Source: Paraburkholderia sp. D15
Lineage (GTDB): Bacteria; Pseudomonadota; Gammaproteobacteria; Burkholderiales; Burkholderiaceae
Length of the DNA: 64,000 nucleotides
Direction: 5' to 3'
NCBI RefSeq assembly: GCF_029910215.1
Contig: NZ_CP110396.1
Coordinates: 1,178,001 to 1,242,000, forward strand
The notes beneath the pieces were generated by a model. It ran no database searches, had not been told where the DNA came from, and saw nothing but the letters and a program-made list of their open reading frames with translations. Every line of letters starts with the position of its first letter. The stretch's first letter is position 1. Shown piece by piece: positions 1 through 64,000 of the stretch. Position numbers and translations under genes: made by a program.

Positions 1-186
1 CAGACGCGAGAGCGCTTCGCTGTCGATTACCGCGTCGGGGTGGTGAATGTCGAGAACGACCTCGGTATTTTCCGGGCCATGCGCCTTGCGATGTCCGAAT
101 GGACGCCACACCGCCTGAATGACCACGCCGGCCACGACCAGAAGACCGACTACCAGGATTGCAATCTTTTTGCGCGACATCTTCAT
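1..186 (-). CDS. N-terminally membrane-anchored protein, partial
   Basis: Start of a minus-strand gene cut by the left edge of the window. The visible 62 residues begin MKMSRKKIAILVV and run into one hydrophobic segment (about residues 6-23) followed by a hydrophilic stretch, so the protein is probably inner-membrane anchored with its body in the periplasm. Two in-frame ATG codons lie at 186 and 180; an AGAAGAA purine run sits just upstream of the first. The family cannot be named from this fragment. Confidence 0.6.
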   Translation of the reverse strand, partial: MKMSRKKIAILVVGLLVVAGVVIQAVWRPFGHRKAHGPENTEVVLDIHHPDAVIDSEALSRL

Positions 187-407
187 CTGATTTCTTCTGG
201 TTCGATGCGACGGTGATAACGTGGATGCCCGGCGGATTAAGTCGATGCGGTCAATTGCAGATCAATCGCCGAAGGCAGCGATGATAACCGATATCTTTAA
301 CAGGAAACCAGTCGCGCTTTGTATTTCTTTGCATTTAACAGTCGGCTACGTTTTAGAAGGTTTTCTGGTGGGGAATCGCTGAGGGATTCATTAAAATTTC
401 ATGCGAG

Positions 408-1247
408 TTAAAGCCCCGCCGGATATTGCGGCGTCGTCAGACAGTTATTGAACCAGGCGCTATCCACAAGCGACCACATCTCCGCATCGAGTCGCGGCAT
501 GCCTGAGGCCGGAACCGGAAACCGGTCTTCCCCGTCCGCTTTCGCGGCGCGCACCCAGCCGGCCTTGCTGCTTCCGTCGTTACAGGCGTTCGATTGACTG
601 TCGCAGTAGGCTTGCGCGTGGACGGTGCCGCCATCCACACGACTGACCGTGCTGTACATGTCCGTCTGCCAGCTCGCAAAGTCCTGACTCTGGCTGCAAA
701 CGCGGTCGTGGTTCTGAACGTGCACGGCGCCGAAGCAGGTGTACGACACCGTGGTTCCGCTACGGTCGTTCGGGATGAAAGAACAGTCCGCCGCGAAACC
801 GCTAAACGGACCGCCCGCATATTTGGCGAGCCATTGCCGCTCCCTTTGGGCGATGGCGATCAGGCCTTTGTCCGACTGGTCTTGCAGCAAACGCGTGCGC
901 TCGGCAATCTGCTTGCGGACTTCGCCGGCGCTCAATGAATTGCCCTGCAAATCGCCGTCCAGACCCGTATTGCGAGCGTCAATCCAGCGACGCTGGCTAC
1001 GCACCAGCATCTCGCGGATTTCGGCGTCGGGCGCGGATTTCAATAATTTCGAGTAGGCCGCGTTCATTTGCTCGTCCGCCGATAGCAAAGACTTATTCGC
1101 GCAGATTTTCTTTTCCACGGGTTTGGCGGCTTTGGCGCAGTCGAATGCGAATGCCGGAATCGCGCAACCCAGCCCAACAGCGGAGAGTAGAACGGCCGTG
1201 ACAGTCCGGATCAGGGAAATGCGTGAAAACCTATGCGCGGCATGCAC
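408..1247 (-). CDS. Secreted protein with LprI-like (DUF1311) domain
   Basis: Protein of 279 residues. An N-terminal signal peptide with a hydrophobic core ends near PAFA, followed by the Cys-containing FDCAKAAKP start of an LprI-type domain (about residues 35-115) with the typical KxIC..., LNAAYSKLL-like and QRRWIDARN segments. The family includes periplasmic lysozyme inhibitors, so a protective role against muramidases is possible but not shown. The rest (about 120-279) has six or more Cys and no family I recognise. I chose the GTG at 1247 because a perfect AAGGAGG lies six bases upstream; the longer ATG reading at 1340 would put non-signal sequence before the signal peptide. Confidence 0.75.
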   Translation of the reverse strand: MHAAHRFSRISLIRTVTAVLLSAVGLGCAIPAFAFDCAKAAKPVEKKICANKSLLSADEQMNAAYSKLLKSAPDAEIREMLVRSQRRWIDARNTGLDGDLQGNSLSAGEVRKQIAERTRLLQDQSDKGLIAIAQRERQWLAKYAGGPFSGFAADCSFIPNDRSGTTVSYTCFGAVHVQNHDRVCSQSQDFASWQTDMYSTVSRVDGGTVHAQAYCDSQSNACNDGSSKAGWVRAAKADGEDRFPVPASGMPRLDAEMWSLVDSAWFNNCLTTPQYPAGL

Positions 1248-1624
1248 GAAATACCTCCTTCGTTTTACAAATAGGGGGGGTCGCGGGAACTGCGGGAAAT
1301 ACGAATTCGGATTCTGCCATGAGCGGGCGCTCACGATCATAGCGGCGTTGTGGATATCGTCGTTGGAACAAATCGGGTGATACCTGATAATTCAGATTGA
1401 ATTTACATTGTGCTTGCACCTTCGGTATTCGTCATTGCCACTTCCTTTCGGTTGACTCTGTCGATACGTGAAACCTAGAATCCGCCAGCAACAAAGTCTG
1501 ATGCCTGTTTCCCTGATTTTTTGGCTAGTCGGCAGACACCACACGAGAATAGAGAACTGAAGCGATCCACTTAATCCGGGTGGACCGATTCGGCAGCATG
1601 GATAGTGGACGGGATACATACACG
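1248..1624. other. Intergenic region between divergent genes
   Basis: About 380 bases separating the LprI-like gene and the propeller-like gene. It is more AT-rich than its surroundings and must hold both promoters. It contains a run of seven G near 1273. I see no convincing gene, RNA or terminator. Confidence 0.4.
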
Positions 1625-2758
1625 ATGAAAGCAGGGCTTCAGTTCAAGCAATGGGCACGCGTCGCGATGAGTGCGATGCTGTTTCACGTCGCCATGGCAT
1701 CGGCGCAGACCGTCGACATTCCGCTCGGCACGCCCGAGGGATTTTCCGCCGATGCGGTGACGGCGGTCGGCAATGGCCGCTACTGCATCAGCGGCAACAT
1801 CTATGACGACAGCGGGCCGAGCTGGTCGGGAATGGCCGTGATGGTCGACGCAACGAACCGCCGGGTGTTATGGCGTACGCCGATTCCGTTCACGCGCGGC
1901 TATGCCGGCAATTCGGTGCAGGCGTGCGGCGTCGCGGGTCAATCGGTCTATGTGGTATCGGTGGAGAGCACGCAGAGCAGCGAGTCGCTCAAGCAGAAGC
2001 GTGTGGTGTTGAACCGTCTTTCGGCGGCGGGCAAGCTGGAGAAACAACACACCCTCCACGCCGGGTTCGACGAGTGGTTTTATATGCTCGGCGTCAATTC
2101 ATCGGGTCTCGTCGTAGCGGGTAGCACGAGCGAGAAGTCCGCGCAGGGCGGGCCGTTCGGCAACTACGTCGCGCAGTTCGATGGCGACCTGGTTCAGACC
2201 GGCATCAGGCAGTTGCCGAGTGGCGCGTTCGGTGCCGATTCGTCGGCCGTGTTCGATGGCAGGAATCTGGTGGTGGCGGGTCAGTTCCTGCCGAATCCCG
2301 GCGCGGGGCATGATGGCTATGCGGTGTCGAAGATCGATTTCGACAAAAACCGCTACCTGTGGTCGACTTATACGTCGCCGGGTGTGACGCTGGGGACGAG
2401 TGCGCTGGTTGCGCAGGACGGGAACACGGTCGTGGTGAGTTCAGCGCCCGGCGGCGTGTTGAACGTGACGGTACTCGATCGTTTGGGGAAGATCACGTCG
2501 ACGTTTGCCGCGAAGGCCGCGGAGTTTTGCAAGCTGCAGGCCGCTGCGATGGATGGGCATAAGCTCAGCGTGTTCGGCGATACCTGCAAGAGCAATAGCG
2601 TGACGCAGTTGTTGTCGGTGGATCTGACGTCGCATGCGGTCAGCACAACGCGGGCGTTCAAGACGAACCTGCAAGGCGCGACGATCGATGCGGGCGGCTG
2701 GGTTGGTGTCGCGGTTAGCGAAGAACATGGGGCCGTGTTTCAGCGAGGGGTAGAGTGA
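1625..2758 (+). CDS. Secreted protein of unknown function, beta-propeller-like
   Basis: Protein of 377 residues starting at MKAGLQFKQ; an earlier in-frame ATG at 1580 would only add residues before the signal peptide. Residues 1-27 form a signal peptide ending near ASAQ. The mature part is a chain of short strand-rich segments with repeated patterns such as GRYCISGN, GQSVYVVS, GLVVAGS and GRNLVVAGQ, at roughly 50-residue spacing, as in blade-type beta-propellers. Family not recognised. The gene stands alone; the next gene begins 210 bases on. Confidence 0.6.
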   Translation: MKAGLQFKQWARVAMSAMLFHVAMASAQTVDIPLGTPEGFSADAVTAVGNGRYCISGNIYDDSGPSWSGMAVMVDATNRRVLWRTPIPFTRGYAGNSVQACGVAGQSVYVVSVESTQSSESLKQKRVVLNRLSAAGKLEKQHTLHAGFDEWFYMLGVNSSGLVVAGSTSEKSAQGGPFGNYVAQFDGDLVQTGIRQLPSGAFGADSSAVFDGRNLVVAGQFLPNPGAGHDGYAVSKIDFDKNRYLWSTYTSPGVTLGTSALVAQDGNTVVVSSAPGGVLNVTVLDRLGKITSTFAAKAAEFCKLQAAAMDGHKLSVFGDTCKSNSVTQLLSVDLTSHAVSTTRAFKTNLQGATIDAGGWVGVAVSEEHGAVFQRGVE

Positions 2759-2970
2759 GCTTGCTGGAACCGGAGGAGTTCGACGCCACTCTAGGTTCGC
2801 TCATCTGCTGAGCTTCTGTTCGAGTCAGCGCGGAAACTCAGCATCCGGGTTTTCACGGAGACGACCCACTGTCGATTCACCATCCCCTCACACGTCGTAG
2901 CAATGAAATCCAGTCCATCGAATCGACTGGCCTCCCCATCACCGCATCCACAGCACGGACGGAGACGTGA

Positions 2971-3612
2971 ATGACTAAAGTAAAAGTTGCCGGGTTTGGT
3001 GTCTCGCTCGATGGTTTCTCCGCGGGAACCGAGCAGAGCCTTGAACATCCGCTCGGCGTACGCGGCGAGGAAATCTTCCAGTGGTTTTTCCCAACGCAGA
3101 CTTTTCGCCAGATGATCGGAAAAGAAGGCGGCGAAACCGGCCCTGACGATCAGTTCGCCCAACGCGCGATGGCAGGATTCGGCGCTTTCATCCTCGGCCG
3201 CAACATGTTCGGACCCATCCGTGGAGAATGGCCGGACGATCAGTGGAAAGGCTGGTGGGGCGACAATCCACCGTATCACGCACCGACCTTCGTGCTGACG
3301 CATCATCCGAGACCGTCAATTGAAATGCTCGGCGGAACGACTTTTCATTTTGTATCCGAAGGCATCGAAGTCGCACTGCAAAGGGCGCGCGACGCAGCGG
3401 GCGGAAAGGACATCAAGATCGGCGGCGGCGTCGAGACGGTCAGGCAGTACATTCAGGCGGGCCATGTCGACGAGATTCATCTCGCCGTCGCACCGGTCGC
3501 GCTGGGTCAAGGCGAACCGCTCTTCAGCGGTCTCGATCTCCGGGCGCTCGGATATCGAACGGTCGAGCATGTGCCGACGGAGCGAGCCACACACATTGTT
3601 CTGGCGAAGTAA
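2971..3612 (+). CDS. Dihydrofolate reductase family protein (RibD C-terminal fold)
   Basis: Protein of 213 residues in the RibD C-terminal/DHFR-fold family. Visible features are the strand VAGFGVSLDGFSAG at the start, the GAFILGRNMFG segment near residue 70, the central THHPR segment, and IKIGGGVETVRQYIQAGHVDE, a glycine-rich loop that in this family contacts NADPH. The usual length is about 180-220 residues. Substrate is unknown; members are often annotated as deaminases or reductases without biochemical support. A GGAG lies upstream of the ATG. The gene converges on the EamA gene 35 bases away. Confidence 0.8.
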   Translation: MTKVKVAGFGVSLDGFSAGTEQSLEHPLGVRGEEIFQWFFPTQTFRQMIGKEGGETGPDDQFAQRAMAGFGAFILGRNMFGPIRGEWPDDQWKGWWGDNPPYHAPTFVLTHHPRPSIEMLGGTTFHFVSEGIEVALQRARDAAGGKDIKIGGGVETVRQYIQAGHVDEIHLAVAPVALGQGEPLFSGLDLRALGYRTVEHVPTERATHIVLAK

Positions 3613-3647
3613 CGTCGGCGATCGAAGGGCTTGCTGGTTGACGGTCG

Positions 3648-4520
3648 CTATCCACGGGACTTGCCGATCAGCACCATCGCGATACCGCCAAGAATCGCAG
3701 CAGACGCTACAACGAGGCGCGGCGTGATCGCTTCCGACAGGAACGCCACGCCGCCGCATGCAGCGATAAGCGGTACCGACAACTGCACCGTGGCGGCCCG
3801 CATCGCGGTCAACCTGCTCAGCGCCGCATACCAGATGACGTACCCGATGCCGGACGTCAGCGCACCCGATGCAATCGCGAGCGCAACGCCCGTCTCAGTC
3901 GCATGAGCGCGCCCGCCGGCGATGAAAACCGCGCTCATCAATAAGACGAGCGGCGCCGCTCGCACGAAGTTTCCCGCCGTCGATGCGAGCGGGTCGGCCA
4001 CTTTACGGCCACGCAGCGAGTACACGCCCCAAGCAACGCCCGCGACCGCCATCAAGGCCGCGCCGACAAGCGGCGGCGCCGCGATACCCGGCAACACCAG
4101 ATAAACCAGCCCCGCGATGGCCAGGGCAAGACCGAGCCACGCGATACCGCCGAACTGCTCGCCGGAGCGCAGGCCCACGCTGAGCATCGTCAACTGAACT
4201 GCGCCGAACAGAATCAGCGCACCTGTCCCCGCGGACAGAGTGAGATACGCGAAGGAGAAAAACGCGACGTAGACGAACAGCATGACAGCAGCGAACCAGT
4301 CGGCACGGTTGGGTACATGCGATCGCGACTTGAACCGCACGATGACGGCAAGCATGATCGCCCCCGAAATCAATCGGATGCCGGCGAAGCTGACCGGATC
4401 GATTTCGCCTCGCAGTAGAGCGAGCCGGCATAACAGGGAATTCGCCGCGAACGCGAGCATCGCTGCGGCAGTGAGCACAATCGTTCGCAAGAAAGCTGGG
4501 CCGTCGCGTGTATCACGCAT
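3648..4520 (-). CDS. EamA/DMT-family transporter
   Basis: Inner-membrane protein of 290 residues with about ten hydrophobic segments, arranged as two EamA halves: residues about 10-140 with a SNSLLCRLAL-type entry, and about 150-285 with an ALTSGIGYVIWYAAL segment. The drug/metabolite transporter superfamily exports small metabolites or amino acids; the substrate cannot be told. The start overlaps the stop of the upstream DUF2182 gene (ATGCGTGA), so the gene is very probably translated from the same mRNA as the DUF1326 and DUF2182 genes. Confidence 0.85.
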   Translation of the reverse strand: MRDTRDGPAFLRTIVLTAAAMLAFAANSLLCRLALLRGEIDPVSFAGIRLISGAIMLAVIVRFKSRSHVPNRADWFAAVMLFVYVAFFSFAYLTLSAGTGALILFGAVQLTMLSVGLRSGEQFGGIAWLGLALAIAGLVYLVLPGIAAPPLVGAALMAVAGVAWGVYSLRGRKVADPLASTAGNFVRAAPLVLLMSAVFIAGGRAHATETGVALAIASGALTSGIGYVIWYAALSRLTAMRAATVQLSVPLIAACGGVAFLSEAITPRLVVASAAILGGIAMVLIGKSRG

Positions 4521-5328
4521 GGGTCAGCACCAGGACGAAGGCCCATGACAACAGCGCCACGCCTATGGGCGTACTTAACCGCCGGCCCCAGGTAACGTTC
4601 TTTTCGATCGCCATCGCGGCAGCAAGCAGAAGCATCCAGCCGAGGCTGCCGGTGCCGAGCGCGAACATCAACAGCATCAACGCCCAGCAGCAACCGACGC
4701 AGAACAGACCGTGCCGCGCGCCAAGCGCATAGGCGTTCCAGGCCTGCGCGTGTCCTCGCCAGCGTTCGATGACGAAACTCGTGGGCGTGCGGCACTTTTC
4801 GAGGCATCGGTACTTGAGCTTGCTGAACTGAAACGCGCCCGCCAGCGCAATGACGGCGACGCCGACGAGCCAGCCGCGCCAGGCCAGCGCGGGTACGTTG
4901 GCGACCACCGAGAGCACCGCGCTATGAAGCACGTGCGCCACTATTCCGAAGGCGCCCCACACCGTCATGTAGCCCAGGCCGAGTAGCGTCAGCAGGCAGG
5001 CATGATCAGGACGTCCGGCCGTCAACCGGTCGAAGGCACTGAATAGCGGCAACGTGGTGGGCAGCATCATCGCGGTTGTCATCAATATCCACGCGACCGC
5101 GTAGAGCACCACGGGCACCACCACGCTGCCCGCGGGAACGACACGACACAGGAATGCCGCCGGTCCCGACGCGGTCCAGTCGGCGTGCTCGATGTAGCGT
5201 CCATACGGACTGCGTGCCCACGCCCACAACACCAGCCAGGCCAGCGCGATCAACGCGACCAGAATCGGCAGGAACACGTGAGCATGGCGCGAAGCGCGGG
5301 CCGGCGAAGGGCCGGCCATCGGGTTCAT
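4513..5328 (-). CDS. DUF2182 family membrane protein
   Basis: Protein of 271 residues with about seven membrane segments and the DUF2182 hallmarks: WILMTTAMMLPTTLPLF, the segment WRGHAQAWNAYALGARHG, and a C-terminal half with FCVGCCWALMLLMF, a Cys pair and Met-rich helices that suggest metal handling. The start at 5328 overlaps the stop of the DUF1326 gene by ATGA, which fixes it. DUF1326 and DUF2182 genes are found together in many proteobacteria. Function is not established; a role in metal (copper-like) homeostasis is an inference from the Met and Cys content. Confidence 0.85.
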   Translation of the reverse strand: MNPMAGPSPARASRHAHVFLPILVALIALAWLVLWAWARSPYGRYIEHADWTASGPAAFLCRVVPAGSVVVPVVLYAVAWILMTTAMMLPTTLPLFSAFDRLTAGRPDHACLLTLLGLGYMTVWGAFGIVAHVLHSAVLSVVANVPALAWRGWLVGVAVIALAGAFQFSKLKYRCLEKCRTPTSFVIERWRGHAQAWNAYALGARHGLFCVGCCWALMLLMFALGTGSLGWMLLLAAAMAIEKNVTWGRRLSTPIGVALLSWAFVLVLTHA

Positions 5329-5927
5329 GCGTCGAACACGAAAGTGCTCTGTAGAGCGTTCTGATTTTTGATGTGGAGGTCGATGCCGAGCGCCGGGTTC
5401 TTCGATCGATAAGTCGGGGCCTTGCCGACGAACACCGGTGCACCCGGCACGGTCGAAAACACGGTGTCGGACAGCGTCGTCTGGCCACCGGTCGCGCCAA
5501 GATAAGGTTCGAGCTCGGCATAATAATCCGCGCCGATTTCGAGCTCGCCCTTGCCCGCGACCACGGTGAAGCGGATCGGCGCCCGCTCCACGGATACGAC
5601 CTGACCGATGAGCTTGGCGAGATCGGCAACCGGGCCGCCGGCCTGCCCGGTGTAGACCTTGAGGAGCGCGTCTTCCTGCGCTTTCGAGGCCTGGTCGCTG
5701 ATGAAGATCGCGGCGGTCCAGTTGCCTTGTAGGATATTGCCGGGTACGTGGGCGACAGCGGCGATGGTGTTGCCGGCGACATCGACGCCGTCCACCGTGC
5801 CCTTGTCGATGTGCCATGCGACGATGGTGTCGCAGGTTCCGTTGTCAGGGTCCTCGCCAATCCAGCAAGGACACAGCACCTTACAGTTGCAAACTTCGAG
5901 GAGACGACCTTCCAGGTGATAACTCAT
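5325..5927 (-). CDS. DUF1326 domain-containing protein
   Basis: Soluble protein of 200 residues. It begins MSYHLEGRLLEVCNCK; the motif CNCKVLCPCWIGED near residues 12-25 gives four closely spaced Cys, probably a metal or redox site. The core GxxGGPxxDLAKLIG region near residue 95 is also typical of the family. GGAGG precedes the chosen ATG; the ORF extends 20 residues further upstream but has no ribosome site there. First gene of the operon with DUF2182 and EamA. Confidence 0.85.
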   Translation of the reverse strand: MSYHLEGRLLEVCNCKVLCPCWIGEDPDNGTCDTIVAWHIDKGTVDGVDVAGNTIAAVAHVPGNILQGNWTAAIFISDQASKAQEDALLKVYTGQAGGPVADLAKLIGQVVSVERAPIRFTVVAGKGELEIGADYYAELEPYLGATGGQTTLSDTVFSTVPGAPVFVGKAPTYRSKNPALGIDLHIKNQNALQSTFVFDA

Positions 5928-6847
5928 ACGAACCTCCATTGAAGGTACGTGAACACCCACACTTGCGGCCGCGAGGCGCGGCTGCAAGGACTATCAATTT
6001 TCCCGCTGCCGGTTGTAGCGAGTCAAGGTTGCCGATGCTCACGCAGTTCAATAACGATTGGGCTTGGCGGTTTTGGAAAGTCATGGCGTGGTTCGGCGGG
6101 GTGATGAATGCAGCGTTCAAGACATTCGACGGCGTGGGTTGAACTGCTGAATTAGTCAATCAATTTTTCTGCAAGATCTCACGAATTAGTTTTTAGCAGC
6201 AGAAGCGGGTTTGGCGGTAAGTACTGGACGACGGCGAACGGCCGATTGCGTTGGACGCCAGCACCTCACTCTGCCTGATGGACTTCGCGTCCACTTTTGA
6301 GTCCCGTTTATCGACACGCCCAAAGACCACATGGCATTCCTGCAGATGATTAGGCTCACGGCCGAAGAAGAGCACGCGTTAAAACGTTGGGACACACGCC
6401 GATTGCCAGATGGGTACTGCCCTACATGCCTTGGGCCATCAATCCCAGCCACACGTCGCCGCAGTGGCCCGATCTCACACAACGCCTGATAAATCACGCA
6501 CTCATTTTGAGAGTGCCTGCACTGATTGCCAGTTGAGCGCTGGCTAGCCGATAGACACAGACGTGGACAGGCTGCTTCGATGGATGGCGAAAAACCATTT
6601 CGCATTATTCTCAACCGAGAGTTGTTCAATTCAGTGACGCCGAGAATTTTGTGATAACGCATAACAGCGGTAGGGACGCGTGAAAGAACTTTCGAAAGTC
6701 GCAATGTATGCAACCGGCATACTTACGTTTATAAAATCTATGTCACTTAAAGTTAGCCTCATTAAACAGCTGTCCGATTTATTCGAAGTTTCGTAGAATC
6801 GGCGCCGTGTATGTAACTGTCCGACTGGTTAACATTTAAGAGGCCGT
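5928..6847. other. Lower-GC intergenic region upstream of vgrG
   Basis: About 920 bases with no convincing long gene. It is clearly more AT-rich than the flanks, most of all in the last 200 bases before vgrG. Two small plus-strand ORFs are visible: one of 35 codons around 6034-6141, rich in Trp and Phe, and one of 52 codons at 6331-6489 with a CPTC motif. Neither has a good ribosome site. The stretch may hold decayed mobile DNA; I cannot name the source. Confidence 0.4.
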
Positions 6848-9544
6848 ATGGGAACGCAGGACCTGATCGGGGTAATGACTGGCAGACTCGTCCAGAGTGA
6901 TCGGCTGCTGAAGCTGGATACGCAGTTAGGCAGAAACATCCTGGTGCCTCAACGCCTCGTTGGTACATCGCGAATCGGCCGTCACTACGAATTTACTGCC
7001 GACGTAATTTCCACGTCCGGCGACCTCGAACTCAAGACGCTGATTGCCCAGCCCGTCACCCTCTGGATCCAGCAGGCCGACAAGTCCTACCTGCCTCACC
7101 ACGGATATGTGCACACCGCACGTCGCCTCGGATCCGACAGCGGTTTAACCAGTTATCAGATAGCCTTCGCTTCGTGGATGCACTTCCTGCGTTTTCGCAA
7201 GGACGCGCGAATCTGGCAGGACAAGTCAGCCGATGAAATTCTGACTGACGTATTCAACATGCACCCGCAGGCGCAAGGCGCATTCCGTTTTGCATTGAGC
7301 AAGGCGCTACCCTCGCGTTCGTTCTGCATGCAATACGAGGAAGACTGGAATTTTGTCCATCGCCTGATGGAAAGCGAAGGACTGTTCGGCTACTTCGAGC
7401 AGGCGAGCGACGGCAAGTCCCATACGCTCGTCGTCACCGACAGTCTCGATGCTTTCCAGCCCCTGTCGCCGCAAAGCGTTCAGTTCTATCGTGCCGGCAC
7501 GAATAGCGAAGCCGACGCGCTGGTCCAGTGGTCGGGCACGCGAACACTGCAAAGCACTACGCTCACGACCCGTACGTTCGACTACAAGGCACCCGCACCG
7601 GTCGCATTTCCCAAGGGCACAAACATCCCCACCGTGCCTACACAGGGGAATCTGCCCCAGCAGGCCGAGGTATATGAATACACCGGCGCCTACACCTATG
7701 GCGGACAGGATCGGGGCGATCAACTGTCCAAAGTCCGGATGGAGGAATGGGAGTCGCGCGCCAAGCGTTTCTCTGCTTCGGGCGGTTTACGAGGTGCCGA
7801 CGCTGGGCGCTGGTTTGAACTCGACGATCATCCCGAGCACGCGACGGACAGCGCCCAGAACCGGCAGTTTGCGATCATCGAAGCCACGTGGTTCATTGAA
7901 AACAACCTGCCGGTTTCCACCATGTCGGCCGATTTCCCGCATAGCTTGCGCGGCGACATCGGGAAAATCCTGGCGAGTCGCGCGTCCAGCAATGGGCTCA
8001 AGATCAAACACGCGGACGGCAGCGAAGGCTTCTTCCTCGTCGAGATCGAGGCGCAACGTAAGGCCGTACCCTTTCGCAGCCCGTTCGAGCATCACAAGCC
8101 GGAGATGCATCTGCAGTCGGCGATTGTCGTTGGGCCCAAAAACGTCGAGGTTTATACCGATCCGCTGAACCGTATCAAGGTGCGCTTCCACTGGGACCGG
8201 CTCAATAACGGTGACGAAAAAGCATCTTGCTGGGTGCGCGTCGCGATGTCCGATACCGGCGGCGGGTACGGCAGTGTGCATGTGCCCAGAGTCGGAGAAG
8301 AAGTTCTGATCAGTTGGGTAGGCGGCGATTGCGACAGACCCGTCGTAACCGGGCGCATCTACAACGGCAATACGCAACCGCACTGGCATTCCAACGGACT
8401 GCTATCGGGCTACAAGTCAAAGGAATATCAGGGCGGCGGCTACAACCAGTTGGTGATGGACGACTCGACTGGTCAGAATCGCGTTCATCTCTATTCGACA
8501 AATACGAATGCGCATCTGCACCTGGGCTATCTGATCGACCAGAGTGGCAATACACGGGGCGGCTACCTGGGCAGCGGTTTCGATCTGAAATCGGATGCCT
8601 ACGGCGCGGTGCGGGCGGGTCAAGGTCTGTACGTCACGACTTATCCGGCAGGCGCTCAGCCGCTGAACGTACAGCAATCCACGTCGCAGCTCGTCAATTC
8701 GGAGAGCGTGCTGGAAACGATGTCGGATGCCAGTACAACCCATCAGGCGGAAAGTCTCAAGGACGGGCACGACTCGCTGAAGGCATTCACGGATGCCACG
8801 CAGAACAACGTATCAGGCTCGTCATCGGGCGGCAACACCGCGGGCGGTGGGACTGGAAGCGCCAATGCTTTCAGGGAGCCGGTCATGCTGTTCGGCAGTC
8901 CGTCGGGCATCGCACTGTCTACACAGAAATCCGTTCACGTCGCCAGCGATGAACACATCAATCTCGTGAGTGGGCAGAGCACGCATATCGCAACGGGTAA
9001 GTCGCTGATTGCGAGCGTCGTGGAAAAGCTGAGCCTTTTCGTGCAGAACGCTGGGATGAAACTGTTTGCGGCAAAGGGAAAAATCGAAATACAGGCACAC
9101 TCGGACAACATCGAGGTGATCGCTCAGAAAACCATGACGATGTTGTCGGCAACCGAGAAAATCGACGTAGCGGCAAAGCAAGAAATTCTTCTGACGTCGG
9201 GTGGCGCATATATCCGTCTTAAGGACGGCAATATCGAGATTCATGCACCTGGCGCGATCGATGTGAAAGGCAGCCAACATAGCTTCAATGGGCCGGCAAA
9301 TATGAGTTATGCCTTGCCGGTCCTCCCCATTTCTTCCGATGAGGAAATTGTTGAACAAAGCTTCGTTCTGTTAGAGAACGGAACCACGCCGGTACAAGGG
9401 TATCACTACGATTTATATGCCGATGATGATCTGCATACGAAAAAAGGCCAATATTCCTCCGGCGAGACAGTGAGTGTTTCAGGGCAACCCTCTTTGAAAC
9501 TGATTACATGGATTGCGGGAGATTCAGCAAGGAAAAGCATATGA
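6848..9544 (+). CDS. vgrG: Type VI secretion spike protein VgrG with C-terminal extension
   Basis: Protein of 898 residues (TssI), forming the trimeric spike of the T6SS and carrying effectors. Residues about 15-430 are the gp27-like base, with the family motif FCMQYEEDWNFVHRLMESEG near 160-180. Residues about 437-515 are the gp5-like OB fold, with RVRFHW-type, VRVA and RVGEEVLISW...GDCDRPVV signatures. Residues about 670-820 are a DUF2345 beta-helix with repeating short strands. Residues about 830-898 form a compact extra domain with GYHYDLYADDD and YSSGETVSVSG, resembling the transthyretin-like effector-docking domain of some VgrGs. The stop overlaps the next gene by ATGA. No T6SS core genes are in the window, so this is an orphan vgrG island. 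Confidence 0.93.
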   Translation: MGTQDLIGVMTGRLVQSDRLLKLDTQLGRNILVPQRLVGTSRIGRHYEFTADVISTSGDLELKTLIAQPVTLWIQQADKSYLPHHGYVHTARRLGSDSGLTSYQIAFASWMHFLRFRKDARIWQDKSADEILTDVFNMHPQAQGAFRFALSKALPSRSFCMQYEEDWNFVHRLMESEGLFGYFEQASDGKSHTLVVTDSLDAFQPLSPQSVQFYRAGTNSEADALVQWSGTRTLQSTTLTTRTFDYKAPAPVAFPKGTNIPTVPTQGNLPQQAEVYEYTGAYTYGGQDRGDQLSKVRMEEWESRAKRFSASGGLRGADAGRWFELDDHPEHATDSAQNRQFAIIEATWFIENNLPVSTMSADFPHSLRGDIGKILASRASSNGLKIKHADGSEGFFLVEIEAQRKAVPFRSPFEHHKPEMHLQSAIVVGPKNVEVYTDPLNRIKVRFHWDRLNNGDEKASCWVRVAMSDTGGGYGSVHVPRVGEEVLISWVGGDCDRPVVTGRIYNGNTQPHWHSNGLLSGYKSKEYQGGGYNQLVMDDSTGQNRVHLYSTNTNAHLHLGYLIDQSGNTRGGYLGSGFDLKSDAYGAVRAGQGLYVTTYPAGAQPLNVQQSTSQLVNSESVLETMSDASTTHQAESLKDGHDSLKAFTDATQNNVSGSSSGGNTAGGGTGSANAFREPVMLFGSPSGIALSTQKSVHVASDEHINLVSGQSTHIATGKSLIASVVEKLSLFVQNAGMKLFAAKGKIEIQAHSDNIEVIAQKTMTMLSATEKIDVAAKQEILLTSGGAYIRLKDGNIEIHAPGAIDVKGSQHSFNGPANMSYALPVLPISSDEEIVEQSFVLLENGTTPVQGYHYDLYADDDLHTKKGQYSSGETVSVSGQPSLKLITWIAGDSARKSI

Positions 9545-10266
9545 GCAGCACCCCCCCTTCGGACACGCAGACACCCGCCAGCGCGCCAGCAACCGCAAGC
9601 ACGTCGACAGCGACGACGACGCCTGCGCTGACGCAAATGCCAGCACCTGCACAACCGCTCGATGCGCAGACGAGGCAACTCGCGGCGATGGCTTTCGGTG
9701 AGGCATCGTTACAGGATAATTCCGACGAAATGATGGCCATCGCAAGCGTGCTGGTACGGCAGCGCGACGCCCGTGGCTATTCCAATATGGCTACGTTCAC
9801 AAAAAATGATCCGACTTTTTCGTTCGTGATAGGTGATGGAAATGCTCGCTACAACAAATTAATGCAGGCGACTGACGCACAGATCGCGAAAGATCCCGCC
9901 ATGCAGGCCGCAATCGCAGCTGCGCGTAACGCACTTGCAGGCGGCCCGGACAAGTCGAATGGTGCCTATTTCTGGGATGGCGCTGACATTAAGACAAACT
10001 ATGCCAATCACTTCAAAGTTAGACATGGTATAAAAATTACCGACCCCAGTCACAACATATATAACATCAAAGACTCCACCAAACTCGTCATTTTGTACAA
10101 AATTATAAAAACAAAGGACAAAAAGACAAAAAAAGTGAAAACTGAAAAAATAGAGACAGGCCGCTACGACCACGTTTACGATTCAACCGCCGGCATCGGT
10201 GGCACGATTTTTTGGAAGTATAATCAGCAATATCTCGACGTTACAGGTGGGAGTGAATATCGATGA
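9541..10266 (+). CDS. Candidate T6SS effector, SleB-like cell-wall hydrolase
   Basis: Protein of 241 residues. Residues 1-42 are a Pro/Thr/Ala/Ser-rich linker. Residues about 45-155 match the pattern of the SleB/Hydrolase_2 family: AFGEAS (E54 is the likely catalytic Glu), then MMAIASVLVRQRDARGYSN, a FSFV segment near 93-96, AAIAAARNALAG and SNGAYFWDG, as in the PTNGAxYF motif. SleB enzymes cleave peptidoglycan glycan strands. Residues about 160-241 are Lys-rich with no recognised family. It starts inside vgrG (ATGA) and its stop overlaps the next gene (ATGA). Lower GC than vgrG suggests separate acquisition. No PAAR domain or signal peptide, so delivery through VgrG is the best reading; the enzymatic role is an inference from the motif. 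Confidence 0.7.
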   Translation: MSSTPPSDTQTPASAPATASTSTATTTPALTQMPAPAQPLDAQTRQLAAMAFGEASLQDNSDEMMAIASVLVRQRDARGYSNMATFTKNDPTFSFVIGDGNARYNKLMQATDAQIAKDPAMQAAIAAARNALAGGPDKSNGAYFWDGADIKTNYANHFKVRHGIKITDPSHNIYNIKDSTKLVILYKIIKTKDKKTKKVKTEKIETGRYDHVYDSTAGIGGTIFWKYNQQYLDVTGGSEYR

Positions 10267-10766
10267 AAAATGGACTCGCGGCAGCAATAATTTTTGTCTC
10301 AATTACGGGATGGGCAGCATCACCCAGCGAAAACCTGATCGAAAGTTGCCTTCAGGCACACTCGACCGCGTCGTCTATTACGATCCACGACATTGCCCAA
10401 GATACCGTACTTCAAGAAGACAACTACGCACCTGGCTTTAACGCCACCTACATCTTCAAGTACAAAGGAGCCGATGTAGGTTATGCCAATGGAAAACGTG
10501 ATCAGGCTCTGATCTACTCCGGAAAACTTTATCCGCTTTCGAAATCCATACCGCTTGACAATGGCAAACCCGTCAAATACTCGGAATTCAACCCCGCGTT
10601 GGCGCAATGGAGCCTTGCAAAAGAGGGACGGCAACGATACTTATGTGTCGGATTCAACTTTGACGGACTTGGGCAAAGTGGCTCATTCCAAAATGTGTAC
10701 GGCGGATATCTATTGAATTTAAACAATAAAAATTTATATTTCGCTGTGCGCGACGTCCGGAGATGA
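10263..10766 (+). CDS. Exported protein, candidate immunity protein for the upstream hydrolase
   Basis: Protein of 167 residues with a signal peptide (MKNGLAAAIIFVSITGWAA, cleavage near residue 19-20) and two Cys (in ESCLQ and YLCVG) that could form a disulfide. No family recognised. The start codon overlaps the effector stop (ATGA). Position, export to the periplasm (where a peptidoglycan hydrolase would act) and AT-rich base use fit a cognate immunity protein. This role is an inference from gene order alone. Confidence 0.65.
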   Translation: MKNGLAAAIIFVSITGWAASPSENLIESCLQAHSTASSITIHDIAQDTVLQEDNYAPGFNATYIFKYKGADVGYANGKRDQALIYSGKLYPLSKSIPLDNGKPVKYSEFNPALAQWSLAKEGRQRYLCVGFNFDGLGQSGSFQNVYGGYLLNLNNKNLYFAVRDVRR

Positions 10767-10905
10767 GCACACCAAGGCATCAAACATACATTCGTTCGCC
10801 ACTTCCTACCCTCATTGGGCTCAAAACTCTGGTCACCGTTCGACCCACTGCTGGAAACCAAAGCGTGTGGTCTGCTGCTGAGCGCATACGTCAATTGCCG
10901 TTACG

Positions 10906-12129
10906 CTATGCCGACGTACCCCCCGCCCCGCACGCCCGCCGAATCCCCGCCCCACAACCCACCCACAACGCGAGCGACCCCGTCGACACCGCCCCGAGCG
11001 CGACAAACGCCGCGGCATAACCAAACCGATGCGCAAGCAACCCGCCAAGCGCGGGACTCAACGCCGCGCCCGCCGACTGCACCGTCATCACCACGCCCTG
11101 CCCGACATTCACGCGCCCCGTGCCGTTCAGCAGATGCACCACCAACGCCGGCACGGCAACGCTCTGCAGACCCGCGCCGACACCGTCGAGCGCCTGCACC
11201 GGCCACACGCCCCACGCCTCGATCAACGAAGCGGCGATCAGCCCACGCACCGGCAGCGCGAGGAAGGTGAGAAGAATGACCCACCAGTATCCGCGCCAGC
11301 GGATCAACCGATTGGCAAACATCGCGGCAACCACCATCACACCTTGCGCAATCACGATGGTCTCGGCAGTGAAGGCACTCGGATCCCCCTTATGGGCGGC
11401 AACGATCGCAAGCCCGTAGAGCGGCAGCATCGCGGCATTGCCGAGATGAAACAACGCGAGTGCGGCCGCGAGCACCAGCAGCGGACGGCATTGCAACAGA
11501 ATCCGGAGTCCGCTGGCCGCGTCGTCCTTGGCGGCCTCATGTGAGGGCTCCGCCGGAGCTAACCCTCGCGCGACATGATGATCGATCGCATCACCACGAA
11601 TCATCACCACGCAGATAATCGACAGCACGCCAAACGCGGCACTCAACGCAAACACGGCGCCGAAACCATAGCGCCAACCCAACCATCCCGACAGCGCCGC
11701 GGCAACGACATTGCCCGCGTGATTCGCCACCTGGTTGCGTCCAAACTGCCGGTCGAAACCGCTCTGCCTCACGATTCCCAGCGTGATGCCCGCGATCGCC
11801 GGCCCGATCGCGGCGCCGGTGATCGCAGTGGCGATCTGGGAGACCGCCACCATCCAATACTCGTGAGAGACCCACAACAGGCTCGACGCGAGCACCGTCA
11901 TGACACCGGCCACCACGATCAACGCGCGCTTGTAACGCGTACCGTCGACCAACGCGCCGGCCGGCGACGTCGCCAGCATCCCCGCGATGCCGCCGATGCT
12001 CATCACCGTCCCGATCATGTCCGTGCCCCACCCTCGCGCTTGCAAAAAAACGCCGAGAAACGGACCGATGCCGGCCTGGACATCCGCCATGAAGAAGTTC
12101 AGTGCTTCGAGTGCGCGGATCGTTCTCAC
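10906..12129 (-). CDS. MFS transporter
   Basis: Inner-membrane protein of 407 residues with about twelve hydrophobic segments. Residues 1-180 hold the first six helices, including GGIAGMLATSPAGALVD followed by GTRYKR, the position of the family's loop 2-3 motif. A hydrophilic loop near 185-210 separates the halves. The start is GTG at 12129; ATG codon 14 is an alternative. Substrate unknown; the architecture is typical of drug-type exporters. The upstream WYL regulator gene is transcribed in the same direction and ends 112 bases before it. Confidence 0.85.
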   Translation of the reverse strand: MRTIRALEALNFFMADVQAGIGPFLGVFLQARGWGTDMIGTVMSIGGIAGMLATSPAGALVDGTRYKRALIVVAGVMTVLASSLLWVSHEYWMVAVSQIATAITGAAIGPAIAGITLGIVRQSGFDRQFGRNQVANHAGNVVAAALSGWLGWRYGFGAVFALSAAFGVLSIICVVMIRGDAIDHHVARGLAPAEPSHEAAKDDAASGLRILLQCRPLLVLAAALALFHLGNAAMLPLYGLAIVAAHKGDPSAFTAETIVIAQGVMVVAAMFANRLIRWRGYWWVILLTFLALPVRGLIAASLIEAWGVWPVQALDGVGAGLQSVAVPALVVHLLNGTGRVNVGQGVVMTVQSAGAALSPALGGLLAHRFGYAAAFVALGAVSTGSLALWVGCGAGIRRACGAGGTSA

Positions 12130-12154
12130 GGTGCCCTACGATTCGTTGACGTAC

Positions 12155-12180
12155 CGGCGTGCTGGCGTGCTGGCGTGCCG
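12155..12180. repeat. Short tandem octamer repeat
   Basis: The 8-base unit GCTGGCGT occurs twice in tandem, flanked by partial copies (CCGGCGT before, GCCGG after), in the gap between the WYL regulator gene and the MFS gene. It lies within the probable ribosome-site and promoter region of the MFS gene. Confidence 0.5.
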
Positions 12181-12241
12181 GACGGGGACTGGAACTGAGA
12201 CTGGGTGCGCGCCAGCGTTGCAATCGGCGTGCCACCCGGCC

Positions 12242-12946
12242 TCACTCCGGCAACTCGACGCCGCGCGTCGTTTTCATATACCGCTTCCAGCGCGTCATCA
12301 GCACACTGCGCCGCTCGTTGTGCCGCTCCTCCAGAAAGACCGCATCGCCGATTCGATCCGTTCTGAAGTGACGAAACGCCTGACGCAACTCGCACCACGC
12401 GACGAGCAGACGCACCGTGTCCGCATAGCCGATCAGCAGCGGCCAGATGGTGCGCTCGCTCGAACGCCGTTGCTCGTCGCGGTAACGGATACGCAGCTTG
12501 CGCCCCTCGCGAATCCATTTGCGCACCTGCGCGACGTCGAGCGTTTCAGTCGATGCGGACAAAGGCGTCGGAACGCCGACCGTCGGCTCCGCAATAAAAG
12601 GCCGCAGTTGCTCCGGTATCGCGGCCGTCACCTTGGCGATCAGATCGCGGGCCGCTCTCGCGAGTACGGGGTCACCACGCTGCGCGACCCATTGCGCGCC
12701 CAGCACGGCTGCTTCCAGTTCATCGGCCGTCAGCATCAGCGGCGGCATGTCGTACTCGCGTTCGAGGACGTACCCGGTTCCCGCCTCGCCGCGAATCGGC
12801 ACACGTTGCGCCATCAGGTCGGCGACATCGCGGTACACCGTGCGTATCGACACTTCCAGTTCCTCGGCGAGTCCGCGAGCCGTCACCGGACGCTTCGAGC
12901 GTCGCAGGATCTGGATGATCTGGAAAAGTCGGTCGGATCGGCGCAT
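12242..12946 (-). CDS. YafY-type HTH/WYL-domain transcriptional regulator
   Basis: Protein of 234 residues. Residues 1-60 form a winged helix of the HTH_11 type (RRSDRLFQIIQILRR, then VTARGLAEELEVSIRTVYRD). Residues about 140-225 form a WYL-type domain with the segment RKLRIRYRDEQRRSSERTIW; the ligand-binding motif reads WPLLIGYAD. Length matches the family. Such regulators bind nucleic-acid or nucleotide ligands and often control adjacent genes; here the MFS gene downstream and the divergent VOC gene are candidates. A heptamer repeat sits 14 bases upstream of its ATG. Confidence 0.88.
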   Translation of the reverse strand: MRRSDRLFQIIQILRRSKRPVTARGLAEELEVSIRTVYRDVADLMAQRVPIRGEAGTGYVLEREYDMPPLMLTADELEAAVLGAQWVAQRGDPVLARAARDLIAKVTAAIPEQLRPFIAEPTVGVPTPLSASTETLDVAQVRKWIREGRKLRIRYRDEQRRSSERTIWPLLIGYADTVRLLVAWCELRQAFRHFRTDRIGDAVFLEERHNERRSVLMTRWKRYMKTTRGVELPE

Positions 12947-12960
12947 GAGTTCGAGGTCGA

Positions 12961-12988
12961 CTGCTGACTGCTGACTGCTGACTGCTGA
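12961..12988. repeat. Tandem heptamer repeat (CTGCTGA x4)
   Basis: Four perfect copies of the heptamer CTGCTGA in tandem, with partial extensions on both sides, starting 14 bases upstream of the WYL regulator start codon. A seven-base unit this close to a start is open to slippage, so copy number could alter promoter or ribosome-site spacing. Confidence 0.9.
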
Positions 12989-13120
12989 CAGAACGGTGGC
13001 AGCAGTGCTTTCGTAGGATACGTATCACGTCGCGCAGCTTTTGCAACGACGCGCTGGCCGGGCTTCTTCAATCCCGCCGAAGCCCGGATGCATCCTGACA
13101 CATCGCCCCGAGGATCAACA

Positions 13121-13516
13121 ATGGATTTCGTTTCCACCCGCATCATCACCGACGATATCGAACGGCTCGTCCAGTTCTACGAGAACATCGGTCTGACGGC
13201 CACGTGGTATACGCCGGACTTCGTCGAACTATCGTCGCCGTCCTGCACGCTGGCGATCGGCAGCACACGCACCATGGCCCTGTTCGGAGCCGGCGCGGCG
13301 ACACCGGCCAGCAATCGTTCGATGATCGTCGAATTCCGCGTGGACGACGTCGACGCGGAATACCGCAAGCTCGAAAAACTGATCACTTTCGTCCAGGCGC
13401 CGACAACCCAACCGTGGGGAAATCGCTCGTTGCTGTTTCGCGACCCGGATGGGAACCTGATCAACTTCTTCACGCCGGTCACGGAAGAAGCGATCCGGAA
13501 GTATACGAAGCAATGA
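13121..13516 (+). CDS. VOC/glyoxalase family protein
   Basis: Protein of 131 residues with one vicinal-oxygen-chelate module pair: MDFVSTRIITDDIERLVQFYEN at the start and LLFRDPDGNLINFFTPV at the end, the standard closing strand of the fold. Members bind a metal and act as lyases, dioxygenases or antibiotic-binding proteins. Start chosen at 13121 with GAGG upstream; the ATG at 13088 lacks a ribosome site. Divergent from the WYL regulator gene. Confidence 0.85.
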   Translation: MDFVSTRIITDDIERLVQFYENIGLTATWYTPDFVELSSPSCTLAIGSTRTMALFGAGAATPASNRSMIVEFRVDDVDAEYRKLEKLITFVQAPTTQPWGNRSLLFRDPDGNLINFFTPVTEEAIRKYTKQ

Positions 13517-13561
13517 ACTCGCGGAATAAACGAAGCTTCGGCGCGGCGCGCTCACACTGAG

Positions 13562-14821
13562 TCACGCGTCACCTTGACGATCCCGCAAAGTGCTTCGCCA
13601 GTTCGCCGACACGACCAGCAGCGTCATCGCAAGCAATACGGCCGCACTCCACGGCAGCGCAGCGGGTCCCGCCAGGGTGATCGTCGCCGCACCCAACACC
13701 CCACCGCCCGCGATCGCAAGATTCCAGACCGTGACGATCAGCGACTGCGCCATATCGGCCAGCTCGCCGGCGGCTTCCGCCGACGCGGTCTGGAACACCG
13801 TTGCCACGCCGCCGAATGCGAATCCCCACACCGCCACGCCGGCCAGCACGGCAACGTCGTGACTGGCGGCAACGCCCATGATGACCGCAGCCGACGCGAA
13901 AAGCAGCGTGCTGGCAATCATCAAGGGCTTGAGCCACGCGTCGATCGTCCAGCCGACCACGGCGATGCCGACAAGCGCCGCGAGACCGAACGTCAATAGC
14001 AGCGCATCGACACGATTGGCGCCGCCGGACAACGCGACGAACGGCGCGATATACGTGTAGAGCACGTTATGCGCAAGCACGTAGAGAAACGTTGCAGCAA
14101 GTACCGTCTTCAGCCCAGGCCGACGCAACGTCGCCATCACGCCACGCGTCTCGCTCGAAGACTGTCCCGCGAAGTCCGGCACGATCGCACGTACGCAAAC
14201 GGCCAGTGTCAGCGCCAGCCCGCTCAACGCGCCAAACGTGATGCGCCAGCCGAGCGATGCGCCAAGCCAGGTGCCCAACGGGATGCCGATCGATAACGCG
14301 AGCGGCGTGCCGACCATCGCGATCGCGATGGCACGCCCGCGAAGATCCGGTGGCGCCATTCGCGCGGCGTAACTCGCCAGCAACGCCCAGACAACGCCCG
14401 CCGATACGCCCGCGAGCAATCGCGCCACGAGTATCGTCGGATAGCTCGTCGAGATCGCGGTGACTGTGTTGGCCGCGATAAAGCCCACGATTGACAGCAG
14501 TAACAACGAACGGCGCCGCCAGCGACGTGTAACGACCACCACGGGAATCGCCGCGATCAACGAGCCGAACGCATACATCGTCACGAACTGGCCGATCAGC
14601 GCCTCGGAGACGCCGAGGTCCGCGCTCATCAGCTTCAGCAATCCGGCCGGCAACGCTTCGGTCAGGATCGTGACGAAGCCGCACATCGCAAGAATGAGCA
14701 AACCCGCGAGCGGCAGGCGCCGCGGATTCACACGGCCATCGCCCTCGGCATGACGATGGGCACCGGCATCGACATTGGTCTTCGCCTCACACGATCGCGC
14801 CGCGAGATCGATGTCACCCAT
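13562..14821 (-). CDS. MFS transporter (DHA1-type arabinose/drug efflux class)
   Basis: Protein of 419 residues. A hydrophilic N-terminal tail of about 35 residues precedes twelve hydrophobic segments; FVTILTEALPAGLLKLMSADLGVSEALIGQFVTMYA and RLLAGVSAGVVWALLASYAARM are typical of the AraJ/NepI-like exporters. The ATG at 14821 overlaps the stop of the upstream serine hydrolase gene by eight bases, which suggests coupled translation; an ATG 16 codons upstream also exists. Substrate unknown. Confidence 0.85.
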   Translation of the reverse strand: MGDIDLAARSCEAKTNVDAGAHRHAEGDGRVNPRRLPLAGLLILAMCGFVTILTEALPAGLLKLMSADLGVSEALIGQFVTMYAFGSLIAAIPVVVVTRRWRRRSLLLLSIVGFIAANTVTAISTSYPTILVARLLAGVSAGVVWALLASYAARMAPPDLRGRAIAIAMVGTPLALSIGIPLGTWLGASLGWRITFGALSGLALTLAVCVRAIVPDFAGQSSSETRGVMATLRRPGLKTVLAATFLYVLAHNVLYTYIAPFVALSGGANRVDALLLTFGLAALVGIAVVGWTIDAWLKPLMIASTLLFASAAVIMGVAASHDVAVLAGVAVWGFAFGGVATVFQTASAEAAGELADMAQSLIVTVWNLAIAGGGVLGAATITLAGPAALPWSAAVLLAMTLLVVSANWRSTLRDRQGDA

Positions 14822-16028
14822 CACGACGCTCGTCGTCGCCCAAGCCACCCGCTTCGCCATAGACCGCATCGCGCAACTGTGCGACGAACGTGCCCGACAT
14901 GCCTTCGTAAAGCGTATTCGTGAACGCGACGACGCTCAGGCCACGCACACGATCGACGAACCACGAATGACCATACGCGCCGCCCCATCGCCATGTGCCG
15001 ACGGACTCCGGCGAATTGGCCCGCACCGGATCGCGCAGCACCGAGAAGCCAAGACCGAAACCATAGCCGGGCGCGTCCGGCGGACCTGCCTCGCCGCTAT
15101 GAACGGAGCCCATTTGATCGACCAGCGTGGACGGCAGCAACGCCCCACCGCCGCTGCGCAACGTGTCGAGCAAGCGTAGAAAATCGCCCGCCGTGCCGAC
15201 CATGCCCGCGCCGCCCGACGCGAATGCATCGCGGTCGAGCGCGCGCGACGGTGCGAAACGGATTCCCGTCGTGCCTTCGAACGGCGCGACGATTTCCTCG
15301 TCGCGCATCCGGTGCGGCTCAGGCGCATCGTTCACATAGACGGCAGCGAGCCGCAAGGGATCGGTTGCAAAAAACGCGGTGTCGGTCATGCCGAGCGGTG
15401 TCGTGACGAGCGCCCGAATCGCGACCTGCAGCGTTGTCCCCGTCACACGCTCGATCAACAATCCGAGCACATCGACGGCGAGCGAATAACCCCATGCAGC
15501 GCCGGGCGCGTAGCCCAGCGGCACACTGGCGATCCGGCGTACGTTGTCGTCGAGCGAGATGTTCGACGCATCCATGCCGTCCGACACGCCGGCTTGCGCA
15601 TACGGACCCGACTCGTCCACCTCCAGAAAACGGTAGCCGAGCCCGGCCGTATGCGACAACAACTGCCTGACGGTGATCCGCGCCTCGCGGCCATCCGGCA
15701 GACGCGGGCGGAATTCGGGAAGCCAGCGCGTCACTTCGTCGTCGAGACTGAGCGACGCTTGCGCGACCAGCACCATCACCGCGGTGGAGACGATCGGTTT
15801 GCTGATCGACGCCAGCCGGAACAACGCGTCCTCGCGCATCGGCCGCGCTCTTTCCCGATCGGCGAGGCCCGCCGCGCGCCGGTACCGCGACTCGCCGCGC
15901 TCCGCGACCAGCACGACTGCGCCAACCAGGCGCTTCTCGTCGAGCGCGCTATCGATCACCGCATCGACACGTCGCCGCAACGTGCCCGGGTCGCCATTCG
16001 GGCTGGATAAAAACGATCGCACGGACAT
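14814..16028 (-). CDS. Serine hydrolase, class C beta-lactamase-like family
   Basis: Protein of 404 residues of the beta-lactamase/penicillin-binding-like fold. The SxxK motif is SISK (S74, K77); the second motif is YSL (Y181), where true class C enzymes have YxN; HSWF near the C-terminus takes the place of KTG. These substitutions are common in esterases such as EstB, so esterase or amidase activity is more likely than beta-lactamase activity. No signal peptide is apparent, implying a cytoplasmic enzyme. AGGA precedes the ATG at 16028. First gene of a two-gene operon with an MFS exporter, divergent from a LysR gene. Confidence 0.85.
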   Translation of the reverse strand: MSVRSFLSSPNGDPGTLRRRVDAVIDSALDEKRLVGAVVLVAERGESRYRRAAGLADRERARPMREDALFRLASISKPIVSTAVMVLVAQASLSLDDEVTRWLPEFRPRLPDGREARITVRQLLSHTAGLGYRFLEVDESGPYAQAGVSDGMDASNISLDDNVRRIASVPLGYAPGAAWGYSLAVDVLGLLIERVTGTTLQVAIRALVTTPLGMTDTAFFATDPLRLAAVYVNDAPEPHRMRDEEIVAPFEGTTGIRFAPSRALDRDAFASGGAGMVGTAGDFLRLLDTLRSGGGALLPSTLVDQMGSVHSGEAGPPDAPGYGFGLGFSVLRDPVRANSPESVGTWRWGGAYGHSWFVDRVRGLSVVAFTNTLYEGMSGTFVAQLRDAVYGEAGGLGDDERRDG

Positions 16029-16143
16029 ACTAAATCCTCGCAAGGTGTAAGTCCGTGGATGGTACGAGCGCGCTTGCAGGAGAAAAACAGGCTAGAGTTC
16101 CGCGTTGAACGGACACGCATGTCCGCAATTGGGGAGCGCAGCT

Positions 16144-17028
16144 TTGGAAAGTCTGAACGGCTTCATGGTCTTCGTGCAGGTGGCGCAAACGCGCAGCTTC
16201 GTGGAAGCGGGCCGGCTGCTCGGCGTGTCGGCGTCGGCAGTCGGCAAGCGCGTCGCGAGACTTGAACAGCGGCTCGGCGTGCGCCTGTTCCACCGCAGCA
16301 CGCGCAGCGTCACGCTGACCTCGGAGGGCGCGTTGCTTCTCGAACGCAGCCGGCGCATCCTGGGCGAAATCGAAGCAGCGGAACTGGAGCTATCGCAGCG
16401 GGCCGAAGCGCCACGCGGCAGGCTGCGCGTGAGCTTGCCGCTCGTCAGTTCGCTCGTGCTACCAGTGCTAGGCGACTTCATGCACGCGTATCCCGACGTG
16501 CAACTCGACCTCAATTTCACGGACCGCACGGTCGACGTGATCGACGAAGGCTTCGATGCCGTCGTACGCACCGGCCCGCTCTCGGATTCTCGTCTGTCGG
16601 CGCGCAGCCTCGGCGCGTTCCGTCTGTTGCTGGTGGCGTCGCCCGCGTATCTCGCGCAACACGGCACGCCCAGCGTTCCCGCCGATCTGGTGAATCACGT
16701 TTGCATGCACTACCGCTATCCGAACACGGGCAAGCTCGAAACATGGCCGTTGCTTCGCGCGGATGGCGAACAGGAAGTCCCTTTACCGATCTCGATGGTG
16801 TGCGACAACATCGAAACGCGCCTGTGTTTTGCGTTGCGTGGGTTGGGGATTGCATGCCTGCCGTCGTTTTCGGTGAAGCAGGCGTTGGCGGACGGCTCGC
16901 TCTGCACGATCCTCGACGAGCAGGTCGAGCGCGTGATCGCGCTCAATGTGATCTGGCCTTCAGGAGGCAATCTGGCGCCGAAGCTGCGGGTATTTATCGA
17001 TTATCTGCATTCGCATTTTCAGACGTAG
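16144..17028 (+). CDS. LysR-family transcriptional regulator
   Basis: Protein of 294 residues. Residues 1-60 form the winged helix (GFMVFVQVAQTRSFVEAG, then LGVSASAVGKRVARLEQRLG), followed by the effector-binding domain with FTDRTVDVIDEGFDAVVRTG near residue 125, typical of the DsdC/AaeR-like CrgA subgroup. I chose TTG at 16144 because GGGGAG lies seven bases upstream and this start gives the family length; TTG at 16105 is an alternative. It is divergent from the serine hydrolase-MFS operon, its likely target. Confidence 0.85.
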   Translation: MESLNGFMVFVQVAQTRSFVEAGRLLGVSASAVGKRVARLEQRLGVRLFHRSTRSVTLTSEGALLLERSRRILGEIEAAELELSQRAEAPRGRLRVSLPLVSSLVLPVLGDFMHAYPDVQLDLNFTDRTVDVIDEGFDAVVRTGPLSDSRLSARSLGAFRLLLVASPAYLAQHGTPSVPADLVNHVCMHYRYPNTGKLETWPLLRADGEQEVPLPISMVCDNIETRLCFALRGLGIACLPSFSVKQALADGSLCTILDEQVERVIALNVIWPSGGNLAPKLRVFIDYLHSHFQT

Positions 17029-17929
17029 CGCTGGCATTGCGAAGACATTCGACGAAATATTCCAGGCTGGCGCCCAGCACGAGTTCGCGTCGATACATCA
17101 AACCCAGGGTCAGGCGTGGTGTTCGCGCATCGGTCGCGAGGCGCTGCATTCGTCCGAGTTTGATCTGCTCTTGCAGCAGGAACGCGGGCCACACGCTCAC
17201 CGTTCCCGGCTCGTCGGCCAGTTGCGTGTACAGGCGTTGCGATGTGCAGACATTCACCTGCAGAGGCATCGCCAGGGTCGCGCCGTCGCCGCACAACTCT
17301 CGCCAGAAAGCAGGCAGACTATCGCGGGTGTAGTTGTACAGCCAGCGCGCCTTCGTCAGCCGCGCGAGCTTGGTTTCGCGCGCCAGCGGATCACCGCTCG
17401 GCACCGCCAATACCTGCGCCGATTCCGCGAGCGGCACCACGCGATATTCCGCGGTCACGTCGCTATCGGCCACGAAAGCGACGCACAGGTCGAACGAGCC
17501 GTCGCGCAAACCGTCGATGATCTGCGCGGGCAAACATTCATACACGTTCAGCCTGACATCCGGCAGCCGTCGACGAAACGCGCGCAACGCGTCGTCCATC
17601 GTCATCGATGACGCCAGCAGCGACACGCCGATCGACAGCGTGCGCTCCACGCCCGATTTCATTTCTTCGAGCTCACGCTCGGCGCGCGCGATTTCCGTGA
17701 CCACGGTACGCGCACGTCGCAGCAGCGCTTCGCCGTAACGCGTGAGACGCACGCCGGCGCCGCTGCGCTCCAGCAACTGTACACCGAGGCGCGCCTCCAG
17801 TTCCTTGATGCTCTTCGTCACCGCCGGCTGGGACACGTTCAACGCGTCGGCGGCGGCCATCAGCGTGCCTTGCTCGGCAATCGCGACGAGCATCTGCAAC
17901 TGCGCCGTCTTGAGCGTTCCGCGTTCCAT
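16994..17929 (-). CDS. LysR-family transcriptional regulator
   Basis: Protein of 311 residues. Helix-turn-helix in residues 1-62 (QMLVAIAEQGTLMAAADALNVS then VTKSIKELEARLG), effector domain with LSIGVSLLASS near residue 95 and FDLCVAFVAD near 145. The 3' end overlaps the convergent LysR gene by 35 bases. It is divergent from the M20 amidohydrolase gene, with 115 bases between, so that gene and the binding-protein gene after it are the likely targets. Confidence 0.88.
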   Translation of the reverse strand: MERGTLKTAQLQMLVAIAEQGTLMAAADALNVSQPAVTKSIKELEARLGVQLLERSGAGVRLTRYGEALLRRARTVVTEIARAERELEEMKSGVERTLSIGVSLLASSMTMDDALRAFRRRLPDVRLNVYECLPAQIIDGLRDGSFDLCVAFVADSDVTAEYRVVPLAESAQVLAVPSGDPLARETKLARLTKARWLYNYTRDSLPAFWRELCGDGATLAMPLQVNVCTSQRLYTQLADEPGTVSVWPAFLLQEQIKLGRMQRLATDARTPRLTLGLMYRRELVLGASLEYFVECLRNASATSENANADNR

Positions 17930-17961
17930 AAGCGTTGGCTATGTACATGAGAAATTGGAAA

Positions 17962-17989
17962 TTGTCCGCCGCCGGGGCGCCCCTAGTAT
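17962..17989 (+). promoter_or_regulatory. Possible promoter of the amidohydrolase gene
   Basis: A TTGTCC box and a TAGTAT box 16 bases apart lie between the divergent lysR and amidohydrolase genes, with a ten-base palindrome (GGGGCGCCCC) inside the spacer. The match to sigma-70 is moderate; assignment rests on position. Confidence 0.3.
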
Positions 17990-18044
17990 GTGAACTCCAG
18001 CCAGCACGAACGAACGAACGCCCGAAGTATACAAGGAGCACACC

Positions 18045-19211
18045 GTGACAACGAACGCCATCACGAACGCCATCGACATCGATATCGACGAACTGGTCGC
18101 GCTGCGGCGGGACATTCACGCCCACCCCGAAATCGCCTTCGACGAGCATCGCACGAGCGAACTCGTCGCCGCCAAACTGCGTGCGTGGGACATCGAAACG
18201 CACACCGGCATCGGCGGCACGGGCGTCGTCGGGGTCGTGCACGGACAACGCGGCAAGGGCCGCACGATCGCGCTGCGCGCCGACATGGACGCGTTGCCGA
18301 TGGAAGAGGAAGGCCGCCCGCTGCATCGCTCGCAACGTCAGGGCGTGTTTCATGGATGCGGCCACGACGGCCATACCGCGATGCTGCTCGGCGTCGCGCG
18401 GCACTTCAGCGGTCATCGCGATTTCGCGGGCACGCTCGTGCTGGTGTTTCAGCCCGCCGAGGAAACCGGCGGCGGCGCGAACGCGATGCTGGCCGACGGC
18501 ATCGAAACGCGCTTCGGCTACGACGAAATCTACGCGCTGCACAATGCGCCGCATTTTGCGCCCGGCACCTTCGGCGTGCTCGACGGCGCGATGCTCGCGT
18601 CGTGCGACGAAGTGATCGTCACGATCGACGGCGTCGGCGGCCATGGTTCCGCGCCCGAAAAAACCAAAGATCCGGTGATGGCCGCCGGCCAGCTCATCTG
18701 CGCGTTGCAGACTGTCGTGAGCCGTTCGATCGAACCGAGCGCGACGGCCGTGCTGAGCATCGGCAGCGTGCACGCGGGCAGCGCGCCGAACGTGATTCCG
18801 TCTTACGCGGAATTGACCGGCACGTTACGTACCTTCGACGAAGGCGTCCGCACGTTCGCCAAGTCGCGCATCCGCGCTATCTGCGAGGGCGTCGCCACGC
18901 TCAGCGAATGCGCGATCGCCGTCGACTTCCGCAACAGCTCGCCGGCCACGATCAATCATCGCGAGCAGGCCGAGGCGGCGGCACAGGTCGCCGCGGAAAT
19001 CTTCGGCACGGACAACGTGCTGCGCGAATTCCCACCGCTCAACGGCTCGGAAGACTTCTCGGAGTTTCTGCTGCGGCGCCCTGGCGCCTATGCGCTGCTC
19101 GGCCAGGGCGGCGTGTACTGCCATCACCCCGAATTCGATTTCAACGACGACGTCCTGCCGCTCGGCGTGCGTTTCTTCGTCGCGCTCGCGCATGCGCGCT
19201 GCGCGGCCTAG
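18045..19211 (+). CDS. M20-family amidohydrolase (hippurate hydrolase/aminoacylase type)
   Basis: Protein of 388 residues, the usual length for M20D. Metal-site motifs are HGCGHDGH (residues 103-110) and PAEETGGGANAM with the Glu pair 139-140; the dimerisation domain carries GVGGHGSAPEKTKDP near 195-210 and SVHAGSAPNVIP near 245; NGSEDFSEF near 345 is the last ligand block. The family removes acyl groups from N-acyl amino acids such as hippurate. GTG start with AAGGAG eight bases upstream. Followed after 91 bases by a periplasmic binding protein, suggesting uptake and hydrolysis of an amino-acid conjugate. Confidence 0.9.
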   Translation: MTTNAITNAIDIDIDELVALRRDIHAHPEIAFDEHRTSELVAAKLRAWDIETHTGIGGTGVVGVVHGQRGKGRTIALRADMDALPMEEEGRPLHRSQRQGVFHGCGHDGHTAMLLGVARHFSGHRDFAGTLVLVFQPAEETGGGANAMLADGIETRFGYDEIYALHNAPHFAPGTFGVLDGAMLASCDEVIVTIDGVGGHGSAPEKTKDPVMAAGQLICALQTVVSRSIEPSATAVLSIGSVHAGSAPNVIPSYAELTGTLRTFDEGVRTFAKSRIRAICEGVATLSECAIAVDFRNSSPATINHREQAEAAAQVAAEIFGTDNVLREFPPLNGSEDFSEFLLRRPGAYALLGQGGVYCHHPEFDFNDDVLPLGVRFFVALAHARCAA

Positions 19212-19302
19212 CGCATGTCGCCTGGTCCAGGTGCCCTCGCCCATGTCGCCTCATGCAGCGCCTCGCATCTCGATGCGATCAATCCCCCGTGAAGGAGTTT
19301 CG

Positions 19303-20112
19303 ATGATGCCCCCCTCGTTCCGTGCGCGCCGCCTGTCGCGCATCACCGCCGCGCTCTGCGTCATGGCCGTCGCTCTACCTGCAATGAGCGGTGCGTGCGC
19401 GGCCGCGACGCTGCGCTTCGGCACCGACCCGACGTACCCGCCCTACGAATACAAGCTGCCCGACGGCCGTCTCGCGGGACTCGACATCGACATCGGCAAC
19501 GCGATCTGCGCGGCGGCCAGCGTGAAATGCGTGTGGGTGCAAAGCAGCTTCGACGGTTTGATCCCGGGTCTGCAGGCACGCAAGTTCGATGCGATCAACG
19601 CGTCGATGGCGCCCACCGCGGCCCGCCGCGCCGTGATGGATTTCACGCAGTCCGTCTATCCGGCGGACATCCGGCTGGTAGCCGCGCGCGGCAGTCATCT
19701 CGCGCCTAACGCGGCGTCGCTGACCGGCAAACACGTCGGCGTGCTGCAAGGCTCGACGCAGTCGTCGTTCGTGAAGGCGAACTGGGAAACGCACGGCGTG
19801 CTGGTGCGCGAGTATCAGGATCAGGACAGCATCTACGCCGACCTCGTCAACGGCCGGCTCGACGCGACCGTCGTACTCGGCTCCGCCGCGCGGCTCGGCT
19901 TTCTCTCGAAGCCGGAAGGCGCGCGCTTCGAACTGGCCGGTCCGAGAATCGACGATCCGTCGATTCTCGGTGCGAGCAGCGTGATCGGCGTGCGCAAGGG
20001 CGACGCGAAAACGTTGCAGGCACTCGACGCCGCGCTTGCCCGCCTCAAACAGGACGGCACGATCGCCCGCCTCGAAAAGCAGTATCTGGGCGACGGACAA
20101 GCCGCGAAGTAA
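19303..20112 (+). CDS. ABC transporter periplasmic substrate-binding protein, amino-acid type
   Basis: Protein of 269 residues with a signal peptide (hydrophobic core about residues 14-33) and the family-3 solute-binding fold. LRFGTDPTYPPYEYKLPDGRL, then GLDIDIGNAICA, FDGLIPGLQARKFDAINASM and the second-lobe GKHVGVLQGSTQ are the classical HisJ/ArgT-type blocks, pointing to a basic or polar amino acid ligand. GAAGGAG precedes the start at 19303; a second ATG follows at once. No permease or ATPase gene is beside it, so it must work with a transporter encoded elsewhere. Confidence 0.9.
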   Translation: MMPPSFRARRLSRITAALCVMAVALPAMSGACAAATLRFGTDPTYPPYEYKLPDGRLAGLDIDIGNAICAAASVKCVWVQSSFDGLIPGLQARKFDAINASMAPTAARRAVMDFTQSVYPADIRLVAARGSHLAPNAASLTGKHVGVLQGSTQSSFVKANWETHGVLVREYQDQDSIYADLVNGRLDATVVLGSAARLGFLSKPEGARFELAGPRIDDPSILGASSVIGVRKGDAKTLQALDAALARLKQDGTIARLEKQYLGDGQAAK

Positions 20113-20350
20113 GCAACGGCCAGCATATGCGGACGCTGCATGTCCTGTTATCGCGCCCCACTCTCGTGCGCCATTGCGAGGCGGGTCACGAGCGGATTAA
20201 CGCGGCTTGAGCCGCACCCTGCGCCGACCGATCCGTACCTCGTTCCGGCACATCGCCATTTCGCGCGGCATGGCGCTTGCTGAATTCATGGTCAAGCAGA
20301 CGGCAATCGTCTGCGCCCACATTCCAGTCCCTATTAAGGAGGAACGGATC

Positions 20351-20689
20351 ATGAACAAGGCAACCAGCACCCTGATCGCAGCCGTCGCCGCCCTTGCGCT
20401 GTCCGGCGGCGCCTACGCGCAATCCGCGGGCGCGGGCAGCGGCGGTGGTAACGGCAACGGCTCGTCGGGCAGCACGGCCAGCCCCGCGACGAGCCAGATG
20501 ATGAACAATTCGACGAGCGGCTACGGCACGCCGGGCACCACCGGCTCGGATAGCGGCACGGGTTCGGGCCTGCCGAACGCGCGGATGCAGCCGGGCATGA
20601 ACGGCGCGCCTGCCGACGTCGCACCGGCACCGAAGACGAACAACACGCTGGCCACGCCAAGCGTCGTCTCGCCGGTGGGCAATAAATAA
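20351..20689 (+). CDS. Small exported Gly/Ser/Thr/Asn-rich protein
   Basis: Protein of 112 residues with a clear signal peptide (MNKATSTLIAAVAALALSGG, cleavage near AYAQ). The mature part is low-complexity, rich in Gly, Ser, Thr, Asn and Ala, with no Cys. A perfect AAGGAGG lies eight bases before the ATG, which indicates strong translation. Function unknown; small secreted proteins of this composition are common in Burkholderiaceae. Confidence 0.75.
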   Translation: MNKATSTLIAAVAALALSGGAYAQSAGAGSGGGNGNGSSGSTASPATSQMMNNSTSGYGTPGTTGSDSGTGSGLPNARMQPGMNGAPADVAPAPKTNNTLATPSVVSPVGNK

Positions 20690-21205
20690 CGGGCGGTAAC
20701 GGGCGGCGATCGACCCGGAAGGATTTATCCGCACACCATTTGACTGCGCGGATTTACCTTAAAATTTTTACATCGTAGTGGCGACAAACGTTTGCGCGTT
20801 TACAAATTCACCATGCATTCGTAACTCGCCGTAATAATCAGGGCCGCTGTCTTTTCGACAGCGGCCTTTTGTTTTTGCGTCACGTCAATCATTCAATACG
20901 GCGCGTCGCGCGTTGCAAACACAATCGCGTGGAAAGCCCCGCCACAGCCGCGATTTCATTGACAGTTTCCGCTACGCCACGGTAGTCTTTCCCCGCCTTA
21001 CATCAGTATTATTCAGACAAAACAAGCTTTTACACCTGAGAGCGCTTTATCGCTGCCGCGTCGCGGTTTACCCGCATGACGCATTCAGCAATTTCAAGCC
21101 GGCGTGAATGTTTCGTTCGCATCGATCGAAACTGCTCAATAGCCCTATTGCTCCCGGGATAAAAGCCGATATCCATAACAAGCTTTTGCATAGGGAGACC
21201 ACGAG
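20690..21205. other. Intergenic region upstream of the autotransporter gene
   Basis: About 520 bases with no convincing gene. It holds the strong terminator at 20842, followed by a relatively AT-rich stretch that must contain the autotransporter promoter. Upstream of the terminator, a TTGACT box at 20740 and AT-rich DNA from 20757 could start a short transcript that ends at that terminator. Confidence 0.4.
20842..20878 (+). terminator. Rho-independent terminator
   Basis: A perfect ten-base-pair GC-rich stem (GGCCGCTGTC with GACAGCGGCC), five-base loop TTTTC, followed by TTTTGTTTTTG. It lies 150 bases after the small exported protein gene and would end that transcript or a separate short RNA. 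Confidence 0.85.
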
Positions 21206-24200
21206 ATGGCTCGCGCTCGCGATTCGAAACACGCCGAACTGCCCAACCTGCTGCCCGCCATGGGGGTATTCGTCGCCCTGGTGGGCGCCGGCATTATTCC
21301 CGTTTCCGCGTACGCGACCTGTGCGACGGCCGGCACCACGGTGAGTTGTTCCGGCCCCGCGAATCCGCTTTCGCCCAGCTATACGAACAGTGCGAACGAC
21401 GTGAACGTCACGATCAATCCGGGCGCAAGCCTCGGCGTGCTGCTCGGCGTGGGCGGTACGTCGATGACGCTGTCCGGCAGCAACGTCACCGTCACCAACA
21501 ACGGCCGGATCGATCCGACCGTGCTGGGCTCGAACCCGAACGTCCTGTCGGCGGGGCTCGTAGTCGGCAACACGACGGCCAGCGTGCAGTCCATCACCAA
21601 CAACGGCATTCTCGGCGGCACCACCGGTACGACACTCAGTCAGACCGGCATGGCGCTCGTGTCGCAGAACGCCACCGGCGGCATCACCAACATCACGAAT
21701 ACCGGCACGATGTCGACCGCGCCCATCTCCGGCGCCACCATGCTCGGCGCCGATGCGGGCGTGATGGTCGCGTACGGCGGCGCCGCGGTCACGGTCAACA
21801 ACTCGGGCACCATCACCGGGCGCGTCGGGCTGGCCACATCGGTCACCGGCAATATCTTTACGAACTCCGGCACCATCAACGGCAGCGTGTCGCTGGGCGC
21901 CGGTAGCACAAATCAATTCATCGCGACCACCGACTCCTCGGTGAACGCGGCGGGCGGTACTGCGACGTCGCAGAACCTGACCATCGGCGTGAGCACGGTC
22001 AATTTCGCGGCCACCGGCGTGGTGGACGGCGGCGCGGGCGGCAACAACACGCTGAGCCTGCAGATCGGCGTGTTGCCGACAGGCACGATCGACAACAACA
22101 ACTACATCGACTTCAATCATCTGGACGTGCAAAGCGGCACATGGACGCTCTCGGGCGCCTCGAGTGTCAGCGACGCGACGCTGGAAAACGGCGCGACCGC
22201 GCTCGTCGACAACGCCGCTTCGCTGGGCACCGGCACGATCAAGTCCAGCGGTGGCGCGATCCAGTCCCTGGTGCCGGGTATCACGCTGTCGAACAACATC
22301 GTTGTAACGGGTAATGGTCTTACCGTGGGCGGCAGCAACAGCCTTGGCCTGTCGGGCACGATTTCCGGCGGAGGCCAGCTCACCCAGTCGGGCAGCGGCA
22401 CGACGACCCTGTCGGGTGCCAACACGTATATCGGCGGCACCAACCTGTTCGCGGGCGAGATCGTCGTCGGCAACAACGCGGCGCTCGGCACCGGCGCGCT
22501 GACCGTCAGCGGCAACGCGACCCTCGACAATAATCAGAGCACCGCGCTCGCCAACCAGATCGCCATTAATACGGGCGTGACGCTGGCGCTCGGCGGCAGC
22601 AACGCGCTGACACTCGACGGCGTGATCAACGGAGCGGGCGGCATCGCGCAAAATGGTGCGGCGACCACCACGCTGGCCGGGGCCAACACGTTCACTGGCG
22701 GCACGACCATCAATAGCGGCACGCTCGCGCTCGGCGCGGGCGGCTCGCTGGCGGCGACGGGCGGCGTCAATCTCGCGAACGCGGGCGCCACGTTCGACAT
22801 CAGCGCCGCGGGCGCCAACCAGACGATCGGCGCGCTCTCCGGCGCGGCAGGCTCGTCGGTTGAGCTCGGCGCCAACTCGCTGTCGCTCGGCGACAGCAGC
22901 AATGCGACTTTCGGCGGCACGATCGGCGGCACCGGCGGCATCGTCAAACAGGGCACCGGCACCGAAATCCTCACGGGCTTCAATACCTACACCGGAGGCA
23001 CCACGATCAGCGGCGGCACGCTGGCGCTCGGCGCGGGCGGTGGCCTGGCGGCCGGCAGCCCGCTGACCCTCGACGCGACGGGCGCCACCTTCGACATCTC
23101 CACCGCGGGCGCCAACCAGACCGTTGGCGCGCTCTCGGGCGTGGCGGGCACTACGGTTGCACTGGGCGGCAATACGCTGGCGTTTGGCGATTCCACCAAT
23201 CAGATTTTCTCGGGCTCGTTCACCGGCACCGGCGGCATCGTCAAGCAGGGCACGGGCACCGAGACGCTCACGGGATCGAATAGCTTCACCGGCACCACCA
23301 CGATCAATGCCGGCACGCTGGCGTTATCGGGCGGCGGCAGCCTGTCGGACGTGAATCTGGCGAACGCGGGCGCGTCGCTCGACGTGAGCGGCGCGACCGC
23401 TTCCCCGACCATCGGCGCGCTGACCGGCGTTGCCGGCACCTCGGTTTCGCTCGGCCCGCAGACGCTCACTCTCGGTAGCACAAACAACGGGGTCTTCGAC
23501 GGCACGATCGGCGGCACCGGCGGCATCGTCAAAGCGGGCGGCGGCACACAGACGCTGACCGGCACGAACACCTATACCGGCGGCACGACCATCAACGGCG
23601 GCACGCTTGCGCTGTCCGGCAACGGCAGCCTCGCTGCCGGCGCCGGGGTCAACGTGGCCGGCAATGGCGCGAGCTTTAACATCAGCGGCGCCGTGGCCCC
23701 TCAGACGGTCGGCGCACTTTCCGGCGCGGCAGGCAGCACGGTGAGTATCGGCGGCAACTCGCTGACCTTCGGCGACGCGACGAACCAGACGCTCGCCAGT
23801 TCAGTGACCGGCACCGGCGGCCTCGTGAAGCAAGGCTCCGGCACCGAAACGCTCAGCGGCAACAACACCTACAGCGGCGGCACCACGATGAACGAGGGCG
23901 GTCTGGTGGTGGGCAGCAACACCGCCCTCGGCTCGGGCGCGCTGACGGTGAACGGCGCGTCCACCCTCGACAGCAATGCGGCCACTACGCTGGCCAACAA
24001 CGTCGTGCTGAACGCGGGCCTGACCGTCAACGGGACCCACGATCTGACGCTGAACGGCTCGATTTCCGGCACGGGCGGCCTGACCAAGGACGGCGGCGCC
24101 ACGCTCACGCTGAACGGCACCAACACCTACACCGGCGGCACTCAGGTCAACGCGGGCACGCTTGCGCTGGGCGCGAACGCCAGCCTCAACGCAAACGGCA

Positions 24201-27028
24201 CGGTCAATGTCGCCAGCGGTGCGGTGTTCGATCTGTCGGCCGGCAACGGCACGCAGACGTTCGGCACGCTGACGGGCTCGGGCACGGTCAACGTCGGCAC
24301 GAACGACCTGACGGTGGGCAGCGCGACCAACGGCACGTTCAGCGGCGGGATCGCCGGCACCGGCACGCTGACCAAGGTCGGGAGCGGCACGGAGACCCTG
24401 ACCGGTACGAATACGTTCACGGGCGGCACCACGATCAACGCGGGCACGCTGGCGATCGGCTCGGGCGGCAGCCTGGCGCCGACCGGCGGCGTGACGCTGG
24501 GCGCGGCGGGCACCAGCTTCGACATCAGCACGGCGGGTGCGAACCAGACGATCGGTGCGCTGTCGGGCGTGGCGGGCAGCACGGTGGCCATGGGCGGCAA
24601 TACGCTGACGTTCGGCGACAGTTCGAACCAGACTTTCGCGGGCACGCTCAGCGGCACTGCCGGCATCGTGAAGGCCGGCAACGGCACGGAAACGCTGACG
24701 GGCGCGAACACCTATACCGGCGGCACGACGATCAGCGCGGGCACGCTCGCGCTCAGCGGCGCGGGCAGTCTCGTGGCGGGCGGCGCGCTGAGTCTGACCG
24801 GCGCGGGCGCGACCTTCGACATGAGCAACGCGGCGGGCGACCAGACGTTCAGCGCGTTCTCCGGCGTAGCCGGCAGCACGGTTGCGCTCGGCGGCCATAC
24901 GCTGACTTTCGGCGACGCGACCAGCCAGACTTTCGCCGGCACGCTGAGCGGCTCGGGCGCGCTGATCAAGAACGGCGCTGGCGTCGAAACGCTTAGCGGC
25001 GCAAGCACCTATTCCGGCGGCACCACGCTCAACGGCGGCGGTCTCGTGCTCGGCACCAGCAGCTCGCTGGGCACCGGCACGCTGACGGTGAACAACGCCG
25101 CGACGCTCGATGCATCGACGGCCATCAACGTCGCGAACGCGATCGTGCTCAACGCGACGACCACCATCGGCGGCAGCGCGGACACGACGCTGTCGGGCAA
25201 CGTGTCGGGCACCGGCGGCCTGATCAAGAACGGCAACGCCGGGCTGACGCTCGGCGGCTCGAACACCTTCTCCGGCGGCACCACGGTGAACGCCGGCTCG
25301 CTCACGCTGGCCTCGGCGAACGCGCTCGGTACGGGCGGCCTGACGATGAACGGCGGTGCGCTGAACGTGGGTACCGGCGGCTCGGGTCAAGCGCTGCAAG
25401 TGAATTTCTCGTCGCTGGCCGGCGTGAATAACACCGCCATCAACCTGAGCAACGCCGCGCTCGGCGTGAGCGGCGCCGGCACCTTCGCCGGCACGATCAC
25501 GGGCAACGGTTCGCTGACGAAGAACGGCAACGGCCTGCTGATCCTCAACGGCGTGAACACCTACAGCGGCACGACCGAAGTGGTCGCGGGCGAACTCGAA
25601 GTCGGCGACATCAACCACCTGAACGCGCGCATCGCCGGCAATGCGCTGGTGGACAGCACGGGTACGCTGCGCGGTCACGGCACGGTGGCGGGCAACGTGA
25701 CGAACAACGGCACGGTGGCGCCGGGCGGCTCGATCGGCACGCTGAACGTCGGCGGCAACTACACGCAGGCCAGCAACGCGACGCTCGCCATCGAAGTGAG
25801 CCCGACCGCGGCGTCGCAACTGAACGTGACCGGCAGCGCGGCGCTGAGCGGCGCGCTGGCCGTGACCTTCGATCCGGGCACGTACACGGCGAAGCAGTAC
25901 ACGCTCGTGTCGGCCGCGGGCGGCGTGACGGGCAAGTTCACCAGCAGCGCGTTCAACGCGTCGTCGGGTGCGAATCTCGGCGCGTTGCAATCGTCGGTGT
26001 CGTACGGGGCGAATACGGTCGAACTGATGCTGGCCAACGCGCAGGGCACGCCGGGCGGCGGCACGGCGCCGACCGTGATCGCGCCGGTGAACACGAGCAT
26101 CTACACCGCGCAGGGCACGGCGGCGCTGCTCAACGCGCAGACCACCACGGCCGCGCTGCTCGGTCATTTGAGCGGTGCGGGTGCATCGGGCGTCGTGGGC
26201 GCAACGCCGGGCGCCGCGGCAGGCTGGATCAACGCGAGCGGGTCGCAGACGAAGGTCGGCGGCACGAATGGCGCACCGGGCTTCCAGGCGAATCAGTACG
26301 GTTTCCTCGCGGGCCTCGATCAGCGGATGGGTGACTACACGGTGGGCGTGGCGGCAGGCTATACGCACACGGATCTCGACGAACAGTCCACCGGCGACTC
26401 GGGCACGCAGGACACGTTGCGCGCCGCGCTGTACGCGAGCCGTCCGCTCGGGCCGGTGCAGGTGTCCGGCACGGTGAGCTATGGCGTCGACTTCCTGTCG
26501 CAGAAGCGGCCGTTCGCGGGTGTCGGTACGGCCGAGGGCGATCACGTCGGGCAGGAGTTCACGGCGGGCGCGCAGGCAAGCTTGCCGCTGACGCTGGGCA
26601 GCTTCGTGCTGACGCCGCTGGCGGGCTTGCGCTACGCGTATTTCCACGCGAACGGTTTCGGCGAAAGCGGCGCGGGCGGTCAGGATCTGCGCGTGGGCAC
26701 GGACAACGTCCACAGCCTGCAACCGTACGTGGGTGTCACGCTGGATCGCGCGTTCGGCGACGCATGGCGGCCGATGGCGGTGCAACTGCGGGTCGGTTAC
26801 GCGCATGAGGTGCTCGATGCGGGCCGCGCGGTCAGCGTCTCGGCACAGGACGGCACGTTGTTCACCGCGCCGGGTACGAGCTTGCCGCGTGGTTATCTGA
26901 CCACGGGCGTGAGCGTCAGCATGCAGCCGATGAAGAACCTGACCGTGTCGGTTGGGTACGATGCGTTGATCAATACGACACATGCGTCGGCGCAGCAGGG
27001 GACGGTGAAGGCGGAGTATCGGTTCTGA
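21206..27028 (+). CDS. Large autotransporter with PATR-type passenger repeats
   Basis: Type Va secreted protein of 1940 residues. Residues 1-37 form a signal peptide (hydrophobic core VFVALVGAGII, cleavage near SAYA). Residues about 40-1620 are the passenger, a beta-helix rich in Gly, Thr, Asn and Ala with twelve copies of an autotransporter-associated strand repeat whose core reads NTYTGGTTINxGTLALG. Residues about 1400-1620 include a GTLRGHGTVAGNVTNNGTVAPGG-like junction typical of passenger ends. Residues about 1673-1940 are the 12-strand beta-barrel, ending in EYRF with the terminal aromatic needed for outer-membrane insertion. GGGAGA precedes the ATG. No RGD or protease triad was noticed, so adhesion or aggregation is the best guess. 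Confidence 0.93.
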   Translation: MARARDSKHAELPNLLPAMGVFVALVGAGIIPVSAYATCATAGTTVSCSGPANPLSPSYTNSANDVNVTINPGASLGVLLGVGGTSMTLSGSNVTVTNNGRIDPTVLGSNPNVLSAGLVVGNTTASVQSITNNGILGGTTGTTLSQTGMALVSQNATGGITNITNTGTMSTAPISGATMLGADAGVMVAYGGAAVTVNNSGTITGRVGLATSVTGNIFTNSGTINGSVSLGAGSTNQFIATTDSSVNAAGGTATSQNLTIGVSTVNFAATGVVDGGAGGNNTLSLQIGVLPTGTIDNNNYIDFNHLDVQSGTWTLSGASSVSDATLENGATALVDNAASLGTGTIKSSGGAIQSLVPGITLSNNIVVTGNGLTVGGSNSLGLSGTISGGGQLTQSGSGTTTLSGANTYIGGTNLFAGEIVVGNNAALGTGALTVSGNATLDNNQSTALANQIAINTGVTLALGGSNALTLDGVINGAGGIAQNGAATTTLAGANTFTGGTTINSGTLALGAGGSLAATGGVNLANAGATFDISAAGANQTIGALSGAAGSSVELGANSLSLGDSSNATFGGTIGGTGGIVKQGTGTEILTGFNTYTGGTTISGGTLALGAGGGLAAGSPLTLDATGATFDISTAGANQTVGALSGVAGTTVALGGNTLAFGDSTNQIFSGSFTGTGGIVKQGTGTETLTGSNSFTGTTTINAGTLALSGGGSLSDVNLANAGASLDVSGATASPTIGALTGVAGTSVSLGPQTLTLGSTNNGVFDGTIGGTGGIVKAGGGTQTLTGTNTYTGGTTINGGTLALSGNGSLAAGAGVNVAGNGASFNISGAVAPQTVGALSGAAGSTVSIGGNSLTFGDATNQTLASSVTGTGGLVKQGSGTETLSGNNTYSGGTTMNEGGLVVGSNTALGSGALTVNGASTLDSNAATTLANNVVLNAGLTVNGTHDLTLNGSISGTGGLTKDGGATLTLNGTNTYTGGTQVNAGTLALGANASLNANGTVNVASGAVFDLSAGNGTQTFGTLTGSGTVNVGTNDLTVGSATNGTFSGGIAGTGTLTKVGSGTETLTGTNTFTGGTTINAGTLAIGSGGSLAPTGGVTLGAAGTSFDISTAGANQTIGALSGVAGSTVAMGGNTLTFGDSSNQTFAGTLSGTAGIVKAGNGTETLTGANTYTGGTTISAGTLALSGAGSLVAGGALSLTGAGATFDMSNAAGDQTFSAFSGVAGSTVALGGHTLTFGDATSQTFAGTLSGSGALIKNGAGVETLSGASTYSGGTTLNGGGLVLGTSSSLGTGTLTVNNAATLDASTAINVANAIVLNATTTIGGSADTTLSGNVSGTGGLIKNGNAGLTLGGSNTFSGGTTVNAGSLTLASANALGTGGLTMNGGALNVGTGGSGQALQVNFSSLAGVNNTAINLSNAALGVSGAGTFAGTITGNGSLTKNGNGLLILNGVNTYSGTTEVVAGELEVGDINHLNARIAGNALVDSTGTLRGHGTVAGNVTNNGTVAPGGSIGTLNVGGNYTQASNATLAIEVSPTAASQLNVTGSAALSGALAVTFDPGTYTAKQYTLVSAAGGVTGKFTSSAFNASSGANLGALQSSVSYGANTVELMLANAQGTPGGGTAPTVIAPVNTSIYTAQGTAALLNAQTTTAALLGHLSGAGASGVVGATPGAAAGWINASGSQTKVGGTNGAPGFQANQYGFLAGLDQRMGDYTVGVAAGYTHTDLDEQSTGDSGTQDTLRAALYASRPLGPVQVSGTVSYGVDFLSQKRPFAGVGTAEGDHVGQEFTAGAQASLPLTLGSFVLTPLAGLRYAYFHANGFGESGAGGQDLRVGTDNVHSLQPYVGVTLDRAFGDAWRPMAVQLRVGYAHEVLDAGRAVSVSAQDGTLFTAPGTSLPRGYLTTGVSVSMQPMKNLTVSVGYDALINTTHASAQQGTVKAEYRF
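22390..25620 (+). repeat. Twelve internal repeats of the autotransporter passenger
   Basis: The DNA encoding the passenger contains twelve imperfect repeat units, about 200-310 bases each, all centred on codons for NTxxGGTT followed by GTLALG or a variant. First core near 22420, last near 25555. Units 2-5, 8 and 9 are the most similar, with near-identical GGxGGIVKQGTGTE and TFDIS...GANQTIGALSG segments, which suggests recent duplication or gene conversion. Confidence 0.85.
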
Positions 27029-27080
27029 GTGGGGGCCGCGCTCGTGTGAAGCGGGCGCGGTGCCGACATTCCGACGCCGA

Positions 27081-28019
27081 TCAAGCCACACCCCTCGCAA
27101 CCGCTTCACCATCGCCACGGCGGGCAGCTTCGTCCGCCCTCGCCTCCAACCCCTTCACGTTTCGCTTGGGCGGCTCGCCGAACATTCGCGAGTACTCGCG
27201 GCTGAATTGCGACGCGCTTTCGTAGCCCACCTGAAACGCGGCCGCTTCGACGTTCGCTCCGCGCGACACCATCAGCCGGCGAGCCTCTAAAAGCCGCAGC
27301 TGCTTCTGATACTGGAGCGGCGAAAGCGACGTGAGCGCCCTGAAATGCCGATGAAACGCGGATGGGCTCATCTGCGCGACCGTAGCCAGTTCCTCGACGC
27401 GAATCGGTCTGGCGAGGTTGTCGCGCAGCCAGCGTATCGCGTTGAGTACGCCTTGCGACGCAGTGTTCGCCAACGCCATGCGCGCCACGTCGCCACCGTA
27501 CGGCCCGGTCAAAAGCCAATAGCAGATCTCGCGCATGACGAGCGGGTAAAGCACGGGAATCGCGTCGGGCGTATCGAGCAGCTTCACGAGCCGAAGCGCG
27601 CAATCGGCGAGCGGCCCCAGGAAGTCGGTCACAAACACGCCCCGGCTGATTTCGCTGCTGGCCTTGGGCGGCCTCTTCAATTCCGCCGCAACGCTGCGCA
27701 TGATCGCGAGATCGAGTTCGAATGCCAGCACGAGACATGGACGCTCGGGGCTCGCGCTGCTGACGCGGCCGACCGACGGCGCCTCGACGCCGACAATCAA
27801 TGCTTCACCCGCCTTGTACGCGTAACGGGTGCCACCAAAGCTCGCCCATTTTTCGCCTTGAGCCACGATGCACATCGCGGGTTGCGACAGGCGATGGACC
27901 GGCGGATTCGGATGGTCCGACCGAAGAATGCAAACGGTGCCGATCGCGGTCAAATACGGGCTAGGTCCTTCCCGACGGTCGGTGTATCGCAGCATCGCCG
28001 CTACCAGTTCGTCCAGCAT
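27081..28019 (-). CDS. AraC-family transcriptional regulator
   Basis: Protein of 312 residues. Residues about 20-170 are the AraC_N (PF06719-type) cupin-like sensor with CIVAQGEKWASFGGTRYAYKAGEALIV; residues about 205-300 hold the double helix-turn-helix with VEELATVAQMSPSAFHRHFRALTSLSPLQYQKQLRLLEARR and VGYESASQFSREYSRMFG. Start at 28019 (MLDELVAAM) with AAGGAG about ten bases upstream; an ATG eight codons earlier is possible. Divergent from the SDR gene, a common pairing in which the regulator controls the reductase. Confidence 0.9.
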   Translation of the reverse strand: MLDELVAAMLRYTDRREGPSPYLTAIGTVCILRSDHPNPPVHRLSQPAMCIVAQGEKWASFGGTRYAYKAGEALIVGVEAPSVGRVSSASPERPCLVLAFELDLAIMRSVAAELKRPPKASSEISRGVFVTDFLGPLADCALRLVKLLDTPDAIPVLYPLVMREICYWLLTGPYGGDVARMALANTASQGVLNAIRWLRDNLARPIRVEELATVAQMSPSAFHRHFRALTSLSPLQYQKQLRLLEARRLMVSRGANVEAAAFQVGYESASQFSREYSRMFGEPPKRNVKGLEARADEAARRGDGEAVARGVA

Positions 28020-28161
28020 GAGCCCCTTCTCCTTTCCCGGCATTGACTGGCAACCATACGTCGTCAGGCAGGAATAGGCAAGAATCGGGGCGGTTTGGGT
28101 ATTCAGATCGCTGCAGGCCCAGCGCCATAATCGTCTCCAGTGTTTTAACAGGAGCACACAC

Positions 28162-28941
28162 ATGGCAACCGAACACGCAGACGTAGCAGGGAACAAAATC
28201 GCCGTCGTCACTGGCGGCAGCCGCGGCATTGGCCGCAATACCGTGATCTCGCTCGCCAAACGCGGCGTACGGTCGATCCTGACCTTCCACTCGAATCAGG
28301 CAGAAGCGGACAAGGTGGTCGCGCTCACCGCGGATCTAGGCGCACCCGCCATCGCGCTTCAACTCGATACGGGCAACGCCGCCAGCTTTACGGATTTCAG
28401 CGATCGATTGGCGCGTGCATTGGCCGAAATGACCGCGCAGCGTTTCGACTATCTAGTGAATAACGCTGGCACGTCATCGGCGGCATCGCTCGCGACCGGT
28501 ACGGAAGCCGAACTCGATCTACAGTTCGGCGTGCATTTCAAGGGCGTTTTCCTGCTGACGCAAACGCTGCTGCCGTTGATGAACGACGGTGGCCGCATCG
28601 TCAACATCTCGTCGGGCCTTGCGCGCGTGGCGATGAATGGCCGCGCGATTTACGGCCCCATGAAGGCGGCGGTCGAATCGCTCACGCGTTACATGGCACT
28701 CGAACTTGGCCCGCGCAGGATTGCGGTGAATGTCGTGGCGCCCGGCGCTATCGCGACGGATTTCAGCGGTGGCGTGGTACGCGATAACCCCACCGTCAAC
28801 AAGATGGTCGCCGATCATACGGCGCTGGGACGCGTCGGCGTGCCGGAAGACGTCGGTCCGGTTATCGCGGGACTGCTCTCCGACGAATTCGGTTGGGTCA
28901 ACGCTCAGCGGATCGAGGTGGCGGGTGGAATGCAGATTTGA
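28162..28941 (+). CDS. Short-chain dehydrogenase/reductase
   Basis: Classical SDR of 259 residues. The cofactor loop is TGGSRGIG (residues 17-24), NNAG is at about 100-103, the catalytic Ser is at 150-151 and the catalytic pair is Y164 and K168 in YGPMK. Oxidises or reduces a small alcohol or carbonyl with NAD(P). AGGAG lies nine bases before the ATG. Divergent from the AraC gene at 28019. Confidence 0.9.
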   Translation: MATEHADVAGNKIAVVTGGSRGIGRNTVISLAKRGVRSILTFHSNQAEADKVVALTADLGAPAIALQLDTGNAASFTDFSDRLARALAEMTAQRFDYLVNNAGTSSAASLATGTEAELDLQFGVHFKGVFLLTQTLLPLMNDGGRIVNISSGLARVAMNGRAIYGPMKAAVESLTRYMALELGPRRIAVNVVAPGAIATDFSGGVVRDNPTVNKMVADHTALGRVGVPEDVGPVIAGLLSDEFGWVNAQRIEVAGGMQI

Positions 28942-28953
28942 GCGATGGGGTGT

Positions 28954-28989
28954 GACGGCTCCGCGGCATTGAAGCGCCGCGGGGCCGTC
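28954..28989. terminator. Strong hairpin between convergent genes
   Basis: A 14-base-pair GC-rich stem (GACGGCTCCGCGGC with GCCGCGGGGCCGTC, one wobble pair) around an eight-base loop, between the convergent SDR and lysR genes. It could end transcription from both sides, though neither flank has a clear T-run. Confidence 0.45.
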
Positions 28990-29015
28990 TGCAATCCGCT
29001 TTGCTCCGGATCGAT

Positions 29016-29915
29016 CTACACGCTCCGTGAAAACCGCTGCCCCAATTCCCGCAACCACGCCAGAAAAATACCAATAGCAGGATCGCCGAGCCGCGCGTGG
29101 TGCACGTAGCTGCAATACCGCCACGCGGGCAACGCGGGACCGTCGAACGGAAACACGAGACGTCCTTCTTCGACGTCGAGCGCGACCAGTGCGGTCGGCC
29201 CCATCGCGATACCGAGGCCGTCGATCGCGGCCTGCAACGTCAGATAAAAATGATCCAGCTGCTGTGAATTGCGCGGCACGAGCCGCGGCTTCCCGCACGC
29301 CGCGAGCCATTCGTCCCACAGCCCGGGATAAGTCGCCGTGTGCAGCAGCGTGTGATGCGCGAGGTCCGACACGCGACGTAGCGGATGAACCTCCAGCACC
29401 TTCGGCGAGCACACCGGCAACCGCACTTCCGACAGGAACTCGCTGACCACATACCCCGCCGCCTTCTGCTCGCTGCCGCGAATCGCCACGTCGCATTCCT
29501 CGCGCAGTTTTTCAATCGGCTCGTCCGATGTCGTCAGCCGGACTTCCACTGCCGGGTTGGTCAACTGAAAACTGGACAGTTGCGGCAGCAACCAGCGCAA
29601 CGCAAAAGTGGTCGGCGCATTGACCCGGATGATCTGCTGGCGCGTGACGCGCAACTGTTCGTCGGTGGCGAGCGCGATGCGGTCGAGCGCCGCCGATATC
29701 TCCGACAGATACACGCGCCCTTGCGCAGTCAACGCGACGCGCCTGCCACGACGCTCGAACAGATCGCGGCCGAGCCACGCCTCCAGCTGCCCCACCTGCC
29801 GGCTGACGGCGCCATGCGTCACGCAAAGTTCATCGGCGGCGGCCGAAAAACTTTCGAACCTGGCGGCGGCTTCGAATGCGCGCAACGCGTTCAACGGCGG
29901 CAGGCGACGCGGCAT
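29016..29915 (-). CDS. LysR-family regulator, GcvA type
   Basis: Protein of 299 residues. It starts MPRRLPPLNALRAFEAAARFESFSAAADELCVTHGAVSRQ, the characteristic opening of the GcvA/AmpR/TrpI branch, with the helix-turn-helix in residues 20-60. The ligand domain includes LRWLLPQL near residue 105 and CDVAIRG near 140. Divergent from the purA-like gene with 156 bases between, so control of that gene is possible. Confidence 0.88.
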   Translation of the reverse strand: MPRRLPPLNALRAFEAAARFESFSAAADELCVTHGAVSRQVGQLEAWLGRDLFERRGRRVALTAQGRVYLSEISAALDRIALATDEQLRVTRQQIIRVNAPTTFALRWLLPQLSSFQLTNPAVEVRLTTSDEPIEKLREECDVAIRGSEQKAAGYVVSEFLSEVRLPVCSPKVLEVHPLRRVSDLAHHTLLHTATYPGLWDEWLAACGKPRLVPRNSQQLDHFYLTLQAAIDGLGIAMGPTALVALDVEEGRLVFPFDGPALPAWRYCSYVHHARLGDPAIGIFLAWLRELGQRFSRSV

Positions 29916-30071
29916 GCTGCAATTCCTATGTGAGTTTTGCTGACAAATAAGTTGAGTTTATATCGATTTTCGTGATCGTGCCGAGCCTCTATATTGACCA
30001 CGTTTCGCGGCGGATCGGGTTCACGATCTGTTCGATTTTGTCACCAGGGTTCAACGCATCAGGGAGTCGGT

Positions 30072-31376
30072 ATGTCGAATGTTGTCGTGGTTGGCGCGCA
30101 GTGGGGCGACGAGGGCAAGGGCCGCATCGTGGATTGGCTCGCCGAGAAGGCGGACATCGTCGCCCGCTACAACGGCGGCCACAATGCGGGGCACACGCTT
30201 GTCGTGAACGGTCAGACCTACAAGCTCGCGCTGTTGCCCAGCGGAATCGTGCGCGGCAAGCTCGCGTTGATCGGCAATGGCGTCGCTGTCGACCCCGAGG
30301 CGCTGCTGGCGGAGATCGACCGCATGAGCGCGCTAGGCGTGCGCATTACGCCGGATGTATTGCAGATTGCCGAAACGGCCACGCTCGTGCTGCCGATCCA
30401 TCGTGCGATCGACGCTGCTCAGGAACGCCTGCGCGCCAAACCGCTCGGCACCACGTTGCGCGGCATCGGTCCGGCGTACGAAGACAAGGTCGGCCGCCGA
30501 GGCTTGCGAATCTGCGATCTGGCCGAGCCCGAACTGCTCGCGCAAAAACTCGACGTGCTGCTCGAACATCACAATGCCTGGTTTCGCGGACTCGGTCTCG
30601 AACCGTTCGAGCGTGAACCGCTGTTGAATGCATTGCTCGACCTCGCACCGAGAATCCTGCCGTTCATGGGACGCGTCTGGGAACAACTCGACGCAGCCCA
30701 TGCCTCGGGCAAACGCACGGTATTCGAAGGCTCGCAAGCGGTGATGCTCGACGTGGACTGGGGCAGCTATCCGTATGTGACGTCGTCGAGCACCGTGGCT
30801 GCCGGCGCGGCCAGCGGCACCGGCATCGCGCCGTCGCGCCTCGGGCAGGTACTGGGTGTGAGCAAGGTCTACGCGACGCGTGTCGGCGAAGGACCGTTCA
30901 CCTCCGAGGTGGACGGCACGCTCGGCGACGTACTGCGCCAACGCGGCGGCGAATATGGCGTCAACACCGGCCGGCCGCGCCGCTGCGGCTGGCTCGATAC
31001 CGTGCAATTGCGTCAGAGCTGCAAGGTCGCCGGCATCGATCTGCTGGCGCTGACCAAACTGGACGTGCTCGACGGTTTCGATTCGATCTATGTGTGCGTC
31101 GCTTATGAACTCGACGGCCGGCGGATCGATTACATGCCGTCCACGTATGCGGAGCAGCAGCGTCTGAAGCCGGTGCTCGAACGCTTTGATGGTTGGGAAG
31201 GCTCGACGCGGGGCATTCGTTCGTATGACGCGCTGCCCGCCCAGGCCGTCGCGCTGATCGAGGCGATTCAGCGGGAAACGGGGGTGACGGTGTCGATGGT
31301 GACGACGGGGCCTGAGCGCGATGAGGCCATTGTGCTGCAGTCGCCGTTCGGTGAAACGGATCATGTGGCGCGCTGA
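30072..31376 (+). CDS. purA: Adenylosuccinate synthase (PurA family), probable paralogue
   Basis: Protein of 434 residues that joins IMP and aspartate using GTP, the first step from IMP to AMP. The P-loop is GDEGKGR with D13 and K16; H41 lies in NGGHNAGHTL; LRGIGPAYEDKVGR near 130 and TGRPRRCGWLDTVQLR near 300 are the IMP and Arg loops; TKLDVLDG is the guanine-binding segment. All expected active-site residues are present. It stands alone beside a divergent LysR gene rather than next to hisZ or hflCK, and several segments differ from usual beta-proteobacterial PurA, so it may be a second copy. AGGGAG precedes the ATG. Confidence 0.9.
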   Translation: MSNVVVVGAQWGDEGKGRIVDWLAEKADIVARYNGGHNAGHTLVVNGQTYKLALLPSGIVRGKLALIGNGVAVDPEALLAEIDRMSALGVRITPDVLQIAETATLVLPIHRAIDAAQERLRAKPLGTTLRGIGPAYEDKVGRRGLRICDLAEPELLAQKLDVLLEHHNAWFRGLGLEPFEREPLLNALLDLAPRILPFMGRVWEQLDAAHASGKRTVFEGSQAVMLDVDWGSYPYVTSSSTVAAGAASGTGIAPSRLGQVLGVSKVYATRVGEGPFTSEVDGTLGDVLRQRGGEYGVNTGRPRRCGWLDTVQLRQSCKVAGIDLLALTKLDVLDGFDSIYVCVAYELDGRRIDYMPSTYAEQQRLKPVLERFDGWEGSTRGIRSYDALPAQAVALIEAIQRETGVTVSMVTTGPERDEAIVLQSPFGETDHVAR

Positions 31377-31504
31377 GCTGTCCATTGTTCTGCTGCATCC
31401 GGAACGGCTTCGATGATACAAACGAGCCGTTAAGCAGCAATGGCGCGATTTGAGGGTTTTATTTAAACTACGTCACCACCCCTGAGTGACCGGTTAAGTA
31501 GCTC

Positions 31505-32455
31505 ATGACACATCGCGTTGGATTCTTCGTTTGTCACGGCCACGATGCGCTCGATCTGGCCGGACCGCTTTCGGCTTTCAATCAGGTGGCCGCAGCCGCC
31601 GGCCGCTCGCCTTATGCCCTTCATGTGATCTCGCAACCGGGCGGCCCGGTTATCGGCAATACGGGCCTGCCGATCGAGACGAAGCCCGTCGGTAGACGTA
31701 CTTTCGACACCGTTATCTTCGTCGGCGGCACTATCGCGCCGATGCAAACGGCGGAAAACGTCATGGCTGCCACGCGACTGGCCGCCAGAACCTCGCGGGT
31801 CGCAAGCGTGTGCACCGGCGCGTTTCTGCTGGCGGAAACCGGCATGCTGGAAGGACGCAGAGCCACCACGCATTGGCAGTACACCGCGCAATTGCAAGCG
31901 CGTTTTCCCCGCATCAAGGTTGTCGGCGACAGCATCTACACAATGGATGGGCACGTCTGGACGTCGGCAGGCATTGCCGCGGGCATCGATCTGGCGCTCG
32001 CCATGATCGAACGGGATATGGGCTCGGACGTCGCGCGGACCATCGCCAGATTTCTGGTCGTGCCGTATCGTCGGCCGGGCGGTCAGTCGCAGTTCTCCGC
32101 GATGTCGCAAATGGAACCCGAGTCGGACCGTATCCGCATCGCGCTGAATTTCGCGCGGGAGCATCTGACTGAAGCACTGCCGGTCGAGCGACTGGCGGAA
32201 GCCGCGAGTTTGAGTCTGCGTCAATTCGGCCGCGCATTTCGGCGGGAAACCGGTGAAACGCCGGCGAAGGCAGTCGAGCGCTTGCGCGTCGAAGCCGCGC
32301 GATTGCGCCTTCAGGACGGCAGCGAGCCCATCGAACAGATCGCGCTCGCCGTGGGATTCACCGATCCGGAGCGGATGCGCCGAGCTTTCGTCAAACTGCA
32401 CGGACATCCGCCGCAATCGATCCGGCGCGCGAGTCGATTGAACGGCGAGCGGTAA
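31505..32455 (+). CDS. GlxA-family transcriptional regulator (DJ-1/PfpI plus AraC HTH)
   Basis: Protein of 316 residues. Residues about 5-170 are a DJ-1/PfpI-like domain with VCTGAFLLAETGMLEG (nucleophile-elbow Cys near residue 102) and RRATTHW; residues about 215-305 are the AraC double helix-turn-helix with VERLAEAASLSLRQFGRAFRRETGETP and VGFTDPERMRRAFVKLHG. The sensor domain is thought to bind a ligand rather than catalyse. Genes around it include a second DJ-1/PfpI protein on the opposite strand. No clear ribosome site is visible. Confidence 0.9.
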   Translation: MTHRVGFFVCHGHDALDLAGPLSAFNQVAAAAGRSPYALHVISQPGGPVIGNTGLPIETKPVGRRTFDTVIFVGGTIAPMQTAENVMAATRLAARTSRVASVCTGAFLLAETGMLEGRRATTHWQYTAQLQARFPRIKVVGDSIYTMDGHVWTSAGIAAGIDLALAMIERDMGSDVARTIARFLVVPYRRPGGQSQFSAMSQMEPESDRIRIALNFAREHLTEALPVERLAEAASLSLRQFGRAFRRETGETPAKAVERLRVEAARLRLQDGSEPIEQIALAVGFTDPERMRRAFVKLHGHPPQSIRRASRLNGER

Positions 32456-32487
32456 CCGAATGAATGACCTCGACGCACCGATGTGTT

Positions 32488-32949
32488 TCAGTTGCTCGAG
32501 CTACTCCACATGTCCCGGTGCAGTTTCCACACGCCACCCTGCTTCACGAAGATCAGGATCTGCTTGCCGCGGAATTTGACGTTGCCACGCTGATCGCGTA
32601 TTTCGGCATCCGAGACTTCCGTCATGGCCTTGCCGTCGCCATAGAATTCTTCGTTGCTGAAGGACAAGATATCAGGCGTGGTTTCAGTGTGCCCCTTCGT
32701 GAAGTACTCGGTAATTGCGTTAGCGCCAATGATTCTCTCGCCACCGGGCGGCAAAAGCGCACCGTCTTCCGTGTACAGGCGTCCGATCGCCTTATAGTCG
32801 CCTCGGCCAAAGGCTTCTGCCCATCGCGTGTTTTCGGCCTTGATCGCCACTTCGAGCGAATGCTGGCCATGAGTACTCGCCGAAACGTCGAACGCTGCAA
32901 GAGAGAGACACACTGCCAATGCAGCAACGTAAAGATGATTTCGTCGCAT
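32488..32949 (-). CDS. Exported NTF2-like protein (DUF4440/SnoaL type)
   Basis: Protein of 153 residues with a signal peptide ending near VSAS (residues 1-25), then a single NTF2-like cone fold: NTRWAEAFGRGDYKAIGRLYTEDGALLPPGG and a C-terminal KQILIFVKQGGVWKLHRDMW. Such domains bind small molecules or act as isomerases or dehydratases; no catalytic site can be assigned. Same direction as the Tat-exported DJ-1 gene downstream of it on the other side, 105 bases apart. Confidence 0.8.
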   Translation of the reverse strand: MRRNHLYVAALAVCLSLAAFDVSASTHGQHSLEVAIKAENTRWAEAFGRGDYKAIGRLYTEDGALLPPGGERIIGANAITEYFTKGHTETTPDILSFSNEEFYGDGKAMTEVSDAEIRDQRGNVKFRGKQILIFVKQGGVWKLHRDMWSSSSN

Positions 32950-33054
32950 TCAATGATTTCCAGTCGTCAATGGTGACGCGAAAGACAGAGCGCCACACCT
33001 GCTTGCTGCAGGTGCGGCAGATACTGTCCTGTCAGTCGCGGTTCTTTTTCGAAG

Positions 33055-33909
33055 TTACCGAACGCCAGGCAACGCAGCGAGTCCTTTGGTCGCACCGGGC
33101 AATTTCTCTTCGACCATTGCCAGGATTGCGGGCGGCGCACTTCTCGGATGACCGGAGTGGTACGGCGGATCCGGATCGTATTCGATCAGGAGTTGCGCGA
33201 ATTCCGCACTTTGCGCGCCTCTCAATCTGGCGGCGACACGCAGCGCGAAGTCGATCCCCGAGGTCACACCGCCGCCGCTCATGAAGCGGCCATTGTCGTC
33301 CTCGACGAAACGGTCGGGAACGGGAATCGCGCCATACAGCGCCAGCTTGTTGACGAAGGCCCAATGGCAGGCGCTGCGCTTGCCGTTGAGCACACCCGCT
33401 GCGGCGAGTGCGAGCGATCCTGTGCAAACCGATGTGATGAACTTCGCGCTCTCGGATAAGCGACGAATCTGCGCAAGATACTCCGGCCGCATGGCCGCCC
33501 TCATGTCGGCGCCGCCGGGCACCAGAATGAGGTCGGCCTTGGCGATATCCGCCAGCCGCTCGGTCTTGCCGTACACGACGCCAAATTCGAGCGTCACGGG
33601 ACCGCCATCGACACTCGCATAGCGAACGGTCGTGTTAGGTATGCGGTGGAATACCTCGCTCGGGCCGGCAAAGTCGAGCAGCGTCCCGCCGGGATAGACG
33701 GCGATGACGATGTTGAGCGGATCGTTCGGCGACAGCAGCGGCGCGCTGTCCGTGTCCGCTAAAGCGGGTGTGTTGTGGCCAAGCAGTACGCCGCCGCCGA
33801 GGATGGCGCCGAGCGTAGCGATGCTTCCCAGTTTCAATACGTCGCGGCGCGAACGGACTACGTCGGCTGATCGCCCTTCGGCGGGATGATTTTCGGTGTC
33901 GTGTGTCAT
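33055..33909 (-). CDS. Tat-exported DJ-1/PfpI family protein
   Basis: Protein of 284 residues. The N-terminus carries a twin-arginine signal (RSRRDVLKLG followed by a hydrophobic stretch, about residues 18-50). The rest is a DJ-1/PfpI domain related to isonitrile hydratase: IVIAVYPGGTLLDFAGPSEVF, DLILVPGG and FITSVCTGSLALAAAGVLNGKR with the nucleophile-elbow Cys. Export of this domain by Tat is uncommon. Start at 33909 with AGGAA upstream; the ORF extends 32 residues further but that part lacks a ribosome site. Same strand as the SDR gene upstream. Confidence 0.85.
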   Translation of the reverse strand: MTHDTENHPAEGRSADVVRSRRDVLKLGSIATLGAILGGGVLLGHNTPALADTDSAPLLSPNDPLNIVIAVYPGGTLLDFAGPSEVFHRIPNTTVRYASVDGGPVTLEFGVVYGKTERLADIAKADLILVPGGADMRAAMRPEYLAQIRRLSESAKFITSVCTGSLALAAAGVLNGKRSACHWAFVNKLALYGAIPVPDRFVEDDNGRFMSGGGVTSGIDFALRVAARLRGAQSAEFAQLLIEYDPDPPYHSGHPRSAPPAILAMVEEKLPGATKGLAALPGVR

Positions 33910-33943
33910 TGTGATGTGTTCCTGTGAAACGCGAGACGATGGC

Positions 33944-34690
33944 TTAAAGCTGCGAAGCGCCGCCATCGACGACCAGTTCGGTGCCGACGACATAGGAAGA
34001 TTCATCGCTGGCGAGATAGAGCGCGGCGTTGGCGATGTCTTCCGCCTTGCCCAGATGCCCCACTGGAATAGCCGTGGCGAACTCGGCTTTACGGCTGCGA
34101 ACCCACTCGTCGGGCATGCCCCATTTGCTCATCAGTGGCGTGTCGATTGCGCCGGGGGCGATCGCATTGAAACGGATCTTGCGGTCCAGAAATTCGTAGG
34201 ACCAACTGCGGGCAAGCGACCGGACGGCGGCTTTTGCCGCCGCTGTCAACGAGATGCCGTGCGCGCCGGTCTGCGCGACGAAAGACGTATTCAGAATGAC
34301 CGATGCGCCCTCGCGCAAATGCGGTAGCGTCGCCTGGATCGTGTGCACGACGCCCTTGACGTTGATGTCCATGATGTCGTCGTACAGCGCGTCGTCGATG
34401 TCGTTGAGTGCGGACGGGAAAGCGCGGCCGGCATTGGCGAATACGACGTCCAGGCCACCGAACTTCTCTTTTATCTCCGCCGCGATAACCTTCATATCGT
34501 CGAGAGAACGGACATCGCCTTTGAAAGCGAGCGCGTTTTCGCCGAGTTCAATCCTCGTGCGCTCCAATGCGGCGGCATCACGCCCTGTCACCGCTACCCG
34601 CGCGCCTTCCGCGATGAAAAGCCTGGCGGTCGCGAGACCTATTCCGCTCGTACCGCCGGTGATTAAAGCCGTTTTGTTCTTCAATCTCAT
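33944..34690 (-). CDS. SDR-family protein with the catalytic Tyr replaced
   Basis: Protein of 248 residues with the SDR cofactor loop TGGTSGIG (residues 11-18), ANAG at 85-88, and Ser at 136 in NTSF. The active-site YxxxK motif reads TAAAK (T149, K153): the catalytic Tyr is Thr. The C-terminal VVGTELVVDGGASQL is otherwise canonical. Either chemistry is altered or the protein is a non-catalytic SDR. AAGGAA precedes the ATG at 34690. It reads in the same direction as the Tat DJ-1 gene 34 bases after it, so the two are probably one operon. Confidence 0.85.
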   Translation of the reverse strand: MRLKNKTALITGGTSGIGLATARLFIAEGARVAVTGRDAAALERTRIELGENALAFKGDVRSLDDMKVIAAEIKEKFGGLDVVFANAGRAFPSALNDIDDALYDDIMDINVKGVVHTIQATLPHLREGASVILNTSFVAQTGAHGISLTAAAKAAVRSLARSWSYEFLDRKIRFNAIAPGAIDTPLMSKWGMPDEWVRSRKAEFATAIPVGHLGKAEDIANAALYLASDESSYVVGTELVVDGGASQL

Positions 34691-35017
34691 CTCGTGTTCC
34701 TTTTTTGCGTCGCGATTGATCGAGTGGCAGGCCCCAAAGCGCAAACGCTTCGAGGCACTGCTTTTAGCCCGATGTCGCCGGCAATTATGGAAGGGGGAGC
34801 TAATGGCGCAAAGGTCTTATAACCCTCAAAAAACGCCATTGAAAAAAAGACGGCTTTTTTACGAGTAACGCGTGGCGAGAAAGAACGTCTTGAACGTCAC
34901 TGAACACATCGAGCAAGCCGCGCGCGGCGCGTTCGCGAGACAGCAACGACAACGCCGGCAAAGATCCGTTTAATCGTGGACAATCACACGGGATCAATGT
35001 GCTCAACGGGAACCACC
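34691..35017. other. Intergenic region with a 21-codon ORF
   Basis: About 330 bases between divergent genes. It holds one notable small plus-strand ORF at 34803-34868, 21 codons, Lys/Arg-rich, with GGGGGAG three bases before its ATG. An A-rich then T-rich stretch at 34836-34861 could pair as a weak hairpin. The ORF could be a leader peptide or a chance feature. Promoters for both flanking genes must be here. Confidence 0.35.
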
Positions 35018-35629
35018 ATGGACTATGTGACGACTTTGCTGACGCTGGCTGGTGTATTGCTACTGAGTGTGGCAAGTCCCGGACCTAACTTCGTCATCGT
35101 CACGTCGACGGCCGTCGCGTCGCGGCGTGCCGGCGTGGCGACCAGCATCGGGCTGGCCGCCGCTTCCGCCACATGGGCATTGATTGCGACTGCGGGACTA
35201 GGTCTGGTGCTCTCGCACGTGAGCTGGATCGACACCGTGCTCAGAACGGCGGGCGCAATCTATCTGATCTGGCTTGGCGTCAAGATGATCGTGACGGCGC
35301 GTCGGCCATTGGTTGTCGAGAACAAAGCCGTTACGTCCGATTGGAATGCCGCGAAGAAAGGCTATTTCGTCAGCATGACGAGCCCGAAGTCGATGGCGTT
35401 CTATGGCAGCGTGTTCGCCCTTCTCGTCCCCCCTCATGCGCCGATGTGGTTCGGGGTAACGCTCGTGGCGCTTGCCGCAGCTATTTCATTGAGCTGGTAC
35501 GGCGGCCTTGCATTGCTCGCATCGCAACCTGCTGTCAGCCGTCTGCTGGTTCGTCGCAAAGCCACACTTGAAGCGACGGCAGGCGTGGCGCTGGTGGCAC
35601 TAGGCGGTCGTATGCTTGCTTCGCGGTGA
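35018..35629 (+). CDS. LysE/RhtB-family amino acid exporter
   Basis: Inner-membrane protein of 203 residues with about six hydrophobic segments. VLLLSVASPGPNFVIVTSTAV near residues 13-33 is the family's signature, followed by GVATSIGLAAASATW and AGAIYLIWLGVKM. Members export amino acids such as lysine, homoserine or threonine. Start at 35018 with ACGGGA upstream; an ATG at 34976 is unlikely. Convergent with the Rrf2 gene. Confidence 0.9.
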   Translation: MDYVTTLLTLAGVLLLSVASPGPNFVIVTSTAVASRRAGVATSIGLAAASATWALIATAGLGLVLSHVSWIDTVLRTAGAIYLIWLGVKMIVTARRPLVVENKAVTSDWNAAKKGYFVSMTSPKSMAFYGSVFALLVPPHAPMWFGVTLVALAAAISLSWYGGLALLASQPAVSRLLVRRKATLEATAGVALVALGGRMLASR

Positions 35630-35683
35630 TCGTCGATTGAGTCGTTCAGGTGTGACGGGAGAAGTATTGCGTCGTGAGCGTTC

Positions 35684-36130
35684 TCATTCGGCCTTCTTTT
35701 TCGGCTTGCGTTGCCTCGACGACGTGACGTCGCGCGCGATCTCCGAGAGTCGCGTCTCTCCCAGTAATTCAAGTAAAGTTTTTTCCGCTGCATCCAGCGC
35801 CGCGCCGATATGGCGGTTCACCGCCGCTTCCACCGGGCAAGTGCGATTGTCGTCCGCAACGCTGATGACAAATGGCTCGGCGTGGCCGATCGCCTCATAG
35901 ACGTTTCTTACCGTGAGGTCGCCTAGATCGCATGCAAGCGCCCAACCTCCGCCAGGCCCACCTGTTGAATTGACATACCCCGCTTCGCGCAATGCCGCCA
36001 TCGTTCGGCGAACGAAGGCAGGGTTCGTGTGCAACATCAGCGCGATTGTTTCCGACGTGGTGGCGCCGCCACGAAGATGCATGTGGATGAGAACGTGCAG
36101 AAGTCGAGCCAGTCGAGTATCGCGTTGCAT
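35684..36130 (-). CDS. Rrf2-family transcriptional regulator
   Basis: Protein of 148 residues. The winged helix spans about residues 5-80 (LLHVLIHMHLRGGATTSETIALMLHTNPAFVRRTM, then GPGGGWALA). Only two Cys (one near 66, one near 98) are present, so it lacks the three-Cys cluster-binding set of IscR/NsrR and is closer to the non-cluster YwnA/YwgB-like branch. The C-terminus is Lys/Arg-rich. Divergent from the epoxide-hydrolase-like gene. Confidence 0.87.
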   Translation of the reverse strand: MQRDTRLARLLHVLIHMHLRGGATTSETIALMLHTNPAFVRRTMAALREAGYVNSTGGPGGGWALACDLGDLTVRNVYEAIGHAEPFVISVADDNRTCPVEAAVNRHIGAALDAAEKTLLELLGETRLSEIARDVTSSRQRKPKKKAE

Positions 36131-36141
36131 GATCGGGAATA

Positions 36142-36155
36142 TTGTAAATGTGCAA
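36142..36155. promoter_or_regulatory. Candidate operator between rrf2-type and hydrolase genes
   Basis: The imperfect palindrome TTGTAAATGTGCAA lies 12 bases upstream of the Rrf2 start codon in the divergent intergenic region, in locally AT-rich DNA. Rrf2 proteins commonly bind such sites at their own promoters; assignment is by position. Confidence 0.35.
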
Positions 36156-36213
36156 CTTTTGATGTTACGCTATCTCCGCGTTTCCGTGCACAATCATTTT
36201 CGCCAGGGCAACC

Positions 36214-37188
36214 ATGACCGCTTACCGCCAAACATTCATCGAAGCCAATGGCTTACGCCTGCATGTCGCTGAAGAGGGCAAGGGGCCATTGGTGCTGCTT
36301 TGTCACGGTTTTCCCGAGACTTCGCATGCGTGGCGTCATCAGCTGGCGGCGCTGGCTCGCGCCGGCTTCCATGCGGTGGCGCCCGATTTGCGCGGCTATG
36401 GGTCGAGCGAATGTCCAACGGAAATCGAGTGCTATACGGTGCTCGATGTCGTCGGCGATCTGGTAGCGCTCGTCGATATGCTTGGCGCGCGCGACGCGGT
36501 CATCGTGGGAAACGACTGGGGCGCTTCGATTGCGTGGCAAGCTGCGCAGCTTCGGCCTGATCGCTTTCGCGCCGTCGCCGCGCTCGGCGTGCCGATGATG
36601 GGCCGCGCGCCAATGGCGCCGAGCCGGCTTTTTCCGCAGAACGAGCAGGCGTGGTTCTATACGCACTACTTTTCCGAGCCCGGATTGGCCGAAGCGGAGT
36701 TCGAGCGAGACGTTGCGGCTACTTTGCGCAAGATCTATTTTTCGGCATCGGGCGATGTCGGCGTACGTGACGCGACTACGCCCAATCCATTCGGCTTCGT
36801 GCCGCGAAATGGTGGACTACTCGATTCGCTGATTGATCCACCTGCGCTGCCGGCCTGGCTCACGCCTGTCGATTTCGAGAGGTTCGTGAAGGCCTTCAGC
36901 GAGAGCGGCTTCCGCGGCGGTCTGAACTACTACCGTAATCTCGGTCGCAATTGGGAATTGCAGGCTGCAATGGAAGGGCGGCTGGTCGAGGTACCTGCGC
37001 TATACCTCGTTGGCGAGCGTGACACTGGGCTAGCGATGCCGGGTATGCGTGAAATCATCGATAGCATGCCGAGGATCGTGCCGAGGCTTTCGGCTTCTCG
37101 AGTCGTACCGGAAGTGGGGCACTGGTTGCAGCAGGAGGCGCCGGAGGTTGTTAGCGAGGCGTTGATCCGGTTTTTGCGCGATCTTTGA
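36214..37188 (+). CDS. Alpha/beta hydrolase, epoxide hydrolase type
   Basis: Protein of 324 residues. The oxyanion motif is HGFPE (31-35) and the nucleophile elbow is GNDWGA with Asp101, the Asp nucleophile typical of epoxide hydrolases and dehalogenases rather than esterases. A cap region spans about 135-250 with two Tyr-containing segments (FYTHYF and NYYRNL) that could activate the epoxide; GERD near 268 supplies the acid and VGHWLQQE near 305 the His. Length and motifs fit soluble bacterial epoxide hydrolases. Divergent from the Rrf2 gene. Confidence 0.88.
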   Translation: MTAYRQTFIEANGLRLHVAEEGKGPLVLLCHGFPETSHAWRHQLAALARAGFHAVAPDLRGYGSSECPTEIECYTVLDVVGDLVALVDMLGARDAVIVGNDWGASIAWQAAQLRPDRFRAVAALGVPMMGRAPMAPSRLFPQNEQAWFYTHYFSEPGLAEAEFERDVAATLRKIYFSASGDVGVRDATTPNPFGFVPRNGGLLDSLIDPPALPAWLTPVDFERFVKAFSESGFRGGLNYYRNLGRNWELQAAMEGRLVEVPALYLVGERDTGLAMPGMREIIDSMPRIVPRLSASRVVPEVGHWLQQEAPEVVSEALIRFLRDL

Positions 37189-37237
37189 AGTACATTGCGC
37201 GGCGATTGAACTGCACTTGAACTATGGACGTTGATCG

Positions 37238-37798
37238 ATGTTATTCGGCTTGAAATCCGAGTTTGCGATAGAGGCTATGATCGAGCCAGGTCTTGCTCGT
37301 CCATCCGCCGTCTATGGGCGAATGCAAGTATGGTGCGCTGGTACTTCGATAGGCGACTTTAGCAACCCTTATTGCTCGTTGTATCCGGCCTATCTGGGTT
37401 TCAAGCAGCTTCTGACGACAATTCCCAATCTCTGGCTTGACGAGTTTGAAGGCCTGACAGATGAACACTTGACGGACCTACTGGACAGGCTGCTGTATGC
37501 AGCAAGAGGCGATCAACTGATTGAAGACGAGCGAACTGTCAAACAGTGCAAGGGCGATTGGGAAAAATATAGAAGCTTCAATTTCCTGACCAATTGGGGA
37601 GAGCAGTTTGATCGCGAAGGCAAAGCATTCGTCTTCTATCCGCCTGGACAACCGATGAAAGTACTCATTCGATCAGGGGAAACGAGGCATATTCTGTCTT
37701 TGCGAGCGTCCGCGTCCATCGTTATCGAGGCAATCCGTCTATTCCTGCAATGGTTCGAAGTTTCGGCGACATCGCTGTTAGAGCAAGATTCGAGCTAA
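37238..37798 (+). CDS. Imm42-like immunity family protein
   Basis: Protein of 186 residues with lower GC than its neighbours. The start MLFGLKSEFAIEAMIEP and following GRMQVWCAGTSIGDF resemble the Imm42 family of immunity proteins found beside polymorphic toxins; I assign this by pattern only. No toxin gene is next to it; a remnant on the opposite strand begins two bases after its stop. The ribosome site is weak (TTGATCG). Confidence 0.55.
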   Translation: MLFGLKSEFAIEAMIEPGLARPSAVYGRMQVWCAGTSIGDFSNPYCSLYPAYLGFKQLLTTIPNLWLDEFEGLTDEHLTDLLDRLLYAARGDQLIEDERTVKQCKGDWEKYRSFNFLTNWGEQFDREGKAFVFYPPGQPMKVLIRSGETRHILSLRASASIVIEAIRLFLQWFEVSATSLLEQDSS

Positions 37799-37799
37799 T

Positions 37800-37991
37800 T
37801 CAATTTATCTTTCTGGTTCCTCGAACTCCGCTCGACGGCTTGCGGTGCAGGGCCGCCAGATCACGAGCGATTTCTTTCAGTGCAGGATGGTCGGGCCAGG
37901 ATAGTGCGGCAGCATCTATACCCCGCCTGGCAAAAAATTCAGCATCGACCTGGACGGCGACCGGCAGCAAGCGATCTATGACATATACGAT
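37800..37991 (-). pseudogene. Remnant of a minus-strand coding region
   Basis: An open frame of about 63 codons with no start codon; an in-frame TGA lies immediately upstream at 37992. The translation (including LLPVAVQVDAEFFARRG and LKEIARDLAALHRK) is protein-like with normal high-GC codon use, so it looks like the 3' end of a lost gene. It ends convergently with the Imm42-like gene. Family not recognised. Confidence 0.4.
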
Positions 37992-38003
37992 TCACATGAA
38001 TCT

Positions 38004-38276
38004 CTATGGCACCTGAGGGATAACGTAATGGGGATTCACGCATTTCGGGAACACAGTAGACACCTTGTCCTCACGAAGGACTTGCGAAAAAACCGGAAGG
38101 ACAGCGCTATTCCATGTCTCCAGAATCGGTTGTATTAGACGATCCGTCTTTCCGAGGGCGTTCAATAGGTCGCCCAGATTCGCGTTGCTATCGCTTTTGA
38201 ACATCGCCAGCGGCGAGACTTTTACAGCATCTGCAATTTGGTCGAGCGTGGTGGATATGACAGACACTAACGTCAC
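38004..38276 (-). CDS. Small protein of unknown function
   Basis: About 90 residues from a GTG codon at 38276, seven bases after the stop of the upstream gene. Contains a helical stretch TTLDQIADAVKVSPLAMF and a hydrophobic C-terminal half. Lower GC than neighbouring genes. No family recognised. With the gene at 38284-38667 it would form a two-gene operon. The start is uncertain because no strong ribosome site is visible. Confidence 0.4.
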   Translation of the reverse strand: MTLVSVISTTLDQIADAVKVSPLAMFKSDSNANLGDLLNALGKTDRLIQPILETWNSAVLPVFSQVLREDKVSTVFPKCVNPHYVIPQVP

Positions 38277-38283
38277 GGCTGCA

Positions 38284-38667
38284 TTAGTCTTCGTCCTCGA
38301 CCCAGAGACACCCTGACTGCAAGACACCGATTACGAGGACGCCCACATCGAACGTCGCGTCGGTAACTGGACACCAATTGTTGGTGAAGTATCGAGCTTG
38401 AGCGCCGAACTGTTCGAAAAATTTCCCCGTCAATTGTTTCGCCTGAGCCGCCGTCATGATCTCAACGCTGTACGCCTGGTCGCGATGCAGCACCTCTGCA
38501 ACAAAAGAATGCGCTGTACGCTCATCGATTTCGCGATAGCAGACGTCGTCACCGCGCAGATCGAACGCTTTCGCTACAACTGCGGGCGTCGGTGCCGAGT
38601 ACGGCAAAATTCCACAACGCACTTCGCCGCAATCACGCAACCGTTTGATGTCTTCATTGATTCCCAC
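38284..38667 (-). CDS. Unknown protein, possible orphan immunity gene
   Basis: Protein of 127 residues read from GTG at 38667, which has AAAAGGA five to eight bases upstream. It has four Cys and an acidic tail (WVEDED). It lies in the lower-GC patch with the Imm42-like gene. No signal peptide and no recognised family; size, acidity and context fit an immunity protein, which is only an inference. Confidence 0.5.
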   Translation of the reverse strand: MGINEDIKRLRDCGEVRCGILPYSAPTPAVVAKAFDLRGDDVCYREIDERTAHSFVAEVLHRDQAYSVEIMTAAQAKQLTGKFFEQFGAQARYFTNNWCPVTDATFDVGVLVIGVLQSGCLWVEDED

Positions 38668-39016
38668 AACAGTCCTTTTTCGGCCCACAGAAATTGTCGA
38701 TGGTCTGCGTCCGGCCTGTCTACTGGCCAAGGGTCGCCGGATACTGTCAGCGCATATCGCCCCGCCCCGTTTGACGAGATATTTCTCTTGCCACTGCTGT
38801 TCTCTATCACGGTTGTTCTTCCGATGCTGAGGGATCGTTCACTGGCAACAAACCCGCGACATCAAACATACCAAAGGTGACGCAAAAACCTATCTGATCC
38901 ACCTAAATAAAAACGTGCTCCCGCCGAACAACTGATGCATGGGGCTGTCAGTGCCATCCCAGCAAGCAATATCTCTAAACGACATCTTATTGCCAGTCCC
39001 GACACCGCGTTGCCCC
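38668..39016. other. Gene-poor, probably decayed stretch
   Basis: About 350 bases, lower in GC than the flanks. A minus-strand frame at about 38650-38790 reads protein-like (for example GRYALTVSGDPWPVDRPDAD) but has no start and no convincing partner, so it may be a gene remnant. No RNA gene or terminator seen. Confidence 0.35.
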
Positions 39017-40207
39017 TCACCCCATCGCCGCCCCCATCCTCCCCACCCCCACCTCAATCTCCTCCACTCCCGGCGCGGCAAACGACAACCTCAGCGCCGC
39101 CGGATCGACCTTGTCCTTATAGAACGCGGCACCCGGCACGAACATCACATTCTTCTCGATACAAGCCCGCAAATAATCCGCCGCATTCTCATCGGACTTC
39201 AATCGCGCCCACACAAACATCCCACCGGCTGGCCGATGAAACGCAACATGCTCCGGCATCTGCGTCTCCAATGCATCGCACAACGCGCGGCATTTCCTCG
39301 CATAAGCATCGACGATTCGCGGCAGATGCCGCTCCAAAGAACCCTGTGCCAGATATTCCGCGGCAATCGCCTGCGTCCACGGCGAACTGCACAGATCGAC
39401 CGTTTGTTTAGCCACCACGCAACGCCGCAAAATCTCCGCATGCGCAATCATCCAGCCCACTCGCAACCCCGGCGCGACGATCTTCGACAAACTCGAAAAA
39501 TGCACCACCCAGTCACGCGAGCCCGGCACCTGATCGCTCAACGCGAGCAATGACGGCAACGCCGCGCCATCGAAACGCAGATCACCGTACGGATCGTCCT
39601 CGACGATCAGAAACCGGTAACGCGCCGCCAACTCCAGCAACGCCTTGCGACGTTCGAGCGACAACGTCGCGCCCGTCGGATTCGCGAATGTCGGCACCGT
39701 ATACAACAACTTCGGCACACGCGGCAGCGTACCCGCGTCGAGTAGCGCGGCAAGCGTCGCGACGTCGAGCCCATCGTGATCGACAGGCAGCGTCACCACG
39801 TCCGCCCCTTGCAGCTTGAGCGCCTGCAAAGTCGCGGGATACGCGGGTTGCTCGACCAGCACCACGTCCCCCGCCGCAACCATCACGCGCAACAGCAGAT
39901 CGAACCCCTGCTGCGAACCCGTCGTCACGAGCAGATCCTGCGCCGCGCACGGCGTGCCCCGGCGCGTCATCAAACTGGCGAGCTGATCCTTGAGGACGGC
40001 AAGACCATCGGTCGGTCCGTATTGCAGACACGCGGTGGTCTGTTGGGATGCCCGCGCCGCGGCTGCATCCAGGCCTTCGCGATCGAAGAGATCGGTGGCC
40101 GGATAACCGCCGGCAAACGAGATCATGCCGGGCTGCGCGAGGTATTTGAACAGCTCGCGAATCGGCGAACCGGTGGGCGCTTCGAATGCGGGAGTAAAGG
40201 CGAACAT
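39017..40207 (-). CDS. PLP-dependent aminotransferase, 2-aminoadipate transaminase type
   Basis: Fold-type I aminotransferase of 396 residues. PLP-binding features are the GSQQG loop near 97-101, NPTG at 176-179, EDDPYGDLRF near 203-212 and the Schiff-base lysine K242 in SSLSK. It matches the class I/II enzymes related to LysN and KAT II and lacks the N-terminal HTH of MocR regulators. These use 2-aminoadipate, aromatic or branched amino acids. In the context of the aldehyde dehydrogenase at 41703, conversion of 2-aminoadipate to 2-oxoadipate is attractive but unproved. Confidence 0.85.
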   Translation of the reverse strand: MFAFTPAFEAPTGSPIRELFKYLAQPGMISFAGGYPATDLFDREGLDAAAARASQQTTACLQYGPTDGLAVLKDQLASLMTRRGTPCAAQDLLVTTGSQQGFDLLLRVMVAAGDVVLVEQPAYPATLQALKLQGADVVTLPVDHDGLDVATLAALLDAGTLPRVPKLLYTVPTFANPTGATLSLERRKALLELAARYRFLIVEDDPYGDLRFDGAALPSLLALSDQVPGSRDWVVHFSSLSKIVAPGLRVGWMIAHAEILRRCVVAKQTVDLCSSPWTQAIAAEYLAQGSLERHLPRIVDAYARKCRALCDALETQMPEHVAFHRPAGGMFVWARLKSDENAADYLRACIEKNVMFVPGAAFYKDKVDPAALRLSFAAPGVEEIEVGVGRMGAAMG

Positions 40208-40236
40208 GGTGACGAGCCGTTGAATGCATCGGTCGA

Positions 40237-40250
40237 TGAGTCAACTCATT
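40237..40250. promoter_or_regulatory. Palindrome upstream of the aminotransferase gene
   Basis: ATGAGT and ACTCAT arms around CA form a perfect inverted repeat 29 bases upstream of the aminotransferase start. It may be an operator. No regulator gene is adjacent. Confidence 0.25.
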
Positions 40251-40385
40251 GTCGACCCATCGACCTGTGCGTGATTCGGTAGTAGAACGGCGTCGATTGT
40301 GCGCACCGCCGACGCAGGCGGCAAACGATATCTACGCACTACGTATTGCGTTTTCCGCATCATCCCGGCGCAATCGACCGAGCGA

Positions 40386-41558
40386 TCACACCACGTTCTT
40401 TTCCACGATCGGCCGGTTCTCCAGCACGCGGGTGAAGCTCAGCGAACCGAGATCGAGCGACGTATAACGCCCGTGCAAGATCAACTCGCTGATACCACGC
40501 CCCGTCGCCGGACCTTGCTGCAAACCGTGACCGCTAAAACCATTGGCGAAAATGCAGTTATCGACATCCGGGTGATAGCCGATGATCGCGTTCTGATCCA
40601 GCACGTTGTATTCGTAATAGCCAGACCAGCAATTCTGCACACGCAGCGCTTCGAATTGCGGCACGCGGTGCGCGAGCGTCGGCCAGATCACGTCGTCGAA
40701 CAACGCGTGATCGACTTCGTCGAGCGGCAGATCGTCGGGATCGTTCTCCGGCGAAGGCGACGTGCCGCAAATAAACGAGCGACCCTCGGGACGAAAATAC
40801 ACGCCACTCGGGTCGATCAGCAACGGACACCGTTCCAGTTGCCCCGGCGACGTGACATTGAAAATACTGCGCCGACGCGCGAACACCGGAATGTCGATGC
40901 CGACCATCTCCGCGACGCGGCGCGACCACGCGCCTGCCGCGTTCACCACGACATCGCACGGATAGATCTCGCCGCTCGCGGTGCGCACCTGCGTGACGCG
41001 TTTGCCGTCGCGATCGATCGCGGTGACGTCGTCGGCCACATAACGCGCGCCGAGCGCCTGCGCTTTCTTGCGCAGCGCCTGCACCAGGCCATAGCCGTCG
41101 AACCAGCCCTCGCCGCTTTCGCCATACGCACCCGCCACGAGATCTTCGGTGTTGAGCCACGGAAAGCGCGTCTGCAACGCGGCAGCATCGAGCAAACTGA
41201 TATCGGCGCCGAGACTTTTTTGCAGCGCGTGATTCTCGCGCAGCGTCGCTTCACCCGCGGGCGTCGCGAGAAACAGATAGCCGCCTTCGTGCAGATCGAT
41301 CGAAGGCTGTGCGCCATTCACTTCGAGCCGCTCGCCGATGGAGCGCAGAAACTCGATGCCGAACAGCGACATCTGAATGGACAAGGGCGTGGAGAATTGC
41401 TGACGGATCGACGCCGCGGAAAGCGCCGAGGAAGATCTTGCGTAAGTCGGATCGCGCTCGATCACCGTTACCCCGACTGTCGGATCGGACAGCCGCAAGA
41501 AATACGCGATCGAACTGCCGATCACCCCACCGCCGACGATCACGACTTTGGCACTCAC
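40386..41558 (-). CDS. FAD-dependent oxidoreductase (DAO family)
   Basis: Protein of 390 residues. The N-terminal Rossmann motif is VVIVGGGVIGSS (residues 5-16) with the Glu of VIERD at about 35; VVNAAGAWS near 200-208 and the C-terminal FANGFSGHGLQQGPATGRGISELI are standard for the D-amino-acid oxidase/sarcosine oxidase family, which oxidise secondary or primary amines. Because the neighbours act on 2-aminoadipate semialdehyde and possibly 2-aminoadipate, pipecolate is a candidate substrate. GTG start with GGAG six bases upstream. Confidence 0.87.
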   Translation of the reverse strand: MSAKVVIVGGGVIGSSIAYFLRLSDPTVGVTVIERDPTYARSSSALSAASIRQQFSTPLSIQMSLFGIEFLRSIGERLEVNGAQPSIDLHEGGYLFLATPAGEATLRENHALQKSLGADISLLDAAALQTRFPWLNTEDLVAGAYGESGEGWFDGYGLVQALRKKAQALGARYVADDVTAIDRDGKRVTQVRTASGEIYPCDVVVNAAGAWSRRVAEMVGIDIPVFARRRSIFNVTSPGQLERCPLLIDPSGVYFRPEGRSFICGTSPSPENDPDDLPLDEVDHALFDDVIWPTLAHRVPQFEALRVQNCWSGYYEYNVLDQNAIIGYHPDVDNCIFANGFSGHGLQQGPATGRGISELILHGRYTSLDLGSLSFTRVLENRPIVEKNVV

Positions 41559-41641
41559 GTCTCACTCCACGAGTAGCGTCGCCGCTCGACTACGCCGGGC
41601 GGCGCAAACGGATTACTGAAGCATGGCTGAAGCCTGCGTAC

Positions 41642-41670
41642 GAAAAGCGGCGCACGATGCGCCGCTTTTC
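41642..41670 (-). terminator. Hairpin terminator after the aldehyde dehydrogenase gene
   Basis: A perfect 13-base-pair stem (GAAAAGCGGCGCA with TGCGCCGCTTTTC) and a three-base loop. The A/T ends of the stem allow termination on either strand. It lies between the aldehyde dehydrogenase stop at 41703 and the oxidoreductase start, so these genes are probably separate transcripts. Confidence 0.75.
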
Positions 41671-41702
41671 CTGATCAACTACACGTACACACCCGTGCGC
41701 AA

Positions 41703-43202
41703 TCAACCGATATTGAAGTCGATACCCTGCGCAAGCGGCAATGCCGACGAATAGTTGACCGTGTTGGTCGCGCGGCGCATATAGGCCTTCCACGCGTCCG
41801 AACCCGATTCGCGGCCGCCGCCGGTTTCCTTCTCGCCGCCGAACGCACCGCCGATTTCCGCGCCGCTCGGTCCGATGTTGACGTTCGCGATGCCGCAATC
41901 GCTGCCCGCGTCGGACAGGAAGCGTTCAGCTTCGCGCAGATCGGTAGTGAACACGCACGACGACAAGCCATGCACCGCCGCGTTATTCGCTTCGACCGCT
42001 TCCGCGAAATCGGTGTAACGCAGCACGTAGAGAATCGGCGCGAAGGTTTCCTTCAGCACCACGTCGGTTTGCGACGGCATCTCGACGATGGCCGGACGCA
42101 CGTAGTACCCGTTCTCGTAACCGGCCACCTCGACGCGCTCGCCGCCGAACACCTTGCCACCCTCGGCCGTGGCCTGCTGCAACGCTTCCTGCATGCGGCC
42201 ATACGATTGCTTGTCGATCAGCGGCCCCATCAGCGTGCCCTTTTCGAGCGGATTGCCGATCGGCACCTTTGCGTAAAGTTGCTTCAGACGTTCGATGGTC
42301 TTGTCGTACACGCTGTCATGCACGAACAACCGGCGCAGCGACGTGCAACGCTGGCCCGCCGTGCCGACGGCCGAGAACAGGATGCCGCGCATCGCGAGCT
42401 CATGATCCGCCGTTTGCGTGACGATGCCCGCGTTGTTGCCGCCGAGTTCGAGCAGCGAGCGGCCGAAACGCTTCGCGACTTCCACGCCGACCGTGCGGCC
42501 CATTTCGGTGCTGCCCGTCGCGCTGACGATCGACGCGCGCGGGTCGGCCACCAGTTTCGCGCCGACGTCGCGGCCGCCGTTGATCAACGCGGTCAGCCCG
42601 GCCGGCGCGTCGCCGAATTCCTGCAGCGCTTCGCTCAGGATCTGATTGACGGCGAGCGCGGTGAGCGGCGTCTTTTCCGACGGCTTCCAGATCACCGCGT
42701 TGCCGCAGACCAGCGCGAGCGCCGCATTCCACGACCACACCGCCGCCGGAAAATTGAACGCGGAAATCACCACGCAAGTCCCCATGGGATGCCACGTTTC
42801 CGCCATACGATGCCCCGGACGCTCCGATGCGATCGTCAGGCCGTAGAGCTGACGCGACAGGCCGACCGCGAAATCGCAGATGTCGATCATTTCCTGCACT
42901 TCGCCGAGACCTTCCTGGAGGATCTTGCCGGTCTCGAGCGTGATGATGCTGCCGAGCGCCTGCTTCTTTTCGCGCAGACGGTTGCCGAGCAGACGCACCA
43001 GTTCGCCGCGACGCGGCGCGGGCACATTGCGCCACGCGGTGTACGCGTCTTTTGCCTGGGCAAGCGCCGTGTCCACTTCCGCCACCGTGTTGCTGGCCAC
43101 GCGGCCGATGAGATTGCCGGTAATCGGTGAATGAACTGCAATGTCGCCGGCTTGCGCCGCGTGGGCGATGCCGAGGTCGGCGAGGATGGTGGAAGCGTCC
43201 AT
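41703..43202 (-). CDS. Aldehyde dehydrogenase, 2-aminoadipate semialdehyde type
   Basis: Protein of 499 residues in the ALDH7/AmaB branch. Catalytic Cys286 is in TAGQRCTS and the general base E252 is in LELGGNN; the NAD region shows SAFNFPAAVW near 148. NVNIGPSGAEIGGAFGGEKETGGGRESGSDAW near the C-terminus is characteristic of alpha-aminoadipic semialdehyde dehydrogenases, which oxidise the P6C/semialdehyde formed from lysine or pipecolate. Start at 43202 with AAGGGA upstream. Forms a metabolic cluster with the oxidoreductase and aminotransferase on the same strand. Confidence 0.9.
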   Translation of the reverse strand: MDASTILADLGIAHAAQAGDIAVHSPITGNLIGRVASNTVAEVDTALAQAKDAYTAWRNVPAPRRGELVRLLGNRLREKKQALGSIITLETGKILQEGLGEVQEMIDICDFAVGLSRQLYGLTIASERPGHRMAETWHPMGTCVVISAFNFPAAVWSWNAALALVCGNAVIWKPSEKTPLTALAVNQILSEALQEFGDAPAGLTALINGGRDVGAKLVADPRASIVSATGSTEMGRTVGVEVAKRFGRSLLELGGNNAGIVTQTADHELAMRGILFSAVGTAGQRCTSLRRLFVHDSVYDKTIERLKQLYAKVPIGNPLEKGTLMGPLIDKQSYGRMQEALQQATAEGGKVFGGERVEVAGYENGYYVRPAIVEMPSQTDVVLKETFAPILYVLRYTDFAEAVEANNAAVHGLSSCVFTTDLREAERFLSDAGSDCGIANVNIGPSGAEIGGAFGGEKETGGGRESGSDAWKAYMRRATNTVNYSSALPLAQGIDFNIG

Positions 43203-43546
43203 GAGAATCCCTTTAATTTCCGATACGAAACAAGAGTAAGTTCGGAAACTATACACGCGGGTTTTTGTGGCGGCAACACTATTTACGGCGCCCGGCGCGC
43301 GGAAAAACCCGCATTGGCTTGTCAGGCATGGCACACGGACGGGATAAGCGAATGTCGCGCAGGCCGCGTGGCGCCTGAATTCCCCACATCGAGAGGCACG
43401 CGGCGACATCGCAATCGTTTCTTATTGGAAATTCGTCGTGCATCGCACACGATTGCGGGCACAGCGTTTGCTTAATAGCGCGGCCTCGACGGCGCGAGCG
43501 GCGCCACGACAACCCACAACACACGAATATTTCAGGCAGAAGCACT
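43203..43546. other. Intergenic region between divergent genes
   Basis: About 340 bases between the aldehyde dehydrogenase and the response regulator. It must carry both promoters. I see no gene or conserved RNA in it. Confidence 0.35.
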
Positions 43547-43915
43547 ATGAGTCGCGTTTTACTGGTGGACGACCAACCCGAGGCTTTATCCGCGCTACGC
43601 GCCGTGCTGGTCGGCCGTGGCTACACGGTCGCCACGGCAGCGGACGGCGCCGAGGCTTTCGAACGGCTGCAGCGCACGCGCGTCAGCGCGGTAGTGTGCG
43701 ATTGGCGCATGCCGAAAATGAACGGCGCCGAGCTGATCGAATCGATGCGGGCGACGCGCGAACTGGCCTCCGTGCCGGTCATTTTGACAAGCGGCAGTGG
43801 CGAAACGCCTTCGCTGCCGGTGAAGGGCTTCCTGAGAAAACCGTTCGCGCTGGATAAGCTGCTGTCGCTGCTGGCCGAATGCGAAAACGGCGCGGCGGCC
43901 CCGGCTGCGTGCTGA
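43547..43915 (+). CDS. Single-domain response regulator
   Basis: Protein of 122 residues, a stand-alone CheY-like receiver. The acidic pair is D8-D9, the phospho-acceptor D52 in CDWRMP, the switch Thr/Ser at 81-82 (TSGS), and the conserved Lys K98 in FLRKPF. There is no output domain and no kinase next to it. It resembles the receiver encoded at 47630. Confidence 0.9.
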   Translation: MSRVLLVDDQPEALSALRAVLVGRGYTVATAADGAEAFERLQRTRVSAVVCDWRMPKMNGAELIESMRATRELASVPVILTSGSGETPSLPVKGFLRKPFALDKLLSLLAECENGAAAPAAC

Positions 43916-44173
43916 GTGACGAATCGGTCGACACACGCTTCGCTTTGCTTCGTTTCGCTTTGATCCACCTCACTCCGATTCAGATCGCCTTTGCGCAATC
44001 CACACCGCGCGACGAACCTGCCTCGCCGCGGAGCATGACGCACAGACACGGGGCACGCATGCTCATCGCAGTCATCGCAGTCATCGAATAAGAGAGCAAG
44101 AGTTGGAGTGCGCGGCTTCGCTTACGTACTTAAACTCCGTCATCACTCGATGATTGCCGCACGGAGAGCACTG

Positions 44174-44986
44174 ATGAATACGATAGCGAGAGCCCCGCGC
44201 TCGCGAGAGATGGCGTTGCCGTTGGAATTCGAACGCACCGAAGCCACTGCCACTTCCGCTGCCACGACATCCCCCCAAGGTTCGATCGAACAGCGCATCG
44301 ACACGCTCGACTGGTTCGCCGTCGAGGAAGCATTGAATGGCTACGGCTGCGCGATGTTGCGCAATCTGCTTAGCGCGCAGGAATGCGACGCGCTGACCGC
44401 GCTGTATCCGCGCGACGATTTGTACCGTAGCCGCGTCGTGATGGCGCGGCATGGATTCGGCCGCGGCGAATACAAGTACTTTGCGTATCCGCTGCCCGCG
44501 TTGATCGCTGATCTGCGCGGCGCACTCTATCCGAAGCTCGCGCCGGTAGCCAACCGCTGGAACGAGGCGATGGGCATCGGCGTGCGCTATCCGGCCGCGC
44601 ACACGGAATTTATCGAGCGCTGTCATGCCGTCGGCCAGACGCGTCCGACCCCGCTGATCCTCCAGTACGCGACCGACGACTACAACTGCCTGCATCAGGA
44701 TCTCTACGGCGAGCACGTGTTTCCGCTGCAAGCGGCGATTCTGCTGTCCGAGCCGGACGTCGATTTCACCGGCGGCGAGTTCGTGATGACGGAGCAGCGT
44801 CCGAGGATGCAATCGCGCGCGGAGGTCGTACCGCTGCGCAAGGGCGACGCCGTGGTGTTCGCCGTGCATCATCGCCCGGTGCAGGGAACGCGCGGCACCT
44901 ACCGCGTGAATCTCCGACACGGCGTAAGCCGTCTGCGCTCGGGACACCGCCATACGGTCGGCGTGATTTTCCACGACGCGAGTTAG
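44174..44986 (+). CDS. 2OG-Fe(II) oxygenase (PF09859-type)
   Basis: Protein of 270 residues. The iron-binding triad is H174 and D176 in CLHQDLYGEHV with a distal His at 232-233 or 249 (AVHHRP, LRHGVS); the 2OG-binding Arg is in the RVNLRHG segment. The whole block LSEPDVDFTGGEFVMTEQRPRMQ is diagnostic of a bacterial family annotated as oxygenases for damaged nucleic acids, distantly related to AlkB; the substrate is not established. Start at 44174 with GGAG six bases upstream, although the frame is open 22 codons further. Confidence 0.87.
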   Translation: MNTIARAPRSREMALPLEFERTEATATSAATTSPQGSIEQRIDTLDWFAVEEALNGYGCAMLRNLLSAQECDALTALYPRDDLYRSRVVMARHGFGRGEYKYFAYPLPALIADLRGALYPKLAPVANRWNEAMGIGVRYPAAHTEFIERCHAVGQTRPTPLILQYATDDYNCLHQDLYGEHVFPLQAAILLSEPDVDFTGGEFVMTEQRPRMQSRAEVVPLRKGDAVVFAVHHRPVQGTRGTYRVNLRHGVSRLRSGHRHTVGVIFHDAS

Positions 44987-45351
44987 GGCGATCGCCCATT
45001 CAAGGCCGGTGATTCGATTCAGCCCTTGCCTCGGACCGCTGAATCGAATCGCCAACACAAGCCGCAGCGCGACGTGCGGCACCCTGCTGCGCCGCCGCAA
45101 AAATTCGACAAGCCTGATTTTGTCCAGGTATCATCCGGGAAAACCCGAATCCACCCGCGACGTCGCGCCACCCCTTGCGATGTCTCCGGTGTGGCCATTC
45201 GCGCGTTATCGCCCATCGTCGGATGGGTTGCGATGCCGGTGATCCCGGTGCCGCAATCCCGCTCGACGAGTTGAAGGTGGCGGGCCTCTCGCCCGCCCCG
45301 CCGCAATCGGTCACAAGCCGGTCGCGGCTTTTAGCCTGGATATCATCGATC
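44987..45351. other. Intergenic region upstream of the FUSC gene
   Basis: About 365 bases with no convincing gene on either strand. It is GC-rich; the frame of the FUSC gene is open back to 45175 but the signal-like start is at 45352. No terminator or riboswitch recognised. Confidence 0.35.
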
Positions 45352-47352
45352 ATGATTGCTGCCGCGTTTTCACGCGTCGCCGACCGCCTGCTCGCCGCGG
45401 ACCCGGGACTCGTGCGACTCCACACCGCGCTACGCGTTGCGCTCGCCTGCCTGTTCACCGGCGTCGTCAGCATCGCGTGGACCGTCTCCCACCATCAACC
45501 GATCACACTCGCCGCGCCCGGCATCCTCTTCGCGATGGTCGCGCCGCTGTTCCTGCGCGACGCGCGCCGCGCCGCCTGGTTCGGCACGCTCCTGCGTCTT
45601 TATCTCTGCGCGTGCCTGTGCTTCGCCGCGGCGAGCGCACTCAGCCGCTATCCGTTGGCCGGCGACGCGGGCTTTCTCGTCGTGATGTTCGCCGGCATGC
45701 TTTGCCAGGCCTGCGGCCCGCGCGCGCTCGGTTGCGCGATGCTCGGCGTAGTGTGCTTCTATCTGGGTCTGTATCTGCATCCCTCGACGATGCAGGTCGC
45801 GCAGTCGCTGCTGCTGTCCCTTGCCGGTCCGGTGACGGTGACGCTGGTGGGTCGCGTGCTGGTGCCGACGCGGGTCGCCGCCAGTTTCCGGCTGGCGGTT
45901 CACACGGTGACCTTGCGCGCCACACGTGTACTGCACGCGCCGGATCTCGCGAACCTGTCGTCGTTGAACGAAGCGGCGCTGTCGCTGGAAGAACAGCTCG
46001 CGTTGCTGAATCCGTCGAATGCGGAGACGGTGCGCGAACGAATCGTCGAGGTGGAGGTGGCCGCCGGGCAGCATGCGTTTGCTTCGGAACCCGACACGGG
46101 CTCGGTTGTTGCAGATGCAACGAACGCGACGAATACGAAGAGCACGACGAACGCCCCCCACGCGCAAGCATTGCGCCACGCGATCGCGCGGCTCAAGGAG
46201 ATCGCGCATCGCCCTGCGATTCAACCCGCCGCGCCGCCCGATGCACGCCCCAACGGCATCGCACCCATGGCCGCGCGTTTCGCCGATCTGCGCGCCAAAC
46301 TCTGCTGGCTTCCCGCGACGCGTGCCACGACCGCCGCGTTTCTCGCGATGCTGATCGGCCACTCGCTTTCACCCGAGCGCTGGTTCTGGGCGGTCATCAC
46401 CACCTTCGTCGTGTTCCTCGGCACACGCTCGCGCGCCGACACCGTGTATCGCGGCGCGCAGCGGCTGGCGGGGACGCTGGCCGGCGCGCTCGTCAGCGTG
46501 CTGCTGGTCGCGCCCTTGCATGGGTCGCCGATGTGGCTGGTCGCCGCGATGGTGTTGTGCGTATTCGGCTGGGCGTATTTCATTCTGAGCGCATACGCGC
46601 CGGGCGTGTTCTTCATCACCGTGCTGGTCGGGCTTGTGTACGGCGAGTTGGGTTTTGCGATGGGACCGCTGGCCGAGTTGCGGATCGAGGAAGTGCTGGT
46701 GGGCTGCCTCGTATCGTTCGCCGTCGCGATGTTGATGATGCCGCTGGCGGCGACGCGCCACGTCGAAGCGAAACTGGGCGCCGTGCTTGGCGCGCTGCGC
46801 GAGGTGGTGCTGGCTAAGGATTCGAATACGTTCACGTCGAACGAAGCGGCCTCGGCGATGCGCAAGCTCGATCGTAGCTGGCACGATCTGCGCATCGCGT
46901 TGAAGCCGTTGCAGACGCAACGTGTGGTCGTGTGGAATCCCGATGTCGAACTGGCGACCGGTTCGCTGCTGTGCTGCCTGCATTGGGCACGGGTATTGAG
47001 CGACGCGGCGCGTGATGAAAATACGCGCTCGATGCCGGAAGGAACGATGCTCGATCGCGCAGATTTCGCTTCGGCCGCTGCGCACAGAGAATCGATCGTC
47101 GTGCGGCTGGATACGTTGATCGCGCGATATCAAGGCAGCATTGCGCGTGCTTCGCGCGCTGAAAGTGAACGACAACGCGAGAATCGCTCCACGCATAGTG
47201 CCGCCGCGCTCGATGCCGGCAAAGACGCGACATCAGGTCCGGCATGGGCTCAACTCGACGGCGCCGTCGCCCAATTGTTCGATCGCTTGACACGCCCCGC
47301 TGCGACGACGCGGCGCGTGTTCAACTGGGCGCTCCGTGGCCGGAGTGCGTGA
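45352..47352 (+). CDS. FUSC-family inner-membrane transporter
   Basis: Protein of 666 residues with two membrane blocks, about residues 15-165 and 345-470, each of five or six segments, separated and followed by hydrophilic domains (about 170-320 and 480-666). This is the duplicated fusaric acid resistance/AaeB architecture. FWAVITTFVVFLGTRSRADTVYRGAQRLAGTLAGAL is the family signature of the second half. Such proteins export aromatic acids and related compounds, usually with a periplasmic partner, which is not next to this gene. The start lacks a strong ribosome site and could lie further upstream. Confidence 0.87.
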   Translation: MIAAAFSRVADRLLAADPGLVRLHTALRVALACLFTGVVSIAWTVSHHQPITLAAPGILFAMVAPLFLRDARRAAWFGTLLRLYLCACLCFAAASALSRYPLAGDAGFLVVMFAGMLCQACGPRALGCAMLGVVCFYLGLYLHPSTMQVAQSLLLSLAGPVTVTLVGRVLVPTRVAASFRLAVHTVTLRATRVLHAPDLANLSSLNEAALSLEEQLALLNPSNAETVRERIVEVEVAAGQHAFASEPDTGSVVADATNATNTKSTTNAPHAQALRHAIARLKEIAHRPAIQPAAPPDARPNGIAPMAARFADLRAKLCWLPATRATTAAFLAMLIGHSLSPERWFWAVITTFVVFLGTRSRADTVYRGAQRLAGTLAGALVSVLLVAPLHGSPMWLVAAMVLCVFGWAYFILSAYAPGVFFITVLVGLVYGELGFAMGPLAELRIEEVLVGCLVSFAVAMLMMPLAATRHVEAKLGAVLGALREVVLAKDSNTFTSNEAASAMRKLDRSWHDLRIALKPLQTQRVVVWNPDVELATGSLLCCLHWARVLSDAARDENTRSMPEGTMLDRADFASAAAHRESIVVRLDTLIARYQGSIARASRAESERQRENRSTHSAAALDAGKDATSGPAWAQLDGAVAQLFDRLTRPAATTRRVFNWALRGRSA

Positions 47353-47629
47353 AATAGTCTGAGCCCGGAACGACGTCACATTCCTAACCCGCGCATTTCC
47401 CGACCCACGCCTTGCTCCGGCACCTACGCCAACATTCATCGGGAACAGGTTTTGCAATCGGCGTATGTGACACGCATACGCGGTTTCCGCCTGGCTGCTG
47501 ATCCGGTCGAACTGAATGGCAACGAAACCTGTTCTCGGGCTGTCCAATTGCAGGTAGCCCGGCGGCGCGTGTATTTTGAAGTCGGTGTCGCGTAAGAAAT
47601 GCGAGATCTGGTTGCGGAACGGGGTTGGT

Positions 47630-48001
47630 ATGACAAGCGTCTTATTGGTGGATGATGACGTCGAAGCGCTCGCGGCATGGCGCGCGGTATGCGAGGCAGA
47701 TGGGTACGACGTCCGGAGCGCGACGAATGGGCGAGACGCGCTGGCAAGCTTTGCCGGCTCTCCCGTCGACATCGTGGTTGCAGACTGGCGCATGCCCATC
47801 ATGTCGGGCAGCGAGTTGTGTCACCAGTTACGCACCGCGCCGGGACTCGCCGACGTCGCATTCGTTCTGGTCTCGGGAGAGCCGAGCCCGCCGGCGTTCG
47901 TGAGTTACGACGCGTTTCTGCGCAAGCCCGTGGAAGGTGCCGAGCTTCTCACGACCATGCGCCGACTGCTGATGGACAAGGTCGGGCACCGGTCGCGATA
48001 G
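47630..48001 (+). CDS. Single-domain response regulator
   Basis: Protein of 123 residues, a CheY-like receiver with acidic pair D9-D10, phospho-acceptor D52 in ADWRMP, switch Ser82 in LVSGE and Lys99 in FLRKP. It shares DWRMP and FLRKP with the receiver at 43547 and is probably a paralogue. No kinase or output domain is nearby. Confidence 0.88.
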   Translation: MTSVLLVDDDVEALAAWRAVCEADGYDVRSATNGRDALASFAGSPVDIVVADWRMPIMSGSELCHQLRTAPGLADVAFVLVSGEPSPPAFVSYDAFLRKPVEGAELLTTMRRLLMDKVGHRSR

Positions 48002-48021
48002 ACGTCACGTCGTCGCTTCAG

Positions 48022-48056
48022 TTATCCCCAGTTTTTGTTCGCAAGCCTGTGGATAA
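48022..48056. other. Inverted pair of DnaA-box-like sequences
   Basis: TTATCCCCA at 48022-48030 (one mismatch to the DnaA box) and TGTGGATAA at 48048-48056 (perfect box on the opposite strand) face each other between convergent genes. Could be a DnaA binding spot or chance. Confidence 0.3.
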
Positions 48057-48075
48057 CCTTCCCACAACCGCGGCA

Positions 48076-48106
48076 ACCGCTTGATCCAATTACCTTATCA
48101 AGCGGT
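48076..48106. terminator. Hairpin between convergent genes
   Basis: A ten-base-pair stem (ACCGCTTGAT with ATCAAGCGGT) around an 11-base loop, between the response regulator and cbtA genes. No T-run follows on either strand, so termination is plausible rather than certain. Confidence 0.4.
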
Positions 48107-48126
48107 GCGCGCGGTATGCCACCTGC

Positions 48127-48858
48127 CTAGATCGCCGCGCGCCGGACCGGCCGCACGAAAGCGCTGCGCTCGACCAGCGCGCCGAACAACAGTCCGATCG
48201 TGGTCCACATAATGACCTGCATGCCGATCGCCGCTACGCGGAATTTCCACAGCAGCACGGCGGGGAAGGCCGCGGGCACTTCGTTGATCACCGGCATCGA
48301 CAGCTGCACGGCCGCGATAATCGCGACGAACAGCACGCCTGCCACGATCGATCCATTCCATGCGCCGAGCTGCACGGCCAGACGTCGACGCACTTTCAGC
48401 GAGAACACCATCGCCGCGACGGAAATCGCGATCATCAGAAAGAACAACCCGGTGCGCATGCCGATCGTTTCGGGGTCACCGACCGATGGCGGATTCGCCG
48501 GATACTTGATGTTCGGCACGATCACCAGTGCGATGAACGCCGCGAGCGCGAGCCAGGCGGACAGAGCCCGCGCACTCGCCGCGCCGACCCGGCCATACGC
48601 ATACGCGAACACCAGCGAGAACAGCCCGCCCACTGCCGCGCCGTACGTCACCACGCCGGTGAGCAGACCCAAACCGGCCTGGGTCTCGCGGCTCACGATT
48701 TCCGGTTCGGGCGCTTCGCCTTTAGCGGCATCGGCTTTCTCCTCGAAGGAGATCGCCTGATCGACCTGCGGTTCGCCGACCACGCGGGCGAAACCGAACG
48801 TGAGCAATCCCGCGGCGATGCCTGCGAGCATCCCGCGTACCAACAATTTACCGACCAT
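48127..48858 (-). CDS. cbtA: CbtA-family cobalt transporter subunit
   Basis: Inner-membrane protein of 243 residues with about six hydrophobic segments. It starts MVGKLLVRGMLAGIAAGLLTFGFARVVGEP, as CbtA proteins do, has ISFEE then an ETQAGLGLLTG block, and IKYPANPPSVGDPETIG near residue 115. CbtA and CbtB are predicted to import cobalt for cobalamin synthesis. It follows cbtB by 11 bases and shares the upstream cobalamin riboswitch. Confidence 0.92.
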   Translation of the reverse strand: MVGKLLVRGMLAGIAAGLLTFGFARVVGEPQVDQAISFEEKADAAKGEAPEPEIVSRETQAGLGLLTGVVTYGAAVGGLFSLVFAYAYGRVGAASARALSAWLALAAFIALVIVPNIKYPANPPSVGDPETIGMRTGLFFLMIAISVAAMVFSLKVRRRLAVQLGAWNGSIVAGVLFVAIIAAVQLSMPVINEVPAAFPAVLLWKFRVAAIGMQVIMWTTIGLLFGALVERSAFVRPVRRAAI

Positions 48859-48869
48859 GTTCGACTCCG

Positions 48870-49091
48870 TTAGTGGCAGGGAAAGCCGAGCAGATGGCGG
48901 CCGTCGTGCACGAACTCATGGACGTACATGCCGGGCACGAGCGACGTGGCGCCCTCTTCCGCACCCACGAAGTAAATGGCGAGCAACAGCAGCAGGCCGC
49001 CGAACACGATCCACGGCAGCAATTCGCGCAACGGAATCGGCGTGGGTTGCGCAACGGGCGCATTGGCGGAATCGAATACAGCTTGGGTCAT
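48870..49091 (-). CDS. cbtB: CbtB-family protein, cobalt transporter subunit
   Basis: Protein of 73 residues with one membrane segment (about residues 24-42) and a C-terminal metal-site tail, HEFVHDGRHLLGFPCH, the hallmark of CbtB. The ATG at 49091 has AGGAG nine bases upstream; an ATG three codons earlier abuts that site and is unlikely. Works with CbtA. Confidence 0.92.
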   Translation of the reverse strand: MTQAVFDSANAPVAQPTPIPLRELLPWIVFGGLLLLLAIYFVGAEEGATSLVPGMYVHEFVHDGRHLLGFPCH

Positions 49092-49139
49092 GAATGACAT
49101 CTCCTGGGGTAACGCGCCCCGATAGTCGATAGCAAAGGG

Positions 49140-49232
49140 AGTGCGCAAAGCTCGGGTCTGGCTGTTGGCAGAAGAAGCCAATTACAGTGGCGCGACCGCG
49201 CCGGGTTCTCACCGGCTTCCGTGCTTCGCAAC
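49140..49232 (-). promoter_or_regulatory. Cobalamin riboswitch upstream of cbtB
   Basis: On the minus strand the order is GAAGCACGGAAGCCGGTGAG, then a GC stem, then GCGCCACTGTAA (the B12-box core GCCACTG) and finally GCCAGACCCG, which is the conserved layout of the cobalamin element. It lies in the leader of cbtB-cbtA. A TAGAAT -10 box sits just upstream at 49239-49244. High adenosylcobalamin is expected to shut expression down by a terminator or by masking the ribosome site; a CGGGGCGCG/ACCCC helix near 49110-49130 could do the latter. Confidence 0.9.
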
Positions 49233-49345
49233 GCCGCTATTCTACGCGCTAAACTTTCGCGTTCGATAACCGGTAAGTGCGTGCGCCGCATGGGCGCTGG
49301 GCGCTGGGCGCTGGGCATCGATGTAGCTTCGAGGGATTCAACGGA

Positions 49346-49954
49346 ATGGACATTCGGCTTTTATTGATCAGTCACGCGTCGACCGCCGCGATGCGCGCGG
49401 GCCGTTTCCCCGGCGATGTGTCGTTCGACTCGCTCGATCAGCGCAGCATTGCCGAAATCGATGCCACACGTGCGCATCTTTCGATTCCGGGTGATGCCAG
49501 CGCGTTGGTCAGCCCGGCGCTCTGCGCACGTGCAACGGCGCAGGCGCTGAAGCTCGCGGCAATCGTCGATGCCAATCTGGCCGATGTGAATTACGGTGCG
49601 TGGCAGGGTCGGCGTCTCGCCGATCTGCTGACCGAAGCGCCGCAAGAACTCGGGGCATGGATGCATGATCCCGACGCCAAGCCTCATGGCGGTGAGTCGT
49701 TCAGCCAACTCGTCAAGCGCGTGGGCGCGTGGCTCGATTCGCTCAGCGATCCGGCAAGCCAACGGACGCTCGACGATAAGAACAAGCTTCGTACTATCGT
49801 CGCGGTCACTCACGCGCCGGTCATGCGGGCGGCGATCGTCGTGGCGCTCGGTGCTGCTGCGCAGGTGTTCCCGCGCATCGAGATCGCGCCGCTGTCGATC
49901 ATCGAATTGCGCTGCTCGCGGCGAGGCTGGACGTGGTGGCCGGCAGTCGGCTAG
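49346..49954 (+). CDS. Histidine phosphatase family protein with altered C-terminus
   Basis: Protein of 202 residues of the phosphoglycerate-mutase-like fold. The phospho-accepting His is in LISHAST, where the usual RHG has Ser in place of Arg; NYGAWQGR near residue 77, HGGESF near 115 and VTHAPVMRA near 155 (second His) are present. Homologues sit beside cobalamin genes, where CobC removes a phosphate from alpha-ribazole phosphate. The end of the gene overlaps one copy of a 72-bp repeat; its last residues (WWPAVG) come from the inserted DNA, whereas the distal copy would read WWPALQPVP. Divergent from cbtB. Confidence 0.85.
   Translation: MDIRLLLISHASTAAMRAGRFPGDVSFDSLDQRSIAEIDATRAHLSIPGDASALVSPALCARATAQALKLAAIVDANLADVNYGAWQGRRLADLLTEAPQELGAWMHDPDAKPHGGESFSQLVKRVGAWLDSLSDPASQRTLDDKNKLRTIVAVTHAPVMRAAIVVALGAAAQVFPRIEIAPLSIIELRCSRRGWTWWPAVG
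49873..49944. repeat. 72-bp direct repeat, copy 1 (attL-like)
   Basis: Identical over 72 bases to 53617-53688. This copy is the 3' end of the histidine phosphatase gene. The flanks differ on both sides of each copy. It marks one end of the insert carrying the KAP NTPase. Confidence 0.9.
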
Positions 49955-49985
49955 CGGCGACGCGTTGGCCCCCCCCTCGTCCCCG

Positions 49986-50231
49986 CTATCGCCCTTTCCC
50001 GCGAGGCTTGAATTCCAGTTCAGGTGGTGCGATGTCGGGGTGCGCTTCGTAGAGCGGTTCGAGAGCCAGAACATACACCTGGTCGAGTAGTTGACCCATT
50101 GCCCGACGAAACGCTTTGAATTCGTCGGCAGGGCAGCTTTCTTGCACCAGAATAATCGCGTCGTTAATTGCTCCACTGACGCCGAGAAACCGGTTGCTCA
50201 GATCTGATGCAATCTCAGGATTTTTGATCAT
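49986..50231 (-). CDS. Small protein of unknown function
   Basis: Protein of 81 residues, soluble, with a helical middle (DEFKAFRRAMGQLLDQVYVLALE) and a basic C-terminus. AAAGGAA precedes the ATG and overlaps the stop region of the upstream Cys-rich gene nine bases away, so the two form an operon. Family not recognised. Confidence 0.6.
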   Translation of the reverse strand: MIKNPEIASDLSNRFLGVSGAINDAIILVQESCPADEFKAFRRAMGQLLDQVYVLALEPLYEAHPDIAPPELEFKPRGKGR

Positions 50232-50240
50232 GACGTTCCT

Positions 50241-50471
50241 TTAACATCCGTTGTCCGCGATGCATTTGTTTTTGCATCTAAAAAAGGGGATTCCAGTTCC
50301 ACCTCGTGTCGGAAGCTCCGTTTCCGTGCAGTAGTCGATGCACTTTTGATATACCTTGCGGCATCGGTTGGTCGTCGCGCACTTTACAAATCCCGGGTCC
50401 GAATCTCCGTTGGTTGCAAACAGTTGCGCATACAACACCGCGCGCTTTGATTGACCATTCTGGTCGGGCAT
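50241..50471 (-). CDS. Small Cys-rich protein, possibly frameshifted at its start
   Basis: 76 residues with six Cys in CATTNRCRKVYQKC-like spacing, then CTETE, RCKNKC and a terminal Cys, suggesting disulfides or a metal site. No signal peptide. The ATG at 50471 lacks a ribosome site, and the DNA upstream is open in another frame from MATKDSNAGTG at 50520; a run of five T at about 50470-50474 joins the two, and one T fewer would give a continuous protein of about 92 residues. It may be a frameshifted gene, a sequencing error or a true short gene. Confidence 0.5.
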   Translation of the reverse strand: MPDQNGQSKRAVLYAQLFATNGDSDPGFVKCATTNRCRKVYQKCIDYCTETELPTRGGTGIPFFRCKNKCIADNGC

Positions 50472-50639
50472 AAAAATTGGAAAACGAACCTGTTCCTGCG
50501 TTACTATCTTTCGTCGCCATATTTGGCATCCGCGACGCTATTTGGATCAGTATGGCTAAACAACTTGCAACGATAGATTAAAGTGTCCGGCATCAATAAC
50601 AGACCCGGTGCCCAAACATATTTTATCTGAGAGAGTGTG

Positions 50640-53438
50640 ATGACTCGAACACCGACCCTTCTTCTGGATGAGCCATCGAACGTCGATGACTTGGGCGGAG
50701 CACACGCAAGGATTGCAACGACGATATCGAAGCTCGTCCTGACATCCCCTGGCGGGCAAACAATTAGGCTCGACGGCACGTGGGGAGCCGGAAAATCGAC
50801 CGTCGTGAAGATCGTCGCCGAGCAGTTGGAGCATTCTGCCCCCAAAAAGCCTGGCAAAGAGGTATTGCAATCGCCTGACGTCGCAGTTTTCCAGTACGAC
50901 GCGTGGGTGCACGTCGGCGATCCGCTTCGTCGTGCATTTCTATCAGCGCTTGTACAAAAACTCACTGAACGAAAATGGTTAGAAAATTCCGATGGCACGG
51001 CGAGTGAGTCTCTCTGGACGAAAAGGCTAGATCAACTGAGTCGACGGCTCAAAACAACGTCTCGGAAGACAACCCCATTCTTCTCCAACTCCGCCAAGGT
51101 AATTTTGTCGGCGCTTGCGGCGCTAGGCATTGCTGCACCGATGTTGGCGGAGCTCGAAAAACGTCTAATCGAACCGCTCGGAGTTGCACCACTTCTGGCC
51201 TCGACTGCGCTGACAGGCTTCGTAGCTTTCGCATTGTTTCATCTGCTTTCCAACGAAGCCATGGGCTTTATCATCCGACGCAATTCGGATGAGGAAGCTG
51301 TCGAAGTTCGGGACGACCCGGAGCCGACTTCCATCGAGTTCCAAGATGCGTTCGGTGAACTGATGCAGGTCATCCTTGAGCAAGACAACCGTCGCCTCGT
51401 CATAGTCATAGACAATCTCGACCGCATTGACCAAGCCGATACGAAAGCAGTGTGGGCACTTCTCCGTTCGTTCCTCGACAATCCCCAGTTCAAATCACAT
51501 GAGTGGCTCCGTCGATTATGGGTGCTCATACCAGTGGCGGACGAAGGGCGAGTGCTTCAGTCATCCACGCCTGCCTCGGCTGTATCAGCGAAAGACCCTG
51601 CTCCGTCATCGTTCCTCGAAAAGGTTTTCCAGCTACGATTTTCCTTGCCGCCACCGATGCTTCATTCGTGGAAAAACTACTTTAACGGAAAGCTGGTGCA
51701 GGCATTCGGGGAAGACTTGCTTGGTGATTACGATGAAATTTTGCGGCTCTATGAAGAGCTACCGCTCTCGGCTAGTCTGACTCCCCGAGCAATCGTGTCG
51801 TTTGTCAACGAACTTGTCTTGTTAAAGATTGAGTGGTCCGACAAAGTATCCCTATCCAGTCTGGCGGCGTACCTTCTCTCGAAGGAAAAGCTCCTCGCGG
51901 ACAGTTGTGTTCCGCCGACGGAGGTAACTCGAATTCTTCGCGAAGAGTCTCTAGCCGATACGTTCGCCATGCTGCACCATCATGCATCAACGAAAGAGGA
52001 GGCTTCCTACATTTCTGTTCGTCCAAGGCTTGAAGCCGCTCTGGACAATGGAGACAGCGAAGCGTTAAGTCGGCTGTTTCAGGAAAGCCCTGCTTTCCAA
52101 TTCGTTCTCGACCGATATATTCGGCAGGACCTAAGTGCTCTCCAGGGGCAACAGGAACGCTTGCTGCAAGCTGTAAGGGCGATTTGCCCCTTGGCAATAG
52201 CGGAAGACGGTACGCAGCTCAAGCACAAACCGCTGACGGCGGGAACGATGCTTCATTTTCGTCAGGTGGCCTTGTCGACCATGGCTGCTTCAAAAAGCTT
52301 GCGGTTGCTCAATGAAAATCTTGTGTCTGGTCTACAAGCCCTACTGGACATCTCGTCGTCTCGCGAACAGACGGCTATGCTGATTGTCGAGATGCTCAGA
52401 AACATCGTTGCAACTGCGGATGACCAACCAGACCCATTAACTAAGCAAATTGCTGTGGCGTGGGAAGCATGGACCTCTTCGCTTGGTGGCGTACTTTCAA
52501 TATCGGAGGTGCACTCAGCAATAACAGCGGAAGGGGCGGAGCAGATTGCGTTGCCGGTTGGTGCCGAACTGTGGGCTCGACTCTGCCAAGAGACCAGGCA
52601 CACTGAGCGTTCTTGGATTTTGACTTGCTGTACGTGTAGAGGTGGCGAAGACGCGAAACTGACTTGGCTTAGGACTCGATTCGAATCCGAAAAGATGGAA
52701 ACTGCTGCGGTCGCACTCCTTAAGCAAGCTATGGAAACAGGAGAGGAACACTTCTTCGACGCTATCGCTGAAGGCATCGTTAAGAAACAAGTCCACGCCT
52801 ATAAGATTTCTTCCTGGGGAAGCGACGACTATTTAATACCATCCCTCGCGGCATTGTTTAGTCTCGACCGTTTGCGCTTAAAGCCATACCTGCGTAGGCT
52901 AGTCGATAGTGGTGAGTTGTTCAGAGTGTTCGGCACGTCGACTCCAACAAGCGATTGGAAGTCGGCCGTGCTAATTTATTTTATAGTATTCGCGACCGAC
53001 GGCATGCTGAAGACTGAGATAACGGCCTTTCTCGGCGGAAAGGAGTCCGTTGATGGTCTGCAATTTGTGACGCGGCTGGTCGAAGGAAAGATTGGGCTAA
53101 ATACCGATCAAGTTCGAAACTTTGTGGAGGTGCTCGACACCCTTGCAGTCTACGAAGTGCTGCAGTTGTTAGCGACAGGTTGGGGTAACAAGGGGCTGAT
53201 AACCTCCCTTGTGCCAGCACTAGCTTTAAGCGAGCGATTTATTTATTACATCCGTGCACAGGGTGACTTCAAAACCGAGTTGATAGCCTTTGCGAACAAG
53301 TACGTGATCGATCCACAGTTACGTCATCAGTTTGTCGAATCGGCGCTTTCGACCGAAGAATCAACGGCCGCACAAAAATCATTTGGCGACGAGAGCATCT
53401 TAATCGAACGGTTGCGGGAAGTGCAGATTCCCGCGTGA
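50640..53438 (+). CDS. KAP-family P-loop NTPase
   Basis: Protein of 932 residues with reduced GC. The Walker A loop GTWGAGKST is at 46-54; YDAWVHVGDPLRRAF at 86-100 is the KAP W-containing motif; two hydrophobic segments (about 152-170 and 184-203) sit between Walker A and Walker B, a signature of KAP NTPases; Walker B is RLVIVIDNLDRID (252-264; D258, D261). Residues about 400-932 are a long, mostly helical C-terminal region without a recognised family. KAP members include F-plasmid PifA and QatA of the Qat defence system. No qatBCD genes are near, so this is a solitary member. GTG at 50637 is an alternative start. Confidence 0.85.
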   Translation: MTRTPTLLLDEPSNVDDLGGAHARIATTISKLVLTSPGGQTIRLDGTWGAGKSTVVKIVAEQLEHSAPKKPGKEVLQSPDVAVFQYDAWVHVGDPLRRAFLSALVQKLTERKWLENSDGTASESLWTKRLDQLSRRLKTTSRKTTPFFSNSAKVILSALAALGIAAPMLAELEKRLIEPLGVAPLLASTALTGFVAFALFHLLSNEAMGFIIRRNSDEEAVEVRDDPEPTSIEFQDAFGELMQVILEQDNRRLVIVIDNLDRIDQADTKAVWALLRSFLDNPQFKSHEWLRRLWVLIPVADEGRVLQSSTPASAVSAKDPAPSSFLEKVFQLRFSLPPPMLHSWKNYFNGKLVQAFGEDLLGDYDEILRLYEELPLSASLTPRAIVSFVNELVLLKIEWSDKVSLSSLAAYLLSKEKLLADSCVPPTEVTRILREESLADTFAMLHHHASTKEEASYISVRPRLEAALDNGDSEALSRLFQESPAFQFVLDRYIRQDLSALQGQQERLLQAVRAICPLAIAEDGTQLKHKPLTAGTMLHFRQVALSTMAASKSLRLLNENLVSGLQALLDISSSREQTAMLIVEMLRNIVATADDQPDPLTKQIAVAWEAWTSSLGGVLSISEVHSAITAEGAEQIALPVGAELWARLCQETRHTERSWILTCCTCRGGEDAKLTWLRTRFESEKMETAAVALLKQAMETGEEHFFDAIAEGIVKKQVHAYKISSWGSDDYLIPSLAALFSLDRLRLKPYLRRLVDSGELFRVFGTSTPTSDWKSAVLIYFIVFATDGMLKTEITAFLGGKESVDGLQFVTRLVEGKIGLNTDQVRNFVEVLDTLAVYEVLQLLATGWGNKGLITSLVPALALSERFIYYIRAQGDFKTELIAFANKYVIDPQLRHQFVESALSTEESTAAQKSFGDESILIERLREVQIPA

Positions 53439-53512
53439 GAACCCGAGGTGACAAGCAGCCCATTCACCTACGCGACTAGCGGTGATGGGGAGCTTTTCCA
53501 TACCGGAGCACG

Positions 53513-53616
53513 TCACTTGTTGGCGAACACCGTGAACCGAGCATAGGCCTTAGGATTTACGCGCTTTCCACCCTGCACGAGCCACAGCGGATTCGTGCCG
53601 ACGAAGAAAGGGAAAA
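53513..53616 (-). pseudogene. Gene remnant cut by the distal repeat
   Basis: A minus-strand frame of about 33 codons ending in TGA at 53513 reads protein-like (FFVGTNPLWLVQGGKR, then AYARFTVFANK) and runs exactly to the edge of the 72-bp repeat, with no start codon. It is best seen as the C-terminal end of a lost gene. Family not recognised. Confidence 0.45.
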
Positions 53617-53688
53617 CAGCGCATCGAGATCGCGCCGCTGTCGATCATCGAATTGCGCTGCTCGCGGCGAGGCTGGACGTGGTGGCCG
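53617..53688. repeat. 72-bp direct repeat, copy 2 (attR-like)
   Basis: Identical to 49873-49944. Here the repeat is not part of an intact gene, but its reading frame continues in the following DNA to WWPALQPVP and a stop at about 53710, which is probably the original end of the histidine phosphatase gene. Confidence 0.9.
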
Positions 53689-53718
53689 GCGTTACAGCCT
53701 GTTCCTTGACTCACGCCC

Positions 53719-54159
53719 TCACTTCCCCGACACCACCAGCCGCAGCTTGTTCGACCCCGTCGGCGACAGCGTGATCTCGGTTCGCTTACCCGGCGCGCCG
53801 ACATAAAAGTGCTGGCGTCCCGGCGAATTCTGATCGTGCGTCGCTTCGGGCAAACATGACGCGATGTCCGCCGCCACCGCCTGAAGCGCATCCGCGTTCG
53901 ATCCCGCGTCGTGATGCGGCGTCCACATGCATTGATAGCTGCCACGGGCGGCCGAACATTGCGCGTCGTCGCCATAGGGCTGCGCGACGCCTTTCCCGTC
54001 GTCGGGCGTCAGCGAAGACAAGCCGCCTGGCGCGGCGGCCACGATGCGTTTGAGCGACGCGCACGGGCTGGGCGCATCGTCGGCGAATGCGCTGCAGGGC
54101 AGCATGGTGCTTAGCGTTGCGACGGCCAGCGTGGCCGCGAAGAGTCGGGTCCGGTTCAT
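53719..54159 (-). CDS. Exported protein of unknown function
   Basis: Protein of 146 residues with a signal peptide (about 1-26, ending SAFA) and four Cys in the mature part. It ends with a strand-rich region (EITLSPTGSNKLRLVVSGK). No family recognised. It stands alone, 142 bases upstream of the end of the hydrolase gene on the same strand. Confidence 0.65.
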   Translation of the reverse strand: MNRTRLFAATLAVATLSTMLPCSAFADDAPSPCASLKRIVAAAPGGLSSLTPDDGKGVAQPYGDDAQCSAARGSYQCMWTPHHDAGSNADALQAVAADIASCLPEATHDQNSPGRQHFYVGAPGKRTEITLSPTGSNKLRLVVSGK

Positions 54160-54301
54160 GGGCGCAGTCCTTCAGTCATTGAATGCCTGAGAAAGAGGCG
54201 CGCGAATGGAAAACCATTCACGGGCCCTAGCGCGGTAGCAGTCTCCGTGCCCATCGTCGTGCGCTCCGTCCGTTCCGTGCCATCGCAATGCATTGAAGCC
54301 G

Positions 54302-55333
54302 CTACCGCTGTCCAGTGCCGAACAAGGCCTCCCGCCCCCGCGCCGACGTGAAGATCCCACCCGCGTCATGCCCGACGCCATCGATCACGAACGTCCTGTG
54401 CGTCGATAATCCCCGCGGATGCCGCGACGCCATATAGCGCGCGTAAGCAAGCCCCCGCTCCAGCCGATGCGCCCCTTGCGCACGCGCCGCGCAAGACCGG
54501 TCGAGCGCCGGATGCTGCGGATCGCAATCCGCGCCGCCCAGCAGCACGGTGACATCACGTTGCACGTAACGCGCTTCGAGCTTTTCCGTCATGGCGTCGT
54601 CTATCGTACCGCTCGCGCCGGCATCCTTCGCATACGCCGGCAAATGCTCCAACCCATACTTCCAGCGATTGAACGACGAACACGACGCCGCATCGAACGC
54701 GACAAACTCGCCGCGCGCATCCGGCCGCATCGCATCGAAATACACATACGACGACGGATTCGCGACGACGTAACGCAGCGCGACGCCCCGCGCCGTCAGC
54801 AACGCATCGCCGCGCGCGACGACCGCGTATCGCTGCACGACCTGGCCGCCGCCCGAATGCCCTGCGATCACCACGTCGGTCAATGCGCCGAACTGCTCGC
54901 GCGAAGCGAGCGTGTGCAAAATCGCGTCGAGCACGTCGAACGAACTGAGCGGCGCCGGACCTTGGGAGTTGTCGCCGCCCATCCAGCCGGTCCAGTCCCA
55001 ATGCAACGTGGACGACGGCAACGCATGCGCATCGAGATCCGCGCTCGCGAGAAACTGCGGCACGATCAGCAGCGTATCGTCCGCGCTCGCCCCGGCCGAC
55101 TCGCACGCGCGCTGCGCCAACTCGAAGTACGTATCGCCGTTGCGCAAACGTCCATGAATCAGAATCACCACACGCCGCACCGTCGGCGCCGGCGCGAGCC
55201 AGTCACCGTTCGCGAACACCGGCACCGTGCCGCTGCCGGCCGGCGTCGAGACCTGCAGATAACGGCTCGCGACGACCGCGACCGGGCGTTCATTCGGCGC
55301 GCGTTCGTCGTCCATGATCGAAGGCTGGGTCAT
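54302..55333 (-). CDS. Alpha/beta hydrolase, cytoplasmic paralogue
   Basis: Protein of 343 residues with an alpha/beta hydrolase core: VVILIHGRLRNGD (about 55-67), the nucleophile elbow GHSGGG (S160), and a C-terminal GVGHD with the catalytic His. No signal peptide. It shares GHSGGGQVVQRYAV, YFDAMRPDA-like and RWKYGLEHLP-type segments with the hydrolase at 56733, so they are paralogues. Together they frame the transporter gene. Substrate unknown, probably an ester. Confidence 0.85.
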   Translation of the reverse strand: MTQPSIMDDERAPNERPVAVVASRYLQVSTPAGSGTVPVFANGDWLAPAPTVRRVVILIHGRLRNGDTYFELAQRACESAGASADDTLLIVPQFLASADLDAHALPSSTLHWDWTGWMGGDNSQGPAPLSSFDVLDAILHTLASREQFGALTDVVIAGHSGGGQVVQRYAVVARGDALLTARGVALRYVVANPSSYVYFDAMRPDARGEFVAFDAASCSSFNRWKYGLEHLPAYAKDAGASGTIDDAMTEKLEARYVQRDVTVLLGGADCDPQHPALDRSCAARAQGAHRLERGLAYARYMASRHPRGLSTHRTFVIDGVGHDAGGIFTSARGREALFGTGQR

Positions 55334-55371
55334 GCAATAAGCTCGTGGTTGATTTCGTGGTTCATCGACAT

Positions 55372-56736
55372 CTAGTGCGTGACGACGCTCGCCGCCGCGC
55401 CGCGCGGTTCACGACCAGCGCGCGTGAAATACACCATGGCCAGCGACACGAACCCCGCGAATATCAGGTAAAACGCCGGCGTCAGACTGCTGCCCGTCAC
55501 CCGCGTCAAGCCCGTGATGGTAAGCGGCGCCATGCCGCCGAACAGCGTCACCGCGATGTTGTACGACAGTGCCACGCCCGCCGAACGGCTACGCACCGGG
55601 AACAGTGTCGCGAGCATGCCGGGATGCGCGCCGGACATCGCCGCGAGAAACACGGTGGCGATCATCTGCGCGATGAACAGATGGCCCGGCGTCGGATCGG
55701 TGACGACGAAGCGATACAGCGGATACACGCAGATAATCCACGCGATCACGACCGGATAGAACAACCGGTACGCACCGTAGCGATCGGCGAGCTTGCCCGA
55801 CAGCGGAAACAGAAACAGATTCAGCACGCCCGACACGAACGCGCCGAGCAACGCGGTGGAGAGCGGCAGATGCAGTTGCCGTTCGACATACACCGACAGA
55901 TACGAGTGCCACACATAGTTCGTTGCCGCTCCGACGATGATCACGCCCATCGCGCAGATCGCTGCATCGCCGTTGTCGTGGAAAAACTGGCGGATGGTCA
56001 CGCGAGGCGGCTTGTCCTGATGTTCGAGCAGTTGCTCGAACTCCGGCGACTCGGCCACGCGGTGCCGGATATAGAAACCGAACGGTCCCGCCAGCGCGCC
56101 GAACAGAAACGGCAGACGCCACCCCCAGGCCACCAGTTGCTCATGCGTCAACTGCGTGGTCAGCAGATAACCGACACCGGACGACAGCAGCAACGCGAAC
56201 GCCTGCGCCGACATGTTGAAGCTGCCGTAGAACATCTTCTTGTGCGGCGGCGCGTACTCCACAAGCATCGCCGACGCGGTCGCGAACTGGCCGCCCACCG
56301 AGAGCCCTTGCAGCAACCGCGCGAGTACCACCAGCAGCGGCGCCGCGATGCCGATATGCGCGTAACCCGGCGTCAAGCCCATCAGCAAGGTGCTGGCCGC
56401 CATCGAAATGATCAGCAGCGACAGCGCCTTGCGGCGCCCCGCGCGATCCGCGTAAATGCCGAGCAGAATGCCGCCGATCGGCCGCACGATGAAGCCGACC
56501 GCGAACGTGGCAAGCGTCAGCATGATCGACACGAAGCCGCTGCCGCCCGGAAAGAACACCTGCGCGATGATCTTCGCGAAGTAGCCGTAGATCAGAAAGT
56601 CGAACCATTCGAGGCCGTTGCCGAGCACGGACGCGAAGATCGCGCGACGCACCATCGCCGGGCTCAATGCGCTCGACGGATCGGCGCCCGGGCGCGCACC
56701 GCCATTGCCTTGCTTGAGAGTCGTCGCTTCGCTCAT
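55372..56736 (-). CDS. MHS-type MFS transporter (organic-acid/proton symport)
   Basis: Protein of 454 residues with twelve hydrophobic segments in the metabolite:H+ symporter layout: GNGLEWFDFLIYGYFAKIIAQVFFP near the start, FIVRPIGGILLGIYADRAGRRKAL (signature) near 85-108, and RLLQGLSVGGQ. MHS proteins import organic acids such as citrate, ketoglutarate or shikimate. Start at 56736 overlaps the stop of the upstream hydrolase gene by ATGA, so translation is coupled. Likely imports what the paired hydrolases release. Confidence 0.9.
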   Translation of the reverse strand: MSEATTLKQGNGGARPGADPSSALSPAMVRRAIFASVLGNGLEWFDFLIYGYFAKIIAQVFFPGGSGFVSIMLTLATFAVGFIVRPIGGILLGIYADRAGRRKALSLLIISMAASTLLMGLTPGYAHIGIAAPLLVVLARLLQGLSVGGQFATASAMLVEYAPPHKKMFYGSFNMSAQAFALLLSSGVGYLLTTQLTHEQLVAWGWRLPFLFGALAGPFGFYIRHRVAESPEFEQLLEHQDKPPRVTIRQFFHDNGDAAICAMGVIIVGAATNYVWHSYLSVYVERQLHLPLSTALLGAFVSGVLNLFLFPLSGKLADRYGAYRLFYPVVIAWIICVYPLYRFVVTDPTPGHLFIAQMIATVFLAAMSGAHPGMLATLFPVRSRSAGVALSYNIAVTLFGGMAPLTITGLTRVTGSSLTPAFYLIFAGFVSLAMVYFTRAGREPRGAAASVVTH

Positions 56737-57827
56737 GGCTCGCATCCTTGCGTGCTTTGCGCATTCGATGTGTCGAACATCGCCGCCAGCGCGCAGACCG
56801 AAGTCAGCATGCGCGCGCCGTCATGACCGACGCCCGGCACGATGTGAAAACTTTGGTTCAACCCCTGCGGATGACGCGTCTGCATATAACGGTAATACGC
56901 CTGCGCACGCGCCACGCGTTGCGGACCTTGCGCCTCGGCGGCACAGGATTTGTCGAGCGCGCTTTGCTGCGGATCGTTATCCGCGCCGCCCACCAGATAG
57001 TCGATGCGCCGCGCCGCGTAGGTCGCTTCGAGTTGCGCGGGCGAGCGGTCGGCAAGATACGGCGGCCGCTTGTCCATGCCGTACTTCCATTGATTGAAGT
57101 CGGGGCATTGCGCGCTGTCGAACGGCGCGGCGACGCCGTCGGCGTCCGGACGCAACGCGTCGAAATACGCATACGTGGACGGACTCGCCACCACGTAGCG
57201 CACGTCGATGCCTTCGTCGGTCAGCGCGGCGAGATTGCGCCCCGCCACCGCATAACGCTGCACCACCTGGCCGCCGCCCGAATGTCCGGCGAACACGACA
57301 TGGCGCAGATTCGGAAACAGCTTGCGATCGGCGAGACGCGCGACGATCGCGTCCAGCACTTCGTACGAACCGATCGGCGCGGGGCCGTTGGCCGCTTCGC
57401 CGCCCATCCACGCGTCGCCAGTCCAGCGCAGCAGATCGGCCGGTTCGTCGTGCACGCGCAGATCGAGATTGGCCAGGAACTGCGGCGCGATCAACAACGT
57501 GGTGTCGGGATCGGCGTGCGCGGCCGCGCGCGCGTTCTGCGCGGTGCGGTAGTACACGTCCGCGTTGCGCAGCTTGCCGTGAATCACGATCACCGCGCGC
57601 GTGACCTGAGGCTGCGCGACGTTCCAGTCCTTCGACAGATACAGCGGAAACTCCGCCTGCCCTTGCGGCGTGTCGAGCGTGAAGCGCGTATCGGAGATCA
57701 CCGCAACCGGCTTCAGATGTGCCTTATACGCGTGCGCCGCGAACGCCGGCTGCGGCATCGCCGGCAAAACGGCCGCGCTCGTCGCGACGCACAACGCCGC
57801 CAAACCGCGTGATAGATGGAAAGTCAT
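56733..57827 (-). CDS. Alpha/beta hydrolase, exported paralogue
   Basis: Protein of 364 residues with a signal peptide (about 1-30, ending AFAA), so it acts in the periplasm or outside. Motifs are VIVIHGKLRNAD (about 79-90), GHSGGG with S183, and VPGVGHDGA near the C-terminus. Paralogue of the hydrolase at 54302. GGAG precedes the start; the frame extends far upstream into the porin gene region, but only out of frame with real sequence. The porin gene ends 108 bases upstream. Confidence 0.87.
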   Translation of the reverse strand: MTFHLSRGLAALCVATSAAVLPAMPQPAFAAHAYKAHLKPVAVISDTRFTLDTPQGQAEFPLYLSKDWNVAQPQVTRAVIVIHGKLRNADVYYRTAQNARAAAHADPDTTLLIAPQFLANLDLRVHDEPADLLRWTGDAWMGGEAANGPAPIGSYEVLDAIVARLADRKLFPNLRHVVFAGHSGGGQVVQRYAVAGRNLAALTDEGIDVRYVVASPSTYAYFDALRPDADGVAAPFDSAQCPDFNQWKYGMDKRPPYLADRSPAQLEATYAARRIDYLVGGADNDPQQSALDKSCAAEAQGPQRVARAQAYYRYMQTRHPQGLNQSFHIVPGVGHDGARMLTSVCALAAMFDTSNAQSTQGCEP

Positions 57828-57934
57828 GTAACCCGCTCCTGATCGCCACGCACGATGATGATGCGATAACCCTGAATCTTGAACGCGGCGCATCGTCGAT
57901 TCCGTCGTTGAAATGCCGGCCTGCCTCGAATTGC

Positions 57935-58990
57935 TCAGAACCGGTGGCGAATGCCGAGCGTCACGCCGGTCTGGTTCGGACCGAACGCCGTGTCGCTCGT
58001 CAATCCCACCGGCGTGTACTTGTCGTTGGCATAGCGCGTGGCAGCGGCGTAAGCGATCGTTGCATACACATCGGTTCGCTTCGACAGAATATAGTCCGCG
58101 TCCAGCACGCCCATCAACGAGTTCGAGACGTTCGCCGTCTTGTTGCTCTGATAGTACGTGGCCGCCGTCACGCGGAACTGCGGCACGATCAGATAGCGAA
58201 CCCCGCCGAACCACAAGGCCGAGGACACCGTCGCGCCCTTGGTCGGGTTGTATAGATAGTGCTCGTAGCCGCCCAGTATCGTGAAGTCGCCGATCTGCTC
58301 GCGCGCCGACGCGCTCCAGTTGCGCGACTTGGTCCACATGCCGGTCGAGTTGATCGCGCCGTTGCGGTAGTCGTAGGCCAGTGCGGCGGCGAAGCTGCCG
58401 GTGTCGTAATCGAGCGCGCCGCCATACGCCGCGCTGCTCTGGAACGAATCCGCGGTGCCGCCGAAGCTGTAGTCCGCCGTCGCGGTGAGGCCGCCGAAGC
58501 GCCCCACGTACTTGACCGAATTGTTCAGGCGCGCCTTGAACGAGAAGCTGTCCGCCGAGCCCGTGGTCGGCATCCACGTGTATTGCTGACCGAACACCAT
58601 CGGATCGTATTTGATCAGCGTGTCGTACATCGCGGTGTATTGCAGACCGGCCGACAGCGCGCCGTAGGCATCGTTCGCGACACCGACCGCCGCCGTGCGG
58701 TTGAACAGTACGCCCGCGCTCGCATTGGTGCCGTCGTTGCCGTTGAAACCCGCTTCGAGAATGAAGAACGCCTTGTTGCCGCCGCCGAGATCTTCCGTGC
58801 CGCGAAATCCGAAGCGCGAATTGCTCAAGCCACCGGAATTCTCGCGTACCAGCGTGCCGCCGCTCGCGCTCGCATGATTCAGGAATTCGAGGTTCGTATC
58901 GATCAACCCGTACAGCGTGACCGATGACTGAGCCTGCGCGTTCGCGCATCCCGCTACCGCCAACGCGGCCACCGCATAGTGTTTTTTCAC
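57935..58990 (-). CDS. Burkholderia-type general porin
   Basis: Outer-membrane protein of 351 residues with a signal peptide (about 1-20, ending ANAQ) and the Gram-negative porin signature: SSVTLYGLIDTNLEF, then SRFGFRGTEDLGGG and the closing TLGIRHRF with a terminal Phe. Trimeric 16-strand barrel letting small solutes through. GTG start with GGAG six bases upstream. First gene of an apparent operon that continues with hydrolase, transporter, hydrolase; divergent from a LysR gene. Confidence 0.92.
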   Translation of the reverse strand: MKKHYAVAALAVAGCANAQAQSSVTLYGLIDTNLEFLNHASASGGTLVRENSGGLSNSRFGFRGTEDLGGGNKAFFILEAGFNGNDGTNASAGVLFNRTAAVGVANDAYGALSAGLQYTAMYDTLIKYDPMVFGQQYTWMPTTGSADSFSFKARLNNSVKYVGRFGGLTATADYSFGGTADSFQSSAAYGGALDYDTGSFAAALAYDYRNGAINSTGMWTKSRNWSASAREQIGDFTILGGYEHYLYNPTKGATVSSALWFGGVRYLIVPQFRVTAATYYQSNKTANVSNSLMGVLDADYILSKRTDVYATIAYAAATRYANDKYTPVGLTSDTAFGPNQTGVTLGIRHRF

Positions 58991-59104
58991 TGACGTCTCC
59001 AGTCGATTTTGTTTTATGTCGCAACGTGAGCGGCTTGCTCGCCTGAGGCGATGCCGGCCTTTGCCGATGCGATGGACGAGATCGTAGGAGTGGCCGTGGT
59101 AAAT

Positions 59105-59122
59105 GTAAAATACCTGTTTTAC
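59105..59122. promoter_or_regulatory. Palindromic operator candidate in lysR-porin intergenic region
   Basis: GTAAAA and TTTTAC arms six bases apart form a perfect inverted repeat in AT-rich DNA between the divergent lysR and porin genes. LysR proteins bind such dyads between themselves and their targets, so this is the likely site for the regulator at 59203. Confidence 0.45.
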
Positions 59123-59202
59123 GCACAATCCATACATACAAAATATGGCAGAGAACGGCGCGAGCCGGCAGCCACGAGACGAAAAGGGAGAGGGAAACGG
59201 CA

Positions 59203-60111
59203 ATGGAACTACGTCATCTGCGCTACTTTCTGGCCGTCGCCGAGGAAGGCCAATTCACGCGCGCGGCCGAGCGCCTCGCGATGCAACAGCCGCCGCTGTC
59301 GCAGCAGATCCGCACGCTCGAGGAAGAGATCGGCTTCGAGCTGTTCGTCCGCATGCCGCGCGGCGTCACCTTGACGCCTGCCGGTCAGGCGTTCGCCGCA
59401 GACGCGCAACGTCTGCTGCACGAACTACAGCAATCGGTGGAGAAGGCGAACCGGATCGCGCGCGGCGAACTCGGCACGATTTCGATCGGACTCACCAGCT
59501 CGGCCGCGTTCCATCCGTTCACCACCGAAACGATCCGCGCGTTCCGCGCGGTGTGTCCCGAGGTGGCCGTCGAACTGGCCGAACTGAACGCGGCGGAGAT
59601 CATCGAGCGTCTTGCCGCCGGACAGATTCAGGCAGCGTTTCTGCGCAAGCCGGTCGACGCGCGCGAAGGCGTGTCGTTCGAACTCTTGCTCGACGAACCG
59701 ATGGTGGTCGTGTTGCCGGTCGGGCATCCGCTACTGAAGCGCGCGGGCGGCAAACGTCCGCAGGTGTCGTTGAAGGCGCTGGCGCAGGAAGACTTCATTC
59801 TCGTGCGGCGGCCGGGCGCGCCGGGCATGTATGCCGACATCCTCGCCGCATGCCGGCAGGCCGGGTTCGTGCCGCGCATCGCGCGCGAGGTGCCGCGCAT
59901 GGTGTCGGGCATCAACCTCGTCGCGGCCGGTCTCGGCGTGACGCTGGTGCCCGCGTCGATGCAACGCTACGACCAGGTGGGCACCGTGTATTGCACGCTG
60001 GCCAATCCGTCGAAGCTGAGCGCGCCGTTGCATCTGGCGTATCCGGCGGCGTTGCACAACAGCGCGGCCTCGCGCTTCATTCAACTCGTGCAAGCGCGCG
60101 CGCATCTGTAG
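59203..60111 (+). CDS. LysR-family regulator, CatM/BenM type
   Basis: Protein of 302 residues. It opens MELRHLRYFLAVAEEGQFTRAAERLAMQQPPLSQQIRTLEEEIG, typical of the CbnR/BenM/CatM branch that controls aromatic-acid degradation. The ligand domain has ISIGLTSSAAFHPF near 95 and a hinge near 162. GGGAGAGG is found before the ATG. It is divergent from the porin-hydrolase-transporter operon, which makes an aromatic ester or acid a reasonable inducer guess. Confidence 0.9.
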   Translation: MELRHLRYFLAVAEEGQFTRAAERLAMQQPPLSQQIRTLEEEIGFELFVRMPRGVTLTPAGQAFAADAQRLLHELQQSVEKANRIARGELGTISIGLTSSAAFHPFTTETIRAFRAVCPEVAVELAELNAAEIIERLAAGQIQAAFLRKPVDAREGVSFELLLDEPMVVVLPVGHPLLKRAGGKRPQVSLKALAQEDFILVRRPGAPGMYADILAACRQAGFVPRIAREVPRMVSGINLVAAGLGVTLVPASMQRYDQVGTVYCTLANPSKLSAPLHLAYPAALHNSAASRFIQLVQARAHL

Positions 60112-60211
60112 ACGGGCACGCGCCGCATCACCGCGCATAGGCACAAAATTTGCATCCACGCCGTACCGGCTCTGTCATTGCCGGCCACTAAATCGACGCG
60201 AACCGCACGCC

Positions 60212-61726
60212 ATGCCAAACTCACCCGCCGCCCACCCGACGGCCCGCCTTTCATCGGGAATCGAAGGCATCGACGACATTCTCGGCGGAGGCCTGACGCC
60301 GCGCCGCATGTACCTGGTAGAAGGCGCGCCGGGCACTGGCAAAACTACCCTTGCCTTGCAGTTCTTACTCAAGGGCGTTCAGGAAAACCAGGTCGGGCTG
60401 TACATCACGCTGTCCGAAACCCGCGACGAGTTGATCTCCGTCGCCGACAGCCACGGCTGGGATCTCAGCCGCTTCACGATTCTCGAACTATTGTCGGACG
60501 AAGGCCTCGACCCGCAATACGAGCAGAGCGTGCTCCATCCGGCCGAAGTCGAACTCGGCGAAACCGTGCGCAACGTGATTCAGCAGGTCGCCGAACTCAA
60601 GCCCGCGCGCATCGTGCTCGACAGTCTTTCGGAGTTGCGCCTGCTGTCGCAGAACCAGTTGCGTTACCGCCGGCAGATTCTTGCGCTCAAACGCTATTTC
60701 GCGACGCGTGAATGCACGGTGCTGCTGCTCGACGACAATACCGCCGACCCTGGCGACATCCAGTTGCACAGCATCGCGCACGGCGTGATCACGCTGGATA
60801 ACCTCGTGCACGACTACGGCGGCAACCGGCGGCGGCTGCGCATCGCCAAGATGCGCGGCATCAAATTCCGCGAGGGCTATCACGACTTCACGCTGGACAC
60901 CGGCGGCATCGACGTCTATCCGCGGCTCGTCGCCGCCGAACATCATCAGGAATTCTCCGCCGACATACTGAGTACCGGCACGCCGGGCCTCGATGCGCTG
61001 CTCGGCGGCGGCTTGATCCCCGGCACCAACGCGCTGCTGATCGGCCCGTCGGGTGTCGGCAAGACCACCACCGTGGTGTCGTGTCTGGTGGCGGCGCTCA
61101 AACGCGGCCAGCGCTGCGTCTACTACGTGTTCGACGAAACGCTCAGCACGCTGACGATCCGCTGCGCAACGCTCGGCATGGACCTCGCGCCCCACATCGA
61201 GAGCGGACTGCTGACCCTGCGCCAGATCGATCCGGCGGAAATTTCGCCCGGCGAGTTCGCCAGCGACGTGCGCGAATCGGTGGAGCAAAAAGGCGTTCAG
61301 TACGTGGCGATCGACAGCCTGAACGCCTACCTGCAAGCCATGCCCGGCGAACGCTATCTGCTGCTGCAGATGCACGAACTGCTCGGCTACCTGAATCAGC
61401 AAGGCGTGATCACGATGCTGGTGCTGGGCCAGCACGGCATCATCGGCGAGATACAAAACAATATCGACATCAGCTATCTCAGCGACATCGTTGTACTGTT
61501 CCGCTACTTCGAGCATCAAGGCGAAGTGCTGACTGCCGTCACCGCAGTGAAGAGCCGCGCCAGTGCGCACGAACGCTCGATCCGCCAGTTCCGGCTCAGC
61601 CACCGGGGCGTGGAGGTCGGCGAGGCGCTGCGCGATTTCGAAGGCATCCTGTCCGGCCTGCCGGCGTATCGCGGCGGTACGGCGCTGCTTGGCGCCACGC
61701 CCCACGTCATCGACACGTCGAGGTAG
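60212..61726 (+). CDS. KaiC-like two-domain ATPase
   Basis: Protein of 504 residues with two RecA-like KaiC domains. Walker A1 is GAPGTGKT (38-45), Walker A2 is GPSGVGKT (about 277-284). RLSSGIEGIDDILGGG near 12-27 and LSTGTPGLDALLGGG near 250 start each domain as in KaiC. It resembles KaiC homologues outside cyanobacteria; no kaiA or kaiB is nearby. The gene ends seven bases before a hybrid histidine kinase gene, so the two are probably one operon and may work as a signalling pair. Confidence 0.9.
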   Translation: MPNSPAAHPTARLSSGIEGIDDILGGGLTPRRMYLVEGAPGTGKTTLALQFLLKGVQENQVGLYITLSETRDELISVADSHGWDLSRFTILELLSDEGLDPQYEQSVLHPAEVELGETVRNVIQQVAELKPARIVLDSLSELRLLSQNQLRYRRQILALKRYFATRECTVLLLDDNTADPGDIQLHSIAHGVITLDNLVHDYGGNRRRLRIAKMRGIKFREGYHDFTLDTGGIDVYPRLVAAEHHQEFSADILSTGTPGLDALLGGGLIPGTNALLIGPSGVGKTTTVVSCLVAALKRGQRCVYYVFDETLSTLTIRCATLGMDLAPHIESGLLTLRQIDPAEISPGEFASDVRESVEQKGVQYVAIDSLNAYLQAMPGERYLLLQMHELLGYLNQQGVITMLVLGQHGIIGEIQNNIDISYLSDIVVLFRYFEHQGEVLTAVTAVKSRASAHERSIRQFRLSHRGVEVGEALRDFEGILSGLPAYRGGTALLGATPHVIDTSR

Positions 61727-61733
61727 CCGGGTC

Positions 61734-63392
61734 ATGGAGGAGCGTGTCCTTATCCTGGCGCCGTTCGGCCGCGACGCCGACGTGATTACCGAAGTCCTGC
61801 GCAAAGACGAGCGCATCTGCGTCACCTGCCGCAGCGCCGACGCGCTCACCGAAGCGCTCGACGCCGGCGCGGGCGCCGCGCTGATCGCCGAGGAAGCGCT
61901 CGCGGACCGGCACGCGACGCGTCTGTTCGACTGGCTCGGCCAGCAGCCGGCGTGGTCCGATTTCCCGTTCATCCTGCTGGCGGCATCGCGTATTGGCCAC
62001 CGCTCCGCGCGCGGGCTCGACGTGCTCGAACGGCTCGGCAACGTGGTGGTGCTCGAACGTCCGTTGAACTCCGAGACGCTGCGGCGCGCGGTGGCCTCGT
62101 CGTTGCGGGCGCGCGCGCGGCAGTACGAATCGCGCCGCCATCTGGCCGACCGGATCGAAGCGCAGGAAGCGCTGGTGCAACTGAACGATTCGCTGGAAGG
62201 CCGCATCGCCGAACGCACCCAGGAACTCGCGTCCGCCAACAACCGGTTGATGACCGAGATCCACGAGCGCGCCAAGGTGCAAGCCGTGCTGGTGCAGTCG
62301 CAGAAGATGGAAGCGCTCGGCCAGCTCACCGGCGGCATCGCGCACGACTTCAACAATCTGCTGAACGTGATCATGGTCAATGCGGAGCTGATCGGGCGCG
62401 TGAGCGGCGACGAACGGATTCGCGGCATGGCCGCCACCGTCAAACGCGCGACCGAACGCGGCGCCAAGCTGACCGGTCAATTACTGACCTTCTCGCGCAA
62501 CAGCAATCTCGATCTGAAAGCGGTGGATGTCGTCAGTCTGCTGCAAGGCATGCGCGACATCATCACGGTGTCGCTCGGCTCCACTATCCAGTACGCGAAC
62601 GAATTCGACGGCGAAGCGATGTGGACCGAGGCCGACGCCAATCAGCTCGAACTCGCCATTCTCAATCTCGCGATCAACGCGCGCGACGCGATGCCGAACG
62701 GCGGCCGGCTCGATATCCGCGTGAAGCAGCGCGACGAGCCGGACGAGACCCTCGAACATGGCCGCTACGTCGTGCTCGAAGTCATCGACACCGGCTCGGG
62801 CGTGCCGCCCGAGGTCGTCTCGCGCGTGTTCGATCCATTCTTCACCACCAAGCCGATCGGCAAGGGCACGGGGCTCGGCCTGAGCCAGGTGTACGGCATC
62901 GCGAGACAGGCAGGCGGCACCGCGCGCCTGTTCAGCGAGGAGGGCAAGGGCACCACCGTCGAAATCTGGCTGCCGCTGCGCGAGCGCGCGGCCCCGCAAG
63001 CCGAGGCGGAGCCGGATACCGAAACGGGCGTGGTCGGCGAAAAACGCGTGCTGGTGGTCGAGGACGACGGCGAAGTGCGCGCGATGCTGGTGGAGTCGCT
63101 GCGCATGCTCGGCTACACCGTGACCGAAGCCGCCGACGGCCGCGCCGGCCTCAATCGTCTGGCGAACGACAAGCCCGACCTGTTGATGGTCGACTTCGCG
63201 ATGCCCGGCATGAACGGCATCGACGTGATCACCGAGGCACGCAAGCTGCGCGAAGACCTGCCGGTGATTCTCGCGACCGGTTATGCGGACGTGGACATCT
63301 CCGGGCTCGCGGTGAAACGCTGCACGATCCTGCGCAAACCCTTCCAGCTCGACGACCTGGCTCGCACGGTACGGCTCGGACTGGCGGCTTGA
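61734..63392 (+). CDS. Hybrid histidine kinase with C-terminal receiver
   Basis: Protein of 552 residues. Residues about 5-135 are a receiver-like domain without the normal acidic phosphorylation site; about 140-190 is a coiled coil; HisKA contains the phospho-His H204 in GGIAHDFNNLL; the ATPase domain has NLAINARDAMP (N box), DTGSGVPP and FDPFFTTKPIGKGTGLGLS near 310-390; the C-terminal receiver has D487 in MVDFAMPG and Lys in RKPF. No membrane segment, so it is cytosolic. Probably coupled with the KaiC-like protein upstream. Confidence 0.9.
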   Translation: MEERVLILAPFGRDADVITEVLRKDERICVTCRSADALTEALDAGAGAALIAEEALADRHATRLFDWLGQQPAWSDFPFILLAASRIGHRSARGLDVLERLGNVVVLERPLNSETLRRAVASSLRARARQYESRRHLADRIEAQEALVQLNDSLEGRIAERTQELASANNRLMTEIHERAKVQAVLVQSQKMEALGQLTGGIAHDFNNLLNVIMVNAELIGRVSGDERIRGMAATVKRATERGAKLTGQLLTFSRNSNLDLKAVDVVSLLQGMRDIITVSLGSTIQYANEFDGEAMWTEADANQLELAILNLAINARDAMPNGGRLDIRVKQRDEPDETLEHGRYVVLEVIDTGSGVPPEVVSRVFDPFFTTKPIGKGTGLGLSQVYGIARQAGGTARLFSEEGKGTTVEIWLPLRERAAPQAEAEPDTETGVVGEKRVLVVEDDGEVRAMLVESLRMLGYTVTEAADGRAGLNRLANDKPDLLMVDFAMPGMNGIDVITEARKLREDLPVILATGYADVDISGLAVKRCTILRKPFQLDDLARTVRLGLAA

Positions 63393-63497
63393 CCCGAGGC
63401 GCGCCGCGCCGACCGGTCAGGTCACGCCAGATCGCGTCACGAAAAAATCACGAATCAATAGTTTGCTAACGAATTTTTTAGCCCTACAATGCCGGCC

Positions 63498-63944
63498 ATG
63501 TCGACCAATCTCGATACCTTGCGCCGCACCGTCAGCAGCACGCTCGTCGTTGCGGCCCGTAAGTGGCGGCGCACGAGCCACGGCGTGCTCGCGGCCTTCA
63601 ATGTCTCCGAGGCGTGCGCCACGCCGCTTCTGACCGCAAGCCGGCTCGGCGAGGCGGTGCGTCAGGTCACGCTCGCCGATTACGTCGGGATAGAAGGGCC
63701 GTCGCTGGTGCGGCTGCTCGACCAGTTGTGCGCGGCGGGATTGATGCGCCGCGACGAAGACCCCGAAGACCGCCGCGCGAAAACCGTCGTGCTGACCGAA
63801 GAAGGCCGCGCCGTCACCGCGAAAATGGAAGAAGAGCTGGTGACGTTGCGCGCGCAGGCATTGAAGGGCGTGTCGCGCAGCGATCTCGAAGCGACCCTGC
63901 GCGTGTTGTCCGCGTTCACCGCGGACATCGGCGATCAGGCGTAA
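63498..63944 (+). CDS. MarR-family transcriptional regulator
   Basis: Protein of 148 residues with the MarR winged helix: LADYVGIEGPSLVRLLDQLCAAGLMRRDEDPEDRRAKTVVLTEEGR, the DxRxK-type wing being EDRRAK. An ATG three codons earlier (63489) is possible; neither has a strong ribosome site. It is followed six bases later by the start of an exporter gene, so it probably regulates that gene. Confidence 0.88.
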   Translation: MSTNLDTLRRTVSSTLVVAARKWRRTSHGVLAAFNVSEACATPLLTASRLGEAVRQVTLADYVGIEGPSLVRLLDQLCAAGLMRRDEDPEDRRAKTVVLTEEGRAVTAKMEEELVTLRAQALKGVSRSDLEATLRVLSAFTADIGDQA

Positions 63945-63950
63945 CGGTTC

Positions 63951-64000
63951 ATGGCCTACCCGTCCCTACGCGACTGGCTGTTCTCCGTCAAAACCTTCGC
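63951..64000 (+). CDS. Start of a FUSC/AaeB-like exporter gene, partial
   Basis: Only 16 codons are visible (MAYPSLRDWLFSVKTF) before the window ends. This opening is typical of aromatic-acid exporters of the FUSC/AaeB family, and a MarR gene immediately upstream is the usual partner. Assignment rests on the short N-terminus and gene order. Confidence 0.5.
   Translation, partial: MAYPSLRDWLFSVKTF

Follow-up and report, generated by a model that had tools for sequence, protein, structure and literature searches.

The locus described here lies in a 64,000-nt stretch of the Paraburkholderia sp. D15 genome (NZ_CP110396.1, positions 1,178,001 to 1,242,000 of the forward strand), referred to below as the window, which sits within a 3.34-Mb contig of an 8.3-Mb genome. 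An intact cobC-like gene encoding a 202-aa histidine phosphatase is found on the plus strand at 49346-49954 and ends with a TAG stop codon (49952-49954). The original prediction had called the gene at this point a phosphatase, and the protein does belong to the His_Phos_1 family (PF00300, 2.5e-26); among NCBIfam models it matches best to one for RNase H/acid phosphatase and to that for CobC alpha-ribazole phosphatase, in both cases under cut-off. The minus strand carries a cobalamin riboswitch at 49132-49274, and CbtA/CbtB genes are annotated in similar DNA of plasmid records, which bears out the cobalt-cluster setting assumed earlier. ARAGORN detected no tRNA gene in the window. Tandem repeats with a 297-bp period, possibly belonging to a gene for a large repetitive surface protein, were seen at 22702-25034.

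A perfect 72-bp direct repeat borders DNA of lower GC content

The in-frame end of cobC lies in a 72-bp segment (49873-49944, plus strand) that occurs again, in the same orientation, at 53619-53690. The two copies show no differences across their 72 positions, and identity ends at both borders without extending by a single base. In 50 base shuffles of positions 48000-56000, the longest exact direct repeat had a mean length of 12.2 bp and a maximum of at most 17 bp. The perfect 72-bp repeat that had been predicted is real and its left coordinates were right; the right copy had been placed 2 bp off, at 53617-53688, where the DNA is not identical to the left copy. An in-frame stop codon, read by eye, follows each copy. 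No third copy was found among the best 40 of 167 first-look candidates in the genome (8,325,170 bases in 3 contigs; E ≤ 0.001), so that the repeat is not dispersed and the general repeat family held out earlier as an alternative does not apply.

The DNA enclosed by the repeats (49945-53618) has a GC content of 0.523 as compared to 0.639 for the 10 kb on each side, a difference that agrees with the lower GC content noted earlier. The range among 264 other segments of the same size in the 64 kb is 0.538-0.698. Beyond the right repeat copy, a right tail of 28 nt (53691-53718) leads up to a gene for a 146-aa protein on the minus strand (53719-54159), which forms the right border of the insert.

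The insert carries remains of an Rhs module

The left end of the enclosed DNA is a 41-nt tail (49945-49985) that holds the cobC stop codon and 3' flank, and the insertion boundary probably lies within it. Next to it, on the minus strand, is orfA (49986-50231; 81 aa), which directly follows an orphan Rhs C-terminal tip of 89 aa (50241-50510, minus strand, with the 89 residues themselves encoded at 50244-50510) and whose relatives follow Rhs genes; it can be described as immunity-like. In three loci (L174, L175 and L176) a gene 68-75% identical to orfA lies directly after an intact Rhs gene of 784-791 aa. The one intact Rhs protein tested, of 784 aa from L174, has RHS_repeat and DUF6531 domains (Pfam), and the orphan tip is 78% identical to its residues 696-784. 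An open reading frame at 50241-50471 corresponds to the same tip reading from its first ATG. Relatives of orfA were found in 26 of 144 genomes of the genus, this genome included. In some loci they stand in tandem groups, as in immunity-gene arrays (G179:C1:3835353-3837557, G162:C69 (L179), G105:C2 (L177) and G017:C352).

A second Rhs piece lies in the opposite orientation. Comparison with Rhs proteins places this decayed N-terminal fragment, covering approximately residues 119-151 and interrupted by an in-frame stop, at 50493-50591 on the plus strand. A complete Rhs gene with core repeats is absent from the insert, which holds just the 89-aa tip and this inverted fragment of 33 codons. The two pieces differ in their divergence. 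The tip is at the usual distance from its relatives, with 62-81% identity to five of them as compared to 60-92% among those five, whereas the N-terminal piece has 54-64% identity to five relatives that share 25-31 of 33 residues (76-94%) with each other. This divergence, together with the in-frame stop, suggests that enough time had passed since the Rhs gene broke for it to decay. Two further Rhs genes are present in the same genome (G000:C2:1791129-1793126 and 481266-483476; L209 and L210), with 54% and 44% identity to the intact relative of the broken gene. They were considered as the origin of the Rhs pieces and set aside, the N-terminal fragment having no DNA match to either locus.

The main gene of the insert encodes a KAP P-loop NTPase

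Most of the insert is taken up by a gene on the plus strand (50637-53438) for a protein of 932 aa from the ATG at 50640. The KAP_NTPase domain is recognized well above the Pfam cut-off (PF07693, 1.1e-24; 87.6 bits against a cut-off of 20), and both Walker A (GTWGAGKST) and Walker B (VIVIDNLDRID) motifs are present. Two putative membrane segments, assigned by hydropathy only, lie between the two motifs (residues 154-172 and 182-203). The PADLOC PifA profile matches with 5.3e-14, the best stretch being limited to residues 24-169, and the QatA model gives 40.5 bits against an NCBIfam cut-off of 600. Among solved structures, no relative of the protein was found beyond a weak and short P-loop match (E 0.0075).

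Relatives of the KAP protein numbered 158 at E ≤ 0.001 among 7999 scored candidates, the named ones among the closest matches being from Paraburkholderia, Burkholderia and Caballeronia; 23 relatives could be aligned at 44-69% identity. The gene is sporadic. It was seen in 10 of 146 relatives at E ≤ 0.001, mostly with weak matches, and in 8 of 398 genomes of the family at E ≤ 1e-20, this genome being included in both counts. At four other KAP loci, six of eight neighbours tested match PADLOC models, which belong to the named systems DrmMI, LmuB and DruC and to the candidate systems PDC-S37 (twice) and PDC-M65B; the other two match none. The accessible text of PMC11846954 describes Tmn as a KAP NTPase that inhibits several phages and has a pair of unusual transmembrane domains; that of PMC9122126 does not mention it. 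The KAP gene of the insert is a candidate, and probably acts on its own as a defence against phages in the manner of PifA and Tmn.

Some KAP loci elsewhere have features of their own. Two of them (L193:5563-9570 and L190:1559-5566) share a nearby gene for a 1335-aa protein, the L190 copy of which matches PF20698 (TPR-GreAB-C-PIN) and no PADLOC model. Another KAP relative lies beside a short ORF of the phage integrase family (L206:7641-8144; 167 aa, PF00589 1.2e-12). In Burkholderia paludis (L189, 7733-12778), a KAP relative of 50% GC stands directly behind a gene of 65% GC, and the contig ends 133 bp further on. The 65% GC gene resembles glmS, the classic landing place of Tn7.

To the right of the KAP gene lies an interior segment of 180 bp (53439-53618). 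A 34-aa open stretch at 53516-53617 on the minus strand was considered as a gene fragment, but gave no Pfam or phage match and a single plasmid match at E 0.4.

Relatives have a single repeat copy behind cobC

The end of cobC was searched for in 144 genomes of the genus and matched in 96, this genome included. From the 95 other matching genomes 60 loci were taken, comprising nearly all of the strongest matches; none is from a strain of the same species. All 60 loci have a single copy of the repeat (3.8-15.1 kb examined downstream), and the flanking gene order is kept in many of them. The gene for the 146-aa protein is a near neighbour of the cobC end, at 24-163 bp, in 43 loci; it is cut and overlaps the position in one more (L079) and was not found at the position after cobC in the other 16. 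A CobC protein match was missing from one locus (L131). The comparison with relatives that had been proposed for this site thus reveals, in 43 of the 60, cobC close to the 146-aa gene with one repeat copy. Empty sites exist, and the outcome named earlier as fatal to an insertion, the same arrangement everywhere, did not occur.

Whether cobC arrived together with the insert was assessed by comparing its identity to relatives with that of the relatives among themselves, in four classes of CbtA distance. The identities, each against the median of the relatives, were 65.0 against 67.8, 68.3 against 70.2, 68.5 against 72.2 and 67.5 against 79.5. All four values are below the median, yet each is inside the 10-90% range; in the closest class (n=3) the value of 67.5 stands at the lower edge of a range of 67.4-86.1. 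There is no clear sign that cobC was imported with the insert, although its identity to relatives sits low within the range usual for the gene, and we take the gene to be native.

The left flank, and not the right, resembles the region behind cobC

If the two copies were an att pair, a target-site duplication or the product of a Campbell-type crossover, the right tail would be the native one. The tails were aligned to the spacers between cobC and the 146-aa gene of the 43 relatives, and of the ten nearest relatives, and the scores compared with those of 500 shuffles. The left tail starts AGTCGGCTAG and the right tail starts GTTACAGCC. For the left tail, shuffles scored as well in 0/500 cases over the first 14 nt and in 4/500 over 28 nt (0/500 and 1/500 for the ten nearest relatives). 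For the right tail the corresponding values were 134/500 and 148/500 (407/500 and 371/500 for the ten nearest), and it is not detectably like the 3' flank of cobC. A first-14 score as low as that of the right tail was obtained by 3 of the 43 relatives (7%), and one as low as that of the left tail by 40%. An earlier form of the test, with 60 tails and 200 shuffles, gave 1/200 for the left and 103/200 for the right tail over 21 nt; at full length neither was significant (41/200 for the 41-nt left tail and 50/200 for the 28-nt right tail).

The right tail was also anchored at the next gene. In that position it shows weak similarity to the spacer ends near this gene over the 43 relatives (24/500) but not over the nearest ten (148/500), and its last 14 nt are not similar (90/500, and 102/500 for the nearest ten). 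With the left tail anchored at the wrong end as a control, the counts were 174/500 over all relatives and 20/500, also a high similarity, for the nearest ten. In all, 14-41 nt were used and 18 variants of the test were tried. The length of the right spacer, 28 nt, is within the range of the relatives, where four close relatives have 56-59 nt and others 28, so that spacer length offers mixed evidence on which copy is native. From the flank alignments we take the left copy to be the undisturbed gene end, still joined to its flank; the right one would be an additional, partial copy of the end of cobC.

Neither a recombinase nor a related element was detected

Profile searches gave no integrase match among the three ORFs of the insert, in agreement with the earlier statement that no integrase remains, and Pfam and NCBIfam gave no transposase match among them. 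Seven inverted pairs were found, none of which joins the ends of the insert. Larger relatives that still carry an integrase had been suggested as a place to look, and none with the same ends was found: searches of the 143 other genomes of the genus and of plasmid records detected no DNA sharing the ends of the insert. The left part of the insert has DNA matches in 7 of these 143 genomes, one of them of only 28 nt; the five matches that reach the end of orfA start at orfA or close to it, 29-49 nt inward from the repeat boundary, and so stop short of the repeat. The right part, including the 180-bp interior segment, has one weak DNA match among the 143.

Five plasmid records have distant KAP-domain matches, none covering 80%; at the DNA level, plasmid records gave no match to the element. 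Phage sequences gave no match to the element or its parts, and in viral contigs neither the repeat nor a relative of KAP or CobC was found. None of the 60 related loci has a second repeat copy at the site (within the 3.8-15.1 kb examined), and nothing therefore indicates an integrase family that uses it. Searches of open PMC text brought up neither a description of this insert nor an instance of integration at cobC.

Discussion

The results demonstrate that cobC in this lineage remained intact while DNA with foreign composition came to lie behind it. The insert itself is an ordinary kind of gene acquisition. The reading that we put forward, tentatively and at somewhat less than even confidence, is a recent, recombination-type insertion behind cobC through which the 72-bp gene end came to be present twice. 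A foreign and already decayed 3.7-kb piece of DNA would have entered the short spacer behind cobC recently, bringing the gene for a membrane P-loop NTPase of the KAP type together with what is left of an Rhs toxin-immunity module, and would have carried no recombinase of its own. Most likely this was a recombination or end-joining event during which repair by the cell copied the last 72 bp of cobC again at the right junction. The Rhs debris is decayed but the 72-bp copies have no differences, which suggests that the DNA was probably already wrecked, and already without an integrase, when it landed; the insertion is apparently recent, as judged from 72 bases. It would have been tolerated because cobC stayed whole. 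The repeat would permit a RecA-type deletion back to a single copy. A direct duplication left by an insertion without an integrase has a precedent in PMC3240628, although a single crossover was the route there.

Several points stand against this reading. According to the accessible text of PMC3240628, homology-facilitated illegitimate recombination generally leaves a deletion and not a duplication. An integrase, too, would produce a perfect 72-bp repeat at the end of a gene. The comparison of left and right flanks rests on few bases (14-41 nt) and many variants, and with the full 41-nt left tail it gave 41/200. On balance the repeat is somewhat more readily seen as something that the insertion left behind than as two integrase sites. 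The original prediction had described an integrated element bounded by attL and attR. Its acquired insert and missing integrase both stand, and relatives do have an empty site with one copy; the identification of the repeats as attL and attR is not supported as stated, the right tail not being cobC-like and a second copy being absent from the 60 relatives.

The main rival, which we consider rather unlikely, is a remnant like a CIME. Site-specific integration at the 3' end of cobC, with a recombinase acting in trans or since lost, would have produced repeats equal to attL and attR, and the element would have supplied a replacement gene end at the left. Perfect 72-bp repeats at the 3' end of a gene are the classic form of att sites. 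Foreign GC content, defence-like and toxin-immunity cargo, interior wreckage and the in-frame stop that can be read behind both copies fit as well, and so does the definition of a CIME in the accessible text of PMC5704250, in which integration and transfer genes are lost and attL and attR are kept. However, the right tail should then be the native end of the gene and is not cobC-like, 0/60 relatives have a second copy at the site, and searches of the 143 other genomes and of plasmid records detected no DNA with these ends.

A RecA-dependent single crossover appears improbable. A circularised donor fragment with the end of cobC beside the cargo would have recombined into the resident cobC, giving direct repeats without an integrase, and the donor would have supplied the cobC-like left tail as the flank of its gene. 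Such events have a precedent in E. coli conjugation, where a duplication PCR product was obtained from 56 of 60 Lac-minus clones and the 14 sequenced were duplications of 109-950 bp attributed to a single crossover with a shortened circle, as far as the accessible text of PMC3240628 reports; 72 bp also exceeds the 30-bp RecA threshold cited in the accessible part of PMC2884548. The model requires a donor in which the cargo already lay beside cobC, which none of the 60 relatives shows. It also requires that the right tail be native and cobC-like, which it is not, and an identity of 72/72 calls for a donor almost the same in sequence, although the two tails are entirely different.

It could further be supposed that single KAP NTPase defence genes spread in Burkholderiaceae as minimal, recombinase-free mobile units, each landing with a direct duplication of 45-242 bp of target DNA. 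If true, the KAP gene or a helper in trans would represent a new way of spreading defence genes, but we regard this as very unlikely. Direct repeats were sought within 1.5 kb on both sides of 14 KAP loci, 13 of them testable. Bracketing repeats were found at 4 of the 13 (3 of 12 without the window), as compared to 0/159 control blocks of the same loci and 1/325 elsewhere; Fisher's test for the KAP loci without the window gave P 2.7e-4, a value that is generous because the control blocks overlap each other. Numerically, bracketing repeats would seem to be a property of KAP loci, but two of the other three cases looked ordinary on inspection. In L180 the right copy is also present in homologous loci where the KAP gene has no DNA match, and the copies lie over a region read as a lipoprotein signal, and in L192 the repeat is part of a serine-recombinase gene. 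All three other repeats are imperfect (85-88%), and nine KAP loci have none. The third case is in Paraburkholderia tagetis (L193), where 242-bp direct repeats of 85% identity (1129-1368 and 5166-5405) bracket the KAP gene; the stop codon of this gene falls within the right copy, and a terminator-like hairpin can be seen by eye in both copies.

An assembly artefact, for which nothing speaks other than the existence of an exact repeat, can practically be dismissed, the locus lying in a 3.34-Mb contig and the insert differing from its surroundings in GC content, which together with the single genomic copy of its left part argues against a collapsed duplication.

The insertion with a copied gene end, which remains our preferred reading, makes the locus an example of how repeats with the look of a classic att pair may be something else: the flank evidence puts the normal gene end at the left copy. 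Decayed cargo between undecayed repeats allows the order of events to be argued, and suggests that the putative defence DNA arrived without an integrase of its own. The KAP gene is in addition a candidate single-gene anti-phage system.

Comparison with known systems

The absence of transposase matches and of terminal inverted repeats sets the insert apart from transposons and insertion sequences, and the absence of an integrase match sets it apart from integrative elements and genomic islands that carry their own. It resembles a CIME in lacking integration and transfer genes, in having direct repeats at both ends and in its position at the 3' end of a gene. In contrast to a CIME, no related integrase-bearing element and no other use of the site were found, and the right repeat of the insert has no native-like gene flank.

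Small variable segments, in the accessible text of PMC2884548, are likewise short acquired segments without a recombinase. There, repeats flank 10-18% of the segments and homologous or illegitimate recombination is speculated for more than half of the loci, those not otherwise explained. The flanking repeats are mostly (66-94%) shorter than 30 bp, whereas that of the insert is 72 bp long and perfect. The single-crossover insertions in the accessible text of PMC3240628 also need no integrase, and the homologous end may become duplicated in direct orientation; the difference is that a donor with the cargo beside cobC was not seen here, and that the illegitimate route proper usually leaves a deletion.

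The cargo has likenesses of its own. Orphan Rhs tips and immunity genes, as in the analogous T6SS arrays of PMC5361080 (accessible text), share with the insert a C-terminal tip and a downstream immunity-like gene left from a toxin module; the tip of the insert differs in being displaced from the body of the Rhs gene and in lying beside an inverted N-terminal piece and a KAP gene. With Tmn and PifA the predicted protein shares a KAP P-loop NTPase domain with two putative membrane segments inside it and a partial match to the PADLOC PifA profile. It differs in the restriction of that match to a stretch near the N-terminus and in its long C-terminal part, and the likeness to Tmn is one of description.
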